Assembly (NCBI RefSeq): GCF_000426045.1 | Contig: NZ_AUEP01000005.1 | Coordinates: forward strand, 1-64,000 | DNA length: 64,000 nucleotides | Source: Marmoricola sp. URHB0036 | Lineage (GTDB): Bacteria; Actinomycetota; Actinomycetes; Propionibacteriales; Nocardioidaceae | Reading direction: 5' to 3' | Shown: positions 1 through 64,000 of the stretch, piece by piece | Layout: each line of letters begins with the position of its first letter | How positions within the stretch are numbered: the stretch's first letter is position 1 | Made by a program: the position numbers and the translations under genes | Notes under the pieces: generated by a model | The model's database searches: none | Told to the model about the DNA's origin: nothing | What the model saw: only the letters and a program-made list of their open reading frames with translations

Positions 1-119
1 CCCCCCCACCCCCCCCACGCCACGTCGCAGGCGGGAGGAGGCCTCGCGGGCGACCGAGCTGAGGGCCTAGCTCCCGGCCGGCGCATGCTCAACTCAGCCA
101 GCCGGATCCAGCCGCTGGC
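1..119. other. Non-coding stretch downstream of helY, C-rich at the edge
   Basis: No gene is supported here. The first 17 bases are two C runs (7 and 8) separated by one A, so the helY-sense strand carries two long G runs. Bases 21-78 are a decayed copy of the helY 3' end (see the repeat entry). The stretch may hold the helY transcript end. The G runs could form a quadruplex, but that is inference. Confidence 0.5.
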
Positions 120-209
120 CTACTCGCTGACCGACGAGTAGGCCACCACCCCACGTCGCAGGCGGGAGGACGCCTCGCGGGCGACCGAGCGGAGGGCCGA
201 GCTCCCGGC
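21..209. repeat. Imperfect direct repeat of the helY 3' end (21-78 and 152-209)
   Basis: Two 58-bp copies lie 131 bp apart and differ at only three positions by eye. The copy at 152-209 is inside helY and encodes its near-C-terminal residues (SSALRSVAREASSRLRRG). The copy at 21-78 lies beyond the stop codon. Read in the same sense it would encode nearly the same peptide, except that a TCG codon has become TAG. This looks like a recent local duplication of the gene end, with the outer copy now non-coding. Confidence 0.8.
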
Positions 210-2918
210 GGCGTCGGCGACCTGGTCGGCGAGGTCGAGCAGCTGCTTGACCCAGCGCACGAAGTCGCCGGCGGCCAGCTCGGTGACGTGCAGGATGTCG
301 TCGAGCTCGTCGCCTTCCGCCCAGCGATAGGCGGCCCAGGCGAAGCCGAGGTCGGGTTCGTGGAGCTGGTCGAGGTGGTGGTCGCGCTCGAGGGCGTCGA
401 GGTCGGACCAGATAGAGACCATGTCGGCGAGCACCTGCCGCACCTCCCCGCCCGGTACCCGTGGGGCGGCGGCGTCGTCGGGACGGCGGGACTCGTAGAC
501 CAGGGTCGACAGCACGGCCGCGAGACCGGAGGCGTCGAGGCCGTCCCACAGGCCCGCGCGCAGGGACTCGGCGGTGAGCAGGTCCATCTCGTTGTAGATG
601 CGCATCAGCGTGCGTCCGCGGTCGGTGACCCGCGACGATCCGTCGTGCTCCTCGAGGTAGCCGAGCGCGGTGAGCACGTCGCAGACCCGGTCGAACTGGC
701 GGGCGATGGTGTTGGTGCGCTGCTCGATGCGTCGCTTGAGCGTCTTGGCGTCGCGGTCGAGCTTGAAGTAGCGCTCGGCCCAGCGGGCATGGTCCTCGCG
801 GTCGGGGCAGGCGTGGCACGGGTGCGCCCGCAGCTGGCGGCGGATCTCCTCGATCCGGTGGTCTTCCTCGGGAGTCCGCCCAGACGTGTGGCCGGAGGTG
901 TACTGGCCCTTGCCGGGTGGCGGCGGGGTGAGGTTGTGCGTCCGGTTGCGCAGGGTCGAGGCGAGGTCGCGCCGCGACTGCGGGTTGCGGCCGTTGAAGT
1001 TGCGCGGGATCTTCACGCGGGTGATCGAGCCGACCGGCGTCGGGAAGTCGACCACGCTGAGTCGCCGGGCATGGCGGTCCGCGGTGAGCACGTAGGGCCG
1101 CGGCCCGTCGCGGTCGGCCCGTGTGCCGGGGTCGATGACGACAGCCATCCCGGCGAAGCGGCCACCGGGCACCTCGATCACGTCACCGGGACGCAACGAC
1201 TCCAGCGAGTCGATGACCTCCTGGCGACGATCGGCGCGCCGTGACCTGGCGAGGGTCTTCTCGGTCTCGGAGAGGCGGTGCCGCAGGCCGGCGTACTCCA
1301 TGAAGTCGCCCTTGTCGCAGGCGGCCGCGTCGGCGTACCCCTTCAGTGCGTCTTCGCTCTTGCGCAGCTGTCGAGCGAGTCCCACGACCGCCTTGTCGGC
1401 CTGGAACTGGGCGAACGAGGACTCCAGCAGCTCACGCGCCCGCTCGCGACCGAACTGGTGCACCAGGTTCACCGCCATGTTGTACGACGGACGGAAGCTG
1501 GACTTGAGCGGGTAGGTGCGGGTCGACGCGAGGCCGGCCACCGCCTTGGGGTCGAGTCCCTGCTGCCAGAGCACCACCCCGTGGCCCTCCACGTCGATGC
1601 CACGGCGGCCGGCCCGGCCGGTCAGCTGGGTGTACTCCCCCGGCGTGATGTCGGCGTGGGTCTCGCCGTTCCACTTCGACAGCTTCTCGATCACCACCGA
1701 CCGCGCCGGCATGTTGATGCCGAGCGCGAGCGTCTCGGTGGCGAACACGACCCGGCACAGCCCTCGCAGGAACAGCTCCTCGACGATCTCCTTGAAGGTC
1801 GGCAGCATGCCGGCGTGGTGGGCGGCGATGCCGCGGGTCAGCCCGTCCAGGAACTCGTGGTAGCCCAGCACCTGCAGGTCCTCGTCCGGCAGGTTCGAGC
1901 ACCGCTCCTCGACGAACGCGAAGATCTCGTCGCGCTCCTCGGGCGTCGTCAGCCGCAGGTTGCTGTTCAGGCACTGCTGGACGGCGGCGTCGCAGCCGAC
2001 CCGGCTGAAGATGAACACGATGGCGGGCAACAACCCGGCGCGGTCGAGCTGCTCGACGACGTCGGGCCGGCTGGGGCTCCACACGCCTCGGTTGGTGCCG
2101 CGGCCGCGGTAGGGCTGCTTGCCTCCGCGCTTGACCCGTCGGTCCTTGATCCGGCCGCTGGCGAAGTCGTCGCGTGCGACCCGCAGGAGCTGCGGGTTGA
2201 CCTGGGGCTCGCGGTCCTCGATCTCCGAGGGGTCGCCGCTCTCGTCGGCGAACAGGTCGTACATCCGCCGACCGACGATCACGTGCTGGTAGAGCGGAAC
2301 GGGGCGCCGTTCCTCCACGATGGTGGTCGTCTCACCGCGCACGGTGCCGAGCCACTCCCCGAACTCCTCGGCGTTGCTGACCGTGGCCGACAAGGAGGCC
2401 ACCGCCACCGACTCCGGGAGGTGGATGATGACTTCCTCCCAGACCGCGCCACGCATCCGGTCGGCGAGGTAGTGCACCTCGTCCATCACCACGAAGCCGA
2501 GACCGGTGAGGGTCCGCGACCCGGCGTACAGCATGTTGCGGAGGACCTCGGTGGTCATCACCACGATCGGCGCCTCGCCGTTGATGCTGTTGTCACCGGT
2601 CAGCAGGCCGACCTGCTCGGGCCCGTAGCGGCGGACGAGGTCGTTGAACTTCTGGTTCGAGAGCGCCTTGATCGGCGTGGTGTAGAAGCACTTGCGACCG
2701 CTCTCCAGCGCCAGGTGCACGGCGAACTCGCCGACGATCGTCTTGCCGGACCCCGTCGGGGCCGCGACCAGCACCGATCGCCCGTCCTCGAGCTCGCGGC
2801 ACGCGCGCACCTGGAAGTCGTCGAGGGTGAAGGAGAGCCGCGAGGAGAAGTCCGCGAGGCTGGGGTGGGCGCGATGGCGTTGTGCGCGTTCGTAGCGCTC
2901 CGCCGGTGACAGGCTCAT
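120..2918 (-). CDS. helY: HelY-type DEAD/DEAH-box helicase (Ski2/Mtr4-like)
   Basis: An ATP-dependent superfamily 2 RNA helicase, 932 aa, about the usual length for actinobacterial HelY. Visible motifs are Walker A (AAPTGSGKT, residues 52-60), motif II DEVH (146-149), motif III SAT, the VFATETLALGINMPA segment of the second RecA domain, and motif VI TGRAGRRG. The C-terminal third fits the DSHCT domain of Ski2-like helicases. The ATG at 2918 is preceded by GAGG and lies 10 bp after the lipid kinase stop, so the two are probably co-transcribed. In mycobacteria helY likewise follows tatA-tatC. The RNA substrate cannot be told from sequence. The 3' end is partly duplicated just downstream. Confidence 0.95.
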   Translation of the reverse strand: MSLSPAERYERAQRHRAHPSLADFSSRLSFTLDDFQVRACRELEDGRSVLVAAPTGSGKTIVGEFAVHLALESGRKCFYTTPIKALSNQKFNDLVRRYGPEQVGLLTGDNSINGEAPIVVMTTEVLRNMLYAGSRTLTGLGFVVMDEVHYLADRMRGAVWEEVIIHLPESVAVASLSATVSNAEEFGEWLGTVRGETTTIVEERRPVPLYQHVIVGRRMYDLFADESGDPSEIEDREPQVNPQLLRVARDDFASGRIKDRRVKRGGKQPYRGRGTNRGVWSPSRPDVVEQLDRAGLLPAIVFIFSRVGCDAAVQQCLNSNLRLTTPEERDEIFAFVEERCSNLPDEDLQVLGYHEFLDGLTRGIAAHHAGMLPTFKEIVEELFLRGLCRVVFATETLALGINMPARSVVIEKLSKWNGETHADITPGEYTQLTGRAGRRGIDVEGHGVVLWQQGLDPKAVAGLASTRTYPLKSSFRPSYNMAVNLVHQFGRERARELLESSFAQFQADKAVVGLARQLRKSEDALKGYADAAACDKGDFMEYAGLRHRLSETEKTLARSRRADRRQEVIDSLESLRPGDVIEVPGGRFAGMAVVIDPGTRADRDGPRPYVLTADRHARRLSVVDFPTPVGSITRVKIPRNFNGRNPQSRRDLASTLRNRTHNLTPPPPGKGQYTSGHTSGRTPEEDHRIEEIRRQLRAHPCHACPDREDHARWAERYFKLDRDAKTLKRRIEQRTNTIARQFDRVCDVLTALGYLEEHDGSSRVTDRGRTLMRIYNEMDLLTAESLRAGLWDGLDASGLAAVLSTLVYESRRPDDAAAPRVPGGEVRQVLADMVSIWSDLDALERDHHLDQLHEPDLGFAWAAYRWAEGDELDDILHVTELAAGDFVRWVKQLLDLADQVADAAGSSALRSVAREASSRLRRGVVAYSSVSE

Positions 2919-2928
2919 GACACCTCGC

Positions 2929-3804
2929 TCATGGGACGAGGACGCGCAGCGCCAGCGGCGCGACCTCCACGGTCAGGGGCAGGGGGGCGAGGCGCTCGCC
3001 GTCGGCGTACGCCGTGATGCCGGGTGCAGCGATGGTCACCTTCTTGGCATGGTGGTGCCGGTAGTCGGGGTGGTGGATGTGGGTGCCCTTGAACAGCTTG
3101 GGATAGGTGCGGACCAGCTCGACCTTGCTCATCGGCCGGATCACCACCACGTCGAGCAGGCCGTCGTCGAGGACGGCGCCCTCGGTGATCCGCAGGCCGC
3201 CTCCGAACGACGGGCCGTTGCCGACTGCGACCATCATCGCCTCGAACCGCTGCTCCTCGCCGTCGATCTCCACGACGTACGGGATGGGCTTGAACGTGCG
3301 CAGCTCCGCCAGCGTGGCCAGGTTGTAGCGCATCTGGCCCTTGGGCCAGGTCATCTCGTTCGCCCGCTCGTTGACGATCGCGTCGAAGCCGGCGGCGAGC
3401 ACGGTCACGAAGTACTTCGACCCGATACGCGCGAGGTCGACCCGACGCTCCTTGCCGCCGATCACCACGTCGGTGGCGGCGGCGATGTCGGACCGAGGCA
3501 GGTCGAAGTAGCGGGCCACGTCGTTGCCGGTGCCCGCCGGGACGAGGCCGAGCCTGGTCTCGGAGTCCGCGAGTGCCTGGACGGCGAGGTGCACCATGCC
3601 GTCACCGCCGACGACGACGAGGGTCTCCACCTCGTCGGCCACGCACTGCCGGGCGAGGTCGAGTGCCTCGTCGGCGTCGCGACCGACCAGGTTGCGTACG
3701 ACGTAGCCGGCGTCCCTCAGGCGCGGGAGCACCAGCTCGACCGTGCGCCCGCCCTTCCCCTTCCCGGAGGTGGGGTTGGTGAGAAGGGCGATCTCCTGGG
3801 GCAC
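2929..3804 (-). CDS. Diacylglycerol/lipid kinase (DagK/YegS family)
   Basis: A 291-aa soluble lipid kinase of the DAGK catalytic family. The N-terminal nucleotide-binding signature is present (NPTSGKGKGG, residues 11-20), followed by the glycine-rich loop VVGGDGMVHLA and the GTGNDVAR motif typical of the fold. The C-terminal beta-sandwich includes the usual DGLLDVVVI segment. It probably phosphorylates diacylglycerol or a related lipid at the membrane; the true substrate is unknown. The GTG at 3804 is preceded by a TAGGGT -10 hexamer with exactly 6 nt between, so the mRNA is probably leaderless. It heads a two-gene unit with helY. Confidence 0.9.
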   Translation of the reverse strand: MPQEIALLTNPTSGKGKGGRTVELVLPRLRDAGYVVRNLVGRDADEALDLARQCVADEVETLVVVGGDGMVHLAVQALADSETRLGLVPAGTGNDVARYFDLPRSDIAAATDVVIGGKERRVDLARIGSKYFVTVLAAGFDAIVNERANEMTWPKGQMRYNLATLAELRTFKPIPYVVEIDGEEQRFEAMMVAVGNGPSFGGGLRITEGAVLDDGLLDVVVIRPMSKVELVRTYPKLFKGTHIHHPDYRHHHAKKVTIAAPGITAYADGERLAPLPLTVEVAPLALRVLVP

Positions 3805-3833
3805 GCTGTGACCCTATCTGTCGGGTTGCAGCC

Positions 3834-4670
3834 CTAGAGGGGCGAGACGGTGTCGTCGTCCCACTCCTCGGGGCGGCGGGCGCCCTTGCGCTTGTCGAGC
3901 AGTCGCGCGATCAGCTCCGAGGCGATCACCAGCACGAGCATCGGGATGGCGAGCATCAGCATCGAGTAGGGGTCGGTCGACGGTGTGGCCACGGCAGCGA
4001 ACACGAACACCGCGATGATGATCCAGGGCCGGTAGCGGCCCAGGGCCTTGCCGGAGACGACGCCGGCCAGGTTGAGCATGATCACGAACAGCGGGATCTC
4101 GAAGGCCACCCCGAAGACGAGCAGCATCCGGGTGATGAAGGTGAAGAAGTCACCGAACTCGGTGAGCTGGATGACTCCCTTGGGGGTGAAGCCGATCAGG
4201 GTGGCGATCCCCTTGGGCAGCACGTAGTAGCCGAGGGCCACGCCGACGATGAACAGCGGGCCGGCGGTGAGGGCGAAGATGCGGCTCCAGCGCTTCTCGT
4301 TGCGGTGCAGGCCGGGGACGATGAAGCCCCAGATCTCCATCAGCCACAGCGGCGAGGTGACCACCAGTGCGGCGATGCCCGACATCTTGAGCTGGAGCAT
4401 CAGCGGCGTCCCGACGCCGGTGATGACGGCCTCGGTCTGGGTGGTCTGCCCCAGTGACACCCGGGCCTGGTTGTAGGGGTCGAGGATCAGCTGGAACAGC
4501 TGGTCGTAGAAGAACAACGCCACGATGGTGGCGACCACCAGGTAGAGCGCGATCCGCATCACGCGAGCGCGCAGCTCCCGGAAGTGGTCGCCGAGCGACA
4601 TCCGGCCGCCCTCGCCGATGGGGTCGCGGGGTCGGCCGCTGAACAGGCCGAGGACCCCGGTCAGGGACAC
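3834..4670 (-). CDS. tatC: Sec-independent protein translocase subunit TatC
   Basis: A polytopic core subunit of the twin-arginine translocase, 278 aa. After an N-terminal extension of about 24 residues comes the diagnostic cytoplasmic start MSLGDHFRELRAR and then six hydrophobic segments. The conserved periplasmic/loop region FGVAFEIPLFV and the late ATPSTDP motif match TatC. Mycobacterial TatC has a similar N-terminal extension, so the GTG at 4670 was kept; the ATG at 4601 is the alternative. It lies 18 bp after tatA and the two form the tatAC operon. It recognises RR signal peptides and recruits TatA. No tatB is in the window. Confidence 0.96.
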   Translation of the reverse strand: MSLTGVLGLFSGRPRDPIGEGGRMSLGDHFRELRARVMRIALYLVVATIVALFFYDQLFQLILDPYNQARVSLGQTTQTEAVITGVGTPLMLQLKMSGIAALVVTSPLWLMEIWGFIVPGLHRNEKRWSRIFALTAGPLFIVGVALGYYVLPKGIATLIGFTPKGVIQLTEFGDFFTFITRMLLVFGVAFEIPLFVIMLNLAGVVSGKALGRYRPWIIIAVFVFAAVATPSTDPYSMLMLAIPMLVLVIASELIARLLDKRKGARRPEEWDDDTVSPL

Positions 4671-4688
4671 AGCGGTGCCGCTCCGGGG

Positions 4689-4970
4689 TCAGACAGTGCC
4701 GGGGGTGCCGGAAGATGTGCCGGGCTCGTCGGTCCCGGCCGCCTTGTTCTGGGCGTCGATCTGACGCTGCTCAGGGGTCTTGGTGTCGTCGTCATCGTCG
4801 TCCATCAGCCCCTTCGTCTCGGCCTTGAAGATCCGGAGGGCACGACCACTGCCGCGAGCCAGCTCGGGGAGCTTCTTGGCGCCGAAGAGCAGCACGATGA
4901 TGCCCACGAGGATCAGCAGCTCCGGAGCGCCGAGACCGGCGAGGAGCGGGATGGCGAGCACGTTGGTCAT
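4689..4970 (-). CDS. tatA: Sec-independent translocase subunit TatA
   Basis: The pore-forming TatA subunit: one N-terminal hydrophobic helix (PELLILVGIIVLLFGAKKLPEL), the FGxKKLPEL hinge, an amphipathic helix, then an acidic tail with a six-Asp run. The ATG at 4970 was chosen because a TAGCAT -10 hexamer ends 7 nt upstream, the leaderless arrangement repeated across the window. The ATG at 4979 would give 96 aa instead of 93 and overlaps that hexamer. The promoter lies in the short gap after pafC, so tatAC is probably expressed separately from the paf operon. Confidence 0.93.
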   Translation of the reverse strand: MTNVLAIPLLAGLGAPELLILVGIIVLLFGAKKLPELARGSGRALRIFKAETKGLMDDDDDDTKTPEQRQIDAQNKAAGTDEPGTSSGTPGTV

Positions 4971-5017
4971 GGCGGACATGCTACGCCGCGAACCTGAGCG
5001 TCACCGTGCACATCGCC

Positions 5018-6001
5018 CTAAGCGCTGGGTGGGTCGTACAGAGCGAGGGTGGCGCGCGCCGTACGGGCCACCTCTGCGTGCAGCTCGGTCGGCTCCACCA
5101 CGGTCAGTCCCGGCGCGACGCGGAGGGCCAGACGGACCAGCCAGCGGGGGTCACCGACGCGCAAACGGGCCTCCAGGCGTCCGTCGCCCAGCTCCTCGAC
5201 GGAGTCGACCGGGTAGTAGTCGGCCACCCAGCGGGCGTAGCGCTCGAGGTGCATCACCGCCGCGACATCGTCGGGTCCGGCCTCGAAGAGGCCCTCGGAG
5301 AGGTCGCGCGGCGTGAGGTCGTCGTGCTCCTGACGCGGCTCGTCGACGATCTCGACAGCGTGCATCCGGTCGAGCCGGAACAGCCGGCGCGCCGACGCGA
5401 GGTGGCACCAGGCGTCCAAGTAGTCGTGGCCTTCACTGGAGAGCAGCTCGAGCGGATCCACGGTCCGGGTGGTGGTCTCGTCGCGGGTCGGCACGTAGTA
5501 GTCGATGCGCGCCTGCCGGTTGCTGCGGATCGCCTCCTCCAGCAGGCCGGTGTTGCGTACGGCGAGGGGCGACTGGCGCAGGTGCACCTCGACGGGCGGG
5601 GGTGTCTGCCCGCTCGCCGTGGCGTCCTCGAGCTTGACTAGGCACCGGTCGATCACGTCGTGGGAGGAGTCCGGGCTGCCCTCGCGCAGGGCGCGGAGGG
5701 CCACGATCAGGGCCGAGGCCTCGGAGCTGCCGAGGCGTACCGGCCGTGACAGGAAGTCCGCGTTGTCGATGCGTACGACGCCCTCGGGATCGTCCTCGAT
5801 CGCCTCGAAGTCGACGTCGATCATCTTGTCCGGCGTCAGTCCCGGGAGACCGCACATCCAGAGCACCTTGAGGTCCTTCATGATCTGCTCGGGTCGGACC
5901 CCGAAGTCGGCGGCCACCTGACCCAGGGACACGTCGGTGCGCGTCTGGAGGTAGGGCACCAGCGCCAGCAGTCGCGAGACCTGCTCGCGGGCGCCGCTCA
6001 T
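5018..6001 (-). CDS. pafC: WYL-domain transcriptional regulator PafC
   Basis: A 327-aa regulator with an N-terminal winged-helix domain (VSLGQVAADFGV helix-turn-helix), a central WYL domain (residues near RIDYYVPTRDETTTRTVDPLELL) and a C-terminal WCX extension. PafB and PafC act together in mycobacteria as a single-stranded-DNA-responsive activator of LexA/RecA-independent DNA-damage genes. The ATG at 6001 overlaps the pafB stop by 4 bp (ATGA), which fixes the start; the longer open frame upstream runs through pafB and is not real. It is the last gene of the pafA-FKBP-pafB-pafC run. Confidence 0.95.
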   Translation of the reverse strand: MSGAREQVSRLLALVPYLQTRTDVSLGQVAADFGVRPEQIMKDLKVLWMCGLPGLTPDKMIDVDFEAIEDDPEGVVRIDNADFLSRPVRLGSSEASALIVALRALREGSPDSSHDVIDRCLVKLEDATASGQTPPPVEVHLRQSPLAVRNTGLLEEAIRSNRQARIDYYVPTRDETTTRTVDPLELLSSEGHDYLDAWCHLASARRLFRLDRMHAVEIVDEPRQEHDDLTPRDLSEGLFEAGPDDVAAVMHLERYARWVADYYPVDSVEELGDGRLEARLRVGDPRWLVRLALRVAPGLTVVEPTELHAEVARTARATLALYDPPSA

Positions 6002-6993
6002 CGGCGTGCCCCTGCCGGGTCGGCGGCCACGACGCCCGCCAGTCGGCTCGACACGGCGCTGCGCAGCTCGGCCGGAGACTCGACCACGACCGCGTCGGCG
6101 TACCCCAGGAGCTCGCCGGCGAAGTCGCTCTCCGAGACGTAGGGCACCTGGAGCTCGTCCCAGCCCAGGGTGCCGTCCGGACCGGTCACCCCGGTGGCGC
6201 TGACCTCGGCCCGGCGGCGCAGGCCGTTGGCGGCACCCGGCCGCGCCAGCACGACGGCCGTCCGGTCGGGTCGCCGCGGAGTGAGCGACTCGGAGAGGGC
6301 GCGCAGGTCGGTGCCCTCGGGCACCGTGTAGGACCCGGAGTCCCCGTCGGCCGCGACGCCGGAGACGATCCGGCTGAGCCGGAACATGCGCGGCTCGCCG
6401 CGGTCGGTGTCCAGGCCGACGACGTACCAGCGCCCCTGCGCGGTGACCACGCCCCAGGGCTGGAGATGGCGAGTGCGGGACTCGACCTCGTTGGCCCGGG
6501 TGTAGTCGAACCGCACCGGCGTGCGGTGCACGGTCGCCTGCCACATCGCCTCGAAGGCCGGCTCCTCCGCAGCGAGAGCGGGAGCCACCTGGTCCAGCTG
6601 TTCGCGGTCGAAGCTCAACCCAGCGGCCTTGAGCTTGACCAGGGCATCAGAGGTGGCAGCGGCCAGTCCGGCGTGGCGCCACACCCGCGCGGCCAGGCCC
6701 AGCACGGCCACCTCGTCGGCGGTGAAGTCGATCTCGGGAAGCTCGAAGGCATCCCGCTTGATCCGGTAGCCCTGCTCGTCCTCGAAGAACTTGTCGACGT
6801 AGCCGACCTCCAGCGGGATGCCGAGTGCGCGCAGGTCGTCCTTGTCGCGCTCGAACATCCGGTCGAAGGCCTCGTCGCTGCTGTCGCGGTAGGGCTCCAT
6901 CAGGGCCCGGATCTGGTCCTTGGTGGTGTAGTTGCGGGCGACCAGCAGCAGGATCACCAGGTTGAGCAGTCGCTCGGACTTCGCAGCAGACAC
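5998..6993 (-). CDS. pafB: WYL-domain transcriptional regulator PafB
   Basis: A 331-aa paralogue of PafC with the same layout. The N-terminal winged helix includes the characteristic ERLLNLVILLLVARNYTTKDQIR stretch. The WYL domain includes RFDYTRANEVESRTRHLQPWGVV and the RWYVVGLDTDRGEPRMFRL core. It forms a heterodimeric DNA-damage activator with PafC. It begins 7 bp after the FKBP gene stop and overlaps pafC by 4 bp, so the two subunits are translationally coupled. The name reflects linkage to pafA; no role in pupylation chemistry is implied. Confidence 0.95.
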   Translation of the reverse strand: MSAAKSERLLNLVILLLVARNYTTKDQIRALMEPYRDSSDEAFDRMFERDKDDLRALGIPLEVGYVDKFFEDEQGYRIKRDAFELPEIDFTADEVAVLGLAARVWRHAGLAAATSDALVKLKAAGLSFDREQLDQVAPALAAEEPAFEAMWQATVHRTPVRFDYTRANEVESRTRHLQPWGVVTAQGRWYVVGLDTDRGEPRMFRLSRIVSGVAADGDSGSYTVPEGTDLRALSESLTPRRPDRTAVVLARPGAANGLRRRAEVSATGVTGPDGTLGWDELQVPYVSESDFAGELLGYADAVVVESPAELRSAVSSRLAGVVAADPAGARR

Positions 6994-7000
6994 GGCGCCC

Positions 7001-7951
7001 TCAGCCCACGCCGAGCACGTCGATGACGAAGACCAACGTGGAGTTGGCCGGGATGCCCGGTTGAGCGGTCTTGCCGTACGCCGTGTCGGGCGGGCAGATC
7101 AGCATCACGCGAGCGCCCTCCTTGAGCCCGGCCAGGCCCTGGTCCCAGGCCTTGATGACGCCGCCGAGCCCGATGGAGAACTTCGCGGGCTCCTTGCCGT
7201 AGGTGTTGTTGAACGGCTCCTTGGCGCCCCACACCTGACCGATGTAGTCCGCGGCGATCCGGTCGGGGTTCTCGATCGCGGGGCCGGTGCCCTCACGCAG
7301 CGGGATGACGGCGAACTTCTTCGGCTTGGCGAGGCCGCTGAAGTCGAGCCTGCTGAGGTCGTCGTCCGACGACTCCAGCTTCGGCGCGGTCGCGGGGGCC
7401 GGGAGGCTCTTCCCGGTCGGTCCGTCGAGGATCTTGGTCGGGTCGGTGGAGAGGATGTCGGCCACCATCACCAGCGAGTCGCCCTTCTTGATGCCGAGCT
7501 GCGGCGCCCCCGTCGTCCCGTAGGCGTCGTCGGAGGTCGAGGCCACCACCACCCGGCTGTCGGCGCTCCTGCCGACGAGCGAGTTGGTCAGGGAAGGAAA
7601 GACCTGGTCGCCGAGCTTGACCTCGAGGGGCCGCTGGCCGGCGTCGTGGGTGGAGATCGCGGTCTTGCCGGTGCGGCCGTCGGCGATCGTGAGGCCCAGG
7701 ATGGTGGTCGCGTCGGCGCCGACCTCGTCGCCCTTGCCCGACTCGGTGGTCCACGCGGTCGTCTTCTTCACCGTCAGCGGGGTGTCGATCTTGATGGTCG
7801 GCTTCTCGGCGTACTTCCCGGTGACCGTGACCTTGTCCTGCAGGCTCGAGGCCTGGTCCTTGTCGGTGGAGCCGCAGGCGGAGACAGCGATGGCTGACAC
7901 GAGCGCTGTGACGACGACGCCGGCACGGCGGGGGTGGTGAAGCAGGGTCAC
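7001..7951 (-). CDS. Secreted FKBP-type peptidyl-prolyl isomerase lipoprotein
   Basis: A 316-aa exported isomerase. The signal peptide ([19 protein letters not shown]) ends in a lipobox, so lipidation at Cys on the outer face of the membrane is likely. The C-terminal ~90 residues are a canonical FKBP domain ([33 protein letters not shown]). The first half looks like a diverged FKBP-like domain. The GTG at 7951 was chosen because it overlaps the pafA stop as GTGA (4 bp); the open frame upstream runs inside pafA. A secreted foldase is thus coupled to the cytosolic Pup ligase and the PafBC regulator genes. Confidence 0.93.
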
Positions 7952-9309
7952 ATTCCCTCTATCAGTCGTTCCACTCGCTCGTCGTGGGAGCGGAAGGGGT
8001 CCTTGCACAAGACGGTGCGTTGGGCCTGGTCGTTCAGCTTCAGGTGTACCCAGTCGACGGTGAAGTCACGTCGACGTTCCTGGGCGCGCTTGATGAAGTT
8101 GCCCCTCAACCGCGCCCGCGTCGTCTGCGGGGGCACCGACTTGGCCCGGAAGATCGCGAGGTCGTTGGTCACCCGCTTGACCGCACCGCGCTTCTCGAGC
8201 AAGTAGTAGAGGCCGCGCTCGCGGTGGATGTCGTGGTAGGCGAGGTCCAGCTGGGCGATCCGGGGGTGCCCGAGGGGCAGCCCGTGGCGCTCGCGGTAGC
8301 GCTCGAGCAGCTTCCACTTGATGACCCAGTCGATCTCGCGCTCGACCAGGGACAGGTCACCGGACTCGACTGCCTTCAGGCCCCGCTCCCACAGGTCGAG
8401 CGAGGCCTCGATGACGGGGGTGTGCAGCTCGCGTCGGTCGACGAAGTCGCGCACCCGGGTGAGGTACTCGCCCTGGATGTCGAGGACGCTGGCCTCGCGG
8501 CCGTTGGCCAGCCGCACCTTGCGCTTGCCGGTCATGTCGTGGGAGATCTCGCGGATCGCCCGGATGGGGTTCTCCATCGTGAGGTCGCGCATCACCACGC
8601 CCTCCTCGATCATCCGCAGCACGAGGTCGCAGCTCGCCACCTTGAGCATGGTGGTGGTCTCGCTCATGTTGGAGTCGCCGACGATCACGTGCAGGCGGCG
8701 GAAGCGCTCGGCGTCGGCATGGGGCTCGTCGCGGGTGTTGATGATCGGCCGCGACCGGGTGGTGGCGCTGGAGACCCCCTCCCAGATGTGCTCGGCCCGC
8801 TGGCTCACGGAGTACGACGCGCCGCGCGGCGTCTGGGTCACCTTGCCGGCGCCGCAGATGATCTGGCGCGTCACCAGGAACGGGATGAGTACGTCGGCCA
8901 GCTTGCTGAACTCACCGTGCCGGCTGACCAGGTAGTTCTCGTGACAGCCGTAGGAGTTGCCGGCACTGTCGGTGTTGTTCTTGAACAGGTAGACGTCGCC
9001 GGAGATGCCCTCGTCGCGCAGTCGCCGCTCGGCGTCGACGAGCAGCCCCTCGAGGACCCGCTCCCCCGCCTTGTCGTGGGTGACCAGGTCGATGATGTCG
9101 TCGCACTCGGGGGTGGCGTACTCGGGGTGGCTGCCGACGTCGAGGTAGAGCCTGGCGCCGTTGGCCAGGAAGACGTTGCTGCTGCGGCCCCAGCTGACGA
9201 CCTTGCGGAACAGGTAGCGGGCGACCTCGTCGGGAGACAGCCGCCGCTGCCCCTTGAACGTGCACGTGACGCCGTACTCGTTCTCGATCCCGAAGATTCG
9301 CCGGTCCAC
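7948..9309 (-). CDS. pafA: Pup-protein ligase PafA
   Basis: Attaches the C-terminal glutamate of Pup to substrate lysines. It belongs to the carboxylate-amine ligase family related to glutamine synthetase. It begins [14 protein letters not shown], close to mycobacterial PafA, and carries ATP/Mg residues in [14 protein letters not shown] and [20 protein letters not shown]. The GTG at 9309 was chosen over the GTG at 9315 because TAGGGT sits exactly 6 nt before it, the leaderless spacing used by many genes here, and because homologues start at this point. It heads the pafA-FKBP-pafB-pafC operon. It is separated from pup-prcBA by about 5 kb of unrelated genes. Confidence 0.96.
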
Positions 9310-9373
9310 GCTCACACCCTATGCGTCCGATGGCTGGTCGGCGGGCGCCCGCGCGGACCGGTTCACGAAACTG

Positions 9374-9385
9374 TGCAGATCTGCA
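9374..9385. promoter_or_regulatory. 12-bp palindrome in the pafA/M4 protease divergent region
   Basis: TGCAGATCTGCA is a perfect palindrome in the 237-bp gap between divergent pafA and the metalloprotease gene. Its size and position fit a dimeric regulator site, but no regulator is identified and short palindromes arise by chance. Confidence 0.25.
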
Positions 9386-9546
9386 GGAACATGCAGCGCA
9401 CATTCTCCGGGCTGTTGCACCACGCCGGGGCAGGCAAGGCTCTGCGCAGCCATCGCGCCCTCCCCCACGAGACCCACCGGTCGAGTGCGGCCCGGCGCCT
9501 GGCGCCGGCACGGAGATCCCGGCCGGTCGCAGAGAAAGGGAGTGCT

Positions 9547-11643
9547 GTGAATCGAGCACATCTCGGGACATGCGTGGGAGCCGTCGCGGCTCTCGCGCTG
9601 AGCTCCCTGGCCATGGCGGGGACGGTCCACGCCGCCACGCCGGCCACGGTCACGTCGGGCCCGTCCGGGCACCAGACCAGCCATCGAGCGGATCCGTCGT
9701 TCGGTCCGGGCCAGCGCAAGGCCGCGGTGGCTGATGCCAAGAAGGGCGAGGACACCCGCGCGCGACAGCTCCACCTCGGCGCGAAGCAGGACCTCGTCGT
9801 CAAGGACGTCCAGCGCGACGTCGACGGCGTCGAGCACGTCCGCTACGAGCGGACCTACGCCGGTCTTCCGGTCGTGGGCGGCGACCTCGTCGTGCACCAG
9901 ACCGGGTCCGGTGCGCCGCAGACGGTCGACTGGGCCTCCCGGGCCGACATCACCCTCGGCTCGACCACGCCCGGCGTGGCGGCCGGCAAGGTCCGCGGCC
10001 AGGACGCCCGCAAGGTCGTGTACGCCGCCAACCACAAGCCGGTGCTGGCCTGGGAGTCGACGGTGACCGGGACCGCGAAGGACGGGACGCCGATCCGCAA
10101 CCTCGTCTACACCGACGCGCGCAACGGCCAGCAGCTCGCCGTACTGCCGCAGATCGTGACCGACACCGGCACCGGCAGCTCGCTCTACAGCGGCACCGTC
10201 AGCCTCACCACCACTCCCAGCGGCTCGAGCTGGACGCTGACCGACGGAGCACGCGGCGGCCACAAGACCTACGACGCCACCGGGATCACCAGCGAGAGCG
10301 ACTACCGCACGGGGACCCTGTTCACCGACGCCGACGACGTCTGGGGCACCGGCACCACCTCGAGCAAGCAGAGCGCTGCTGTCGACGCACACTACGGCGC
10401 CGCGCTGACGTGGGACTTCTACAAGAACACCTTCGGCCGCAGCGGCATCCGCAACAACGGCGTCGCGGCGTTCTCGCGAGTCCACTTCGGCAACAGCTAC
10501 GAGAACGCCTTCTGGGACGACTCGTGCTTCTGCATGACCTACGGCGACGGTGGTGCCAGCCTCAAACCGGTCGTGGCGATCGACGTGGCCGGCCACGAGA
10601 TGTCCCACGGTGTCACCGCGGCCACCGACGGCCTGGGGTACTCCGGCGACGCGGGCGGCCTCAACGAGTCGACCTCCGACGTGATGGGCACGATGGTGGA
10701 GTTCTCCGCCAACAACTCCAGCGACCCCGGTGACTACTACATCGGCGAGAAGATCATGAAGGACGGCACCTACCTGCGACGGATGGACAACCCGTCCGCC
10801 GACGGCGGCTCGGTGAACTGCTGGTCGACGAGCACCAAGAACCTCGACCCGCACTACTCCTCGGGCGTGGGCAACCACCTGTTCTACCTGCTCGCCGAGG
10901 GGACCGGGTCGAAGACCATCGGTGGCCTGCCGCACAACGGCACGACCTGCAACGGCACCACGCTGACCGGCATCGGGCGGGCGGCCGCTGCCGCGGAGTG
11001 GTACCGCTCGATGACGACCTACTGGACCTCGACCACGACCTACCCGCAGGCCGCCAACGGGATGATCAAGGCCGCCAAGGACCTCTACGGCGCAACCTCG
11101 GCCCAGTGCACGGCGACCGTTGCCGCCTGGAAGGGCGTCAGCGTCACGCCGACCGAGACGTGCGGGACCACCGGTGGCGGCGGGACGGGCAGCAACCTGC
11201 TGGCCAACCCGGGCTTCGAGTCCGGTGCGACCTCGTGGACGTCGAGCAGCGGAGTGATCACCAACTCCACGAGCGGCACCCCGCACGCGGGCAGCTACTA
11301 CGCCTGGCTCGACGGGTACGGCACCACGCACACCGACACGCTGTCGCAGACCGTCACGGTCCCGTCGGCGTCGAAGGCGACGTTGTCCTTCTACCTCTAC
11401 GTGGACACCGAGGAGTCCGGCAGCACGGCGTACGACAAGCTCACCGTCGCGGTCACGAGCGGGGGTACGACGACGACCAGGGCGACGTACTCCAACGCGA
11501 ACGCGAGCTCTGGCTACGTGCAGAAGACGATCGACCTCTCGGCGTACACCGGGAAGACGATCACCCTGAAGCTCACCGGCACCGAGGACTCCTCGGCGGC
11601 GACGAGCTTCCTGCTCGACGACACCAGCCTGACGACCGGCTGA
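9547..11643 (+). CDS. Secreted M4 (thermolysin-like) zinc metalloprotease with C-terminal beta domain
   Basis: A 698-aa extracellular neutral protease. It has a signal peptide (CVGAVAALALSSLAMAGTVHA), an FTP/PepSY-like propeptide (RTYAGLPVVGGDLVVHQ), and an M4 catalytic domain with zinc ligands in H350-E-M-S-H354 and E374 (24 residues after H350, as in thermolysin). The active-site His is probably H444 in SGVGNHLFYLL. A C-terminal ~150-aa Thr/Ser-rich beta module (NPGFESGATSW onward) resembles carbohydrate- or surface-binding domains. The GTG at 9547 follows AAAGGGAG. The long open frame upstream is the shadow of pafA. The gene interrupts the proteasome locus on the opposite strand. A strong hairpin follows it. 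Confidence 0.95.
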   Translation: MNRAHLGTCVGAVAALALSSLAMAGTVHAATPATVTSGPSGHQTSHRADPSFGPGQRKAAVADAKKGEDTRARQLHLGAKQDLVVKDVQRDVDGVEHVRYERTYAGLPVVGGDLVVHQTGSGAPQTVDWASRADITLGSTTPGVAAGKVRGQDARKVVYAANHKPVLAWESTVTGTAKDGTPIRNLVYTDARNGQQLAVLPQIVTDTGTGSSLYSGTVSLTTTPSGSSWTLTDGARGGHKTYDATGITSESDYRTGTLFTDADDVWGTGTTSSKQSAAVDAHYGAALTWDFYKNTFGRSGIRNNGVAAFSRVHFGNSYENAFWDDSCFCMTYGDGGASLKPVVAIDVAGHEMSHGVTAATDGLGYSGDAGGLNESTSDVMGTMVEFSANNSSDPGDYYIGEKIMKDGTYLRRMDNPSADGGSVNCWSTSTKNLDPHYSSGVGNHLFYLLAEGTGSKTIGGLPHNGTTCNGTTLTGIGRAAAAAEWYRSMTTYWTSTTTYPQAANGMIKAAKDLYGATSAQCTATVAAWKGVSVTPTETCGTTGGGGTGSNLLANPGFESGATSWTSSSGVITNSTSGTPHAGSYYAWLDGYGTTHTDTLSQTVTVPSASKATLSFYLYVDTEESGSTAYDKLTVAVTSGGTTTTRATYSNANASSGYVQKTIDLSAYTGKTITLKLTGTEDSSAATSFLLDDTSLTTG

Positions 11644-11666
11644 GCAGCGCCGACGTGCACGGCAGC

Positions 11667-11694
11667 GGGGTCCGGGCCGGAAGGCCCGGACCCC
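11667..11694 (+). terminator. Hairpin after the metalloprotease gene
   Basis: A perfect 12-bp stem (GGGGTCCGGGCC with its complement) closes on a GGAA tetraloop, 23 bp after the stop. No U-tract follows. The -10 of the next small gene begins 3 bp later. Confidence 0.75.
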
Positions 11695-11708
11695 GTTATG
11701 CTCCGTGA

Positions 11709-11894
11709 ATGGACCAGGTCACAGCACCGTTGACGCTGGGGATCCCCGGCCTCCTGCTGATCGCCATCATCGTGCTGGTCGTCATCTTCGGGGCCGTGCT
11801 CCTGGTCGTCTTCCTGGTCGGCCGGGCCCCCAGGTCGCACGACGAGCCGCCGCCCCCGGAGGCGCCGAGAGATGCCGGAGAGCCGCCGGCCTAG
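11709..11894 (+). CDS. Small single-pass membrane protein, unknown function
   Basis: A 61-aa product with one long hydrophobic helix (LLLIAIIVLVVIFGAVLLVVFLV, about residues 15-37) and a short proline/acid-rich tail (HDEPPPPEAPRDAGEPPA). I do not recognise the family. Support for a real gene is the TATGCT hexamer exactly 6 nt before the ATG, the leaderless pattern of this window, placed directly after a terminator hairpin. Its stop overlaps the stop of the convergent TetR gene by 4 bp. Confidence 0.55.
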   Translation: MDQVTAPLTLGIPGLLLIAIIVLVVIFGAVLLVVFLVGRAPRSHDEPPPPEAPRDAGEPPA

Positions 11895-12496
11895 TCGCTC
11901 GGGTCGACGAGGATCCCGTCGAGGACGATCGCGAGCATCGGCTCCGCGTCGTCGGCCCCGATGCCGGACTGGTCGACGACGGTGGCGATGCCGCTGACGA
12001 TGCGCATCACCTCGCGGGCGTCGACGCCGTCGCGCAGGGCACCCTTGTCGCGCACGCTGTCGAGCACCTTCTGGTTGGCGCCGACCAGTATCTGGCACTT
12101 GCGGTAGATCGGTGAGGCCGGGTCGTCCATCGCGGCCATCACCTTCGCGGCCGCGCCGTGGTAGATCCCGACGTTCTCCACGAACTTGCTGAACCAGCCC
12201 GAGAGCGCCTCGCGCGGCGGCAGCTCGGAAGCGGCGGCCTCGTCGCTGTCGGCGTTGATCCGGTCGGCCCAGTCGCGCATCACCGCGTCGATGAGGGCCT
12301 CGCGCGTCGGGAAGTGTCGGTAGAGGGTGCCGGGGCCGACCCCTGCCCGCTTGGCGATCTCGTCCAGGGAGGCGTCCGCCCCGCGCTCACGGAACATGGC
12401 CCGCGCGGTCTCCACGATCTTGTCGTAGTTGCGCTGGGCGTCGGCTCGCAGCGGCTTGCGCTCGACCCCGGTCGTGGTGGACACCTCGGCACCCAA
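11891..12496 (-). CDS. TetR/AcrR-family transcriptional regulator
   Basis: About 200 aa. The N-terminal TetR helix-turn-helix is clear (residues ~20-65: RNYDKIVETARAMFRERG, then SLDEIAKRAGVGPGTLYRHFPTREAL). It is followed by an all-helical ligand/dimer domain of the AcrR C-terminal type. It is divergent from an MFS exporter, with two tandem palindromes between them, so it probably represses the exporter and itself until a toxic ligand binds. The track start is a TTG at 12496; a GTG at 12484 is an equally good start. Its 3' end overlaps the small membrane protein gene by 4 bp. Confidence 0.93.
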   Translation of the reverse strand: MGAEVSTTTGVERKPLRADAQRNYDKIVETARAMFRERGADASLDEIAKRAGVGPGTLYRHFPTREALIDAVMRDWADRINADSDEAAASELPPREALSGWFSKFVENVGIYHGAAAKVMAAMDDPASPIYRKCQILVGANQKVLDSVRDKGALRDGVDAREVMRIVSGIATVVDQSGIGADDAEPMLAIVLDGILVDPSD

Positions 12497-12515
12497 TTGC
12501 GTTGCACCCCTTGCT

Positions 12516-12568
12516 AAGCGGAGACTGTCTCCGCTACTGTAGCTGCTAACCGGAGGAACTCTCCGATA
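12516..12568. promoter_or_regulatory. Two tandem TetR-type operators between tetR and MFS genes
   Basis: Site 1 (12516-12536) contains a perfect palindrome, AGCGGAGAC-T-GTCTCCGCT. Site 2 (12548-12568) is an imperfect version with CGGAG and CTCCG arms; the two 21-mers match at 15 positions. Centres are 32 bp apart, about three helical turns, so dimers would bind the same DNA face. This is the likely binding region of the adjacent TetR regulator. Confidence 0.7.
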
Positions 12569-12603
12569 AGTCTACGTCACTCTCGTGAGACAAGGAACTT
12601 CCC

Positions 12604-14016
12604 ATGTCACCTCAGGTGAAGCGCGCCCTCGGACTGGCGCTCATCCTCACCGTCCAGCTCATGCTCATCCTCGACATGGCCGTGGTGAACGTCGCCCTCC
12701 CCGACATCCGCGGAGACCTCGGCTTCACCCCGTCGGCCCTGTCGTGGGTCCTGAACGGCTACACCCTGACCTTCGGCGGCCTGCTGCTCCTCGGCAGCCG
12801 CCTCGGCGACGTCTTCGGCCGTCGCCGCACTTTCATGGCCGGCCTGGCGCTGTTCACCACCGCCTCGCTCCTCGGCGGCCTGGCCCCCACGGCCGAGCTG
12901 CTGGTCGCCGCCCGGGCGCTCCAGGGCGTCGGTGCCGCCATCGCGGCCCCGAGCGTGCTGGCCCTGCTCACCACTTCGGCTCCGGATGCGGCCGCCCGCA
13001 ACAAGGCGCTCGCCCTGTTCAGTGCGGTTTCCTCGGCCGGTGCCTCGATCGGCCTGCTGCTCGGCGGCGTGCTGACCGGCTACGCCTCGTGGCGCTGGTC
13101 ATTGCTGATCAACGTCCCGCTCGGCATCGTGGTGCTGCTCGCGGTCCGGCGCCTGGTCGCGGAGACCGAGCGCCAGCACGCCCGCTTCGACGTGGCCGGC
13201 GCCGTCATGGCGACGCTCGGCTCGGCCAGCCTGGTGTTCGCGTTCATCAACGCTCCCGACCACGGGTGGACCTCCGCGGGCACGCTCGCTGCGTTCGCCG
13301 TCGCGGTCGTCCTGCTCGGCTCGTTCGCGGTGCACCAGCGGCGTACGGCAGCCCCGCTCCTCCCGACGGAGCTGCTGCGCAGTCGCATGCGGGTCGGTGC
13401 CGTCACGGTGATGGCACTGTTCGTGGGAGCGCAGTTCGCGTTCTTCTTCTTCACCGTGCAGTTCATGCAGGGCGTGCTCGGGTACGGCGCCCTCCGCTCG
13501 GGCTTCGCGTTCCTGCCGCTCACCCTGCTGATCTTCGCCACCTCGCGGGTCTCCCCGCGGCTGGTGCAGCGGTTCGGCGTACGCCCGCTGATCGCGACCG
13601 GCGCCAGCCTGGTCGCCGTCGCGAACCTGTGGGTCTCGGCCCTCGGCAGCGACAGCGGCTACGTCGACGGGCTGCTCGGCCCGATGCTGCTCGTCGGGAT
13701 CGGTGCCGGCCTGACCTTCATGCCGATCACCGTTGCGGTGCTCAGTGACGTCGAGCCGGCCCACGCCGGGTCAGCGTCCGGCCTGCTCCAGATGTCGCAG
13801 CAGGTCGGCGGCAGCCTGGGTCTCGCCGTGCTGGTCACCGTCTACGCCTCGCACACCGTGCCGGGCGACGTGGTGGCCGGGATGCGGCAGTCCTTCGAGA
13901 CCGGCGCCGGGTTCCTGGCGCTGGGCGTGCTCGTGGCCCTGGTGATGCTGCGGCGCCCCCGCCCGGAGGGCACCGACGCAGCCGTCGAGGACGCTGCGCT
14001 CGAGCTCGCGGCCTGA
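12604..14016 (+). CDS. MFS drug exporter, DHA2 (EmrB/QacA) family
   Basis: A 470-aa integral membrane antiporter. It starts with VQLMLILDMAVVNVALPDI, the DHA2 signature for helix 1, and has motif A (LGSRLGDVFGRRRTF) in the first cytoplasmic loop. It has about 14 hydrophobic segments, as in the 14-TM drug:H+ antiporters. The ATG follows AAGGA at 7 nt. It is divergent from the TetR gene, with tandem operators between, so expression is probably induced by its substrate. The substrate cannot be predicted. A hairpin overlapping the prcA 3' end lies just downstream. Confidence 0.93.
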   Translation: MSPQVKRALGLALILTVQLMLILDMAVVNVALPDIRGDLGFTPSALSWVLNGYTLTFGGLLLLGSRLGDVFGRRRTFMAGLALFTTASLLGGLAPTAELLVAARALQGVGAAIAAPSVLALLTTSAPDAAARNKALALFSAVSSAGASIGLLLGGVLTGYASWRWSLLINVPLGIVVLLAVRRLVAETERQHARFDVAGAVMATLGSASLVFAFINAPDHGWTSAGTLAAFAVAVVLLGSFAVHQRRTAAPLLPTELLRSRMRVGAVTVMALFVGAQFAFFFFTVQFMQGVLGYGALRSGFAFLPLTLLIFATSRVSPRLVQRFGVRPLIATGASLVAVANLWVSALGSDSGYVDGLLGPMLLVGIGAGLTFMPITVAVLSDVEPAHAGSASGLLQMSQQVGGSLGLAVLVTVYASHTVPGDVVAGMRQSFETGAGFLALGVLVALVMLRRPRPEGTDAAVEDAALELAA

Positions 14017-14025
14017 CGCACGCCG

Positions 14026-14068
14026 GACGAGCCGCTCCTCGCACCTACGGTGCGATGGGCGGCTCGTC
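14026..14068. terminator. Bidirectional hairpin between MFS gene and prcA
   Basis: An outer 10-bp stem (GACGAGCCGC, 14026-14035, with 14059-14068) and an inner 7-bp stem (TCGCACC, 14039-14045, with 14049-14055) enclose a 3-nt loop. It overlaps the last codons of prcA and probably ends transcripts from both sides. Confidence 0.65.
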
Positions 14069-14836
14069 GTCGTTCCCGGCAGGTGCCGCAGGAGGCGTCA
14101 CGGGATCGGAGGAGGTCTCCTCGGCCTTGGCCGACTCACCCTTGTCCCCCAGGATCCCGACCAGCACCGGTGGGGCGATCCGCTTGAACTTGCGCTCCTG
14201 GCTGCGGGTGCGGTCGAGGACCGCGACCTCGAGGTCGCGCGCCGGCACGTCCCGGTGACCGGTCTCGCTCTGCCCGAGCGCAGCGGCCGCCAGGGCGAGG
14301 GCCTCGTCGCGCGCCAGTCCGGGGGCGTAGCGCTCCTTGAGGTACGTCGTCACCGCCTCCGCCGCTCCACCCATGACGGCGTAGTCGTGCTCCTCGACGA
14401 CCTGGCCGTCGAAGGTGAGTCGGAAGATCTGGTCGTCGTCGGCCGTGTCGCCGACCTCGGCCACGAAGATCTCGATCTCGTAGGGCTTCTCTCCCCCGCT
14501 GGAGAAGATCGTGCCCAACGTCTGGGCGTAGGCGTTGGCCAGTCCACGTCCGGTCACGTCGCGGCGGTCGTAGGAGTAGCCCCGCATGTCGGCGAGGCGG
14601 ACGCCGGCGATGCGGAGGTTCTCGAACTCGTTGTAGCGACCCACCGCGGCGAAGGCGATCCGGTCGTAGATCTCGCTGATCTTGTGCAGCGCGGCCGAGG
14701 GGTTCTCGGAGACGAAGAGCACGCCGTCGGCGTACCGCACCACCGCGACGGAGCGCCCGCGGGCGATGCCCTTGCGCGCGAAGTCCGCCCGGTCCTTCAT
14801 CAGCTGCTCGGGCGACACATAGAACGGCATGGTCAT
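14045..14836 (-). CDS. prcA: Proteasome alpha subunit
   Basis: A 263-aa structural alpha-ring subunit of the 20S proteasome. It begins [39 protein letters not shown], the actinobacterial alpha signature, including the N-terminal segment that gates the pore. The tail is acidic and proline-rich ([10 protein letters not shown]). It lacks the catalytic Thr, as expected. It lies 97 bp downstream of prcB. The ATG at 14836 has GAGG 6 nt upstream; a second ATG two codons later is possible. It would dock the Mpa ATPase. Confidence 0.97.
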
Positions 14837-14933
14837 TGGGGACCTCGCTTCGCTCGGGTGGGAGATGACTCTGCCGGGGCACTCTGTCTGATCGTTCGCT
14901 CGCTCACGGGCATGAGGTGGGCTCCTCGAGGGG

Positions 14934-15776
14934 TCACGTGAGGGAGGCGTTGGGGCCGTCGGGTCGCTGCATCCGGCCGCTGACGACCTCGTCGGCGATC
15001 GCGGCGACCTGGTCCTGCGACATCCGGGTGTGGCCGTCGGCGGTGATCACGCTGACGACCGGGAAGATCCGGCGGGTGAGGTCGGGTCCACCGGTGGCGG
15101 AGTCGTCGTCGGCGGCGTCGTACAAGGACTGGATGAGCGCGGTGACGCACTGCTGCTGGTCGAGGTCGTCGCGGTAGAGCTTCTTCAGCGAGCCGCGGGC
15201 GAACACCGACCCGGAGCCGACCGAGTGGAACGCGGTCTCCTCGTAGCGACCACCGGTGACGTCGTAGGAGAAGATGCGGCCCTGCTCGCTGATCAGGTCG
15301 AAGCCGGCGAACAGGGGGACGACGGCGAGGCCCTGCATCGCCATCCCGAGGTTGCCGCGGATGAGGGCGGAGAGCCGGTTGGCCTTGCCGTCGATGGAGA
15401 GCGTGGTGCCCTCGATCTTCTCGTAGTGCTCGAGCTCGGTCTGGAAGAGCCGGACCAGCTCGACCGCGAGTCCCGCGGTGCCGGCAATGCCGACGCAGGA
15501 GTACTCGTCGGTCGGGAAGACCTTCTCGATGTCGCGCTGGGCGATGATGTTGCCCATCGTGGCCCGGCGGTCACCGGCCATCACGACACCGCCGTCGAAC
15601 GTCGCCGCCACGATCGTGGTGGCGTGCGGCGCCAGGTCGGCAGCACTGCCGGCGGGCAGCGTCATCCGTGACGGGAGCAGCTCGGGCGAGACAGCGCCGA
15701 CGAACTCGGAGAAGGAGGACGTGCCGGGAGTCAGGTAGGACTCAGGCAGTCGGGCACCAGAGGTGGGTGGAGTCAT
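14934..15776 (-). CDS. prcB: Proteasome beta subunit
   Basis: The catalytic beta subunit, 280 aa, with a ~52-residue propeptide ending at LAPHA. The mature chain should start at Thr53 ([21 protein letters not shown]), the N-terminal nucleophile. The conserved Asp/Arg in AGDRRAT and the Lys of the catalytic set are in the expected region. It starts 6 bp after the pup stop, giving the standard pup-prcB-prcA order with probable coupling to pup translation. Confidence 0.97.
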
Positions 15777-15782
15777 CGAGGC

Positions 15783-15986
15783 TCACTGACCGCCCTTCTG
15801 GATGAACGACTTCACGAAGTCCTCGGCGTTGGTCTCGAGGACGTCATCGATGTCCTCGAGGATCGCGTCGATGTCCTCGTCGAGCTGCTCCTTGCGTTCG
15901 GTGACGGCATCGGCCGGTGCGGGCGCTGCATCGGTCGGCTCGTCTTCCTCGTGGGACTTGCGCGGCTGCTTCTGCTCCTGCGCCAT
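15783..15986 (-). CDS. pup: Prokaryotic ubiquitin-like protein Pup
   Basis: A 67-aa, acidic, mostly disordered tag that ends GGQ. The C-terminal Gln must be deamidated to Glu by Dop before PafA can conjugate it. The central helix-forming region (QLDEDIDAILEDIDDVLETNAEDFVKSFIQ, residues ~35-64) is the part that binds the Mpa coiled coils. The ATG at 15986 has an ideal AGGAGG 5 nt upstream; the longer frame upstream is not used. It is the first gene of pup-prcB-prcA. Confidence 0.97.
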   Translation of the reverse strand: MAQEQKQPRKSHEEDEPTDAAPAPADAVTERKEQLDEDIDAILEDIDDVLETNAEDFVKSFIQKGGQ

Positions 15987-16027
15987 GGCGACCTCCTGTG
16001 ACCGGACGCTGGTACGTCGTTGTCTCG

Positions 16028-16033
16028 ACCCTA
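16028..16033 (-). promoter_or_regulatory. Probable -10 element of pup-prcBA
   Basis: TAGGGT on the minus strand lies about 41 nt before the pup ATG. This leaves a short 5' leader with AGGAGG, unlike the leaderless genes around it. No good -35 is visible. Divergent PLD-like gene 1 begins 135 bp to the right. Confidence 0.45.
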
Positions 16034-16168
16034 TCCACTCACCCGAGCGGTGTGCCGCGAACACACCTGATGAGAACGGCGCCGTGGCCCACGCGGCATG
16101 CCTCCCCCCAAACCGGTCGAAACCGTGGTGGGCTGGGGACGACCTGTTCCTTGTCCGGAAGAAGACAG

Positions 16169-17785
16169 ATGTCTCTCCCCCTCAAGGCCTTCCCCCATGG
16201 TCGGCCGGTTACCCCTGCGCGTGCCTCCGCGCGTGCCCTTGCCACCGTGCTCGTCACGCTGGTGGCCCTGCTCCTCACGCTGCTCTCGTTCGCCCCCGCG
16301 GGTGCGACGAGCACGCCGCAGCACCCGGCTGCCAAGCAGACCAGACAGCAGGCACAGCACCAGACCCACCACAAGCCCAAGCACCGCAAGAAGCAGCACA
16401 AGAAGAAGCAGCACAAGAAGCAGGCGAAGAAGCAGCACCCGAAGCCCAAGCCGAAGCCGAGGAAGCCCCAGGCGCCGCCGAAGCCTCCCGGGCAGCCGCC
16501 GCGCAGCTACGTGGTGCCGGACACCAGCTACTTCAGCTACCCCAACCTGGGCAAGGCCGAGCGGTTGGCGATCCGCAACCGGGTGCTGAAGACGATCAAC
16601 AGCACCTGGGGCGGGCGCCGTACCAGCATCGGCACGCCCCGACCGGAGAACGGCTCCATCCGGATCGCGACCTGGTCCTTCGACGACTGGGATGTCGCTC
16701 ACGCACTGGTGGCCGCACGCAAGCGTGGCGTCAGCGTGCAGGTCGTCGCCGCCAAGACCCGCAACCAGACCCACGGCGCGTGGCGCTGGCTGCGCAAGCG
16801 GCTCGGTCAGAAGCTCTACCGGCCGGGCTACCCGCTGAGTCGTGACACCGCCAGCTTCGCCCGCGTCTGCCGCGGCGCCTGCCGGGGTCCGGGTGGTACG
16901 CCGCACGCGAAGTACTTCCTGTTCAAGGACGTCGGCGCCGCGCACGTCCCGGCCATCACGTTCCAGACCTCGATGAACCTGACCTACATGGCCTACCAGG
17001 GACAGTGGAACCAGGCGCAGGTCTCCCACTCCCCCGATGTCTACGCCGACTTCCTGAGCATCTTCAAGCAGGCGAGGCTGGCCCGACCGGTGGCGCAGCC
17101 CTACCACGTGAAGGTGCTCGGACCGGTCGTCGACTACTTCTTCCCCCGACCCCAGGCCACGGCGGCGGAGGATCCCGCGCTGCAGATCCTGAACGCCACC
17201 CGTTGCGTCGGGGCGACCACCCCGGGCGGCAGGACCAAGATCCGCGTCAACCAGTACGCCATCTACGGCGACCGCGGGGTGTGGCTCTCCAAGAAGCTGC
17301 GAGCCCTGTGGAAGGCGGGCTGCGACGTCTCCATCATCTACTCGGTCAGCAGCCGGCCGGTGCTCTCCATCCTGCGCAACCCGACCGGGCGTGGCCCGAT
17401 ACCGATGCGGCAGTCGGTGGTGACCGACTCCTGGGGCAACCTGGTCAAGTACAACCACAGCAAGTGGATGACGATCATCGGCGCCTGGGGCAAGTCGCAG
17501 GGGACCTACGTGACCTTCAGCGGGTCGGCCAACTGGGCCAACCTCGCCTTCGGTGACGACGAGCAGATGCAGCGCATCTCCAGCACGCGCGAGGCCCTGC
17601 GCTACAACGCCAACTTCGTGAAGACGTGGAAGCAAGAGTCCTCCGACGAGCCCAGCTACGGCCGGGTGGCAGCCTTCGGTCGCGGCCGGGCGCCGTACCT
17701 CGCCCGGGCTGCGCTGCTCCGTGGGCTGCCCGAGGACGAGCCGGCCTTCGGTCAGGGGATCTACCGCTACATGGAGAGCGACTGA
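16169..17785 (+). CDS. Secreted phospholipase-D-like protein, paralogue 1 (His/Lys-rich linker)
   Basis: A 538-aa exported protein with two HKD-type half-sites. It has a signal peptide (ARALATVLVTLVALLLTLLSFAPAGA) and then a very basic His/Lys/Pro linker (residues ~67-111) that the other two copies lack. The first half-site is H246-x-K248 with TSMNLT; the second is H430-x-K432 with SGSANW and DDEQ. The Asp of the first HxKx4D is Lys here. Conserved Cys pairs (CRGACRG, plus one each in RCVGA and GCDV) suggest disulfides. The start was set at the ATG at 16169, just before the signal peptide; its ribosome site is weak. It is divergent from pup. Substrate unknown: phospholipid or nucleic acid. 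Confidence 0.88.
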   Translation: MSLPLKAFPHGRPVTPARASARALATVLVTLVALLLTLLSFAPAGATSTPQHPAAKQTRQQAQHQTHHKPKHRKKQHKKKQHKKQAKKQHPKPKPKPRKPQAPPKPPGQPPRSYVVPDTSYFSYPNLGKAERLAIRNRVLKTINSTWGGRRTSIGTPRPENGSIRIATWSFDDWDVAHALVAARKRGVSVQVVAAKTRNQTHGAWRWLRKRLGQKLYRPGYPLSRDTASFARVCRGACRGPGGTPHAKYFLFKDVGAAHVPAITFQTSMNLTYMAYQGQWNQAQVSHSPDVYADFLSIFKQARLARPVAQPYHVKVLGPVVDYFFPRPQATAAEDPALQILNATRCVGATTPGGRTKIRVNQYAIYGDRGVWLSKKLRALWKAGCDVSIIYSVSSRPVLSILRNPTGRGPIPMRQSVVTDSWGNLVKYNHSKWMTIIGAWGKSQGTYVTFSGSANWANLAFGDDEQMQRISSTREALRYNANFVKTWKQESSDEPSYGRVAAFGRGRAPYLARAALLRGLPEDEPAFGQGIYRYMESD

Positions 17786-17879
17786 GGGCCGAGGCGCTCC
17801 CCAATATCGAGACTGCTGCGTGTTAGTTTCCAAGTCCCTTTCGGGGCTCTCGGTCCGCTACTCCTGCGAAGGAGATCCC

Positions 17880-19310
17880 ATGCGTCGTACGCCGCGCGCG
17901 ATCCTGCTCGCCCTGGTCTCCGTCCTGGTGGCGACGGGACTCACCACGACTTCCGCATCAGCCGCCCCGTCCGCCGAGGCGCAGACCGTCGCCGCCGCGC
18001 CTGCTGCGAGGAAGGCGGCCCGGGACATCGGGACGCCGCCGATCATCTACGCGCCCCCCTCGGGGAACTACTTCGCCTACCCCAACCGCAGCAAGCAGGC
18101 GAAGCTGGCCATCCGCAACCGGGTGCTGAACAGCATCAAGGGCACCTGGGGCGGCCGCCGCACGAGCATCGGCACCCCGATGCCGGGCAACGGCAAGATC
18201 CGCATCGCCACCTGGACCTTCGACGACTGGTCGATCGCCCGCGCACTCGTCGCGGCGCGCGCTCGAGGCGTGAGCGTGCAGGTGATCGCTGCCAAGGCGG
18301 CCAACAAGCAGAAGGGTCCGTGGAAGTACCTCAAGAAGCGCCTCGGCAGTCGCCTGATCCGACCCGGCTACCCCGCCAGCGCCGACACCGTCAGCTTCGC
18401 TCGTGAGTGCCGCGGCTCCTGCCGCGGTCCCGGGGGGACCGCCCACGCGAAGTACTTCCTCTTCGACAAGATCGGCCGCGGCCACCAGCGCTACGTCACC
18501 TTCCAGACCTCGATGAACCTCACCAGGTTCGGCTACACCGGCCAGTGGAACCAGGCGACGGTGATGAAGTTCAAGTCGGTCTACGACGACTACCTGGGCG
18601 TGTTCAAGCAGGCACGGCTCGCGCACCGGACCACGAGTCCCTACCACGTGCGCACCGTCGGGCCGAAGGCCCTCGACTACTTCTTCCCACGTCCGGGAGC
18701 GCGAGCTGCCGAGGACCCCGTCATGCAGACGCTCCGCCTGGTCAGCTGCACCGGCGCCGGGTACGGCGGAACGGCCAACCACCGCACGCGCATCCGGATC
18801 ATCCAGTACGCCATGTACGGCGACCGCGGCGTCTGGATCGCCAAGCGCCTCCGCGCGCTGTGGAACGCCGGCTGCGACGTCCGGATGATCTACAGCGTGA
18901 TCACCCGCCCGGTGCTGCAGATCCTGCGCAGCGGCTCCGGTCGTGGCCCGATCCCCCTGCGGCAGTCGGTGACCAAGAACGGCGCCGGCGAGATCGTGAA
19001 GTACAACCACAGCAAGTGGATGACGATCACCGGCCACTGGGGCTCGCTGACCTCGGCCTGGGTCACCTTCAACGGCTCGGCCAACTGGTCCCTGGCCGCC
19101 TTCGCCAACGACGAGCAGATGCAGCGGATCCGCGACGTGTCCCAGACCAAGCCCTACCTGGCCGCGTTCAACACCACCTGGAACCAGAAGACCTCGAAGA
19201 AGCCCCCGCACGCCCGCCTCTCGGCATCCGGCCGGGCACTGCCCATCCCGGGTGTCCCCGAGACGGCGCCGACCTGGGGCAAGGGGATCTACAAGTTCAT
19301 GCAGCCCTGA
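17880..19310 (+). CDS. Secreted phospholipase-D-like protein, paralogue 2
   Basis: A 476-aa exported HKD protein closely similar to its two neighbours over the whole mature region. It has a signal peptide (RAILLALVSVLVATGLTTTSASA). The first half-site, H189-x-K191 with D196, is the only complete HxKx4D in the family, followed by TSMNLT. The second is H377-x-K379 with NGSANW and NDEQ. Cys residues match the siblings (CRGSCRG, VSCTGA, AGCDV). The C-terminus GKGIYKFMQP carries the family end motif G-x-GIY-x-(F/Y). The ATG at 17880 follows AAGGAG. It lies 94 bp after paralogue 1 and converges on dop. Confidence 0.9.
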   Translation: MRRTPRAILLALVSVLVATGLTTTSASAAPSAEAQTVAAAPAARKAARDIGTPPIIYAPPSGNYFAYPNRSKQAKLAIRNRVLNSIKGTWGGRRTSIGTPMPGNGKIRIATWTFDDWSIARALVAARARGVSVQVIAAKAANKQKGPWKYLKKRLGSRLIRPGYPASADTVSFARECRGSCRGPGGTAHAKYFLFDKIGRGHQRYVTFQTSMNLTRFGYTGQWNQATVMKFKSVYDDYLGVFKQARLAHRTTSPYHVRTVGPKALDYFFPRPGARAAEDPVMQTLRLVSCTGAGYGGTANHRTRIRIIQYAMYGDRGVWIAKRLRALWNAGCDVRMIYSVITRPVLQILRSGSGRGPIPLRQSVTKNGAGEIVKYNHSKWMTITGHWGSLTSAWVTFNGSANWSLAAFANDEQMQRIRDVSQTKPYLAAFNTTWNQKTSKKPPHARLSASGRALPIPGVPETAPTWGKGIYKFMQP

Positions 19311-19327
19311 CGCTGGTCGCGAATGAG

Positions 19328-19373
19328 TGAGAGCCAACCGGTCGCGTCTCGGGTCACGACTGGCTGGCTCTCA
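19328..19373. terminator. Bidirectional hairpin between PLD-like gene 2 and dop
   Basis: 17-nt arms (19328-19344 and 19357-19373; TGAGAGCCAACCGGTCG against its near-complement, two wobble positions) close a 12-nt loop. It sits in the gap between two convergent genes. The rest of the gap to 19452 shows nothing clear. Confidence 0.65.
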
Positions 19374-19452
19374 GCGAAGAACCTAGTACGCCGCCCTGAA
19401 CGCGCTCTGGGAAATGTCCAAGAACGCCCTGTGTCGTGGTGTCCGGGCAGCG

Positions 19453-20961
19453 TCAGCGGGCGGTGAGGGCCTCGAACAGTCCGAGCGCGGTGTCGTGCTC
19501 GTCGAGGAGGGCGCCGACGTGGGCGCGGCTGCCGCGCAGGGGGTCGATGGTGGGGACGCGCTGGAGCGACTCGTGGCCCGGGAGGTCGAAGATCACCGAG
19601 TCCCAGGAGGCGGCGGCGATGTTGTCGGCGTACTTGCTCAGGCAGCGGCCACGGAAGTAGGCGCGGGTGTCCTCGGGGGGTTCGTGCATGGCCTCCTCGA
19701 CGACGGAGTCGGAGACCAGCCGCTTCATCCGGCCGAGCTTGAGCAGCCGGTGGTAGAGCCCTTTCTCGGGTCGCAGGTCGGCGTACTGCAGGTCGATCAG
19801 GTGCAGCTTGGCGTCGGACCACGCCAGGCCGTCGCGGTCGCGGTAGGAGTTGAGCAGCTTCAGCTTGGCCACCCAGTCGAGCTCGTCGGCGCACTCGAAG
19901 GGGTCGCGCTCGAGACGGGTGAGCACCGACTCCCAGCGCTTCATGACGTCCTTGGTGGGCGGGTCGACGTCACCGCCGCGACGCTCCTCGAGGTAGCGCT
20001 CGGCGAGGTGGAAGTACTCCCACTGCAGCTGTACGGCGGTCATCTTGCGCCCGTCGCCGACCTCCAGCAGGTGGGTGAGGCCGGGGTCGTGGGAGACCTC
20101 CTTGAGCGAGGCCACCGGCCGCGAGACGCTCAGGTCGGCAGTGATGAACCGGTCCTCGATCATGGAGAGCACCAGCGCGGCGGTGCCGACCTTGAGGTAG
20201 GTCGAGGTCTCGGCCAGGTTGGCGTCGCCGATGATCACGTGCAGCCGGCGGTACTTCTCCGGATCGGCGTGCGGCTCGTCACGGGTGTTGATGATCGGCC
20301 GCTTGAGGGTCGTCTCGAGGCCGACCTCCACCTCGAAGTAGTCGGCCCGCTGGCTGATCTGGAAGCCGTCGCCGTGCCCGTCCTGGCCCAGCCCGACCCG
20401 GCCGGCGCCGCAGACCACCTGACGGCTGACGAAGAACGGCGTGAGGTGGCGCACGATGTCGCCGAACGGCGTGGAGCGGCGGACCAGGTAGTTCTCGTGG
20501 GCGCCGTACGACGCTCCCTTGTTGTCGGTGTTGTTCTTGTAGAGGACCAGGTCGCCCTCGCCCGGCACGGCGGCGAACCGGGTGGCGTCGAGCGCGATCT
20601 GCTCCCCCGCCTTGTCCCAGATGACGATGTCCATCGGGTTGGTGCACTCGGGTGTGGAGTACTCGGGATGCGCGTGGTCGACGTAGAGCCGGGCACCGTT
20701 GGTGAGGATCACGTTGGCCAGGCCGAGGTCCTCGTCGGTCAGCTGGCTGGGATCGGCGACGTCGCGGGACATGTCGAAGCCTCGGGCGTCGCGCAGCGGC
20801 GACTCCTCCTCGAAGTCCCAGCGGGCCCGCCGCGCCTTCAGGGTGGCGGTGGCATAGGCGTTCACCAGTCGGGTGCTCGCCACCATGGGGTTGGCGTGCG
20901 GGTGCCCGGAGACCGAGATGCCGAACTCGGTCTCGGTCCCCATGACACGACGAACACTCAT
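19453..20961 (-). CDS. dop: Depupylase/deamidase of Pup (Dop)
   Basis: A 502-aa paralogue of PafA that deamidates the C-terminal Gln of Pup and also removes Pup from substrates. The nucleotide-binding start [22 protein letters not shown], the Dop-loop region ([20 protein letters not shown]), [14 protein letters not shown] and [20 protein letters not shown] are all present. The Dop-loop separates it from PafA. The ATG at 20961 has TACGCT exactly 6 nt upstream, so it is probably leaderless. PLD-like genes lie on both sides on the opposite strand, separating dop from pup and from mpa. Confidence 0.96.
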
Positions 20962-21097
20962 GGGCCGAGCGTACGGCGCTCCTGCTCGCGTCTAGACAAG
21001 TGCCTATGAATCGGGTCCTTGGCCCGGACTGTCATGTTAGGTTGCCGAGGCCCCAGCCCGGGTGTCTCGGCTCCATACTTGTCTTCGGGGGAAGCTC

Positions 21098-22519
21098 ATG
21101 CCCGTACGTCGTACCTCGATCGCCGTCCTCGTCGCAGCCCTGCTCGCGTCGTTGCTGGCCTTCGCCGGTTCCTCTTCCGCTGCCGCGCCGGCCGCGAGTG
21201 TCGCCAAGCCGGCCGCCGCTGCCCGCGTGTTCGGCCAGCCACCGGCGAGGTACACGATCCCGGCCGACAGCTACTTCAGCTTCCCCAACGCCGGGAAGAA
21301 GACGAAGTTCGCCATCCGCAACCGGGTGCTGATGACCATCAACAGCACCTGGGGTGCACGGCGGCTGCCCAACGGCTTGTCCTCCCCGAGCGCCGGCACC
21401 ATCCGCATCGCCACGTGGTCCTTCAAGGACTGGACGATCGCCCGGGCCCTGGTCGCGGCCAAGGCCCGTGGCGTCAGCGTCCAGGTCGTCGCTGCGAAGG
21501 CCCGCAACGCCCCCAACCCGGAGTGGCGGTTCCTGAAGAAGAAGCTCGGCACCCGGCTCGCCCGCGCCGGCCACCCCGAGACCGTCAACCAGGTCAGCTT
21601 CGCCCGCGAGTGCCGGGGCGCCTGCCGTGGCCGCGGCGGCACGCCCCACGCCAAGTACTTCCTGTTCACCAACGTCGGTCCCTACCACGTGAAGAACACC
21701 GTCATCCAGACCTCGATGAACCTCACCAAGATGGGCTACGAGGGCCAGTGGAACCAGGCCGAGGTCACCCACGACCCGGCCGTCTACGGCGACTTCAACA
21801 CGATCTACGCCCAGACCCGCGTCGGCGTGCCCGTCGCTGCGCCGCACCGGCTGTGGGACCGCGGCGTCTACACCGACGAGTTCTTCCCGTTCCACGCCAA
21901 CCCCAGCACCGACCCGGTGATGCGCACGCTCGCCCCCGTCCGGTGCACCGGCGCCCAGGTCGGTACGCCGGGCGGCCGGACCCGCATCCGCATCATCAAC
22001 TACTCGATCTACGGTGATCGCGGTGTCTGGATCGCCAAGCGCCTCCGTCAGCTGTGGAACCAGGGCTGCGACATCAAGATGATCTACGCGGTCAGCAGCC
22101 GGCCGGTCGTCTCGATCCTGCGCAACGGCTCGGGCCGCGGTCCGATCCCGCTGCGCCAGTCGGTGATCACCAACAGCAAGCGCGAGATCGTCAAGTACAA
22201 CCACAGCAAGTGGTTCACGATCATGGGCCGCTACGGCAACGACACCAAGGCCTACGTCACGATGAGCGGCTCGGCCAACTTCAGCCTCTTCGCCTTCACC
22301 GGCGACGAGCAGGTCCAGACGATCAAGTCGGCCGGCCAGGTGTTCCGGCACAACAACAACTTCAACGCCACCTGGCGCCAGAAGACCTCGCACAGCCCGG
22401 GCTTCGGCATCAAGGGCTCCGAGGGCCGGATGACCGAGGCCGCCCGGATCGCGCTGATCCCGGAGGAGCCGACCTGGGGCAAGGGGATCTACAAGTTCCT
22501 CGGCCCCGACGGCGACTGA
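21098..22519 (+). CDS. Secreted phospholipase-D-like protein, paralogue 3
   Basis: A 473-aa exported HKD protein of the same family as the two genes left of dop. It has a signal peptide (SIAVLVAALLASLLAFAGSSSAAA). The first half-site is H184-x-K186 with TSMNLT; Thr191 replaces the Asp. The second is H369-x-K371 with SGSANF and DEQ, so the usual Trp after GSAN is Phe. Family cysteines (CRGACRG, VRCTGA, QGCDI) and the end motif GKGIYKFL are kept. The ATG at 21098 follows GGGGGAAG. About 60 nt upstream it shares a TGTTAG-x-TT element with paralogue 2. It converges on mpa. Confidence 0.9.
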   Translation: MPVRRTSIAVLVAALLASLLAFAGSSSAAAPAASVAKPAAAARVFGQPPARYTIPADSYFSFPNAGKKTKFAIRNRVLMTINSTWGARRLPNGLSSPSAGTIRIATWSFKDWTIARALVAAKARGVSVQVVAAKARNAPNPEWRFLKKKLGTRLARAGHPETVNQVSFARECRGACRGRGGTPHAKYFLFTNVGPYHVKNTVIQTSMNLTKMGYEGQWNQAEVTHDPAVYGDFNTIYAQTRVGVPVAAPHRLWDRGVYTDEFFPFHANPSTDPVMRTLAPVRCTGAQVGTPGGRTRIRIINYSIYGDRGVWIAKRLRQLWNQGCDIKMIYAVSSRPVVSILRNGSGRGPIPLRQSVITNSKREIVKYNHSKWFTIMGRYGNDTKAYVTMSGSANFSLFAFTGDEQVQTIKSAGQVFRHNNNFNATWRQKTSHSPGFGIKGSEGRMTEAARIALIPEEPTWGKGIYKFLGPDGD

Positions 22520-22533
22520 CCGGGCACGACGAG

Positions 22534-22575
22534 ACGACGAGGGGCGCCGACCGCGAGGCCGGCGCCCTTCGTCGT
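22534..22575 (+). terminator. Long hairpin after PLD-like gene 3
   Basis: A 16-bp stem with one G-T wobble (ACGACGAGGGGCGCCG, 22534-22549, with 22560-22575) and a 10-nt loop, starting 14 bp after the stop. It probably terminates the plus-strand transcript. Confidence 0.75.
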
Positions 22576-22593
22576 ACCCGCTCGTGTCACTCG

Positions 22594-22667
22594 CTCGTGT
22601 CACGTGAGAGCTCCCCGGACAGAACAGCTCCCTGGGCGCGCGCCTGACAGCCCTGGTGTGACACGAG
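22594..22667. repeat. Inverted repeat CTCGTGTCAC in the PLD-like 3/mpa gap
   Basis: CTCGTGTCAC at 22594-22603 (with another copy at 22581-22590) is inverted at 22658-22667. The 54-nt interior is GC-rich with further small inverted repeats. It is one of several complex foldable elements in convergent gaps. No family is recognised. Confidence 0.5.
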
Positions 22668-22671
22668 GGCG

Positions 22672-22695
22672 GTTTCCCCGGGCGCCCGGGGAAAC
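22672..22695. repeat. Perfect 24-bp palindrome, dispersed repeat copy 1
   Basis: Arms GTTTCCCCGGGC and GCCCGGGGAAAC, 30 bp past the mpa stop. A near-identical palindrome lies at 58118-58147, 10 bp past an acyl-CoA dehydrogenase stop. Both follow a minus-strand gene, so the element may act as a terminator or be a REP-like intergenic repeat. Confidence 0.7.
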
Positions 22696-22725
22696 TTGTG
22701 ACGGCTGAGGTCCGAGCCCCAGCGC

Positions 22726-24486
22726 CTACAGGTACTGACCGGTGTTGGAGACGGTGTCGATGGAACGACCCGGCTCGGTGCCCTGCTTGCCGGTGATGAG
22801 CGTGCGGATGAACACGATCCGCTCGCCTTTCTTGCCGGAGATGCGGGCCCAGTCGTCGGGGTTGGTGGTGTTGGGGAGGTCCTCGTTCTCCTTGAACTCA
22901 TCGACGCACGCCTGGAGCATGTGCTGCACGCGCATGCCCGGCTGGTCGTGGTCGATGACCTCCTTGATCGCCATCTTCTTGGCCCGGTCGACGATGTTCT
23001 GGATCATCGCGCCGGAGTTGAAGTCCTTGAAGTAGAGGACTTCCTTGTCGCCGTTGGCGTAGGTGACCTCGAGGAAACGGTTCTCCTCGGACTCGGTGTA
23101 CATCCGCTCGACGGTGGCGGTGATCATGCCGGCGACGCAGGCGTCCTTGTCGCCGCCGAACTCGGCCAGGTCGTCGGCGTGCAGCGGCAGCTCGGCGGTG
23201 AGGTACTTGGAGAAGATGTCGCGAGCCGACTCGGCGTCGGGCCGCTCGATCTTGATCTTCACGTCGAGCCGACCGGGTCGCAGGATGGCCGGGTCGATCA
23301 TGTCCTCGCGGTTGGAGGCGCCGATGACCAGGACGTTCTCAAGGCCCTCCACGCCGTCGATCTCGGAGAGCAGCTGCGGGACGATGGTGTTCTCGACGTC
23401 GGAGGAGACGCCCGAGCCGCGGGTGCGGAACAGGGAGTCCATCTCGTCGAAGAACACGATCACGGGTGTGCCGTTGCTGGCCTTCTCGCGAGCACGCTGG
23501 AAGACCAGGCGGATGTGCCGCTCGGTCTCGCCGACGTACTTGTTGAGCAGCTCGGGGCCCTTGATGTTCAGGAAGAACGAACGTCCCTCCTGGCCGGTCC
23601 TCTCGGCGACCTTCTTGGCCAGCGAGTTGGCCACGGCCTTGGCGATCAGGGTCTTGCCGCAGCCGGGAGGCCCGTAGAGGAGCACGCCCTTCGGCGGCTT
23701 GAGCTGGTAGTCCTTGAACAGCTCGGGGTGCAGGTAGGGCAGCTCGACCGCGTCGCGGATCTGCTCGATCTGGCCCGACAGGCCGCCGATCGAGCGGTAG
23801 TCGATGTCGGGGACCTCCTCGAGCACGAGCTCCTCGACCTCGGACTTGGGCACCTTCTCGTAGACGTAGCCGGACTTGGCGTCGAGCAGCAGCGAGTCGC
23901 CGGCACGGAGGGTCAGCTCACGCAGCGGCTGGGCGAGGCGTACGACGCGCTCCTCGTCGGCGTTGGCGATGACCAGGACGCGTTCGCCGTCGGCGAGCAG
24001 CTCCTTGAACATGACGACCTCGCCGACCTCCTCGAAGTCGAGGGCGGCCACCACGTTGAGGGCCTCGTTGAGCATGACCTCCTGGCCCTTGGTCAGGTGG
24101 TCGAGCTCGACCGAGGGGCTGACGTTGACCCGGAGCTTGCGTCCCCCGGTGAACACGTCGACCGAGTCGTCCTCGTTGCGCTTGAGGAAGGTGCCGAAGC
24201 CGGTCGGCGGCTGGGCCAGCCGGTCGACCTCCTCCTTGAGGGTGATGATCTGTTCGCGGGCCTCGCGCAGCGTCTGGGCGAGACGCTCGTTCTGCGAGGT
24301 CACCGCCGACAGGGAGCGCTGCGTGTCCAGCAGGCGCTGGTCCAGGTCACGGGCACCGCCCGGTCCGTCCGCGAGCCGACGGCGCAGCTCGGCCACCTCG
24401 GCCTCGAGGAAGGAGACCTGGTTCAGCAGCTGGGCCGTGGTCGGGCCGTGCTCGGCACCTGAATCAGGCACGTGAACCACCTCCAT
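22726..24486 (-). CDS. mpa: Proteasome-associated AAA+ ATPase Mpa/ARC
   Basis: The hexameric unfoldase that captures pupylated proteins and feeds the 20S core. It has an N-terminal coiled coil (residues ~18-92) that binds Pup, tandem OB folds, then one AAA+ domain with Walker A GPPGCGKT, Walker [11 protein letters not shown] and an SRH region. It ends GQYL, the C-terminal motif that docks into the alpha ring. 586 aa from the ATG at 24486. A GTG at 24471 has GGAGGTGG placed well upstream and could be the true start, giving 581 aa. A -10 TAGGGT and a -35 TTGGCA lie upstream. Confidence 0.97.
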
Positions 24487-24505
24487 GGGCAGGGTCTGGA
24501 TTTCG

Positions 24506-24533
24506 ACCCTACTCGGAAGAGTTGCCCTGCCAA
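24506..24533 (-). promoter_or_regulatory. Promoter of mpa
   Basis: On the minus strand, TTGGCA (24533-24528) and TAGGGT (24511-24506) are 16 bp apart, close to the housekeeping consensus. Transcription would start near 24499, leaving a short leader before mpa. Confidence 0.6.
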
Positions 24534-24607
24534 GTGGTTAGCGACGTGTGTCACTCGTTTGGTTGTCGATCTGTTGCAATCCGTTCACAGAAGAGGTGCC
24601 GGAGGCG

Positions 24608-25549
24608 TCATTCCGGGTCGTTACCCTGCGGCGGCAGCCCGGCCGGACGCGGTCCGTCGTAGTCGACTCCGTAGGCACCCGGCGCGGGACGGCGCTTCTT
24701 GACCGGCGCCGAGTTGCCCGGCGCCATCCGGCGGGCGGTGACCAGGAACCCGGTGTGCCCGTTCATCTTGTGTCCCGGTCGTACGGCGAGCCCCTCGACG
24801 TGCCAGTCGCGGACCAGGGTCTCCCACGGCTGCGGCTCGGTGAACTCCCCATGGGCGCGCAGGGTCTCCACGATCCGGCCGAGCTGGGTGGTGGTCGCGA
24901 CGTACGCGACCACGATCCCGCCGGGGGTGAGCGCGTCGGCGACGACGTCGACGCACTCCCAGGGCGCCAGCATGTCCAGCACCACCCGGTCGACGCTGCC
25001 GGGCTGCTCGGCACCGGGGAGACACTCGACGAGGTCGCCGACGGTGAGGGTCCAGGCCGGATGGGTCTCCCCCTCGGGGGCGCCGAAGAACTGGGCGACG
25101 TTGCGGCGGGCGATGTCGGCGAACTCCTCGCGGCGCTCGAAGGACGACACGTGACCACCGGGGCCGACCGCGCGCAGCAGGGAACAGCTCAGGGCGCCGG
25201 ACCCGGCACCGGCCTCGACGACTCGGGCACCGGGGAAGATGTCGGCCATCGCGACGATCTGGGCGGCGTCCTTGGGGTAGACGACGGCTGCCCCTCGGGG
25301 CATGGAGACCACGAACTCGCTGAGCAGCGGGCGGAAGACGAGGTACTCGCCGCCCGACGTCGAGGTCAGGGTGAAGCCCTCGTCCCGGCCGATGATGTCG
25401 TCGTGGGAGATGCCGCCCCGGTTGGTGTGGAAGGACTTCCCCGCCTCGAGGCAGATGTTGTGGCGGCGGCCCTTGGCGTCGGTGAGTCGGACCCACTCGC
25501 CGGCCGAGAGCGGTCCGCGTCGTACGCCGGACCAGTCGGGGGTGCTCAC
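24608..25549 (-). CDS. trmI: tRNA (adenine-58-N1)-methyltransferase TrmI
   Basis: A 313-aa class I SAM-dependent methyltransferase making m1A58 in the T-loop of tRNAs. It has an N-terminal beta domain (GEWVRLTDAKGRRHNICLEAGKSFHTNRGGISHDDIIG), then a Rossmann domain with the SAM loop VVEAGAGSGALS and VDRVVLDMLAPWE, both matching TrmI. Mycobacterial Rv2118c sits at the same relative position next to mpa. It begins 4 bp inside the end of the M50 protease gene (ATGA overlap), so the two are coupled. A C-terminal Arg/Pro-rich tail is unlikely to be structured. Confidence 0.95.
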   Translation of the reverse strand: MSTPDWSGVRRGPLSAGEWVRLTDAKGRRHNICLEAGKSFHTNRGGISHDDIIGRDEGFTLTSTSGGEYLVFRPLLSEFVVSMPRGAAVVYPKDAAQIVAMADIFPGARVVEAGAGSGALSCSLLRAVGPGGHVSSFERREEFADIARRNVAQFFGAPEGETHPAWTLTVGDLVECLPGAEQPGSVDRVVLDMLAPWECVDVVADALTPGGIVVAYVATTTQLGRIVETLRAHGEFTEPQPWETLVRDWHVEGLAVRPGHKMNGHTGFLVTARRMAPGNSAPVKKRRPAPGAYGVDYDGPRPAGLPPQGNDPE

Positions 25550-26715
25550 TTGCGTGCACCCTCCTCGAAGGCGCGGTCCACGTCGGAGGTGGCGAGCACA
25601 CCCAGGATGGACCCGTCGCCCTCGACGAGGACGTACTCCTCGGCCGGGGTGGCCGACATGGCACGGACGAGGTCCTCCCCCACGATGTCGGCCGGCAGCA
25701 GCAGTCCGTCCTCGATGGAGCGCGCGAGCGAGCTGACCGGCACCCAGGCGCGCCGGTCCTCGGGAGTGGCCAGCAGGGCCGTCTCACTGACGATGCCGCT
25801 GAGCCGGTCGTCACCGACGTGCACAACGATCGCGCCGGCACCGGCCTCCTGCGCGCGGCGGACGGCCTCGCTGACCGGAAGGTCGTCGGGAACCGCAATG
25901 ACGCGCCGGGCCAGTGGGCGGGCCTTCAGCGAGGGCAGCCGGCGGCGTACGCGCGCACTGACCATGGAGGCGGTCGCCCCGGACCACAGGAAGGCGGCGA
26001 TCACGACGGCCAGCACGTAGTCGGTGATGTTGGTCTGCAGGTCGAAGAACTCCCGTGCCACCCACGGCCAGAACAGCACCAGCGCGGCGGCGAAGCGGCC
26101 GCCCCACGCGGCCACGATCGTGCCTCGGTGCACGTTGCCGGTGATCCGCCAGACGAAGGCCTTGAGCACGTGGCCGCCGTCGAAGGGCAGACCGGGGATG
26201 AGGTTGTAGGCGCCGACGACGATGTTGGAGAAGGCGAGACCGCCCAGGGTGAACTTGATCAGCCCGTCGGGGCTCACCAGCCACAGCGGGATGAACGCCA
26301 GCCCGACCACGATCGAGGTCAGCGGGCCCACGACGGCGACCTTGAACTCCTGGCCAGGGGTCCGGGTCTCGGAGTCGATCTCGGTGAACCCGCCGAGGAA
26401 CACCAGGCTGATCGACCGCACGCCCAGCCCGTAGCGCTGCGCCATCAACGCGTGGGAGATCTCGTGGAGCAGCAGGGAGAGGTAGAACAGCACCGCGAAG
26501 GCCACCCCGGCGACGTACTTGAGCACGCCGAGGCCGGGCTCGACCTCCTCGATGCGCGGCGCCAGCACGACGGCGATCAGCAGCGCCACCAGCAGCCAGG
26601 AGGAGCGCACCAGCACGTCGACGCCGCGGACGGACCCCACGCGCCACGTGCCGGGTGGGTAGGTCCGAGGACCGTCCCCGCTCCCCGCTGATGCGGGTGA
26701 ATCCTCGTCGCTCAC
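25546..26715 (-). CDS. Site-2-type M50 zinc metalloprotease with CBS domains
   Basis: A 389-aa intramembrane protease of the FtsH-independent S2P/SpoIVFB class. The zinc site HEISHALMAQRYG lies in an early TM segment, and the third ligand is in NLIPGLPFDGGHVL. Several TM helices are followed by a pair of CBS domains (from ~residue 240: PDDLPVSEAVRRAQEAGAGAIVV) that could sense adenine nucleotides. The substrate is unknown, possibly an anti-sigma factor or membrane regulator. The GTG at 26715 has TAGCGT exactly 6 nt upstream, so it is leaderless. Its promoter is back to back with that of the RecB-like gene. Confidence 0.93.
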   Translation of the reverse strand: MSDEDSPASAGSGDGPRTYPPGTWRVGSVRGVDVLVRSSWLLVALLIAVVLAPRIEEVEPGLGVLKYVAGVAFAVLFYLSLLLHEISHALMAQRYGLGVRSISLVFLGGFTEIDSETRTPGQEFKVAVVGPLTSIVVGLAFIPLWLVSPDGLIKFTLGGLAFSNIVVGAYNLIPGLPFDGGHVLKAFVWRITGNVHRGTIVAAWGGRFAAALVLFWPWVAREFFDLQTNITDYVLAVVIAAFLWSGATASMVSARVRRRLPSLKARPLARRVIAVPDDLPVSEAVRRAQEAGAGAIVVHVGDDRLSGIVSETALLATPEDRRAWVPVSSLARSIEDGLLLPADIVGEDLVRAMSATPAEEYVLVEGDGSILGVLATSDVDRAFEEGARK

Positions 26716-26769
26716 GAGGTAACGCTAGCGCGCGGCGACCCTGTCGGCGCTCGCACCTACGCTGGCCAC

Positions 26770-27702
26770 ATGGAAGCAGTGCCGGAGGCCGTCGTTCCGG
26801 AGGAACGCACGCGCATCGGCACGCCCGTCGACGGGGAGCGAGTGCTGGCCTCGCTCTCGCCCAGCCGCGCCTCCGACTTCCGCACCTGTCCGCTGCTCTA
26901 CCGCCTGCGGATGATCGACCGGCTCCCCGAGGAGCCCTCACCCGACGCGGTGCGCGGCACGGTCGTGCACAAGGTGCTCGAGGACCTGTTCGACCTCCCG
27001 GCCGCCGACCGCACGCCCGAGCGGGCGGAGGCGATGGTGCAGGACGCCTGGGAGTTCGTGCTCGACGCCGAGCCCGCGGCGGCGACCATGTTCGTGGGTG
27101 ACGAGGCCAACGACGCGGGCCTGGAGATCACGGCCTGGCTGGCCTCCTGCCGGGAGAGCCTGCGCAGCTACTTCGCACTCGAGGACCCGCGACGGCTCGA
27201 GCCGGCCGAGCGTGAGCTCTACGTCGAGGCACTGCTCGACTCGCGGCTGCTGCTGCGTGGTTTCGTGGATCGCATCGACATCGCCCCCGACGGCGCCATC
27301 CGCGTCGTCGACTACAAGACGGGCCGCTCCCCCGGTGTCGGCTTCGAGGCCAAGGCGCTGTTTCAGATGCGCTTCTACGCGCTGGTCATCTGGCGCACCC
27401 GGGGCGTGGTTCCCGCACTGCTGCGGTTGGTCTACCTCGGCGACGGTCAGATGGTCAGCTACGAGCCCGACGAGCAGGACCTGCTCGCCACCGAGCGCCT
27501 CGTCGAGGCGATCTGGCACGCCATCGAGTTCGCCCGCGAGACCGGGGAGTTCCAGCCCAGCCCGGGCTGGGCCTGCAGCTGGTGCAGCTTCCAGGCGCAC
27601 TGCCCGACGTTCGGCAACGAGCCGCCCCCGATGCCGGACCTCACAGCTCCTGCTGGTCCCGGTGGCGTTGGGCCCACAGGGCCGCTCCCGTCCGGTCCAT
27701 GA
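26770..27702 (+). CDS. RecB/Cas4-family PD-(D/E)XK exonuclease
   Basis: A 310-aa nuclease-like protein. The start SPSRASDFRTCPLLYRLRMIDRLPE and GTVVHKVLEDLF match the RecB-type fold. The catalytic Asp and Lys are in RIDIAPDGAIRVVDYKTG. One early Cys (RTCPLLY) and three late ones (WACSWCSFQAHCP) form the spacing of a 4Fe-4S cluster as in AddB/Cas4-like nucleases. No helicase domain is present. Mycobacterial Rv2119 is the positional equivalent. The ATG has TACGCT 6 nt upstream (leaderless). Its last 62 bp overlap the 3' end of the convergent response regulator gene. Confidence 0.9.
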   Translation: MEAVPEAVVPEERTRIGTPVDGERVLASLSPSRASDFRTCPLLYRLRMIDRLPEEPSPDAVRGTVVHKVLEDLFDLPAADRTPERAEAMVQDAWEFVLDAEPAAATMFVGDEANDAGLEITAWLASCRESLRSYFALEDPRRLEPAERELYVEALLDSRLLLRGFVDRIDIAPDGAIRVVDYKTGRSPGVGFEAKALFQMRFYALVIWRTRGVVPALLRLVYLGDGQMVSYEPDEQDLLATERLVEAIWHAIEFARETGEFQPSPGWACSWCSFQAHCPTFGNEPPPMPDLTAPAGPGGVGPTGPLPSGP

Positions 27703-28273
27703 CACCGATGGAGCTGAACACCGAAGTGAGGTGGGCCTTGACGGTCCGCTCGCTGATGCCGAGCCGCCGCGCTATCTGCTTGTTGGCCAGTCCCTGCCGC
27801 ACCAGCTCGAGCACCTCCAGCTCACGGGCGGTGAGGTCTCCGCCCGCCGAACGGCCGCGGGTGCGGGAGGTGAGCAGCTGACGGGCGACCCGGGGGTGGA
27901 GCGGTGAGTCACCGCGGGAGACCGAGCGGACGGCCTCGAGCAGCTCCTCGGGGTCGGTGTCCTTGAGCAGGTAGCCCACGGCGCCCGCGTCGAGCACGTC
28001 CACGATCCGCTCGGTGTCGGAGAAGGACGTGAGCACCAGCACCTGCGACCGTCCCGCCGACACGATCTCGCGGGTGGCGCGCACGCCGTCCATCTCGGGC
28101 ATCTGGAGGTCCATCAGCACGACGTCGGGCTCGAGCTCAGCTGCCTTGGCCACTGCCTCGACCCCGTTGGCCGCCTCGCCGACCACCTCGAGGTCGTCGG
28201 TGGTCGCGATCAGCCCCACCAGGCCGAGTCGCACCATGGTGTGGTCGTCGACCACGAGCACCCGCACCGTCAC
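27641..28273 (-). CDS. NarL/FixJ-family response regulator (orphan)
   Basis: A 210-aa regulator. The receiver domain has D9/D10 for Mg, D55 as phosphoacceptor (VVLMDLQMPEMDG) and the late YLLKD Lys. A LuxR-type helix-turn-helix lies near residues 145-205 (LTARELEVLELVRQGLANKQIARRLGISERTVKAHL). No histidine kinase gene adjoins it. The GTG at 28273 begins the receiver domain; longer starts only add low-complexity sequence. The start codon and its CATAAT -10 (7 nt upstream) lie inside a perfect 17-bp inverted repeat. The 3' end overlaps the RecB-like gene by 62 bp. Confidence 0.92.
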   Translation of the reverse strand: MTVRVLVVDDHTMVRLGLVGLIATTDDLEVVGEAANGVEAVAKAAELEPDVVLMDLQMPEMDGVRATREIVSAGRSQVLVLTSFSDTERIVDVLDAGAVGYLLKDTDPEELLEAVRSVSRGDSPLHPRVARQLLTSRTRGRSAGGDLTARELEVLELVRQGLANKQIARRLGISERTVKAHLTSVFSSIGVMDRTGAALWAQRHRDQQEL

Positions 28274-28302
28274 CCCGGCGATTATGCCGGGGTGACGGTG
28301 CG
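28263..28302. promoter_or_regulatory. Perfect 17-bp inverted repeat over the response regulator start
   Basis: Arms at 28263-28279 and 28286-28302 (CGCACCGTCACCCCGGC and complement) flank a 6-bp spacer GATTAT. Read on the minus strand, the spacer supplies most of a CATAAT -10 and the left arm includes the GTG start. It lies 20 bp past the stop of the upstream secreted-protein gene. It could be that gene's terminator, an autoregulatory operator, or both. Confidence 0.75.
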
Positions 28303-28322
28303 TGGGGGCGAGAAGCGCGCGG

Positions 28323-28730
28323 TCAGAACCGGATGGTGCCGCGGCAGATCTGCTGGGTGCCGGGGCGCTGCGCCCGGAACACGAACAAGTCGGTGCCGCT
28401 CCAGTTGCCGACGACCCGACGTACCTCGAAGGACCCGCTGGCACCGGCGGTCTTGCGCGACCCGCTGCCGGCGGCCAAGCCGTCGTGGGTGAGCGACCAG
28501 TTCCAGGTCTGACCGGCCTTGTTGCTGTCGATCTGGCCCTCGACCTCGATGCGGCCGTCCTCCGGGCTGGCCTTGAGCTTCCAGTGCGCGACGCCCTGGC
28601 AGCTGCCAGACGTACGAACGTCACTGCCGCCGCCCTTGGCGAGCGCGGGACCGCCCGTGGTGAGCAGGATGGCGGCGCCGAGGGCGACGGCCGGGGCGAG
28701 GATGCGGGTGGTGGTGCGAGTGCTGTTCAT
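28323..28730 (-). CDS. Small secreted protein, unknown function
   Basis: A 135-aa product with a clear signal peptide (RTTTRILAPAVALGAAILLTTGGPALA). The ~105-residue mature domain looks like a beta-sandwich, with two Cys (SGSCQGVAHWKLKASPEDGRIEVEGQID and TQQICRGTIRF) that could join its ends. I do not recognise a named family. The pattern resembles small actinobacterial extracellular domains of unknown role. The ATG at 28730 was chosen for its GGAGACC ribosome site and its position before the signal peptide. Confidence 0.8.
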   Translation of the reverse strand: MNSTRTTTRILAPAVALGAAILLTTGGPALAKGGGSDVRTSGSCQGVAHWKLKASPEDGRIEVEGQIDSNKAGQTWNWSLTHDGLAAGSGSRKTAGASGSFEVRRVVGNWSGTDLFVFRAQRPGTQQICRGTIRF

Positions 28731-28817
28731 GGTGGTCTCCAGGGCTCGGATGTCTGATGCCCTGACTCTCACCGTCTGGACGGTCCGGTTGCCATTGGAC
28801 GTGGGTACTACGACGCC

Positions 28818-29474
28818 CTACGGACGCAGGGCCAGGTCGGCCAGGTCGCGAGCACGCAGACCCTCGAGGCTGTCCCGGAACTCGCGACGGTGCCCCGCAG
28901 GGACCGGCACGTGGTGCGGGACCACGAGGACCTGACAACCGGCGGCCGCAGCCGAGGCGGCGCCCGTCGGTGAGTCCTCGATGGCGACCGTGTCACCGGG
29001 AGCGAAGCCGAGCAGCTCGGCAGCGCGGAGGTAGGCCTCCGGGTGCGGCTTGCCCTGGGTGACCTCGTCGCCGCAGACCAGCGCGTCGAAGGAACCCTCG
29101 GGGAGCGCCCGGAGCACTGGGTCGACGAACCGGCGCCACGACATCGTCACCAGCGCGCACGGCACCTCGAGGTCGCGGAGCTCGGAGAGCAGCTCGCGCG
29201 CTCCCGGGCGCCACGGGACCTCCTGCTCGACGCACACCACGACCCCGTCGAGCAGCTCCTCCACGATCTGCAGCGGCGTGCGGTCGATGCCCATGTGCAC
29301 CCGCATGTACTCGGCGGAGTCGAGCAGGTCGCCTCCCACCACCGCCATGCAGTCCTCGTCCGACCAGCGGCCGCCGTACTTCGCCGCCAGGGCGTACTCG
29401 CACTCCATCCAGTAGGGCTCGGTGTCGACCAGGGTGCCATCCATGTCCCAGAGGACGGCGGTGGGCAGCGACAT
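28818..29474 (-). CDS. HAD-superfamily phosphatase/phosphoglucomutase-like hydrolase
   Basis: A 218-aa soluble hydrolase. Motif I WDMDGTLVDTEPYW carries the nucleophile Asp and acid/base Asp; motif II is in LVTMS; motif III and IV residues are in KPHPEAYL and VAIEDSPTGAASA. The helical cap after motif I places it with beta-phosphoglucomutase/phosphoglycolate-type HADs (subfamily IA). The substrate cannot be assigned. It starts 2 bp after the metH stop, so it is probably translated with metH. Confidence 0.9.
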   Translation of the reverse strand: MSLPTAVLWDMDGTLVDTEPYWMECEYALAAKYGGRWSDEDCMAVVGGDLLDSAEYMRVHMGIDRTPLQIVEELLDGVVVCVEQEVPWRPGARELLSELRDLEVPCALVTMSWRRFVDPVLRALPEGSFDALVCGDEVTQGKPHPEAYLRAAELLGFAPGDTVAIEDSPTGAASAAAAGCQVLVVPHHVPVPAGHRREFRDSLEGLRARDLADLALRP

Positions 29475-29476
29475 GG

Positions 29477-33205
<3,729 letters not shown>

Positions 33206-33341
33206 CGGGCAACCTTTCGTGGTGGGCGGCGGGCTGCCGCACCCACCAGCCTACGGAGGCGACTCCGCGCGCCCCGGGAGATACCGGATCTTGACATGGC
33301 GTGTCCAACCAAGTTGCGCGAGGCCCAACTAGGCTGAATCC

Positions 33342-34193
33342 GTGATCGAGATCGAGGAAGTGCCGCACCTCGTGGAGCCCGTGATGGTGGCGGCCTTCGA
33401 GGGCTGGAACGACGCGGCCAGCGCAGCGACGGGCGTGGTCGACCACCTGATCGACGTCTGGGACGCCCAGGTGGTCGCGGTGGTGGACCCCGAGGAGTTC
33501 TACGACTTCCAGGTGAACCGGCCGACGGTGTCGACCACCGACGAGGGGATGCGGCGGATCACGTGGCCCTCGACCCAGGTGTACGTCGCCCGCCCGCCCG
33601 GCTCGCACCGCGACGTGGTGCTGCTGCGCGGCATCGAGCCGAACATGAAGTGGCGCCAGTTCTGCGCCGAGCTGCTCGCCTGCGCCGACGAGCTGGGCGT
33701 CGAGGTCGTGGTGACGCTCGGGGCGATGCTGGCCGAGACGCCGCACACCCGACCGATCCAGGTGAGCGGCACGGCCACCGAGCTCGACCTCGAGGACCGG
33801 CTCAAGCTGGAGCCGGCGACCTACGAGGGCCCGACCGGGATCGTCGGCGTCTTCCAGGACGCCTGTGCCCGGCTCGACGTACCCGCCGTGTCGTTCTGGG
33901 CAGCCGTACCCCACTACCTGCCGCAGCCCCCGTGCCCGAAGGCGACGCTGGCCCTCCTCGGCCAGGTCGAGGACCTGCTCGAGACGGCCATCCCCCTCGG
34001 CGACCTGCCCGAGGACAGCCGGGCCTGGGAGCGCGGCGTGGCCGAGCTGGCCGAGGAGGACGAGGACGTCGCGGAGTACGTCCGCAACCTCGAGGAGAGC
34101 CAGGACGCCTCCGAGCTCCCCGAGGCCAGCGGCGAGGCCATCGCCCGGGAGTTCGAGCGCTACCTGAAGCGGCGGGACGCGCCGGAGGAGTAG
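33342..34193 (+). CDS. PAC2-family protein (proteasome assembly chaperone-like fold)
   Basis: A 283-aa protein with the PAC2 signature: EPVMVAAFEGWNDAASAATGVVDHL at the start, then LLRGIEPNMKWRQFCAELL and a conserved VTLGAMLAETPHTRP. The acidic C-terminal part is probably helical. The family is related in fold to eukaryotic proteasome assembly chaperone 2. Mycobacterial Rv2125 is the positional equivalent, between metH and mshC. A role in proteasome assembly is plausible from name and fold but unproven in bacteria. The GTG has TAGGCT exactly 6 nt upstream (leaderless). Confidence 0.9.
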   Translation: MIEIEEVPHLVEPVMVAAFEGWNDAASAATGVVDHLIDVWDAQVVAVVDPEEFYDFQVNRPTVSTTDEGMRRITWPSTQVYVARPPGSHRDVVLLRGIEPNMKWRQFCAELLACADELGVEVVVTLGAMLAETPHTRPIQVSGTATELDLEDRLKLEPATYEGPTGIVGVFQDACARLDVPAVSFWAAVPHYLPQPPCPKATLALLGQVEDLLETAIPLGDLPEDSRAWERGVAELAEEDEDVAEYVRNLEESQDASELPEASGEAIAREFERYLKRRDAPEE

Positions 34194-34201
34194 GCGTCGG
34201 C

Positions 34202-34288
34202 GGTTTCACAACACGTGTTGTTGAACCGGGCGATGCGAACGGAGCCTTGGTCGCAACCCACCAACTTCGCAGCACGTGTTGGGAAACC
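34202..34288. terminator. Long inverted repeat between PAC2 and mshC genes
   Basis: Arms at 34202-34220 (GGTTTCACAACACGTGTTG) and 34270-34288 pair at 17 of 19 positions around a 49-nt interior. The left arm is itself near-palindromic (ACAACACGTGTTGT). A further inverted pair GGTCGCA/TGCGACC lies at 34249-34255 and 34290-34296. The element fills the gap between convergent genes and probably terminates both. Confidence 0.6.
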
Positions 34289-34303
34289 CTGCGACCAGTG
34301 GGA

Positions 34304-35533
34304 TCAGACCGCGATCCCCAATGCCGCATCGACCAGCCGGCGGATGACCTCGCCGGCGCCGGGCTCGGTGTCGTCGCCGAAGTCGGTGGCGTCGGCCCAG
34401 TGGTCGATCAGGCGCAGGGCGGTCGGGGCGTCGAGGTCCTCGGCCAGGGCGGCGAGTACGTCGGTCACGACCGCCGCCGTCGGGGCACCGGCACCCTTGG
34501 CGACGGCGGACCGCCACTTCTCGAGTCGGGCGCCGGCGGCGGAGACGTCGGCCTCGTCCCACTCCCAGTCACTGCGGTAGTGGTGTCCCAGCAGGACGAG
34601 CCGGATGACCATCGGGTCGAGGCCCGCCTCGCGCAGCTTGGAGACCAGCACCAGGTTGCCCTTGGACTTCGACATCTTCTCGCCGTCGAGCCCGACCATC
34701 CCGGCGTGCACGTAGGCCTGGGCGAACCGGGAGTCGGGGTCCACGACCTGGGCCTCCGACGCGCTCATCTCGTGGTGCGGAAAGACGAGGTCGCTGCCGC
34801 CACCCTGCACGTCGATGGCGGCGCCGAGGTGGTGTCGGGCGATGGCCGAGCACTCGACGTGCCAGCCGGGTCGGCCGCGTCCGAAGGAGGAGTCCCAGGC
34901 CGGCTCGCCGGGCCTCTCGTGCTGCCAGACGAGACAGTCGAGGGGATCCTTCTTGCCGGCGCGCTCGGGGTCTCCCCCGCGGTCCGCGAACACCTCGAGC
35001 ATCTGCTCGCGGGTCCAGCCTGAGACCTCACCGAAGGCAGGGTCGCGGGTGACGGAGAAGTAGAGGTCGCCGTCGACGTCGTACACGCTCCCGGCCTGCT
35101 GGAGGTCCTCGATCATCGGCACGATCAGCGGGATGGCCTCGACGGCGCCGACGTACGCCTCGGGCGCGAGCACCCGAAGGGCCTCCATGTCGGTGCGGAA
35201 CAGCTGGGTCTCGCGCTCGGCGAGCTCGACCCAGTCCTGGCCGGTGGCGTCCGCGCGCTCGAGCAGCGGGTCGTCGACGTCGGTCACGTTCTGCACGTAG
35301 CGCACGTCGTGTCCCGCCGAGCGCCACGCCCGGTTGAGCAGGTCGAAGGCGACGTACGTCGCGGCGTGGCCCATGTGGGTGGCGTCGTACGGCGTGATCC
35401 CGCAGACGTACATCCGGGCCGGTCCGTCCGCGGGTGTCACGTCGCGCAGTGCGCGGGTGGAGCTGTCGAATACCCGGACGGCCGGTCCGCGCGCCGGAGG
35501 TGTCCCGGGGTCGGGAGAGGTCCATGCACGCAT
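34304..35533 (-). CDS. mshC: Mycothiol ligase MshC (Cys:GlcN-Ins ligase)
   Basis: A 409-aa class I aminoacyl-tRNA-synthetase-like enzyme that joins cysteine to GlcN-inositol with ATP in mycothiol synthesis. It resembles CysRS but starts with the MshC pattern [26 protein letters not shown] (zinc Cys and HIGH-like THMGH). It carries KMSKSKGN and a short C-terminal helical domain without the tRNA anticodon-binding part. The ATG has TAGGCT 7 nt upstream. It lies next to three companions often found with mshC. Presence of mshC means the cell uses mycothiol as its low-molecular-weight thiol. Confidence 0.95.
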
Positions 35534-35557
35534 GCAGCGGAGCCTATCGGCCGGGTC

Positions 35558-36358
35558 TCAGAAGGGCGGCCACGGGATCGACGGCCAGCCACCGGCGGGG
35601 ACCGGGAACCGACCCTTGGCCAGCAGGCGCTCGCTGCGGCGCTCGATCGCATCGACCTCGCGCACCGTGAGCAGGTCCTCGAGCTGCTCACGCAGGTCAC
35701 CGGCCAGGCCGTCGAGGACACTCTCGATGCCGGCGCTCTCGGCCCGCGACAGTCGCTGCCCGGCCCAGCCCCACAGCACGGTGCGGAGCTTGTCCTCGAC
35801 GTGGAAGCACACTCCGTGGTCGACGCCGTAGCGATGGCCGTCGCGCATCGGCAGGACGTGGCCGCCCTTGCGGTCGGTGTTGTTGGTGACGATGTCGAAG
35901 ACGGCCATCCGGCGCAGCGGCTCGGAGTCCTCGTGCACGAGTGCGACCGGCTCGTCGCGGGCACCGGTCGCGTCGAGCACGTGCAGGTAACCCGCCGGCA
36001 GCTCGCCCTCGGGGACGACGTCGACCGGGTCGGGGACGTCCTCGGGACCTTCCTCGGGCTCCATCCACAGCTGCACCATGCCCGGGCCGGCCGGGCCGTC
36101 GCGCAGGACGGTCGGTGGGACCACGTCCCACCCGAGGTGGTCGGAGATCACCCAGGCGGCGTACTCCCGGGCCGCGAGGGTGCCGTCGGTGAAGTCCCAC
36201 AGCGGCCGCTCCCCCGAGCTCGGCTTGTAGACGCACTGCACACCCGCCTCGCCCAGCCGGGCGAGGAAGGTGTGGTTCGAGGCGGGCATGATCCGGCCGA
36301 GCACGACCAGCTGGCCGTCGAGGAGCGTGGAGGGCGCGGGGGCGGACATGTCGGTCAC
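35558..36358 (-). CDS. SCO1664-family protein (PI3/4-kinase-like fold)
   Basis: A 266-aa actinobacterial protein of the family conserved next to mshC. Motifs that recall a phosphoinositide-kinase-like active site are VCVYKPSSGERPLWDF (a possible ATP-binding Lys), FDIVTNNTDRKGGHVL and YGVDHGVCFH, with the Asp/Asn/Asp residues expected for Mg-ATP. The true substrate is unknown. It begins 6 bp after the DUF3090 gene stop and runs toward mshC, so it is part of the phosphatase-DUF3090-SCO1664 run. Confidence 0.85.
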   Translation of the reverse strand: MTDMSAPAPSTLLDGQLVVLGRIMPASNHTFLARLGEAGVQCVYKPSSGERPLWDFTDGTLAAREYAAWVISDHLGWDVVPPTVLRDGPAGPGMVQLWMEPEEGPEDVPDPVDVVPEGELPAGYLHVLDATGARDEPVALVHEDSEPLRRMAVFDIVTNNTDRKGGHVLPMRDGHRYGVDHGVCFHVEDKLRTVLWGWAGQRLSRAESAGIESVLDGLAGDLREQLEDLLTVREVDAIERRSERLLAKGRFPVPAGGWPSIPWPPF

Positions 36359-36364
36359 GTCGGC

Positions 36365-36958
36365 TCAGGCTTGGGACCGGCGGTACCCGTTGGAGCGCGG
36401 GCAGAGGTGACCGTCGGCGTCGATCGGGCCGCCGCAGAACGGGCACGGCGCGCGACCTGCGGCCACGACCGACTCGGCCCGAGCGGCGAACGAACGTGCC
36501 ATGGCGGGCGGCATCCGCACCAGCAGCACCTCCTCGGGCTCGGGCTCCTCGATCGGCAGGTCGATCAGCTCCTGCTCGGCGGCATCGACGGGCAGCTCAA
36601 CCTCCACCTCGGCCACCGGGAAGACCTCGATCACCACGCGCTCGTCGCCCGCGTCCCACGACAACGTGATGGTGCCGGCGCGGAACTCCTCCTGGAGCGG
36701 CTGCTCGAGGGGCTCGTTGTCGATCAGGGCGACCGGTGTCATGGCCGGGATCGTCGTCGCGGAGTCCTCGGCCTGGATCAGCTCGTCGAGCAGCTCGGCC
36801 ACCCGCTCGCCGAGGATCTGCACCTGCTGCTTCTCCAGCGCCACCGAGGTGACCTGTGCGCCGGCGCGGGCCTGCAGGAAGAAGGTGCGGCTTCCGGGCT
36901 CGCCGACCGTGCCCGGCACGAAGCGCTCGGGCGGGTCGAAACGATGGATGACCGGCAT
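36365..36958 (-). CDS. DUF3090 family protein with C-terminal zinc ribbon
   Basis: A 197-aa actinobacterial protein of unknown function that clusters with mshC. It starts with VIHRFDPPERFVPGTVGEPGSRTFFLQA, the family signature. A C-terminal CPFCGGPIDADGHLCPRSN looks like a zinc-binding or structural knuckle. The ATG at 36958 was chosen: a TAGGCT -10 ends 7 nt upstream, and the longer frame adds only basic residues. It lies 10 bp after the phosphatase gene. Confidence 0.88.
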   Translation of the reverse strand: MPVIHRFDPPERFVPGTVGEPGSRTFFLQARAGAQVTSVALEKQQVQILGERVAELLDELIQAEDSATTIPAMTPVALIDNEPLEQPLQEEFRAGTITLSWDAGDERVVIEVFPVAEVEVELPVDAAEQELIDLPIEEPEPEEVLLVRMPPAMARSFAARAESVVAAGRAPCPFCGGPIDADGHLCPRSNGYRRSQA

Positions 36959-36968
36959 GGCTCCGAGC

Positions 36969-37682
36969 CTAGACAGTGCCCGAAGTCGTCGTGGTCGCAG
37001 GACCGGCACCGCCGCCGACGACCGCGTCGCTGGAGCGCGTACGACGCTTGCGGGGCTTGCTCGCCAGGTGCGCCAGCGACCCGGCGCTCGAGTTCATGGT
37101 GAGCACGAAGGCGCGATGGGGCGTGTAGCGGACCACCGAGAGACTCCCGGGGTCGACGGCAATCCGCTGGAAGGCGTCGAGGTGCATCCCGAGGGCGTCG
37201 GCCAGGATCGCCTTGATCGGGTCTCCGTGGGACACCGCCAGCCAGACGGCGTTCTCGTCGGCCGCGTCCTCGACGGCCGCGTCCCGGGCGCGGATGGCGG
37301 CGACGACCCGGGCGGACATCTCCTGCAAGGACTCGCCGCCGGGGAAGCGCGCCCCCGACGGTTGCACCTGCACGGTCCGCCAGAGCTTCTCCTTGGCCAG
37401 CCGCTTGATCTCCTGGCCGGTCCACTCGCCGTAGTCGCACTCCAGCAGTCGCCGGTCACTCACGGCCCGCAGCCCCGGGGCCATCAGCTTCGCGGTCTCC
37501 CGGCATCGTTCGAGCGGGCTCGTCACGACCGCGGTCAGCGGCAGCCCGGTGAGCCGCTCGGCGGCCAGCCGCGCCTGCGCGATGCCGGTCTCGTCGAGGT
37601 GGACGCCCTTGGTCCGTCCGGCCAGGACACCGCCGGTGTTGGCCGCGGTGCGTCCGTGCCGGGCCAGGATCACGGTTGCCAT
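36969..37682 (-). CDS. Histidine phosphatase family protein (MSMEG_4193-like)
   Basis: A 237-aa member of the phosphoglycerate-mutase-like superfamily. The catalytic motif is LARHGRTAANTGGVLAGR (RHG, residues ~8-10), with the second Arg/Glu region in TSPLERCRETAKLM and the late His in AVSHGDPIKAIL. It begins the run that includes DUF3090 and SCO1664 genes beside mshC. The natural substrate is unknown. The ATG at 37682 has TACGCT exactly 6 nt upstream, so it is leaderless. A Thr-rich C-terminal tail ends the protein. Confidence 0.9.
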   Translation of the reverse strand: MATVILARHGRTAANTGGVLAGRTKGVHLDETGIAQARLAAERLTGLPLTAVVTSPLERCRETAKLMAPGLRAVSDRRLLECDYGEWTGQEIKRLAKEKLWRTVQVQPSGARFPGGESLQEMSARVVAAIRARDAAVEDAADENAVWLAVSHGDPIKAILADALGMHLDAFQRIAVDPGSLSVVRYTPHRAFVLTMNSSAGSLAHLASKPRKRRTRSSDAVVGGGAGPATTTTSGTV

Positions 37683-37756
37683 GCGGGGAGCGTACGCGGC
37701 TCTCATATCCGCAGGGGTGTCGCACATCGGTCGCGGACAGCACCTAGCCTGCTGGT

Positions 37757-38737
37757 GTGATCGTCGACAACGCGCTGTACCGCAACGGGGAACGGGTCGA
37801 CCTGGATGTCGACACCCATGACCTGGCCAGTGTGCGGGCCAAGGCAACGGGCGCCGACGACTTCGTCTGGGTGGGTCTCTACGAGCCCGAGAGCGACGAG
37901 CTCGCAGCCGTCGCCGACCTCTACGACCTGCACGAGCTCGCGGTCGAGGACGCGCTCGCGGCCCACCAGCGGCCCAAGGTCGAGCGCTATGGCGACTCGT
38001 TGTTCATCGTGCTCAAGACGCTCTGGTACGTCGACGAGCGGGATGCCGTCGAGACCGGCGAGATCAGCATGTTCGTCGGCCACAAGTTCGTCATCACCGT
38101 CCGCCACGGCGAGGGCGGTGGCCTGCACGACGCACGGATGCGTCTCGAGGAGGCCAGCAACGTGCTGGCCCACGGCCCCTCCGCGGTGGTGTACGCCGTG
38201 TGCGATGCCATCGTCGACCACTACGAGGAAGTGGCCGGTTCGTTGCAGGAGGACGTCGACGAGGTCGAGCAGTCGGTGTTCTCGACCGAGCGCACCAACG
38301 ACTCCGCCCGCATCTACGTCCTCAAGCGCGAGCTGGCCGAGATGCGCCGGGCGGTGATGCCCCTGCGCGAGCCGATGAACAAGTTCACGGCCGGGGCCGT
38401 GCACGGCATCCACAGCGACGCCGGGCCCTACTTCCGCGACGTCGCCGACCACCTCAACCGGGTGGCGGAGACGATCGACACCCTGGACTCGCTGCTCTCG
38501 ACCGCCTTCGACGCCCACATCGCGCAGATCTCGATCCAGCAGAACAACGACATGCGCACCATCTCCGCCGCGGCCGGCATCATCGTGGCTCCGACGATCG
38601 TGGGCAGCATCTACGGGATGAACTTCAGCAAGATGCCCGAGCTGCACTGGACCCTGGGCTACCCGATGGCGATCGGGTTGATGGTGCTGAGCTCGCTGAT
38701 CGTCTACATCATCAGCAAGCGCGCCGGCTGGCTGTGA
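37757..38737 (+). CDS. corA: CorA-family magnesium/cobalt transporter
   Basis: A 326-aa pentameric divalent-cation channel. It has an N-terminal cytoplasmic alpha/beta domain, a long stalk helix (residues ~150-260), and two C-terminal TM helices. The selectivity motif YGMNFSKMPEL follows the first helix (VAPTIVGSIYGMNF). The C-terminal end ISKRAGWL is basic as usual. The GTG has TAGCCT 6 nt upstream (leaderless). It is divergent from the phosphatase run and convergent with uppP, with a strong hairpin between. Confidence 0.94.
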   Translation: MIVDNALYRNGERVDLDVDTHDLASVRAKATGADDFVWVGLYEPESDELAAVADLYDLHELAVEDALAAHQRPKVERYGDSLFIVLKTLWYVDERDAVETGEISMFVGHKFVITVRHGEGGGLHDARMRLEEASNVLAHGPSAVVYAVCDAIVDHYEEVAGSLQEDVDEVEQSVFSTERTNDSARIYVLKRELAEMRRAVMPLREPMNKFTAGAVHGIHSDAGPYFRDVADHLNRVAETIDTLDSLLSTAFDAHIAQISIQQNNDMRTISAAAGIIVAPTIVGSIYGMNFSKMPELHWTLGYPMAIGLMVLSSLIVYIISKRAGWL

Positions 38738-38755
38738 CCTCGTGGCTGGTCCGGT

Positions 38756-38799
38756 GCGTCATACGAATCGTGGCCTTGAAGCCACAGTTCGTATGACGC
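38756..38799. terminator. Bidirectional hairpin between corA and uppP
   Basis: A 12-bp perfect outer stem (GCGTCATACGAA, 38756-38767, with 38788-38799) and an inner 5-bp stem GTGGC/GCCAC around a 6-nt loop. It lies 18 bp after corA and 16 bp from the uppP stop, so it can serve both. Confidence 0.8.
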
Positions 38800-38815
38800 A
38801 AGAGGGGCTGGGGGC

Positions 38816-39643
38816 TCAGGTCGCGGTGATGACACCCGTGGCGAGCAGGCCGAGCACGGTGAAGCCGAGGACGAGTCGGTAGGGCACGAACCAGGCGATC
38901 GAGTGGCCGGCGACGAACCTCAGCAGCCAGGCGATCGCGACGTAGGCGACAGCGAAGCTGACCAGGGTGCCCACGACGGTCGGGCCGACGCCGATATCGC
39001 TGCCGATGGCGTCCTTGAGCTCGTAGAGCCCGGCCGCCAGCAGGGCCGGGATCGAGAGGAAGAAGCTGAGCCGGGTGGCGGTCACGCGGTCGAAGCCGCG
39101 CAGCAGGCCACCGGAGATGGTGGCGCCCGAGCGCGAGACACCCGGTATCAGCGCCACGCACTGGACCACGCCGACGATGACCGAGTCGAGCATCGTCAGG
39201 TCGCGCTCGGACCGGTCCTTGCGACCGACCCGCTCGGCGTACACCATCACCGCGCACCAGAACACCAGCGAGGCACCGACCCACCACAGCGAGCGCAGCG
39301 AGCCGCTGATCACGTCCTTGCCGAGGAAGCCGACGATGCCGATGGGGATCGAGCCGACGATGATGTACCAGCCGAAGCGGTGGTCGAAGTGGCCGCGGTA
39401 CTCCGGATGGAACAGACCCCGGAACCAGGCAGCCGCGATCCGCCAGATGTCCCGGCGGAAGTAGAGGAGTACGGCGGCGATGGCGCCCATCTGGATCACC
39501 GCGGTGTACGCCGTGACCCCCTTGTCGTCGACCTGGAGGCCGAGCATCTTCTCCACGATGGTCAGGTGTCCGGTGCTGGAGACCGGGAGGAACTCGGTGA
39601 GTCCCTCGACGATCCCGAGGATGACGGCGTCGAAGTAGTCCAT
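38816..39643 (-). CDS. uppP: Undecaprenyl-diphosphatase UppP/BacA
   Basis: An integral membrane phosphatase that recycles undecaprenyl pyrophosphate for cell-wall synthesis; it gives bacitracin resistance when abundant. The first catalytic motif is in GIVEGLTEFLPVSSTGHL (residues ~11-28), and the second, PGVSRSGATISGG, is in the middle. About eight hydrophobic segments follow. The ATG at 39643 starts the conserved protein at MDYFDAV; an upstream GTG at 39664 would add seven residues. 275 aa, a normal length. Confidence 0.95.
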   Translation of the reverse strand: MDYFDAVILGIVEGLTEFLPVSSTGHLTIVEKMLGLQVDDKGVTAYTAVIQMGAIAAVLLYFRRDIWRIAAAWFRGLFHPEYRGHFDHRFGWYIIVGSIPIGIVGFLGKDVISGSLRSLWWVGASLVFWCAVMVYAERVGRKDRSERDLTMLDSVIVGVVQCVALIPGVSRSGATISGGLLRGFDRVTATRLSFFLSIPALLAAGLYELKDAIGSDIGVGPTVVGTLVSFAVAYVAIAWLLRFVAGHSIAWFVPYRLVLGFTVLGLLATGVITAT

Positions 39644-39733
39644 GGCAGGAGTCAGGTTACGCACGGCGCCTGACCGCCACCTGACCGGCGAGCCGCGCGT
39701 CCCCGGTTATCTCCGGGTGGGTAGCGTTTGGCC

Positions 39734-40699
39734 ATGCAGCAGCGGCTCCTCGGTGCGACGGGGCTCTCCGTCTCGCGCTTGGGGCTGGGCACCATGACGT
39801 GGGGCCGCGACACCGACGAGCACGAGGCCCGCGAGCAGCTGGCCGCCTTCGTCGGCGCCGGGGGCACGCTGGTGGACACGGCGGCGGGCTACACCGACGG
39901 CGACTCCGAGCGGCTGATCGGCTCGCTCATCGGCAACGTGTGCGAACGCGACGACCTGGTGCTGGCCACGAAGGCGGGCATCGGCCGGCGCAAGGGCGAG
40001 CGCTACACCAACGCCTCGCGCGGTCACCTGGTCAGCTCGCTGGACGCCTCGCTCAGGCGGCTCGGCGTCGACCACGTCGACCTCTGGCAGGTGCACACGT
40101 GGGTCGACGACGCCCCGCTGGAGGAGACGCTCAGCGCGCTCGACCACGCCGTGACGAGCGGCCGGGCGGCCTACGTCGGCGTCAGCAATTACAACGGGTG
40201 GCAGTCCGCCCAGGCCGCCACCTGGCAGCGCGCAGTGCCGGGTCGGGCGACCCTGGCGTCCAACCAGGTCGAGTACTCCCTGCTCAACCGGGCCGTCGAG
40301 GCGGAGACGATCCCGGCTGCGCAGGCGCTCGGGCTCGGCGTACTCCCCTGGTCGCCGCTCGGCCGCGGCGTGCTCACCGGCAAGTACCGCGGCGGCACCC
40401 CCGCCGACTCCCGCGCGGCCTCGCCGCACTTCTCCACCTTCGTGGGGCGCTACCTCGACGACTTCTCCCAGCGCGTCGTGGAGGCTGTCGCCCGCGCGGC
40501 GGACGGCCTCGGCTGGTCCTCCCTCGAGGTGGCGCTGGCCTGGGTGCGCGACCGGCCCGGGGTGACCGCGCCGATCCTCGGGGCTCGCACTGCCGCGCAG
40601 CTGCGCGAGTCGCTGTCCGTCGAGGAGTGCGAGCTCCCGGCCGAGATCGTGCAGGCGCTCGAGGACGTGTCCGCCGACAAGCAGGAGGCCCTGGATTGA
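39734..40699 (+). CDS. Aldo/keto reductase
   Basis: A 321-aa NADPH-dependent (beta/alpha)8 oxidoreductase. It starts LLGATGLSVSRLGLGTMTWG. It has the active-site Asp/Tyr in VDTAAGYTDGDSERLIG, the Lys in LATKAG, and the catalytic/substrate region DLWQVHTWVDDAPLEETL. Cofactor contacts lie near APILGARTAAQL. The usual active-site His after W is replaced in context by QVH. The ATG at 39734 has TAGCGT 6 nt upstream (leaderless), so the TTG at 39728 is not needed. The next gene overlaps its stop by 4 bp. Confidence 0.92.
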   Translation: MQQRLLGATGLSVSRLGLGTMTWGRDTDEHEAREQLAAFVGAGGTLVDTAAGYTDGDSERLIGSLIGNVCERDDLVLATKAGIGRRKGERYTNASRGHLVSSLDASLRRLGVDHVDLWQVHTWVDDAPLEETLSALDHAVTSGRAAYVGVSNYNGWQSAQAATWQRAVPGRATLASNQVEYSLLNRAVEAETIPAAQALGLGVLPWSPLGRGVLTGKYRGGTPADSRAASPHFSTFVGRYLDDFSQRVVEAVARAADGLGWSSLEVALAWVRDRPGVTAPILGARTAAQLRESLSVEECELPAEIVQALEDVSADKQEALD

Positions 40700-40944
40700 C
40701 CAGCGCGAAGCAGCGACGGATCGAGCAGCGCCGCGCGCTGCGTCCCGGTGTGGAGTACGAATACTCCAAGATGCTGATCTCACGCGAGCACTCCCGCAGC
40801 GCAGTGACTCGGATGCTCGTGGAGCGCGCCGAGCAGGGCGGTTGGGAGCTCGACCGCGTCCGGGTGGGGTACGACGGAACCCGCCGGGTGCAGCTGCGCC
40901 GACGGATCATCCGTCAGCGGATCGCCTTCCTCGTCGAGGTCTAG
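40696..40944 (+). CDS. DUF5703 family small protein
   Basis: An 82-aa basic protein (SAKQRRIEQRRALRPGVEYEYSKMLISREHS, then LVERAEQGGWELDRVRVGYDGTRRVQLRRRIIRQR). It belongs to a short actinobacterial family with no known function. The TTG start overlaps the aldo/keto reductase stop (TTGA), and an AGGAGG sits 7-8 nt upstream inside that gene, so the two are translationally coupled. It is hidden in a much longer shadow frame, which is not real. Confidence 0.8.
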   Translation: MTSAKQRRIEQRRALRPGVEYEYSKMLISREHSRSAVTRMLVERAEQGGWELDRVRVGYDGTRRVQLRRRIIRQRIAFLVEV

Positions 40945-40977
40945 AGCCGCGCGTCCAGGACGCACGCCACTGGCGAC

Positions 40978-42306
40978 TCAGATCCGCCCGAGGAACCGGT
41001 CGAACACGCGCGCCCCGAACTCGAGCGCGTCCACGGGGACCCGCTCGTCGACGCCGTGGAAGAGCGCGGTGAAGTCGAGCTCCTCGGGCAGCCGCAGCGG
41101 CGCGAACCCGAACGCACGCATACCGAGCTGGGTGAAGTGCTTGGCGTCGGTCCCCCCGCTCATCAGGTACGGCGCCACCAGGGCATCGGGATCCTCCTCG
41201 AGCAGCGAGGCCGTCATGGCATCAGCCATCTCCCCGTCGTACGGCGTCTCGAGCCCGCCCATCTTGCTGATGAAATCGATGTCGACGCCCGGGCCCGCGA
41301 GCTCGTGCAGGGTGGTCAGGAACTCGTCCTCCAGCCCGGGCAGGAAGCGCCCGTCGACCTGGGCCGTGGCCTGGCCGGGCACGACGTTCACCTTGTAGCC
41401 GGCGTCGAGCATCGTCGGGTTGGTGGTGTGCCGGATCACCGCCCCGAGCATCCGTGCGGCCGAGCCGAACTCCTCGATCAGCTTCTCGGCGTTCTCCGGG
41501 GTCGCCTCGGTGCCGGCCAGCTCGGCCACGGCCCCGAGGAGCACCTTCATCGTCGGGGTCAGCTGCACCGGCCACTCGTGGCGGCCGATCCGCGCCACCG
41601 CCTCGGCCAGCGTGGTCACCGCGTTGTCGGGGTGCACCATCGACCCGTGCCCCGCATGGCCCTTGGCGGTCAGCCGCATCCAGGCCATGCCCTTCTCGGC
41701 CGCCTCGATCAGGTAGAGACGACGCCCCCGGACCGTGGTGGAGAACCCGCCGACCTCCCCGACGGCGTAGGTGCAGTCCTCGAACCACTCGCGCTTGGCC
41801 TCGACGAGCGGGCCGGCGCCCTTGTGGCCGCCCGCCTCCTCGTCGGCGGTGAAGCACAGCACCAGCGGACGGTCAGGGAGGACACCGGCGCGGGCCCGCG
41901 CCCGGACGGTGGAGAGCAGCATCGCGTCGAAGTCCTTCATGTCGACGGCGCCGCGGCCCCAGACCTGGCCGTCGTGGATCTCGCCGCTGAACGGATGCTG
42001 CTGCCAGTCGTCGGCATCGGCGGGTACGACGTCGAGATGCCCGTGCACGAGGACGGGGTCGCCCTTGGTGCCGCCCCACCGGGCGATCACGTTGGTCCGG
42101 CCGGGCTCGGCCTCCCACAGCTCGCTCTCGATGCCGACCTCGTCGAGCAGCGTGGCGACGTGCTCGGCCGCCTTGCGCTCCCCCGGGCCGGGCTGGTCAC
42201 CGAAGTTGGTGGTGTCGATCCTGATCAGGTCGCGGCAGATCTCGGTGACCTCGGCCGCCGGGTCGTAGGCGCTGGACTGGGCGGTCTCGTCGCTGATCGG
42301 GGTCAT
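40978..42306 (-). CDS. M20-family dinuclear zinc peptidase (DapE/dipeptidase-like)
   Basis: A 442-aa amidohydrolase/peptidase. Metal and catalytic residues are VLVHGHLDVVPADADDW (His and catalytic Asp), GRGAVDMKDFDAM (bridging Asp), FTADEEAGGHKG (catalytic Glu-Glu), and a late AKHFTQLG His. A lid dimerisation domain interrupts the catalytic domain, as in M20A. Rv2141c (annotated DapE2-like) is the mycobacterial relative in this block. The start ATG at 42306 was chosen over the upstream GTG at 42333. The substrate is unclear; general dipeptidase is most likely. Confidence 0.9.
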   Translation of the reverse strand: MTPISDETAQSSAYDPAAEVTEICRDLIRIDTTNFGDQPGPGERKAAEHVATLLDEVGIESELWEAEPGRTNVIARWGGTKGDPVLVHGHLDVVPADADDWQQHPFSGEIHDGQVWGRGAVDMKDFDAMLLSTVRARARAGVLPDRPLVLCFTADEEAGGHKGAGPLVEAKREWFEDCTYAVGEVGGFSTTVRGRRLYLIEAAEKGMAWMRLTAKGHAGHGSMVHPDNAVTTLAEAVARIGRHEWPVQLTPTMKVLLGAVAELAGTEATPENAEKLIEEFGSAARMLGAVIRHTTNPTMLDAGYKVNVVPGQATAQVDGRFLPGLEDEFLTTLHELAGPGVDIDFISKMGGLETPYDGEMADAMTASLLEEDPDALVAPYLMSGGTDAKHFTQLGMRAFGFAPLRLPEELDFTALFHGVDERVPVDALEFGARVFDRFLGRI

Positions 42307-42358
42307 TCCCCCATGGTGCCCCAGAACGGGCACGACCCAACCTGGGGTGGGCTGCGAG

Positions 42359-42724
42359 CTAGATGAGGTGGCGGGAGCCGGCTCGGGGCGACATCACCCG
42401 CGGCTCGGACCAGCGCACGAACCCGGCGGTGTTGACCACGCCGAGCTGGAGCACCTCGGCCTGCGGCCGGGTCTTGGTCGTCTCCCACGACTTGGAGTGG
42501 CGCCAGCTCTCCTCGAAGACCTGGATCTCCAGCACGGTGGTGCCGGGGGCGACGCGGCTGACGGTGCGCTCGCACCAGGCACGTGCGGCGGCCATGTCGG
42601 GCCAGCGGCGCTCGACGATGACCTCTTCGTAGCCATCGTCCTCGGGCACGCGCATCTGCAAACGCCCCAGTGCGGTGGTCCCGATGGCCGCGCTGGTGGC
42701 CATCCTCGCGTGCGTTTCCTCCAT
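42359..42724 (-). CDS. Conserved hypothetical protein, 121 aa
   Basis: I do not recognise the family. The protein has an N-terminal segment, a central YEEVIVERRWPDMAAARAWCERTVSRVAPGTTVLEIQVFEESWRHSKSW that looks like a small alpha/beta domain, and a short C-terminal tail. It is not hydrophobic and has no signal peptide. It is judged real because TAGCCT sits exactly 6 nt before the ATG, the leaderless pattern of this window, and codon use fits the neighbours. Confidence 0.7.
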   Translation of the reverse strand: MEETHARMATSAAIGTTALGRLQMRVPEDDGYEEVIVERRWPDMAAARAWCERTVSRVAPGTTVLEIQVFEESWRHSKSWETTKTRPQAEVLQLGVVNTAGFVRWSEPRVMSPRAGSRHLI

Positions 42725-42741
42725 GTTTCGAGGCTAGGTCT

Positions 42742-42782
42742 CCGGGGTCGCCGAAGCACGAATGACCGCGTGGCGACCCCGG
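42742..42782. terminator. Hairpin after csbD
   Basis: An 11-bp perfect inverted repeat (CCGGGGTCGCC, 42742-42752, with 42772-42782) around a 19-nt loop, about 50 bp past the csbD stop and just upstream of the 121-aa gene's -10. Confidence 0.6.
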
Positions 42783-42831
42783 ACCTGTCTAGCCCGCGTG
42801 GACTAGTGCGTCTGTGCGCGTTTGAAAGCGC

Positions 42832-43026
42832 TTACTTCTTGAACGCGTCCTTCACGTTGCCGGCGGCGTCCTTGAGGTTCTCCACGCCGTCCTTGATCGA
42901 GGCCTCGGCCTGGTCGCCCTTGCCCTTGCCCTCGAGCTCCTCGTCGTTGGTGGCCTTGCCAGCGGACTCCTTGACCTTGCCCTTGACGTCCGTGACCTTG
43001 TTGGCGGCCTTGTCTTCGGTACCCAT
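42832..43026 (-). CDS. CsbD-family stress protein
   Basis: A 64-aa very hydrophilic protein of the CsbD fold (KAANKVTDVKGKVKESAGKATNDEELEGKGKGDQAEASIKD). CsbD proteins are general-stress proteins of unknown mechanism, often controlled by an alternative sigma factor. The ATG at 43026 follows AAAGGA at 8-9 nt; the longer frame upstream has no ribosome site. No clear SigB-type promoter was found. Confidence 0.88.
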   Translation of the reverse strand: MGTEDKAANKVTDVKGKVKESAGKATNDEELEGKGKGDQAEASIKDGVENLKDAAGNVKDAFKK

Positions 43027-43390
43027 CGTGGTGTCCTTTCGTCGGATGTTCTCCCCTTGAGGAAACCCATATCCGCCGTACCCATGCATGTGACCTTGAT
43101 CGCGTCACACCGGGCCGCTGAGCGTGAACCCCTCCACCGGCGTGTGAGCCCGCTAACAAGGTGCTAGCTGAGAGTTTGCAAGCCTCGTCCTGCTGTGGCT
43201 GACTGGGCGGCCGCGGTGCCCGCCAGGCATCGCCCATGACAAGAGAACACCCCGGTACGGGAAGCGCCTCCTGCTCGTCCCCGGCCGGTGCCGACTACAG
43301 AACCTCTGACGAGCAGCGAGGTGCGCAGCGCGCGCCAGGCGATCGGGTAAGCCACTCCCTTCGCGGCGCGACGAGGAACCACTTTCTGAC
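43027..43390. other. 364-bp gap between csbD and M23 peptidase genes, foldable leader
   Basis: No gene is supported. It should hold the csbD promoter on the left and the M23 gene promoter and 5' leader on the right. A 9-bp perfect inverted repeat (CTGCTCGTC, 43271-43279, with 43308-43316) extended by GCGCCTC/GAGGTGCGC makes a stable stem about 75 nt before the ATG. M23/Rpf-type wall hydrolase genes in actinobacteria often have a c-di-AMP riboswitch, but its conserved blocks are not recognisable here. Confidence 0.45.
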
Positions 43391-44023
43391 ATGCCCCTCA
43401 CGTCTCACCTGCGGCGTGCCCGCACGCCCGCACTCGTCACCGGCCTGCTGGCCGCTTCCGTCGTCGGCGTCGTGGTGCCGTCCGCCTCCGCGCTCGACAT
43501 CTCCCGCCTGCCGCTGGACTCCGTGGCGTCCTCCATCGACCAGGCCGCCCCCGCGGCGGCCAGGACCGAGGACAAGGAGAAGGCCCAGCCGCTGCTCCCC
43601 CGCGTGCGGCTCAAGGCGAAGCCGGCTCCCTGGGTGCTGCCCGTCGTCGGCTACCACCTGACCGGTCGCTTCGGCCAGGTCAGCGGCCTGTGGTCCAGCA
43701 CCCACACCGGCCTGGACTTCGCGGCCCCCGAAGGCACCGAGATCCGTTCGATCGGACCCGGTGTCGTCGTCTCCACGGCGTACGACGGGGCGTTCGGCAA
43801 CAAGACCGTGGTCAGGCTCGATGACGGGACGGTCCTCTGGTACTGCCACCAGAGCGAGTTCGGTGTCGACCCCGGCCAGCGGGTGAAGCCCGGCGACCTG
43901 ATCGGCTACGTCGGCTCGACCGGCAACACCACCGGCCCCCACCTCCACCTCGAGGTCCACCCCCGCGGCGGCGACGCGATCGATCCCGAGGTGTGGCTGC
44001 CGGAGCACCACCTCCACCCGTAA
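43391..44023 (+). CDS. Secreted M23-family peptidoglycan endopeptidase
   Basis: A 210-aa exported LytM-type zinc endopeptidase. It has a signal peptide (LVTGLLAASVVGVVVPSASA), a short linker, then the catalytic domain. The zinc ligands are in HTGLDFAAPEGTEI (His and Asp) and GPHLHLEVH (HxH). Active-site His is in WYCHQSEF. The domain is complete with the usual VGSTGNTTGPHLHLE end. It probably cleaves stem-peptide crosslinks. The ATG has no good ribosome site; GAGGAA lies 12 nt upstream. It is preceded by a long foldable leader. Confidence 0.93.
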   Translation: MPLTSHLRRARTPALVTGLLAASVVGVVVPSASALDISRLPLDSVASSIDQAAPAAARTEDKEKAQPLLPRVRLKAKPAPWVLPVVGYHLTGRFGQVSGLWSSTHTGLDFAAPEGTEIRSIGPGVVVSTAYDGAFGNKTVVRLDDGTVLWYCHQSEFGVDPGQRVKPGDLIGYVGSTGNTTGPHLHLEVHPRGGDAIDPEVWLPEHHLHP

Positions 44024-44038
44024 GGGTCCCTGAACCCG

Positions 44039-45064
44039 TCAGCCCGGCCCGCGCACTTCTCCTCCCCCGGCAAGCGCGCGGGCCAGGCTGGCGACCTGCT
44101 CGCTTCCGGGGTCGTGTCCCGGGAAGTAGGCGCAGACCCGGCGGGCCACGTCGCCGAAGCGCCGCTCGAGCTCGACCGCGCACTGCTCGGGGGTGCCGCG
44201 GACGGCCAGCGTCTCCACCATCTCCTCGGTGACCAGCGCCGCCATCGCCTCGACGTCCCCGCGCTTCGAGAGCGCGTTGAGCTCCGGTTGCAGCTCCCCC
44301 CACCCCTCGACGTCGAGCACCGGGCGGTACGCCGGGGTGGAGCCGTAGAACGCCAGCAGCATCCGGACTCCCTCGGTCGCAGCCGTGAGCTCCTCGGCGG
44401 TGCGGCCCATGGCCAGGATCGCCTGCGGGAACACCTCCACCCGGTCACGTCCGGCACGTCGCAGGCCCTCCTCGACCGCCGGAAGAGTGCGCTCACGGAA
44501 GTGGCGGTGGCTGTGGAACGGCATCACCAGCAGCCCGTCGGCCACCTCGGCAGCCGTGCGGGTCATCACCGGACCCAGCGCGCCGAGCAGCACGGGCGGT
44601 GGTCCGTAGGGGTTCGGTCCCGGGACGAACGTCGGCGGCATCAGTGTGTGCCGGGTGTGCTGGCCCCGGAAGTCCAGCGGAGTCCCGTCCTGCCACGAGG
44701 AGAGGATCGCCTTCACGGCGAGCACGATCTCGCGCATCCGGGCGGCGGGTGGGGACCAGGTCGCGCCGTACCGGTTCTCGATGTGCGGCCGGACCTGCGA
44801 CCCGAGTCCGAGCCGGAAGCGTCCCCCGCTCATCAGCTGCAGGTCCCAGGCGGCGTGGGCCAGGTGCATCGGGCTGCGGGGCATCGCGATCGCGACGTTG
44901 GTCATCAGGTCGGCCGGGACATGCCCGGCGACTGCCGCCAGTGGCAGGAACACGTCGTGCGGTCCCTCGAAGGTGAACAGGCCGGTTGCACCGGCCGCGA
45001 CGAGCTCGGCAGCGCGCGCCGGCGCGTGGTCCGGCCGGCCGTCGAGCTGGAGGTCGAGGAGCAC
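44039..45064 (-). CDS. LLM-class (probably F420-dependent) oxidoreductase
   Basis: A 341-aa TIM-barrel protein of the luciferase-like monooxygenase family, closest in pattern to the F420-dependent group (TIGR03617-like). Features are AAGATGLFTFEGPHDVF at the start, SGGRFRLGLGSQVRPHIENRYG (cofactor loop), and PPPVLLGALGPVMTRTAAEVADGLL. It has no signal or domain fusion. The GTG at 45064 is placed 8 bp after the aldehyde dehydrogenase stop with AGGAG close by; the exact start is uncertain. It is the last gene of the four-gene catabolic operon. Confidence 0.88.
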   Translation of the reverse strand: MLLDLQLDGRPDHAPARAAELVAAGATGLFTFEGPHDVFLPLAAVAGHVPADLMTNVAIAMPRSPMHLAHAAWDLQLMSGGRFRLGLGSQVRPHIENRYGATWSPPAARMREIVLAVKAILSSWQDGTPLDFRGQHTRHTLMPPTFVPGPNPYGPPPVLLGALGPVMTRTAAEVADGLLVMPFHSHRHFRERTLPAVEEGLRRAGRDRVEVFPQAILAMGRTAEELTAATEGVRMLLAFYGSTPAYRPVLDVEGWGELQPELNALSKRGDVEAMAALVTEEMVETLAVRGTPEQCAVELERRFGDVARRVCAYFPGHDPGSEQVASLARALAGGGEVRGPG

Positions 45065-45072
45065 CGCTCCTG

Positions 45073-46527
45073 CTACATCGCCGGCGCGGTCGGGTAGATC
45101 GCCTTGTACTCGGTGTACTGCGCCAGACCCTCGGGGCCGAACTCCCGGCCGATGCCCGAGGACTTGTAGCCACCGAAGGGCGCGGCGAAGTCCATCGTGT
45201 AGGTGTTCACGCCGTAGGTGCCCGCACGCACGCGGCGCGCCACGTCGAGGCCGGCCTCCTGGTCGGCGGTCCACACGGTGCCGGCCAGGCCGTAGTCCGA
45301 GTCGTTGGCGATGCGCACGGCGTCGTCGACGTCGTCGTAGGCGATCACCGAGAGCACCGGGCCGAAGATCTCCTCCCGGGCGATGCGCATCGAGTTGTCC
45401 ACGTCGGCGAACACGGTGGGTCGCACGTACCAGCCGCGGTCGAGCCCGTCGGGCATGCCGTTGCCGCCGACGACGACGCGGGCACCTTCCTCCTGGCCGA
45501 GCGCGATGTACTTCTCGACGCGCTCCTGCTGCCGTCGCGCCACCATCGGACCGATCTCGGTCGCCGGGTCGCCCGGGTCGCCCACCGGCATGCTGGCGAC
45601 GGTCTGGGCGAGCGCGTCCACCACCTCGTCGTACTTCGCTCGGCTGGCCAGGATGCGTGTCTGCGCGACGCAGGCCTGGCCGCTGTTCATCAGCGCGGTG
45701 AACCGCAGTCCGTCCATGGTGGTGGCGAGGTCGGCATCGTCCAGGACGATGGCGGCCGACTTGCCGCCCAGTTCGAGGCTGACCCGCTTGAGCTGCTCGC
45801 CGCAGACCGACGCGATCTTGCGGCCCGCGGCTGTCGAACCGGTGAACGCGACCTTGTCCACGCCAGGATGCGCGACGAGGTGCTCTCCCACCTCGCGGCC
45901 GGCCGCCACGATGTTGACGACACCAGCGGGTACGCCGGCCTCCTGGAGCAGCTCGGCCATCAGGTAGGAGTCGAGCGGGGTCTCCGGCGCCGGCTTGAGC
46001 ACGACGGTGCAGCCGGCCAGCAGCGCCGGGGCGATCTTGGAGATGGTCGTGAACTGGGGGACGTTCCAGGGCGGGATCGCCGCCACCACCCCGACCGGCT
46101 CACGACGCACGATGACGTCGCTGCCGAGCGCACCCGGACGGGTCTCCTCCCACGGGAACGCCTTGGCGATGTTGATGAACGACTCGATCATCATCCAGGG
46201 CGCCGGCGACTGCGCCAGGTTGGAGAACGACGTCGGCGACCCCATCTCGGTGGTGATCAGCTCGGCCATCTCGCCGAGCTTGCCGGCGTAGAGGTTCGAG
46301 AAGCTCTGCACCACCTCGATGCGCTCCTCGGGACTCATCCGCAGCCAGGGCCCACTGTCGAAGGCCCGTCGCGCGGCGTCGACCGCGGCATCGATGTCCG
46401 CGGGCGTCCCCTCCGGCACCCGGGCGACGACCTCCTCGGTGTGCGGCGAGACGACCTCGATCGTGTCGTCGCCGGTGGGCGCGGCCCACGCTCCGTCGAT
46501 GAACAGGGTGCTGCGGTCCAGGGTCAC
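45073..46527 (-). CDS. NAD(P)-dependent aldehyde dehydrogenase
   Basis: A 484-aa ALDH-superfamily enzyme that oxidises an aldehyde to an acid. It has the cofactor region IPPWNVPQFTTISKIAPALLAGCTVVLKPAPETPL, the Rossmann GSTAAGRKI, the catalytic Glu in SLELGGKSAAIVL, and the catalytic Cys in NSGQACVAQTRI. The start MTLDRSTLFIDGAWAAP is typical, with AAGGA 8 nt upstream. It lies in an operon with a phosphotransferase and an AttH-like protein, suggesting breakdown of a lipid, terpenoid or steroid. The substrate is not known. Confidence 0.95.
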   Translation of the reverse strand: MTLDRSTLFIDGAWAAPTGDDTIEVVSPHTEEVVARVPEGTPADIDAAVDAARRAFDSGPWLRMSPEERIEVVQSFSNLYAGKLGEMAELITTEMGSPTSFSNLAQSPAPWMMIESFINIAKAFPWEETRPGALGSDVIVRREPVGVVAAIPPWNVPQFTTISKIAPALLAGCTVVLKPAPETPLDSYLMAELLQEAGVPAGVVNIVAAGREVGEHLVAHPGVDKVAFTGSTAAGRKIASVCGEQLKRVSLELGGKSAAIVLDDADLATTMDGLRFTALMNSGQACVAQTRILASRAKYDEVVDALAQTVASMPVGDPGDPATEIGPMVARRQQERVEKYIALGQEEGARVVVGGNGMPDGLDRGWYVRPTVFADVDNSMRIAREEIFGPVLSVIAYDDVDDAVRIANDSDYGLAGTVWTADQEAGLDVARRVRAGTYGVNTYTMDFAAPFGGYKSSGIGREFGPEGLAQYTEYKAIYPTAPAM

Positions 46528-46550
46528 GGGACATCCTTCGGGTCGGTCGG

Positions 46551-47666
46551 TCAGGGAGCGAGGGTGAACCAGTCGGCGAAGCCGCTGGGGTCGTGCCGAC
46601 CGAGGGCGCCGTGCTCGAAGAGCCCGAAGCCTTCGGCACCTTCCACCCCTCCGTCATGGCAGAGTGCGCGCGCCGCGTGGTCGATGACGCCGAACATGAT
46701 CCGGCCGGCCACGGACTCGTCGGTGAGGTCGTAGGTGACCCGCTCGGTGAACCCGGGGCCCTTCCACTGCCCGTGGATCCAGTCGGGGTCACCGCCGTAG
46801 CCGCCGCCGACGTGGATCGGCACCGGCAGCAGGGACTCGACCTCGAGGAGGAGGGGCTTGCCGTCGGGAGTCGTGCAGGTGATCGAGGCACCGGTGGGGA
46901 CGCGTGTGCCCGAGGCGTAGCGGATGTCGACCCGCGGCCAGCCGAGCTGCTCGATCCGGCCGTCGCGCCAGACCCGGTGGCAGTCGTTGAGGGTGCGGTA
47001 GCCGTCGGGGTCCTCCTGGAGGATCAGCACGACGGCGTACTCCTCGAAGCGGAGCGGCACGTAGGTCCACCACATGCCCTCGAACGCCGGGACCGCCGGC
47101 GCTCCCTCGGGCGCGGCCTCGCCGACCGGTCGGATCCCCCAGGAGCGATCACGGGTGCCGACCCACCGGTCGGGCGTGAGGGCGGTCTCCTGGCCGTCGA
47201 TCACCAGGGTCCCGGACCAGGTGCCGACCTGGGCGAAGCGCTGGGCATTCAACGTCACTCGGCTGCCGGCGCGCATGATGTGCGGCTGCTCCTGGAGTAC
47301 GTCGAAGGAGCCCTCCCAGGTCAGGTCGAGCGCCATCCCCTCCGTCTCCTCGAGCACCACGCGCAGCTGACGCAGGGGCTCGACGACCTCGATGCGGTAG
47401 GCGCCGACCCGTTGGTCGAGGCGGTCGTCGTCGATGGCGTCGGAGAGGTGCACCGCGGTCTGCTCGTCGCCGCGTCGTACGAGCACGAAGGCGTCCTTGG
47501 TGCCCAGGTTGGGGTAGTAGCCCATGCCCGTGATCAGGAAGATGTCGCCGGTGCGGTCGTGGGCGTTGAGGTAACAGCGGTCGTAGAAGTTGCGGTCGCT
47601 CGAGCCCGCCCAGGTGACCGGGAGGGGCACCTGGTGCAGCGGGTACTCGTCCAGCGAGCTGACCAC
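46551..47666 (-). CDS. AttH/CrtC-like lipocalin-fold protein, unknown function
   Basis: A 371-aa soluble protein without a signal peptide. Several segments (WAGSSDRNFYDRCYLNAHDRTGDIFLITGMGYYPN, TPDRWVGTRDRSWGIRPVG and EGMWWTYVPLRFEEYAVVLILQED) are typical of DUF7064/7065-type proteins, which have two beta-barrel halves like AttH and hydroxyneurosporene synthase. These are often found beside acyl-CoA or terpenoid genes in actinobacteria. It begins 2 bp after the phosphotransferase stop, so it is coupled to it. The family assignment is by pattern only. Confidence 0.75.
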   Translation of the reverse strand: MVSSLDEYPLHQVPLPVTWAGSSDRNFYDRCYLNAHDRTGDIFLITGMGYYPNLGTKDAFVLVRRGDEQTAVHLSDAIDDDRLDQRVGAYRIEVVEPLRQLRVVLEETEGMALDLTWEGSFDVLQEQPHIMRAGSRVTLNAQRFAQVGTWSGTLVIDGQETALTPDRWVGTRDRSWGIRPVGEAAPEGAPAVPAFEGMWWTYVPLRFEEYAVVLILQEDPDGYRTLNDCHRVWRDGRIEQLGWPRVDIRYASGTRVPTGASITCTTPDGKPLLLEVESLLPVPIHVGGGYGGDPDWIHGQWKGPGFTERVTYDLTDESVAGRIMFGVIDHAARALCHDGGVEGAEGFGLFEHGALGRHDPSGFADWFTLAP

Positions 47667-47668
47667 GC

Positions 47669-48796
47669 TCAGCCACCCACCTTCGCCAGCACCGACTCGA
47701 AGAGCGGCTTGTGGTGGAACAACGTCTCAAGGTCCTCGGGTCGGTCGATCTCGCCGAAGTGGATCTGACGGGCGCCGGTGCGCATGAAGACGATGCACCA
47801 CTCGACGCCGTTGTAGACGTGGTACCAGTCCAGCGGGTCCAGGGTCGTCCCGGTCGCGCGTTGGTACGACGCGACGACGTCCTCCTCGCGCATGAAGTGC
47901 GGCATGCCGGGCAGCTCCAGCATTCCCGTGATCGACTCGAAGACCTGGTGGGCGAACACGATCCAGGACACGTCCATCTCGCGCGGTCCGACGGTGGCCA
48001 TCTCCCAGTCGAGGACACCGACCGGCTCGAAGTCCCGGTAGAGCACGTTGCCGATGCGGGCGTCGCCCCAGCACAGCACCGCCTCGGAGGTGGCCGGCAG
48101 GTTGGCCTCCAGCCAGGCCAGCCCACGCTCGGCGATCGGGGACCGGCCGATGTCGGGGACCGCGAACTCGTACCAGGACCTCACCCGGGCGAGGTTGCGC
48201 GCCAGCGCGGTGGCTCCGTCGTACGCCGGGTCGAGGAAGGCGAACGTGTTCGCGGCATCGGGGATGGCGTGCAGGTCAGCGAGCACCTGCACCGTCGAGT
48301 CCTGCAGCCGTCGCTGGTCCTCCGGAGAGGCGTCGAACAGCCAGTTGTCGCCGAAGTTGTAGGGCAGCACGTCGCGCGGGACGAGCCCGTCGATGCGGTC
48401 CATCAGGAAGAAGGGGGTGCCGAGCACCTCGCCGGTCGGCTCCATCCACCGGACCTGCGGGACGGGTACGTCGGTGCGCTCCCCGACGAGCCGGATGGCG
48501 TCGTACTGGTCCTGGAGGGCGTACTGCTCGAACACCGGGAGGTCCTCGACGGCCGGCGCGACGCGAGCGACGTACTGCCCGGCCCGCTGCTCCCCGCCCT
48601 CGGTCCAGGTCGCGTCGAGCAGCACGGTCTCGGAGGAGAGCCCGTTCTCCTGCACAGAGCTGTGCAGCACGACGGCCGGGTCGGCACCCTCGGGAAGGAC
48701 CGTGGCCAGCCACGCCGTCAACCGGGTCCGGACGTCGTCGCCGTCCCGGCTCGAGCGCTGCATCGTCATGTCTGCCGGTGGGGGTGCCTGGGCCAT
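47669..48796 (-). CDS. Phosphotransferase-family protein (APH/ACAD10-like)
   Basis: A 375-aa kinase-like enzyme of the aminoglycoside-phosphotransferase fold. It has an N-lobe (VRTRLTAWLATVLPEGADP), the catalytic loop VLCWGDARIGNVLYRD (H-x-D variant with WGDARxGN), and the Mg motif GVLDWEMATVGPREMD. It resembles the hydroxyacyl-CoA kinases of the ACAD10/11 type and CoA-pathway APH proteins. It is the first gene of the operon. The ATG at 48796 was chosen because a TTGACA/-10 promoter with an internal palindrome ends just upstream. The true substrate is unknown; antibiotic resistance is not implied. Confidence 0.88.
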   Translation of the reverse strand: MAQAPPPADMTMQRSSRDGDDVRTRLTAWLATVLPEGADPAVVLHSSVQENGLSSETVLLDATWTEGGEQRAGQYVARVAPAVEDLPVFEQYALQDQYDAIRLVGERTDVPVPQVRWMEPTGEVLGTPFFLMDRIDGLVPRDVLPYNFGDNWLFDASPEDQRRLQDSTVQVLADLHAIPDAANTFAFLDPAYDGATALARNLARVRSWYEFAVPDIGRSPIAERGLAWLEANLPATSEAVLCWGDARIGNVLYRDFEPVGVLDWEMATVGPREMDVSWIVFAHQVFESITGMLELPGMPHFMREEDVVASYQRATGTTLDPLDWYHVYNGVEWCIVFMRTGARQIHFGEIDRPEDLETLFHHKPLFESVLAKVGG

Positions 48797-48809
48797 GCGC
48801 CAGCATGAG

Positions 48810-48823
48810 TAGAACACGTTCTA
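48810..48823. promoter_or_regulatory. KstR-like palindrome in the promoter of the catabolic operon
   Basis: TAGAAC-AC-GTTCTA matches the TnnAACnnGTTnnA consensus of KstR-type TetR repressors. On the minus strand it lies between a perfect -35 TTGACA (48831-48826) and a weak -10 CATGCT (48807-48802) that ends 5 nt before the start of the phosphotransferase gene. Binding here would block RNA polymerase directly. Confidence 0.7.
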
Positions 48824-48862
48824 GGTGTCAAGGGTGGGCCGCACCGCGTGCAGCCCGGTGGG

Positions 48863-49192
48863 CTACCAGGTCCCGCCGATACGAGCGTGGGCGTTGGTGC
48901 CGCTGCCGCCGACGTCTGCACCGAGAGCGCGGGCGTCGCTCCCGAGATAGGCGCCGATGCCCGCGACCACCAGACCGACCACAGCCACGAGCACGCCGGT
49001 GCGCAGCCCCCGGTCGAGGGCGTGGAAGGTCTCGGCGACCCGCTCCAGGGCATCCCCCACGTCGTGGATCGGATCGTCGGCAGGTGCCCCCGTCATGGCG
49101 GGGCGCCCCGCCAGGCGCGGCCGGAGGGCGAGGCCGAGCCCGACCAGCGCGACGACGAGACCGATCGCGAGAAGTGCTGTTGCTGCCGACAT
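48863..49192 (-). CDS. Small membrane protein with two TM helices, unknown function
   Basis: A 109-aa product. Two hydrophobic segments (ALLAIGLVVALVGLGLAL, and TGVLVAVVGLVVAGIGAYLG) flank a hydrophilic loop of ~40 residues that may be helical (DPIHDVGDALERVAETFHALDRGL). I do not recognise the family. A CACAAT hexamer 6 nt before the ATG suggests leaderless expression, but this is weak. It sits alone between the response regulator gene and the operator of the catabolic operon. Confidence 0.6.
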   Translation of the reverse strand: MSAATALLAIGLVVALVGLGLALRPRLAGRPAMTGAPADDPIHDVGDALERVAETFHALDRGLRTGVLVAVVGLVVAGIGAYLGSDARALGADVGGSGTNAHARIGGTW

Positions 49193-49224
49193 GCGGTCAT
49201 TGTGTCGTGTGGTCCCCGCCGCCT

Positions 49225-49869
49225 CTAGTGAGGACTCGACCCCCGCGCCCGCTCCGCGGCCTCGACCCGGTCGCGCACCTGCAGCTTGGTCAGGATGGCC
49301 GAGACGTAGTTGCTCGTCGTCTTGCGCGACAGTCCGAGCTGGGCGGCGATGGCCGGGTTCGAGCGGCCCTGGGCAATCAGGTGCAACACGTCGCGCTCCC
49401 GGGCAGTGAGCATCGGGAAGTCCTCGGGCGTCACCGAGGGATGTCTACGAGCGAAGAAGTCGAGCACGCGCACGGCGACCGACGGGCTGAAGATGGCCTC
49501 GCCCCGGGCCACCGAGCGGATCGCACGCAGCAGGTCCTCGCGCTCGGAGTCCTTGAGCACGTAGCCACGGGCGCCGGCGCGCAGTGCGGCGAAGACCGAT
49601 GCGTCATCGGCGAACATCGTGAGGATCAGCACCGCGACGTCGGGACGCTCGACGGCGAGTCGGCCAGCGACCTCGATCCCGGACATGCCTGGCATGTTCA
49701 CGTCGAGCAGAGCTACGTCGACCTCGTTCTCGCCGACCAGACGAAGTGCCTCGGAGCCGTCCTTGGCCTCGGCCACGAGCTGGATGTCAGAGGTCGCCTC
49801 GAGCATGGTGCGCACGCCCTCGCGGAAGAGCGGATGGTCGTCGGCCACCAGCACACGGATGCCGGTCAT
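49225..49869 (-). CDS. NarL-family response regulator
   Basis: A 214-aa partner of the adjacent kinase. The receiver domain has D10/D11, phosphoacceptor D56 (VALLDVNMPGMSG) and Lys in YVLKDS. A LuxR-type helix-turn-helix follows (LTARERDVLHLIAQGRSNPAIAAQLGLSRKTTSNYVSAIL). It overlaps the histidine kinase by 4 bp (ATGA), so the pair is stoichiometrically coupled. The genes it controls are not identifiable here. The membrane-protein gene upstream of the kinase is a candidate target or partner. Confidence 0.94.
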   Translation of the reverse strand: MTGIRVLVADDHPLFREGVRTMLEATSDIQLVAEAKDGSEALRLVGENEVDVALLDVNMPGMSGIEVAGRLAVERPDVAVLILTMFADDASVFAALRAGARGYVLKDSEREDLLRAIRSVARGEAIFSPSVAVRVLDFFARRHPSVTPEDFPMLTARERDVLHLIAQGRSNPAIAAQLGLSRKTTSNYVSAILTKLQVRDRVEAAERARGSSPH

Positions 49870-51761
49870 GGTGAGACGCCCACGGAGATCGGGAGGTACA
49901 CGCTGACCTGGGTGCCACTGCCGGGTCGCATCGCGATGGTGCAGCCGCCACCCACCTCCGCGGCTCGCTCGCGCATCGACCTGAGTCCGATGCCGTTCCC
50001 GTTGGCGCTGCTCATCCCCACCCCGTCATCCTCGATCTCGAGCGTGAGAAGGTCGCCGGCTGCGACACGCACCTGCACGTGTCGGGCGCTGGCGTGCTTG
50101 AGGACGTTCATCAGTGCTTCCTGGCAGATCCGATAGGCCGCGACCTCCACTGCGGCCGGCAGGACCGGCAATCGCTCGGGTCCCTCCACACTCACCTCCA
50201 CCAGCTGGCTGAGCTCGGCCGCTCGCTCCCGCAGTGCAGGCATCAGCCCGAGCTCGAGCGCCGGCGGTCGCAGCGCGTCGACCAGGGTACGGATGTCCGA
50301 GACAGCAGCTCGAAGGTTGCGCTGCAGCGTCTCCAGCACCTTTTCCGCGGTCTCCGGATCCCGTCTGACGAGGTCGTGTGCGGTCGCGGCGGTCAGTCCT
50401 GCTGCGGCGAGGGTGGGCGCCAGCCCGTCATGGAGATCCCTGCGTAGCCGGCGCCGTTCTTCCTCCCGGGTCAGCACCAACCTCTCACGAGCGGCCTGCA
50501 GGTCCTCCGCACCGCGGCGCAGGCTCGTCGTCAGCTGGAGGCTGTGGATGGCAGTGCCTGCATGGCTGGCCAGGTCGGTGAGCAAGGCGAGGTCGGAGGC
50601 GGACAGCGGGTGACCGGCGTCGTACCCGACGATCAGGACGCCGACCTGCTCCCCGCGATGAAGAACCGCCAGCGCCAGCGTTTCCGGAGTGACGCGGCCC
50701 TGCTCAGCGGCGATGGGAAATTCCCGACCGGATCCAACTGCGAGCGCGACGTACGGCGCCCGCAGCGCGTCCCGGATCGTCGAGACCAGCTCGGTCGGCA
50801 CGTCGTCGTCCGGTACCGCAGCCGCCAGACGTCGGCCCAGACCGCTGAGTGCGGCGTAGGGCTCGGCCCGCATCCCGTAGACGAGCCGTCGGGCCCGACG
50901 CTGGAGCAGCGCCCGGAGTGGGCCGAACAGCAACGCAACGATCGCGGCCCCCGCGAGGGGTGCGAGCCGGCCGCCACGCTCACCGACGAGCACACCGGTG
51001 CCGGCGACCACCAGCAGGTAGCAGGCGGCGACCAGGAAGGAGAGGGAGCCGTAGACGAGCGTGCGAGTGATCACGACGTCGATGTCGAACAGGTTCGCGA
51101 ACAGCATCGCGCACAGGAAACAGATCGGAACGGCGAGCACCGCCAACGACGAGGCAGTCTCCTGGAACCGGTCGTACGGCGACCCCGAAGCGACCAGACT
51201 GGGGAACCAGCCGGGGGCGAAGTACGGCAGCGAGACCAGCAGGCTCACCCCGAACGCGACAGCGACTCCATAGAGGACCCACCGGACCTGCACCCGATTC
51301 GTGGGATCCGGGTCGTGCCGGAAGCGCCAGACCTGCGCTCCGAGCGGGACACCCAGGCCCGCGAAGAACACCACTCCGCCGAAGATGTCCAGTGCGGGTC
51401 TCAGGTGGCCGATGACCGCTGCCACCACCTGCCAGGCCGCAAACACCGCGGCGAGCCAGCGCAGCCAGGAAGGACGGAAGTGACCATCGGGGAAGACCGA
51501 CAGGGTGAGCACCGCCAGCGTCAACGCCACGGCCAGTACCAGGCGGCCGAGAACAGCCACTGAGGTGCCCTCGCTCGCCTTCTGGGCAGGAGCGGAAACG
51601 CCGTTCGCGAGGAGCATGCAACCGGCCAGCACCGTCATCCGGGTGGGTCGGGCGCGCAGCAGGAGCAGCGCCCCCGACCCGACCCAGATCAGTGCGGACA
51701 GCAGCCGAAGCCCGTCTCCGAGCGTCAGATGAGCCACCGTCGGCTGCATGGTGACCAGCAT
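49866..51761 (-). CDS. Membrane sensor histidine kinase (HisKA_3 type) with GAF domain
   Basis: About 631 aa. The N-terminal half has 7-8 hydrophobic segments (from RLLSALIWVGSGALLL to about residue 275), with no clear extracellular domain. A GAF-like domain follows (residues ~310-420). The HisKA_3 box is RLRRDLHDGLAPTLAAAGL with the phospho-His in DLHDG. The HATPase region includes ALRPPALELGLMPAL and EIEDDGVGMSSANGNGIGLRSMRERA. It is the kinase for the overlapping NarL-type regulator. The ATG at 51761 was preferred (GAGGGG directly upstream); the ATG at 51749 is possible. Confidence 0.9.
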   Translation of the reverse strand: MLVTMQPTVAHLTLGDGLRLLSALIWVGSGALLLLRARPTRMTVLAGCMLLANGVSAPAQKASEGTSVAVLGRLVLAVALTLAVLTLSVFPDGHFRPSWLRWLAAVFAAWQVVAAVIGHLRPALDIFGGVVFFAGLGVPLGAQVWRFRHDPDPTNRVQVRWVLYGVAVAFGVSLLVSLPYFAPGWFPSLVASGSPYDRFQETASSLAVLAVPICFLCAMLFANLFDIDVVITRTLVYGSLSFLVAACYLLVVAGTGVLVGERGGRLAPLAGAAIVALLFGPLRALLQRRARRLVYGMRAEPYAALSGLGRRLAAAVPDDDVPTELVSTIRDALRAPYVALAVGSGREFPIAAEQGRVTPETLALAVLHRGEQVGVLIVGYDAGHPLSASDLALLTDLASHAGTAIHSLQLTTSLRRGAEDLQAARERLVLTREEERRRLRRDLHDGLAPTLAAAGLTAATAHDLVRRDPETAEKVLETLQRNLRAAVSDIRTLVDALRPPALELGLMPALRERAAELSQLVEVSVEGPERLPVLPAAVEVAAYRICQEALMNVLKHASARHVQVRVAAGDLLTLEIEDDGVGMSSANGNGIGLRSMRERAAEVGGGCTIAMRPGSGTQVSVYLPISVGVSP

Positions 51762-51765
51762 CCCC

Positions 51766-52383
51766 TCAAAGAGCCGGGATTGTCGTCGATTCGACCGGCG
51801 CGGACGACACCGCACGGGGGTGAGCGGCGGCTTGCCGCATCGTCAGTCCGAGCAGTGCCATCAGCAGATAGGACGGCGCGGGCACCCGCACGGCGTCGGC
51901 GACCGCCGGCACGGAGGCGCCGAGGCCACTCACGACGACGTTGACCACGAGCAGCCAGCAGGCGAGGCGCGGATAGAAGCCGGAGCGCCACGTGGCGACG
52001 GCCAGCACGATCATCCCAATGGCAAGCGCCACGACTCCGTAGAACTCCATGGCCCCGAAGAAGCTCGAGTGGTAGCTGTCCAGGTCGTAGAGGGCGCTCG
52101 GGTCGAAGAGGCCCAGCACCAGGTGAGGGATCTCGAGGGCGGCGATGCCGAGGACGAGGAGCCCGGCACCGATCCAGCCGGTCACGCGGGCACGTGCCGA
52201 CTGCGCGAGCTGGAAGGCGATCAGCGCGGGCAGCGCCAGCAGCACCCCCGCCAGACCCAGAGCAGCGGCCGGTCGGATCAGCGCATCGTGCGCGGAAGAC
52301 GGGTAGATCAGGTAAGCGGCGGTCAACAACAGTCCACCGGTCATCAGGACGGCGCCCCAGCGGCGCAGGGTGTGTGTAGTCAT
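51766..52383 (-). CDS. Polytopic membrane protein, unknown function
   Basis: A 205-aa protein with about six hydrophobic helices (for example WGAVLMTGGLLLTAAYLIY, ALGLAGVLLALPALIAFQLA, VTGWIGAGLLVLGIAALEI, YGVVALAIGMIVLAVATW, YPRLACWLLVVNVVVSGLGA). No family motif is recognised. Its stop is 4 bp from the start of the histidine kinase, so it is the first gene of a membrane protein-kinase-regulator unit and may help sense or be the response target. The longer frame upstream runs into tRNA sequence and is not used. Confidence 0.75.
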   Translation of the reverse strand: MTTHTLRRWGAVLMTGGLLLTAAYLIYPSSAHDALIRPAAALGLAGVLLALPALIAFQLAQSARARVTGWIGAGLLVLGIAALEIPHLVLGLFDPSALYDLDSYHSSFFGAMEFYGVVALAIGMIVLAVATWRSGFYPRLACWLLVVNVVVSGLGASVPAVADAVRVPAPSYLLMALLGLTMRQAAAHPRAVSSAPVESTTIPAL

Positions 52384-52484
52384 GCCACCAGTGCAGGTGC
52401 CGAGGCGCCCAGACGTCAGAGGCAGCCTTCCCGGAAAACCGGGAAGATCCAGTGCCCAGTCGCGCGAGGCGGCCGCAGGAAGCG

Positions 52485-52527
52485 GAAAGGACCCAGGCCT
52501 GCGTTTCCGCAGGTCAGGGGTCCTTTC
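52485..52527 (-). terminator. Terminator hairpin of tRNA-Leu
   Basis: An outer 10-bp stem GAAAGGACCC/GGGTCCTTTC (52485-52494 with 52518-52527) and an inner CCTGCG-TTTC-CGCAGG hairpin, 5 bp past the tRNA 3' end. The rest of 52384-52748 apart from the tRNA holds nothing else clear. Confidence 0.7.
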
Positions 52528-52532
52528 GACTG

Positions 52533-52618
52533 TGTCCGAGGGGGGACTTGAACCCCCACGCCCGTTAAAGGGCACTAGCACCTCAAGCTAGCGCGTCTAC
52601 CTATTCCGCCACCCGGAC
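52533..52618 (-). tRNA. tRNA-Leu (anticodon GAG)
   Basis: An 86-nt class II tRNA. The acceptor stem GTCCGGG pairs with CTCGGAC (one G-T pair), discriminator A. The D-loop contains GGTAGACGC; the anticodon loop TTGAGGT on a GCTAG/CTAGC-type stem gives GAG. The long variable arm is tgccctttaacgggc, and the T-loop is GGTTCAAGTCC. The genome encodes only CA of the CCA end. It reads CTC/CTT leucine codons. Confidence 0.95.
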
Positions 52619-52748
52619 GAGAGCGACGCAACACTAGCAAGGCAGACCCTGGTTCGAGGAATCGGGGGGATGGGCGTGGCTCACCCGACTGGGGTGAGCC
52701 GGGAGCGCGGCGTCCGGGCGTGAATGGAAGTCGTCGAAGGAGGTTGTC

Positions 52749-53579
52749 GTGTGTCGCTGGCTGGCCTATTCCGGATCTCCGGTCAACCTGGAGGATCTGC
52801 TCTTCAAGCCCAAGAACTCGCTCGTCGTGCAGAGCAAGCACTCGCAGCTCGGGGCGACCGAGACGAACGGTGACGGGTTCGGCATCGGGTGGTACGGCGC
52901 CCTCGAGACGCCGGGTGTGTTCACCAGCATCGAGCCGGCCTGGAACGACCGGAACCTGCGCGAGCTGTCGGCCCAGGCGAGCTCGCGACGGGTGTTCGCA
53001 CACATCCGCGCCACCACGGGCTCGGCGGTGCAGCAGACCAACTGCCACCCGTTCCGCCACGACCAGTGGCTGTGGATGCACAACGGGGCCGTCTTCGGCT
53101 TCCCGCTCGTCAAGCGTGAGCTGGCCTTCGCGGTCGACCCGGCGCTGTACCCGTTGATCGAGGGGTCGACGGACTCCGAGCTGTTCTTCTACCTCGCGCT
53201 CACCTTCGGGCTGATGGACGACCCGGTGCCAGCGGTGGCCCGGGCCGTCGGCCTGATCGAGGACGCCGGGCACCGCAACGGTGTCGAGTACCCGATCCAG
53301 ATGACGGTGGCCACCACCGACGGGGAGACCACCTGGGCGTTCCGCTACTCCAGCGAGGGGAGGTCGCGTTCGCTCTTCCACAGCAACGACATCGCGACGC
53401 TGAAGGCGCACTACCCGGAGAACACCACGCTGCACGAGCTCGCCGACGACGCCCGGCTCATCGTCTCCGAGCCCCTCGGTGACCTGCAGGGCGCCTGGAG
53501 CGAGGTGCCGGAGTCCAGCTGTGTCGAGGTCCGGGGCGGGGACGAGCAGCTGCACCCGTTCGCGCCCGCGGCTCCCTGA
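52749..53579 (+). CDS. Class II glutamine amidotransferase
   Basis: A 276-aa Ntn-hydrolase. It starts MCRWLAYSGSP, so Cys2 becomes the N-terminal nucleophile after Met removal. It has NGDGFGIGWYG, HIRATTGSAVQQTNCHPFRHDQWLWMHNG and STDSELFFYLAL of the family (YafJ/EgtC-like). It is a stand-alone glutaminase-type domain; no synthase domain is attached. A specific EgtC role in ergothioneine synthesis is unlikely, as no egt genes adjoin it. The GTG at 52749 follows GAAGGAGG at 5 nt. Confidence 0.92.
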   Translation: MCRWLAYSGSPVNLEDLLFKPKNSLVVQSKHSQLGATETNGDGFGIGWYGALETPGVFTSIEPAWNDRNLRELSAQASSRRVFAHIRATTGSAVQQTNCHPFRHDQWLWMHNGAVFGFPLVKRELAFAVDPALYPLIEGSTDSELFFYLALTFGLMDDPVPAVARAVGLIEDAGHRNGVEYPIQMTVATTDGETTWAFRYSSEGRSRSLFHSNDIATLKAHYPENTTLHELADDARLIVSEPLGDLQGAWSEVPESSCVEVRGGDEQLHPFAPAAP

Positions 53580-53585
53580 ACCGGG

Positions 53586-56102
<2,517 letters not shown>

Positions 56103-56106
<4 letters not shown>

Positions 56107-57407
56107 GTCGCGTCGACCCCGATCTGGCCGCTGCGGAACGCCTCCACGAACAGCGCGTGGTCGCGCCGGACGCGGTCGGCGTAGGACAGGCCGAAGTCGA
56201 CGACGTGGTCGGTGAAGGCGCGACGACGGTTCTGCAACGTCGACACGATCGCCTCCTCGACCTGGAAGTCGACCAGGTCCTGGTCGCTGTCCTCGTCGCT
56301 CGCACAGTGGATCTTGGCGGTGGCCCGGCCGAGCAGGTCGACGACCGCCGCCATCTCGTCGGGCTCGGTGATGTTCTCCCAGGCCAGGTCCACCTCGTAG
56401 GGCGACACCTCGGCGACGACGTACCCGACCCCGTCCAGCTCGGCGTGGCCGAGCAAGGGATCGGTGTGCACCTGGAGGGCACGCTGGCTGACCGCCGTCC
56501 GGTGGCCCTCGTGCTCGAAGTAGCGGTCGACCGCGCGGCTGTCGCTGAAGCGGCTCAGGGCCGGGACGTTGGCCTGCTTCATCGAGAGCACCACGTCGTT
56601 GTCGAGCGCCTGGCTGTAGCCCTCGACCAGGAAGTTGTACGCCGGCAGGCCCGCACTGCCGATCCCGAACCCGGACTTGCCGACGACGTCGCGCAGCTCG
56701 TAGAAGAGCTCGCGGTCGAACCGCTTCGAGCGCGGGATCGTCTCGACGTACGCCGCGAACGCCTTCTCCACCTTGGCCCGTTCACGCTTGGGCAAGGGCC
56801 GTACCGACGGGTCGTGGGAGAACATCCGCACACCTGCGTCGACGTACGTCATCTCGTCGAGCAGGTCGGCTCGGCGGATCTTGCGGGCGTTCACGAGCGC
56901 TTCCTGCACCGGGCCCCCGGTGTTGTCGAGGTGCAGCGCGAAGTCATCGTCGTCGTCGCTCCCGGCGTACTCGTCGACCTGCCGGAGGTAGGCGCGCACG
57001 TAGCGGGCGATCAGGGAGCGGATGTCGCCCTCGGGCAGGGCCTTCTGCCAGCCGAGCAGCGCCAGGCTGGCTGCGAACCGCTGCAGGTCCCAGGTGAAGT
57101 GCCCGATGTAGGCCTCGTCGAAGTCGTTGACGTCGAAGACGAGCCGGCCGTCGGAGTTGAGGTAGGTGCCGAAGTTCTCGACGTGCAGGTCGCCGTGGAT
57201 CCAGATCGCGCCGCTGCGCTCGTCGACCCACGGGTCACCCGTGGACGTGACGTCGGCGTAGTAGAGGCAGGCCGACCCGCGGTAGAAGGAGTGCGGGTCG
57301 GCGGCCATCTTCCGGTACTTGGTCCGGAACGCCACCGGGTCGGCCTGCATCAGCGGGTCGAAGGCGTCCTTGAACACCTCGATGATCCGGTCGGTGCGCT
57401 TCGTCAT
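56103..57407 (-). CDS. DUF2252 family protein (kinase-like fold)
   Basis: A 434-aa protein of the DUF2252 family. Kinase-like motifs are present: FYRGSACLYYADV at the start, IWIHGDLHVENFGTY (H-G-D-x-H-x-x-N, a catalytic loop) and LVFDVNDFDEAYIGHFTWDLQRFA (D-x-N-D-F-D metal motif). This is the aminoglycoside/hydroxy-kinase-type order. The reaction is unknown. It overlaps the following membrane protein gene by 4 bp (ATGA), and its own stop overlaps galK by 4 bp. The pair may act together at the membrane. Confidence 0.9.
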
Positions 57408-58039
57408 GGCGCCACCCTGTCACTGGACGCGAGGCCGTTGGGTGGCCGCAAGCCGACGCTGCGCAGCTCCAGTCCGGCCAGCCGCTCGATGACCCAGGCA
57501 TCGCCACGACGCCAGGCGCCGGCAGGGTCGTCGTCGATGCGTGCGAGCACGTGCAGCGGCTGGTGCGTCATCGCCCGTAGCGCGAACAGGTCCAGGTCGG
57601 CGCCCGAGTCCAGGAAGCGCTGGCCGGCGGTGGCCCGTCGTACGAACCGGACCCGTGGGGGCAGGTAGAAGCACATCAGCGCCAGGATCGGGATGAGCGC
57701 CACCGCGAGACCGAGCCAGTGTGCGAGCGAGCCGACGGCCGCCACCTGCTGCTGGCCGGCCTCCGCCAGCCCATTCGCCGCGCCACCGGCCTTGTCGAAC
57801 GGGCTGCGCACGCTGTCGCCGACGAGGGGTACGTCGGACACGGTGCGCCCGGCGTCGCGCAACCGGTCGGACAGGTCGCTCGCGCTGGAGTCGATCGCGC
57901 GCCCGGGCCGGGCCAGCCCCAGCGTTGCCTCGTGCACCTTGCGGGCGATGGAGATCCAGAACCACACCCAGAGCACGACGCCGAGGTCTCCGGCGATCTG
58001 CAGCGTTCGGCGTACGGACGTGTCGGCGTAGAACCTCAT
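57404..58039 (-). CDS. Membrane protein, unknown function
   Basis: A 211-aa product with an N-terminal hydrophobic helix (GDLGVVLWVWFWISI) and a second (LGLAVALIPILALMCFYL, ~residues 118-135). Between them lies a hydrophilic, probably extracytoplasmic, helical segment. The C-terminal ~75 residues are cytoplasmic and basic. No family is recognised. The ATG at 58039 starts the conserved-looking MRFYADTSVRRTL and follows GGGG. It is the first gene of a two-gene unit with DUF2252. Confidence 0.75.
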   Translation of the reverse strand: MRFYADTSVRRTLQIAGDLGVVLWVWFWISIARKVHEATLGLARPGRAIDSSASDLSDRLRDAGRTVSDVPLVGDSVRSPFDKAGGAANGLAEAGQQQVAAVGSLAHWLGLAVALIPILALMCFYLPPRVRFVRRATAGQRFLDSGADLDLFALRAMTHQPLHVLARIDDDPAGAWRRGDAWVIERLAGLELRSVGLRPPNGLASSDRVAP

Positions 58040-58117
58040 GCCCCGCCCAGTGCCCAAAACGGGCCGGGCGGTACGGCAATTCTGGAGGCGGTGGGCCGAA
58101 GTATCGGTCTTCCGGCT

Positions 58118-58147
58118 GCGGTTCCCCCGGGCGCCCGGGGAAACCGC
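58118..58147. repeat. 30-bp near-perfect palindrome, dispersed repeat copy 2
   Basis: GCGGTTCCCCCGGGC and GCCCGGGGAAACCGC arms, one mismatch pair. It matches the 24-bp palindrome at 22672-22695 except for one base. It lies 10 bp past the acyl-CoA dehydrogenase stop. Confidence 0.7.
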
Positions 58148-58157
58148 CGCCGCTCCC

Positions 58158-59372
58158 CTACTTCAGCTCGGCCGAGGTCAGCCCCAGGATCCGGCGGGCC
58201 ACGATCAGCTGCTGGATCTGCTGGGTGCCCTCGAAGATGTCGAGGATCTTGGAGTCGCGGCCCCACTTCTCGAGCAGCTCGGTCTCGGAGTAGCCGAAGG
58301 TGCCGGCGAGCTCGACGCAGCGCAGGGTGACGTCGGAGCCCATCCGGCCGGCCTTCGCCTTCGCCATCGAGGCCTGCATCGAGTTGGGCTCGCGGTTGTC
58401 GGCCATCCACGCCGACTGCAGGGTGAGCAGGTACGCCGCCTCCCAGTCCGCCTCGAGCTGGAGGAAGGTCGCCGCCGCGGCCGACTGGGTGAACGCCGGC
58501 TTGTCGTAGTCCACGACCACCCCGGCGTCCTCGAGGATCTCGCGGATCAGGTCGAGCGACGCCCGGGCGCAGCCGACGGCCATCGCGGCCACCAGCGGCC
58601 GGGTGTTGTCGAAGGTCGCCATCGCGCCGGCGAAGCCCTGCTTGGGGTCGACCTCGGCCGAGCCGAGCAGGTTCTCGGCCGGGACCCGGCAGTCCTCGAA
58701 GATGATCACGGCGGTGTCGGAGGCACGGATGCCGAGCTTGTGCTCGAGCCGCTCCACCCGCATGCCGGGCGTGCCCTTCTCGACCACGAACGACTTGATC
58801 GCCGCGCGGCCCAGGCTCTTGTCGAGGGTCGCCCACACCACCACGCTGTCGGCGCGCTCACCGGAGGTGACATAGATCTTCTCGCCGTTGATGACGTACT
58901 CGTCGCCGTCCTTGCGCGCGGTCGTCTGGATGTTCGCGGAGTCCGACCCGGTGTCGGGCTCGGTGATCGCCATCGCAGCCCAGGTGCCGGCGAACTTCTC
59001 CAGCTGCTCGTCGCTCGCCACCGAGGCGATCGCCGAGTTGCCGAGGCCCTGGCGGGGCATCGAGAGCAGCAGGCCCACGTCACCCCAGCACATCTCCATG
59101 ATGGAGAGCACCGACGCGAGGTTGGCGCCGTTCTTGTTTCCCTGCTTCTCCTCGGGCTTCTCGCTGCGGCGTACGCCGGCCGCACCGGCGCCACCGGTCG
59201 CTCCCGACTCGGAGATGCCGTCGATCATGGCGGCGAGCATGTCGAGTTCCTTCGGGTACTCGTGCTCGGCCTCGTCGTACTTGCGTGAGATCGGCCGCAG
59301 CATGTTCATCGCGACCTGGTGGGCCTGGTCGATGAGCGGGCGGATCTTCCTGGGGGTCTCGAGATTGATCAT
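58158..59372 (-). CDS. Acyl-CoA dehydrogenase (second gene of the pair)
   Basis: A 404-aa FAD-dependent alpha,beta-dehydrogenase of acyl-CoA thioesters. FAD-contact segments are [21 protein letters not shown] and [21 protein letters not shown]. The catalytic Glu is in [21 protein letters not shown] near the C-terminus. A short hydrophilic insert ([20 protein letters not shown], residues ~62-82) breaks the N-terminal domain. It begins 13 bp after the first acyl-CoA dehydrogenase gene; the two probably work on one pathway. No thiolase or hydratase is nearby, so the substrate is unknown. Confidence 0.94.
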
Positions 59373-59385
59373 GGCGTGGTCGTCC

Positions 59386-60774
59386 TCAGACGAGGACAGC
59401 TCCTTCCATCAGGCCGATGGCTCGCAGGTCGCGGTACCACCTCTCCACGGGGTGTTCCTTGACGAAGCCGTGTCCGCCCAGCAGCTGTACGCCGTCCAGG
59501 CCGATCTGCATGCCGCGCTCGGCGCAGAGCCGTCGGGCCAGGGCGATCTCGCGCTCGGCCGGCTTGCCCTGGGCGACCCGACCGGCCGCCTTCCAGGTCA
59601 CCAGCCGCATGCCCTGCAGCTCGATGGCGATGTTGGCGACCATGAAGGCCACCGACTGGCGGTGCGCGATCGGCTCCCCGAACGCCTCCCGCTCCTTGAC
59701 GTAGGGCGTGACGTAGTCGAGCACGGCCTGCGCCGTACCGACGGCCAGGGCGCACCACGCGAGTCGCGAGAAGCGCACGCAGTCGAGGTAGTCGTCGGAG
59801 TCGCCGAGCAGGGCGATCTTCTCGACCGCGACGTCCTTGAGGACGAGGCGGGACAGGCTGGCCGCCCGCAGGCCCATCGACGGGTCGGACTCGATGGTGA
59901 TGCCGTCGGCCTTGGACTCCACGAGGAACAGCTGCGGCTTGCCGTCGAGCTCGGCGCCCACGACGAACAGCTCGGCCTCGGCGCCACGCACGACTCCCGA
60001 CTTCACCCCGTTGAGCACGTAGCCGTCGCCCGTGGCCGTCGCCGTCGTGGCCGGAGCGGTCGGGTCGAACAGCGGTGTGGGCTCGGCCAGCGCGAGCGCA
60101 GCGGCCGGGACCTCGTCGCCGGTGAAGGCCGACAGGTACGTCGACTGCTGCTCGTCGCTGCCCCACAGGGAGAGCGCGGTGGCCACGGCGCCGGGGGCCA
60201 GCAGCGCGACCGCCAGGCCCATGTCCCCCTTCCCGAGTGCCTCGTGGACCAGCGCACCGGCCACGGCCGACCGTTCGGTGGCGATGCCGCCGAGCTCCTC
60301 GGGCACACCCAGGATCGGCAGTCCGATCTCGAGCGACGCCTTGAGCAGGTCGTCGGGTGCGGTGCACGTCTCGTTGGCCTCGGAAGCCGCAGGGCGGACC
60401 ATCTCCTCGGCGAACTCCCCCACGACGTCGGCGAGCATCTGCTCGTCCTCGCCCGGGGTCAGGTCGAACAGGCCGGTGTTCTTCGCAGCAGGCACCCGGT
60501 TGCCGCGGGTGGCCTTCCCGGCGCGGGCGAAGGTGCGCCCGACGTTGCCCGCGGTGCGGAACCCGGCGCTGGTGACCCGGTAGACGGTTTGCTCGCTGGC
60601 CTTCCGGATGCCGAGTCGGTCGATCAGGTCGCTGGACGCGAACTTGTTCAGGGCGAGCACCGCGAGCCCGATGGGGTCCCGTGTCTCGTTGTCGGAGAGA
60701 CCGTGCCGTCCGCCGGCCCGCAGGAGGCTCCACGGCAGCTTCAGGGTCTCTCGCGTGCTGGCGTTCGATGACAT
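59386..60774 (-). CDS. Acyl-CoA dehydrogenase with ~100-residue N-terminal extension
   Basis: A 462-aa protein whose C-terminal ~360 residues are an acyl-CoA dehydrogenase fold (VVGEFAEEMVRPAA, ALALAEPTPLFDPTAPATTA, FSRLAWCALAVGTAQAVLDYV, LLGGHGFVKEHPVERWYRDLRAI). The catalytic Glu expected late in the chain is not obvious: the region reads LRAIGLMEGAVLV. The enzyme may use another base or form a heteromer with the neighbouring dehydrogenase, which has a normal Glu. It is the first gene of the pair. The ATG at 60774 has TACATT 7 nt upstream, overlapping a TGTAACT palindrome. Confidence 0.9.
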   Translation of the reverse strand: MSSNASTRETLKLPWSLLRAGGRHGLSDNETRDPIGLAVLALNKFASSDLIDRLGIRKASEQTVYRVTSAGFRTAGNVGRTFARAGKATRGNRVPAAKNTGLFDLTPGEDEQMLADVVGEFAEEMVRPAASEANETCTAPDDLLKASLEIGLPILGVPEELGGIATERSAVAGALVHEALGKGDMGLAVALLAPGAVATALSLWGSDEQQSTYLSAFTGDEVPAAALALAEPTPLFDPTAPATTATATGDGYVLNGVKSGVVRGAEAELFVVGAELDGKPQLFLVESKADGITIESDPSMGLRAASLSRLVLKDVAVEKIALLGDSDDYLDCVRFSRLAWCALAVGTAQAVLDYVTPYVKEREAFGEPIAHRQSVAFMVANIAIELQGMRLVTWKAAGRVAQGKPAEREIALARRLCAERGMQIGLDGVQLLGGHGFVKEHPVERWYRDLRAIGLMEGAVLV

Positions 60775-60783
60775 GACACTGAA

Positions 60784-60800
60784 TGTAACTGTGAGTTACA
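60784..60800. promoter_or_regulatory. Palindromic operator at the acyl-CoA dehydrogenase promoter
   Basis: TGTAACT-GTG-AGTTACA is a perfect 7-bp inverted repeat whose near edge is 10 bp from the start codon and which overlaps the minus-strand -10 (TACATT). The layout is typical of TetR-family repression of fatty-acid genes. No TetR gene adjoins it, so the regulator acts from elsewhere. Divergent def lies 53 bp to the right. Confidence 0.75.
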
Positions 60801-60852
60801 CAGAGCGCCACAGTTTGCCGACGTGGCGCGGCTCACGCATACCATTCCCCTC

Positions 60853-61536
60853 ATGTCCACCTCCTCCCCGGGACGCGCGGCGCTCCCGGTCTCCCCCACG
60901 TCGGCCGAGCTCCCGACCGGCGGCACCGTCCGACCGGTGACCCGGTGGGGCGCCGAGGTGATGCATCGCAAGGCGCGCCCGGTCACGTCGTACGACGAGG
61001 AGCTGCGCCGCCTGGTCGCCGACATGGTGGCGACGATGTACGCCGCCGACGGGGTCGGGCTCGCCGCGTGCCAGATCGGCGTCGACCTCGCCGTGTTCGT
61101 CTTCGACTGCCCCGACGACGACGGCGTCATCCATCGTGGCGTGGTCTGCAACCCGCTCGTCGAGCTGCCGGAGGGCAAGGACCGCAAGCTCGACGACTCC
61201 GAGGAGGGCTGCCTCTCCTACCCGGGCGCCTTCGTCGACTGCGCCCGCCCCGACCGCGCGCGGGTCGTGGGCCAGGGCCTGCACGGCGAGGACGTCACCT
61301 ACGAGGGCGGTGGCCTGTTCGCCCGCTGCCTCCAGCACGAGACCGATCACACGGTGGGGACGGTCTTCGGTGACCGGTTGAGCAACCGCGCGCGCAAGAA
61401 GCTGCGCAAGCAGATGGAGGACGCGGCCGAGGACTACCCCGGGCAGTGGCCCGTCGAGGCCGCGGCGGAGTCGCCCGAACCGTCCACCACCGGTGGGGAC
61501 TCGCCCACCTCGTCGGAGGTCGATCCCGAACGCTGA
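60853..61536 (+). CDS. def: Peptide deformylase
   Basis: Removes formyl from nascent proteins. All three metal motifs are present: GVGLAACQIG (motif 1), EEGCLSYPG (motif 2, metal Cys) and QHETDH (motif 3, HExxD/H variant). 227 aa, with a long N-terminal extension before PVTRWGAEVMH and a low-complexity C-terminal tail that runs over the convergent histidine kinase gene. The ATG at 60853 was chosen: TACCAT ends 7 nt upstream (leaderless), and the upstream GTG at 60823 overlaps that -10. Iron/zinc enzyme of the cytosol. Confidence 0.94.
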   Translation: MSTSSPGRAALPVSPTSAELPTGGTVRPVTRWGAEVMHRKARPVTSYDEELRRLVADMVATMYAADGVGLAACQIGVDLAVFVFDCPDDDGVIHRGVVCNPLVELPEGKDRKLDDSEEGCLSYPGAFVDCARPDRARVVGQGLHGEDVTYEGGGLFARCLQHETDHTVGTVFGDRLSNRARKKLRKQMEDAAEDYPGQWPVEAAAESPEPSTTGGDSPTSSEVDPER

Positions 61537-63374
61537 CTGGGCGCCGACGGCTTCAGGGAGGCCTGCGAGCGCAGCTCCACCGTCACGGTCGTGCCCACCC
61601 CGACCTCGCTCTGGATCGAGACGTGGCCGTTCATCTGCCGGACCAGCTCGCGCACGCTGGCCAGGCCAAGACCGGTGCCGCCGTCGTCCTCGGCCATCCG
61701 TCCGCGGACGAACTCGTCGAAGATGACGTCGAGGTCGCGAGGGTCGATCCCGCGACCGCGATCCCGGACTGACATCTGCAGAAATCCCGCCCGCGCTCGA
61801 TCGAACGTGATGTCCACGACCGAGTCGGGCGGGGAGTACTTCAACGCGTTCAGCACGAGGTTCGTGACCACACGATGCATCGCCACCCCGTTGGCAGTGG
61901 CCAGCGCCACGTCGTCCGCGATCTGCACGCGTGCCGGATCGAAGTGGCTGGAGAGGTCGTGGACCGCACTGCGGGCGACGTCGGCCAGGTCGATGTCGGC
62001 CAGCACCAGGGTCGCCTGCCCCGCGCGCTGGCTGGCGAACTCGACCAGGTCCTCCACCATGCCGAGCAGGCGGTCAGCGCTCGATTCGACCCTGTCGATC
62101 AGATGAGCGCGCGTCTCGTCGTCGGCGTGGCGAATCGCGTCCACGAACCCCTTGATGGCGGTGACCGGCGTCCGGAAGTCGTGCTTGAAGGTGGCGTAGA
62201 ACGCGTCCTGGGCATCCTCTAGCGCCTTGAGGTCGGTGCGGTCGCGGGTCACCTTGGCGAAGCCGGCGAGCTTGCCCCCCTCGTCGTGCAGAGCCGTGAT
62301 GACCACGTCACCCCAGAACCGCGAGCCGTCCTTCCGGACCCGCCAACCGGTGTGCTCGACCCGGCCCCTTTCCTTGGCGATGGACAGGAGCTCGAGCGGT
62401 AGCCCGCGTCGGCGGTCCTCCTCGGTGTAGAACATCGCGAAGCTGCGGCCGATCGCTTCATCGGCGGTGTAGCCCTTCACCCGCTCGGCGCCGAGGTTCC
62501 AGGTCTCGATGACGCCCTGGGGGTCGAGGGCGATGATCGCGTAGTCGACGACCTGCCCGACCAGCAGACGCAGCCGCTCCTCGCTTGACCGCAGTGCGGT
62601 CTCGAGGGCGTGCTGCTCCGTCAGGTCGCGCGTCACCTTGGCGTAGCCGGTGAGAGTGCCCCCCTCGTCGTGGAGGGCCGTGATGACCACGTCACCCCAG
62701 AACCGGGTGCCGTCCTTGCGCACCCGCCAGCCGAGGTGCTCGACCCTGCCCTGCTCCCTGGCCTCGGTCAGCAGCTTCATCGGCAACCCGTCGCGCCGGT
62801 CCTCCTCGGGGTAGAACGTCGCGAAGCTGCGCCCGATGATCTCCTCGGCGGTGTACCCCTTGACCCGCTCGGCGCCGAGGTTCCAGGTCAAGATGATGCC
62901 CTGGGGGTCGAGGGCGATGATCGCGTAGTCGACGACCTGCCCGACCAGCAGCCGGAGCCGCTCCTCGCTGGACTTCAGGGCGGTCTCGAGGTGGTGCTGC
63001 TCGGTGAGGTCGCGCGTCACCTTCACGAAGCCGGTGTGGACGCCGGCCTCGTCGTGCAGGGCGGTGATGATCACGTCGCCCCAGAACCGGGTGCCGTCCT
63101 TGCGCACCCGCCAGCCGAGGTGCTCGACACGCCCGTCGTCCAGGGCCTGGGTGAGCAGAGTCAGTGGCAGGCCGTCGCGCCGATCCTCCTCGGGGTAGAA
63201 CATCGAGAAGCTGCGCCCGATCGCTTCCTCGCGGGTGTACTGCTTGAGCTTCTCGGCACCGAGGTTCCAGGACGTGATCGTGCCCTCGGGGTCCAGACCG
63301 ATGATGGCGTAGTCGGACACGTGCGCGACCATGTCGTTGGACGGCGCCTCAGCCGGTTCTGCCTCCCACCCCAC
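61434..63374 (-). CDS. Triple-PAS sensor histidine kinase
   Basis: A 646-aa soluble kinase. Three tandem PAS/PAC units (about residues 21-148, 149-276 and 277-400, period 128 aa) are strongly similar to each other (DYAII(A/G)LDP, then FYxEEDRRxGLP and GWRVRKDGxRFWGDVxITALHDE). The HisKA box FKHDFRTPVTAIKGF carries the phospho-His. HATPase motifs are LVLNALKYSPP, DRGRGIDPRDLDVIF and GTGLGLASVRELV. It has no TM segment and no adjacent response regulator. The GTG has TATGGT 6 nt upstream (leaderless). The last 103 bp overlap def on the other strand. Confidence 0.93.
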   Translation of the reverse strand: MGWEAEPAEAPSNDMVAHVSDYAIIGLDPEGTITSWNLGAEKLKQYTREEAIGRSFSMFYPEEDRRDGLPLTLLTQALDDGRVEHLGWRVRKDGTRFWGDVIITALHDEAGVHTGFVKVTRDLTEQHHLETALKSSEERLRLLVGQVVDYAIIALDPQGIILTWNLGAERVKGYTAEEIIGRSFATFYPEEDRRDGLPMKLLTEAREQGRVEHLGWRVRKDGTRFWGDVVITALHDEGGTLTGYAKVTRDLTEQHALETALRSSEERLRLLVGQVVDYAIIALDPQGVIETWNLGAERVKGYTADEAIGRSFAMFYTEEDRRRGLPLELLSIAKERGRVEHTGWRVRKDGSRFWGDVVITALHDEGGKLAGFAKVTRDRTDLKALEDAQDAFYATFKHDFRTPVTAIKGFVDAIRHADDETRAHLIDRVESSADRLLGMVEDLVEFASQRAGQATLVLADIDLADVARSAVHDLSSHFDPARVQIADDVALATANGVAMHRVVTNLVLNALKYSPPDSVVDITFDRARAGFLQMSVRDRGRGIDPRDLDVIFDEFVRGRMAEDDGGTGLGLASVRELVRQMNGHVSIQSEVGVGTTVTVELRSQASLKPSAPSQRSGSTSDEVGESPPVVDGSGDSAAASTGHCPG

Positions 63375-63413
63375 CCGGACACCATAAGAGGAAACTCAGC
63401 CGTCCGGTGTGAT

Positions 63414-64000
63414 TCACCTCCGTGCTGCGACGTAGCAGGCGACGGCCGTCGCGGCGGCCACGTTGAGGGAGTCGATCCCACGCCCCATCGGGATCACCGC
63501 TCGCCGCTCGGCGGAGCGCTCCCACCGTGCCGACAGGCCGTGACCTTCCGACCCGACGACCAGGGCCATCCGGCCCAGGCCGGACACCGCCTCCTCCAGC
63601 GGGACGGCGTCGTCAGCCAGGGTGAGGGCGACGGTGTGGAGTCCCCTGTTGCTCAGGTCCGGTAGTGCGTCGTACCAGTCCGGCAGTCGCGTCCACGGCA
63701 GCGCGAAGACCGCGCCCATGGCCACCTTCACCGAGCGGCGGTAGAGCGGGTCGGCGCACCGCGGCGCCAGCAGCACCGCGTCGACACCGAGCGCTGCAGC
63801 GGACCTGAAGATCGCACCGACGTTGGTGTGGTCGACGACGTCCTCGCAGACGACGACGGTGCGGGCGTCGTCGAGCACCTCCTCGACCGTCGGCAGAGGA
63901 GTTCGTGCGAGGGAGGCCAGGGCGCCGCGGTGCACGTGGAACCCCGTGACGTGCTCGGCGAGGGCCTCGCTGACCACGTAGCAGGGCGCGTCGGTCCCCT
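63414..64000 (-). CDS. TrmH/SpoU-family RNA 2'-O-methyltransferase, 5' end outside window
   Basis: A SPOUT-fold RNA ribose methyltransferase, truncated. It has the family motif 1 in VCEDVVDHTNVGAIFRSAAALGVDAVLLAP, motif 2 in MALVVGSEGHGLSARW and motif 3 in IPMGRGIDSLNVAAATAVACYVAAR (knotted SAM site). The reading frame stays open to the window edge and the sequence before ALAEHVTGFHVHRG is typical internal sequence of the family. So the GTG at 63977 is not the true start; the N-terminal substrate-binding domain lies beyond base 64000. The 3' end is 39 bp from the triple-PAS kinase start. Confidence 0.92.
   Translation of the reverse strand, partial: GTDAPCYVVSEALAEHVTGFHVHRGALASLARTPLPTVEEVLDDARTVVVCEDVVDHTNVGAIFRSAAALGVDAVLLAPRCADPLYRRSVKVAMGAVFALPWTRLPDWYDALPDLSNRGLHTVALTLADDAVPLEEAVSGLGRMALVVGSEGHGLSARWERSAERRAVIPMGRGIDSLNVAAATAVACYVAARR

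Follow-up and report, generated by a model that had tools for sequence, protein, structure and literature searches.

Predicted secreted PLD-family enzymes in a probably permissive slot of the Pup-proteasome locus of Marmoricola

Why do three genes for seemingly exported phosphodiesterases lie among the Pup-proteasome genes of Marmoricola sp. URHB0036? In the window, i.e., the whole stretch of 64,000 nucleotides analyzed here, an earlier note had placed a pair of PLD genes in the pup-dop gap and a third in the dop-mpa gap, all on the strand opposite the proteasome genes, and the coordinates and strands agree with this layout. Our overall reading, to which we assign a probability of about 0.68, is that they encode secreted, nuclease-like PLD enzymes residing in a permissive slot of the locus, which would have been occupied by an old single insertion. 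The genes of the locus are as follows.

7948..9315, minus strand: pafA, Pup ligase (Pfam Pup_ligase, 557.6 bits)
9547..11643, plus strand: secreted M4 (thermolysin-type) peptidase (Peptidase_M4 168.9 bits, Peptidase_M4_C 150.2 bits, FTP propeptide; mechanical ORF 7984-11643, GTG start at 9547 picked by eye and then checked)
11891..12496, minus strand: TetR regulator in the pafA-prcA gap (TetR_N and TetR_C_43)
12604..14016, plus strand: MFS transporter in the pafA-prcA gap (MFS_1, 175 bits)
14045..14836, minus strand: prcA, proteasome subunit (Pfam Proteasome, 60 bits)
14934..15776, minus strand: prcB, proteasome subunit (Pfam Proteasome, 130 bits)
15783..15986, minus strand: pup, 67 aa with a C-terminal GGQ (translation)
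16169..17785, plus strand: PLD1, predicted secreted tandem-HKD phosphodiesterase (PLDc_2, 66 bits, scored on a longer ORF in the same frame; alignment)
17880..19310, plus strand: PLD2, predicted secreted tandem-HKD phosphodiesterase (PLDc_2, 74 bits; alignments)
19453..20961, minus strand: dop, depupylase/deamidase (TIGR03688, 740 bits)
21098..22519, plus strand: PLD3, predicted secreted tandem-HKD phosphodiesterase in the mpa-dop gap (PLDc_2, 65 bits, scored on a longer ORF in the same frame)
22726..24486, minus strand: mpa, proteasomal ATPase (TIGR03689, 832 bits)

Matches to pup with 64-94% identity were found in all 20 other loci of the genus of the window, Marmoricola. PLD1, which contains a Lys-rich linker, is divergent from pup, and PLD3 is divergent from dop with 136 bases between them. 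Other genes (the secreted M4 peptidase, TetR, and MFS genes) were also observed between pafA and prcA, where the peptidase gene lies on the strand opposite to both; a copy 68% identical is located beside pafA in genome G010, giving two genomes in all.

Judged from their alignment, the mutual likeness of PLD1-3 is beyond chance, with PLD2 and PLD3 being 58 and 55% identical to PLD1, and each protein has two PLDc_2 stretches (66, 74, and 65 bits vs. the Pfam cut-off of 27; PF13091). The HAK/TSMNLT and HSK/GSAN half-sites, the four matching cysteines, and the C-terminal G-x-GIY motif that had been claimed for all three are indeed present in the alignment, and the claimed signal peptide corresponds to a hydrophobic N-terminal stretch in each, with a best 15-residue hydrophobic mean of 2.6-2.9 vs. 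0.7-1.4 in dop, mpa, prcA, and prcB. Together with the conserved cysteines, these N-termini give PLD1-3 the appearance of exported proteins. Both half-sites (H189/K191/N213 and H377/K379/N402 in PLD2 numbering) and the four cysteines are invariant in 42/42 aligned relatives, all of which match PLDc_2 at E<=0.001. PLD1-3 do not conform to the strict signature HxK(x)4D(x)6GSxN given in PMC5714352: the Asp position of the first half is D in PLD2, K in PLD1, T in PLD3, and mostly S in other relatives, and the H-to-N spacing of the half-sites is 24 and 25 vs. 17. By sequence, PLD1-3 are thus assigned to the Pfam family PLDc_2 and not to the strict PLD signature. In addition, the cores are very basic, with a pI above 9 in 40 of the 42 relatives (median 10.2) and a net charge of +30 to +48 in PLD1-3, compared with +1.5 and +14.7 for two further PLDc_2 proteins encoded in this genome, which by eye resemble cardiolipin synthases; a third (L008) was omitted from this comparison, its start being probably too early. 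Using PLD2 as the query, no further copy of the subfamily was found in this genome at E<=0.001. The dN/dS ratios among PLD1-3 (0.54-0.74) are near saturation and hence carry no evidential weight. The best reading of these features is that PLD1-3 would be fast-evolving secreted tandem-HKD phosphodiesterases.

The earlier note had offered secreted nucleases or phospholipases, which holds as a class, and within this class the sequences lean toward nucleases. A profile of the 42 relatives searched against solved structures gave the Nuc endonuclease as the top match (3.9e-14), followed by NucT (4e-9) and Zucchini/MitoPLD (8e-9), although these matches cover short stretches of about 50-60 residues, and the sole phospholipase match was at 1e-5. 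The PLD domain of the NgoFVII restriction enzyme was also matched by 4/42 relatives. The NCBIfam NucT models scored PLD2 at 20-24 bits, far below their cut-offs of 225-351, and gave no match to PLD1 or PLD3. The best reading is that PLD1-3 are closest by sequence to the Nuc/NucT nucleases, and it is somewhat probable that they act as nucleases. By analogy with characterized PLD enzymes, both HxK...N half-sites in a chain would together build a single active site, which would cleave phosphodiester bonds through a phospho-histidine intermediate, and the target would be extracellular DNA or RNA. The competing possibility that PLD1-3 are secreted phospholipases, or else enzymes that cleave phosphodiester bonds in anionic cell-wall polymers, appears rather unlikely, because the lone phospholipase trails the best profile match, a nuclease, by eight to nine orders of magnitude and because the cores are so basic. 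It draws on the presence of two half-sites within one chain, the usual layout of phospholipases D; on a LicD-like gene near unlinked relatives in 11/20 loci, mostly of the largest sister genus; on acyltransferase-SGNH genes in 3/20 loci of the genus, along with glycosyltransferase-like genes noted by eye; and on the Zucchini structure entries, which are deposited as "mitochondrial cardiolipin hydrolase." This possibility rivals only the substrate part of our reading and leaves the neutral location unchanged.

Is the location of these genes meaningful? Conserved linkage had been proposed as a sign of a functional tie, and this expectation is borne out within the genus and fails outside it. A PLD gene lies beside dop in 13/21 readable loci of Marmoricola, the mpa-dop gap being the position common to these 13, and beside pup in 3/21; the remaining 8/21 loci lack PLD and retain the proteasome genes. 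Within the genus the linkage is strong and old, and by the yardstick of the earlier note it speaks for a tie. In other genera, no PLD was found in 40/40 stretches carrying dop, and among the matches listed, 0/74 comparable copies from 59 genomes of the same family outside the genus lie within 10 kb of dop. These 74 copies are what remained of 119 typed PLD entries outside the genus after 45 were dropped because the dop of the same genome was not among the matches listed. PLD relatives were observed in 238/341 genomes of the family, own genus included, and in 90/245 genomes of the order; the copy numbers in both surveys are lower bounds among the matches listed, because four or six candidates were scored per genome and the best listed. 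In other families, dop was without a match at E<=1e-120 in 7/21 PLD-bearing genomes, and in the seven genomes with both genes among the matches listed (G037, G039, G045, G049, G391, G420, and G444), no PLD was seen near dop by eye, the closest distance being about 158 kb (G045). Outside the genus, the genes are therefore common at unrelated loci, the very situation that had been named as refuting a functional link. A component of the Pup system would be expected to keep its linkage across lineages, and among the loci examined the linkage was found in one genus only.

Phylogenetic analysis suggested how the linkage may have arisen. In a tree of 57 entries, built without repeated or shortened frames of a gene already included and without a large number of the listed copies, the 21 linked copies all group in a single clade (SH-aLRT 99), which also contains one unlinked and two unplaced entries. 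Because 21/21 linked copies share this clade, the linkage looks like one old, inherited insertion. On a tree of mpa, dop, and prcB, the presence of PLD in the gap requires five changes, a number equally low in 1/500 shuffles. The most parsimonious account of the trees would be one gain with several losses. The tree of PLD copies that the earlier note had called for fits a single insertion and not repeated recruitment, and its alternative of a local duplication hotspot suits the tandem and dop-flanking copies. We propose that, close to the origin of the genus, a single PLD ancestor entered the mpa-dop gap in the opposite orientation. It would then have been inherited and duplicated in tandem; in the lineage of the window it would also have been copied across dop, and several lineages would have lost it but kept the proteasome genes.

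The trees also bear on whether the PLDs are antagonistic exported toxins, diversified by competition, with the locus as a site of cassette exchange. Such a role would suit the tandem duplication, the varying set of additional genes in the gap, and the linked copies of ten genomes that are 33-38% identical to those of the window, with dop at 69-83%. However, the trees fit descent; delivery and toxin domains are absent from the Pfam and NCBIfam matches of PLD1-3 and from the Pfam matches of the 42 relatives; PADLOC gave no match; and the PLD proteins have no phage match and two weak plasmid matches. We consider toxins very improbable. Nor do the surroundings resemble the cargo of a mobile element: no transposase or integrase was found among the window proteins scanned, and no terminal repeats surround the PLD copies, the long direct repeats being accounted for by the PLD genes and the longest pair of inverted repeats measuring 33 bases at 73%. 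Three other candidates were rejected, namely, a recent foreign island (the GC content of 16-22 kb is 0.68-0.69, inside the 0.66-0.73 of the surroundings), a defense system at the PLD locus (no PADLOC match), and an RNA element (two Rfam matches, both far under gathering scores and taken as chance).

A single insertion would have to be tolerated by its neighbors, and the intergenic sequences are informative in this respect. The following putative promoter motifs were chosen after inspection of the sequences.

16027..16033, minus strand: TAGGGTC, likely -10 element of pup's own promoter (conserved motif)
17821..17829, plus strand: TGTTAGTTT, likely PLD2's own promoter element
20968..20973, minus strand: TACGCT, likely -10 element of dop's own leaderless promoter (directly upstream of dop)
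21035..21043, plus strand: TGTTAGGTT, likely PLD3's own promoter element

TAGGGTC occurs within 110 bases before pup in 50/61 loci, vs. 0.3 expected from Markov resampling. TA[ACG][CG][CGT]T is present within the final 22 bases upstream of dop in 17/21 loci of the genus (0.5 expected by resampling) and in 35/40 loci of other genera, amounting to 52/61 overall. These two motifs point to separate promoters for dop and pup in Nocardioidaceae. TAACA, seen from dop, was found within 140 bases in 8/13 PLD-bearing vs. 0/8 PLD-less loci. It is likely, from these motifs, that pup, dop, and most linked PLD genes bear their own promoter-like elements; dop and pup would then be transcribed from promoters directly in front of them, and because of these separate elements the gaps probably tolerate inserts. 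Among the loci from other genera, 12/40 carry a methyltransferase ORF and 9/40 a tRNA-editing ORF between mpa and dop (21/40 and 18/40, respectively, over the whole dop stretch). That the PLD genes occupy a permissive slot of the Pup-proteasome locus is, for the location part of our reading, very probable, and the enzymes and Pup would have no mechanistic link. Against a neutral placement, the linkage persists in the 13/21 loci despite the divergence of PLD to 33-38%, the extra copies in the lineage of the window landed beside dop and not elsewhere, and another secreted hydrolase, the M4 peptidase, lies divergently next to pafA in two genomes.

Another reading is a physiological tie, whereby a starved cell recycles its own proteins via the Pup-proteasome and exports a PLD nuclease and an M4 protease to scavenge, the divergent neighbors sharing regulatory DNA. 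The divergent placement kept beside dop (13/21) and pup (3/21), the divergent orientation of pafA and the secreted M4 peptidase gene in both the window and G010, and the placement of additional PLD copies within the same locus are consistent with it, but PLD is missing from eight genus loci that keep the proteasome genes, the linkage is absent from the loci of other genera examined, and dop and PLD show separate promoter-like motifs. Such a tie seems improbable, and its stronger form, in which the genus locus would be a joint nutrient-recovery locus with exported enzymes divergent from dop, pup, and pafA and co-regulated with protein recycling, is slightly more doubtful still. The exported set of such a locus would comprise the putative PLD nucleases, plus the M4 protease in two genomes. 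A functional tie to the Pup system was set aside as the main reading because the linkage was confined, among the loci examined, to a single genus, is compatible with one origin, and does not occur in 8/21 loci. As for the suggestion of the earlier note that the Pup system may handle the precursors of these proteins, none of the present observations lends it support.

The permissive-slot reading indicates that a gene neighborhood conserved in one genus, even by a famous core system, can stem from a single old insertion, and any claim of a functional link calls for a prior test of descent. A second point of interest is the large family of basic, apparently secreted PLD enzymes of Propionibacteriales; among the matches listed, no study of them was found in the open-licence literature.

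In comparison with known systems, the locus shares with the neighborhood in the available text of Iyer et al. (2008; PMC2588565) the grouping of mpa, dop, pup, prcB, prcA, and pafA; further neighbors named there are PAC2, FKBP isomerases, and a DeoR regulator, and its main text, as available, makes no mention of phospholipase, PLD, or HKD. Neither "phospholipase" nor "Nocardioides" is mentioned in the available part of the review PMC8223512, and among the matches listed, no study of PLD genes in the Pup-proteasome locus was found in the open-licence literature. The PLDc_2 proteins of Propionibacteriales belong to the same family as PLD1-3, and among the matches listed, their placed copies outside the genus are not near dop. 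Distant relatives, 28% identical, are carried on two Streptomyces plasmids and annotated "phospholipase D-like domain-containing protein." Zucchini/MitoPLD, the third-best profile match and limited to short stretches of the PLD relatives, is eukaryotic and has a single half-site. Zucchini is regarded as an endonuclease in PMC5714352. Nuc (pKM101) and NucT (Helicobacter pylori), which are exported nucleases of the PLD superfamily, resemble PLD1-3 in the hydrophobic N-terminus, the HxK and GSxN motifs, and basicity. Their chains are 155 and 162 aa long, whereas those of PLD1-3 reach 473-538 aa with four conserved cysteines, and a Nuc/NucT protomer of about 155-180 aa, which works as a dimer (PMC5714352, available text), contributes one half-site, whereas PLD1-3 carry two half-sites per chain.

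The minus strand of the window carries a Pup-proteasome locus (mpa, dop, pup, prcB, prcA and, farther along, pafA), and three tandem-HKD phosphodiesterase (PLD) genes occupy its gaps on the plus strand:

22726-24486, minus strand: mpa
21098-22519, plus strand: PLD3
19453-20961, minus strand: dop
17880-19310, plus strand: PLD2
16169-17785, plus strand: PLD1
15783-15986, minus strand: pup
14934-15776, minus strand: prcB
14045-14836, minus strand: prcA
7948-9315, minus strand: pafA

The arrangement described in the earlier note, with three PLD genes interleaved with the proteasome genes on the opposite strand, was confirmed: PLD3 lies in the mpa-dop gap, and PLD2 and PLD1 in the dop-pup gap. PLD1 shares 58% identity with PLD2 and 55% with PLD3, all three products have hydrophobic N-termini and match only PLDc_2 in Pfam, and PLD2 found no match in the window's genome beyond these three genes (E<=0.001). 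Between its hydrophobic N-terminus and PLD domain, PLD1 carries a Lys/His-rich low-complexity linker (window ~16350-16480) that PLD2 and PLD3 lack. The pafA-prcA gap (window 9547-14016) is also occupied, by genes for a secreted M4 peptidase, a TetR regulator and an MFS transporter, the peptidase gene lying on the opposite strand, divergent from pafA. An M4 gene 68% identical to the window's lies beside pafA in one congener, G010; none was found beside pafA in the other 19 fetched loci of the genus, or in the 40 stretches from other genera, not all of which extend as far as pafA.

Among 24 searched genomes of the window's genus, Marmoricola, dop was found in 22. It was not found in G005, and a 23rd match, in G001, is pafA, judging by its 42% identity. 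The dop of G023 lies on a 3.7-kb contig and was left out of the linkage count, so that 21 loci were judged. A PLD gene is present in the mpa-dop gap of 13 of these, on the opposite strand every time, and three of the 13 (the window, G012 and G017) have one or two additional PLD genes in the pup-dop gap. The gap is free of PLD in the other eight (G002, G003, G008, G009, G014, G018, G019 and G020), spanning 50 and 5 bases in G018 and G019, and most of these genomes have a PLD-family gene elsewhere. Two Marmoricola MAG records carry PLD genes 58-59% identical to the window's.

The synteny comparison proposed earlier gave a divided answer, in that the linkage is conserved within the genus and was not seen outside it. 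No PLD was found in the 40 dop stretches of 6-10.5 kb read from other genera. Of the 119 PLD matches listed outside the genus, 74 (59 genomes) had a dop listed for comparison; none of these 74 lies within 10 kb of it, and the shortest same-contig distance among them is 463 kb. The family itself is widespread, with relatives at E<=1e-30 in 238 of 341 Nocardioidaceae genomes and members in 90 of 245 genomes of the order Propionibacteriales. Of 21 PLD carriers in other families, seven gave no dop match at E<=1e-120, so the PLD family can do without dop. These dop-less carriers (G392, G427, G428, G435, G440, G469 and G472) belong to one other family of the order, and each is at least 98% complete.

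Other genes also reside in the dop gaps. In other Nocardioidaceae genera, 12 of 40 mpa-dop gaps contain a SAM methyltransferase ORF and nine a tRNA-editing domain ORF (examples in fetched stretches, L172:3874-4497 and L154:5723-6193). Among the 20 fetched loci of the genus, acyltransferase-SGNH genes occur in three, a membrane-protein-like gene without a Pfam match in two, and a methyltransferase in one. In G020, a glycosyltransferase-like cluster, as judged by eye, lies upstream of dop (L136:9551-17649), and mpa was not found within the fetched stretch.

A tree built from 57 PLD proteins places the 21 linked copies in a single clade (SH-aLRT 99), which also includes an unlinked G022 sequence and two G023 sequences of an unplaced locus. 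Mapped onto an mpa, dop and prcB tree (21 loci of the genus and nine outgroups), the presence of PLD in the gap requires five changes, and as few were obtained in 1 of 500 shuffles. Because the linked copies share a single clade, this distribution is probably accounted for by one acquisition close to the base of the genus and several losses, and exchange within the genus may also have contributed. In the ten linked genomes besides the window, G012 and G017, PLD is 33-38% and dop 69-83% identical to the window's. Close pairs indicate purifying selection, with dN/dS of 0.18 for PLD and 0.04 for dop in G004/G016, 0.38 for PLD1 and its G012 partner (dop of that pair, 0.13), and 0.34 and 0.37 for two unlinked PLD pairs.

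TAGGGTC occurs at most 110 bases upstream of pup in 50 of 61 Nocardioidaceae loci (Markov-resampled expectation, 0.3), regardless of the dop-pup distance; it lies at 16027-16033 in the window. In the window, G012 and G017 it persists in the stretch that separates PLD1 from pup. The looser TAGG[GCT]T precedes pup in 60 of 61 loci, a figure without a control. Similarly, TA[ACG][CG][CGT]T is found in the last 22 bases before dop in 17 of 21 loci of the genus (0.5 expected) and 35 of 40 in other genera (52 of 61 in all). On the other strand, TGTTA-type elements lie ahead of PLD2, PLD3 and some relatives; read from dop, TAACA is present in eight of the 13 loci with PLD and in none of the eight without. 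As the patterns were picked after inspection and the loci are related, these motifs are leads, not proof. The conserved elements before pup and dop may be family-wide promoters, pup, dop and the PLD genes probably have separate promoters, and the pattern suggests that insertion into the gaps need not interrupt a shared transcript.

The surroundings of unlinked copies were read in 20 stretches (17 from other genera, mostly the largest sister genus, and three from the window's genus). They show a recurrent patch, in which one gene family, its members including RCC1/cutinase and endonuclease/phosphatase-like ones, is present in 14 of 20 stretches, an mrp-like gene in 13 and a LicD-like gene in 11; MgtE-, DUF1003- and TatA/B-like genes adjoin it. 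The RCC1/cutinase products in L189-L205, which are among these stretches, are secreted. Pfam was run on ten patch proteins (members from two stretches and one gene of a third), among which no Pup-system gene was found. This neighbourhood fits an extracellular role. The functional tie to the Pup system raised in the earlier note, with linkage seen in one genus only, is made unlikely, though not disproved, and we infer that there is none.

In an alignment of 42 relatives, the half-sites are conserved (H189, K191, N213, H377, K379 and N402 in PLD2 numbering, all invariant), as are Cys 177, 181, 290 and 332. A bacterial Ig domain (Big_9) is present in five of the 42, and four match the NgoFVII restriction-enzyme PLD domain. 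Against solved structures, the profile of these relatives matched the Nuc endonuclease (3.9e-14), NucT (4e-9), Zucchini/MitoPLD entries deposited as mitochondrial cardiolipin hydrolase (8e-9) and a phospholipase (1e-5); a phospholipase is a possible reading of the family. The Nuc and NucT matches, the very basic cores (pI >9 in 40 of 42) and the description of NucT in PMC5714352 (a membrane-associated nuclease of the periplasm that uses a histidine mechanism and has a positively charged groove) lead us to lean towards a predicted exported nuclease, both the export and the nuclease activity being probable. Unlike Nuc and NucT, the PLD1-3 family has both half-sites in one chain.
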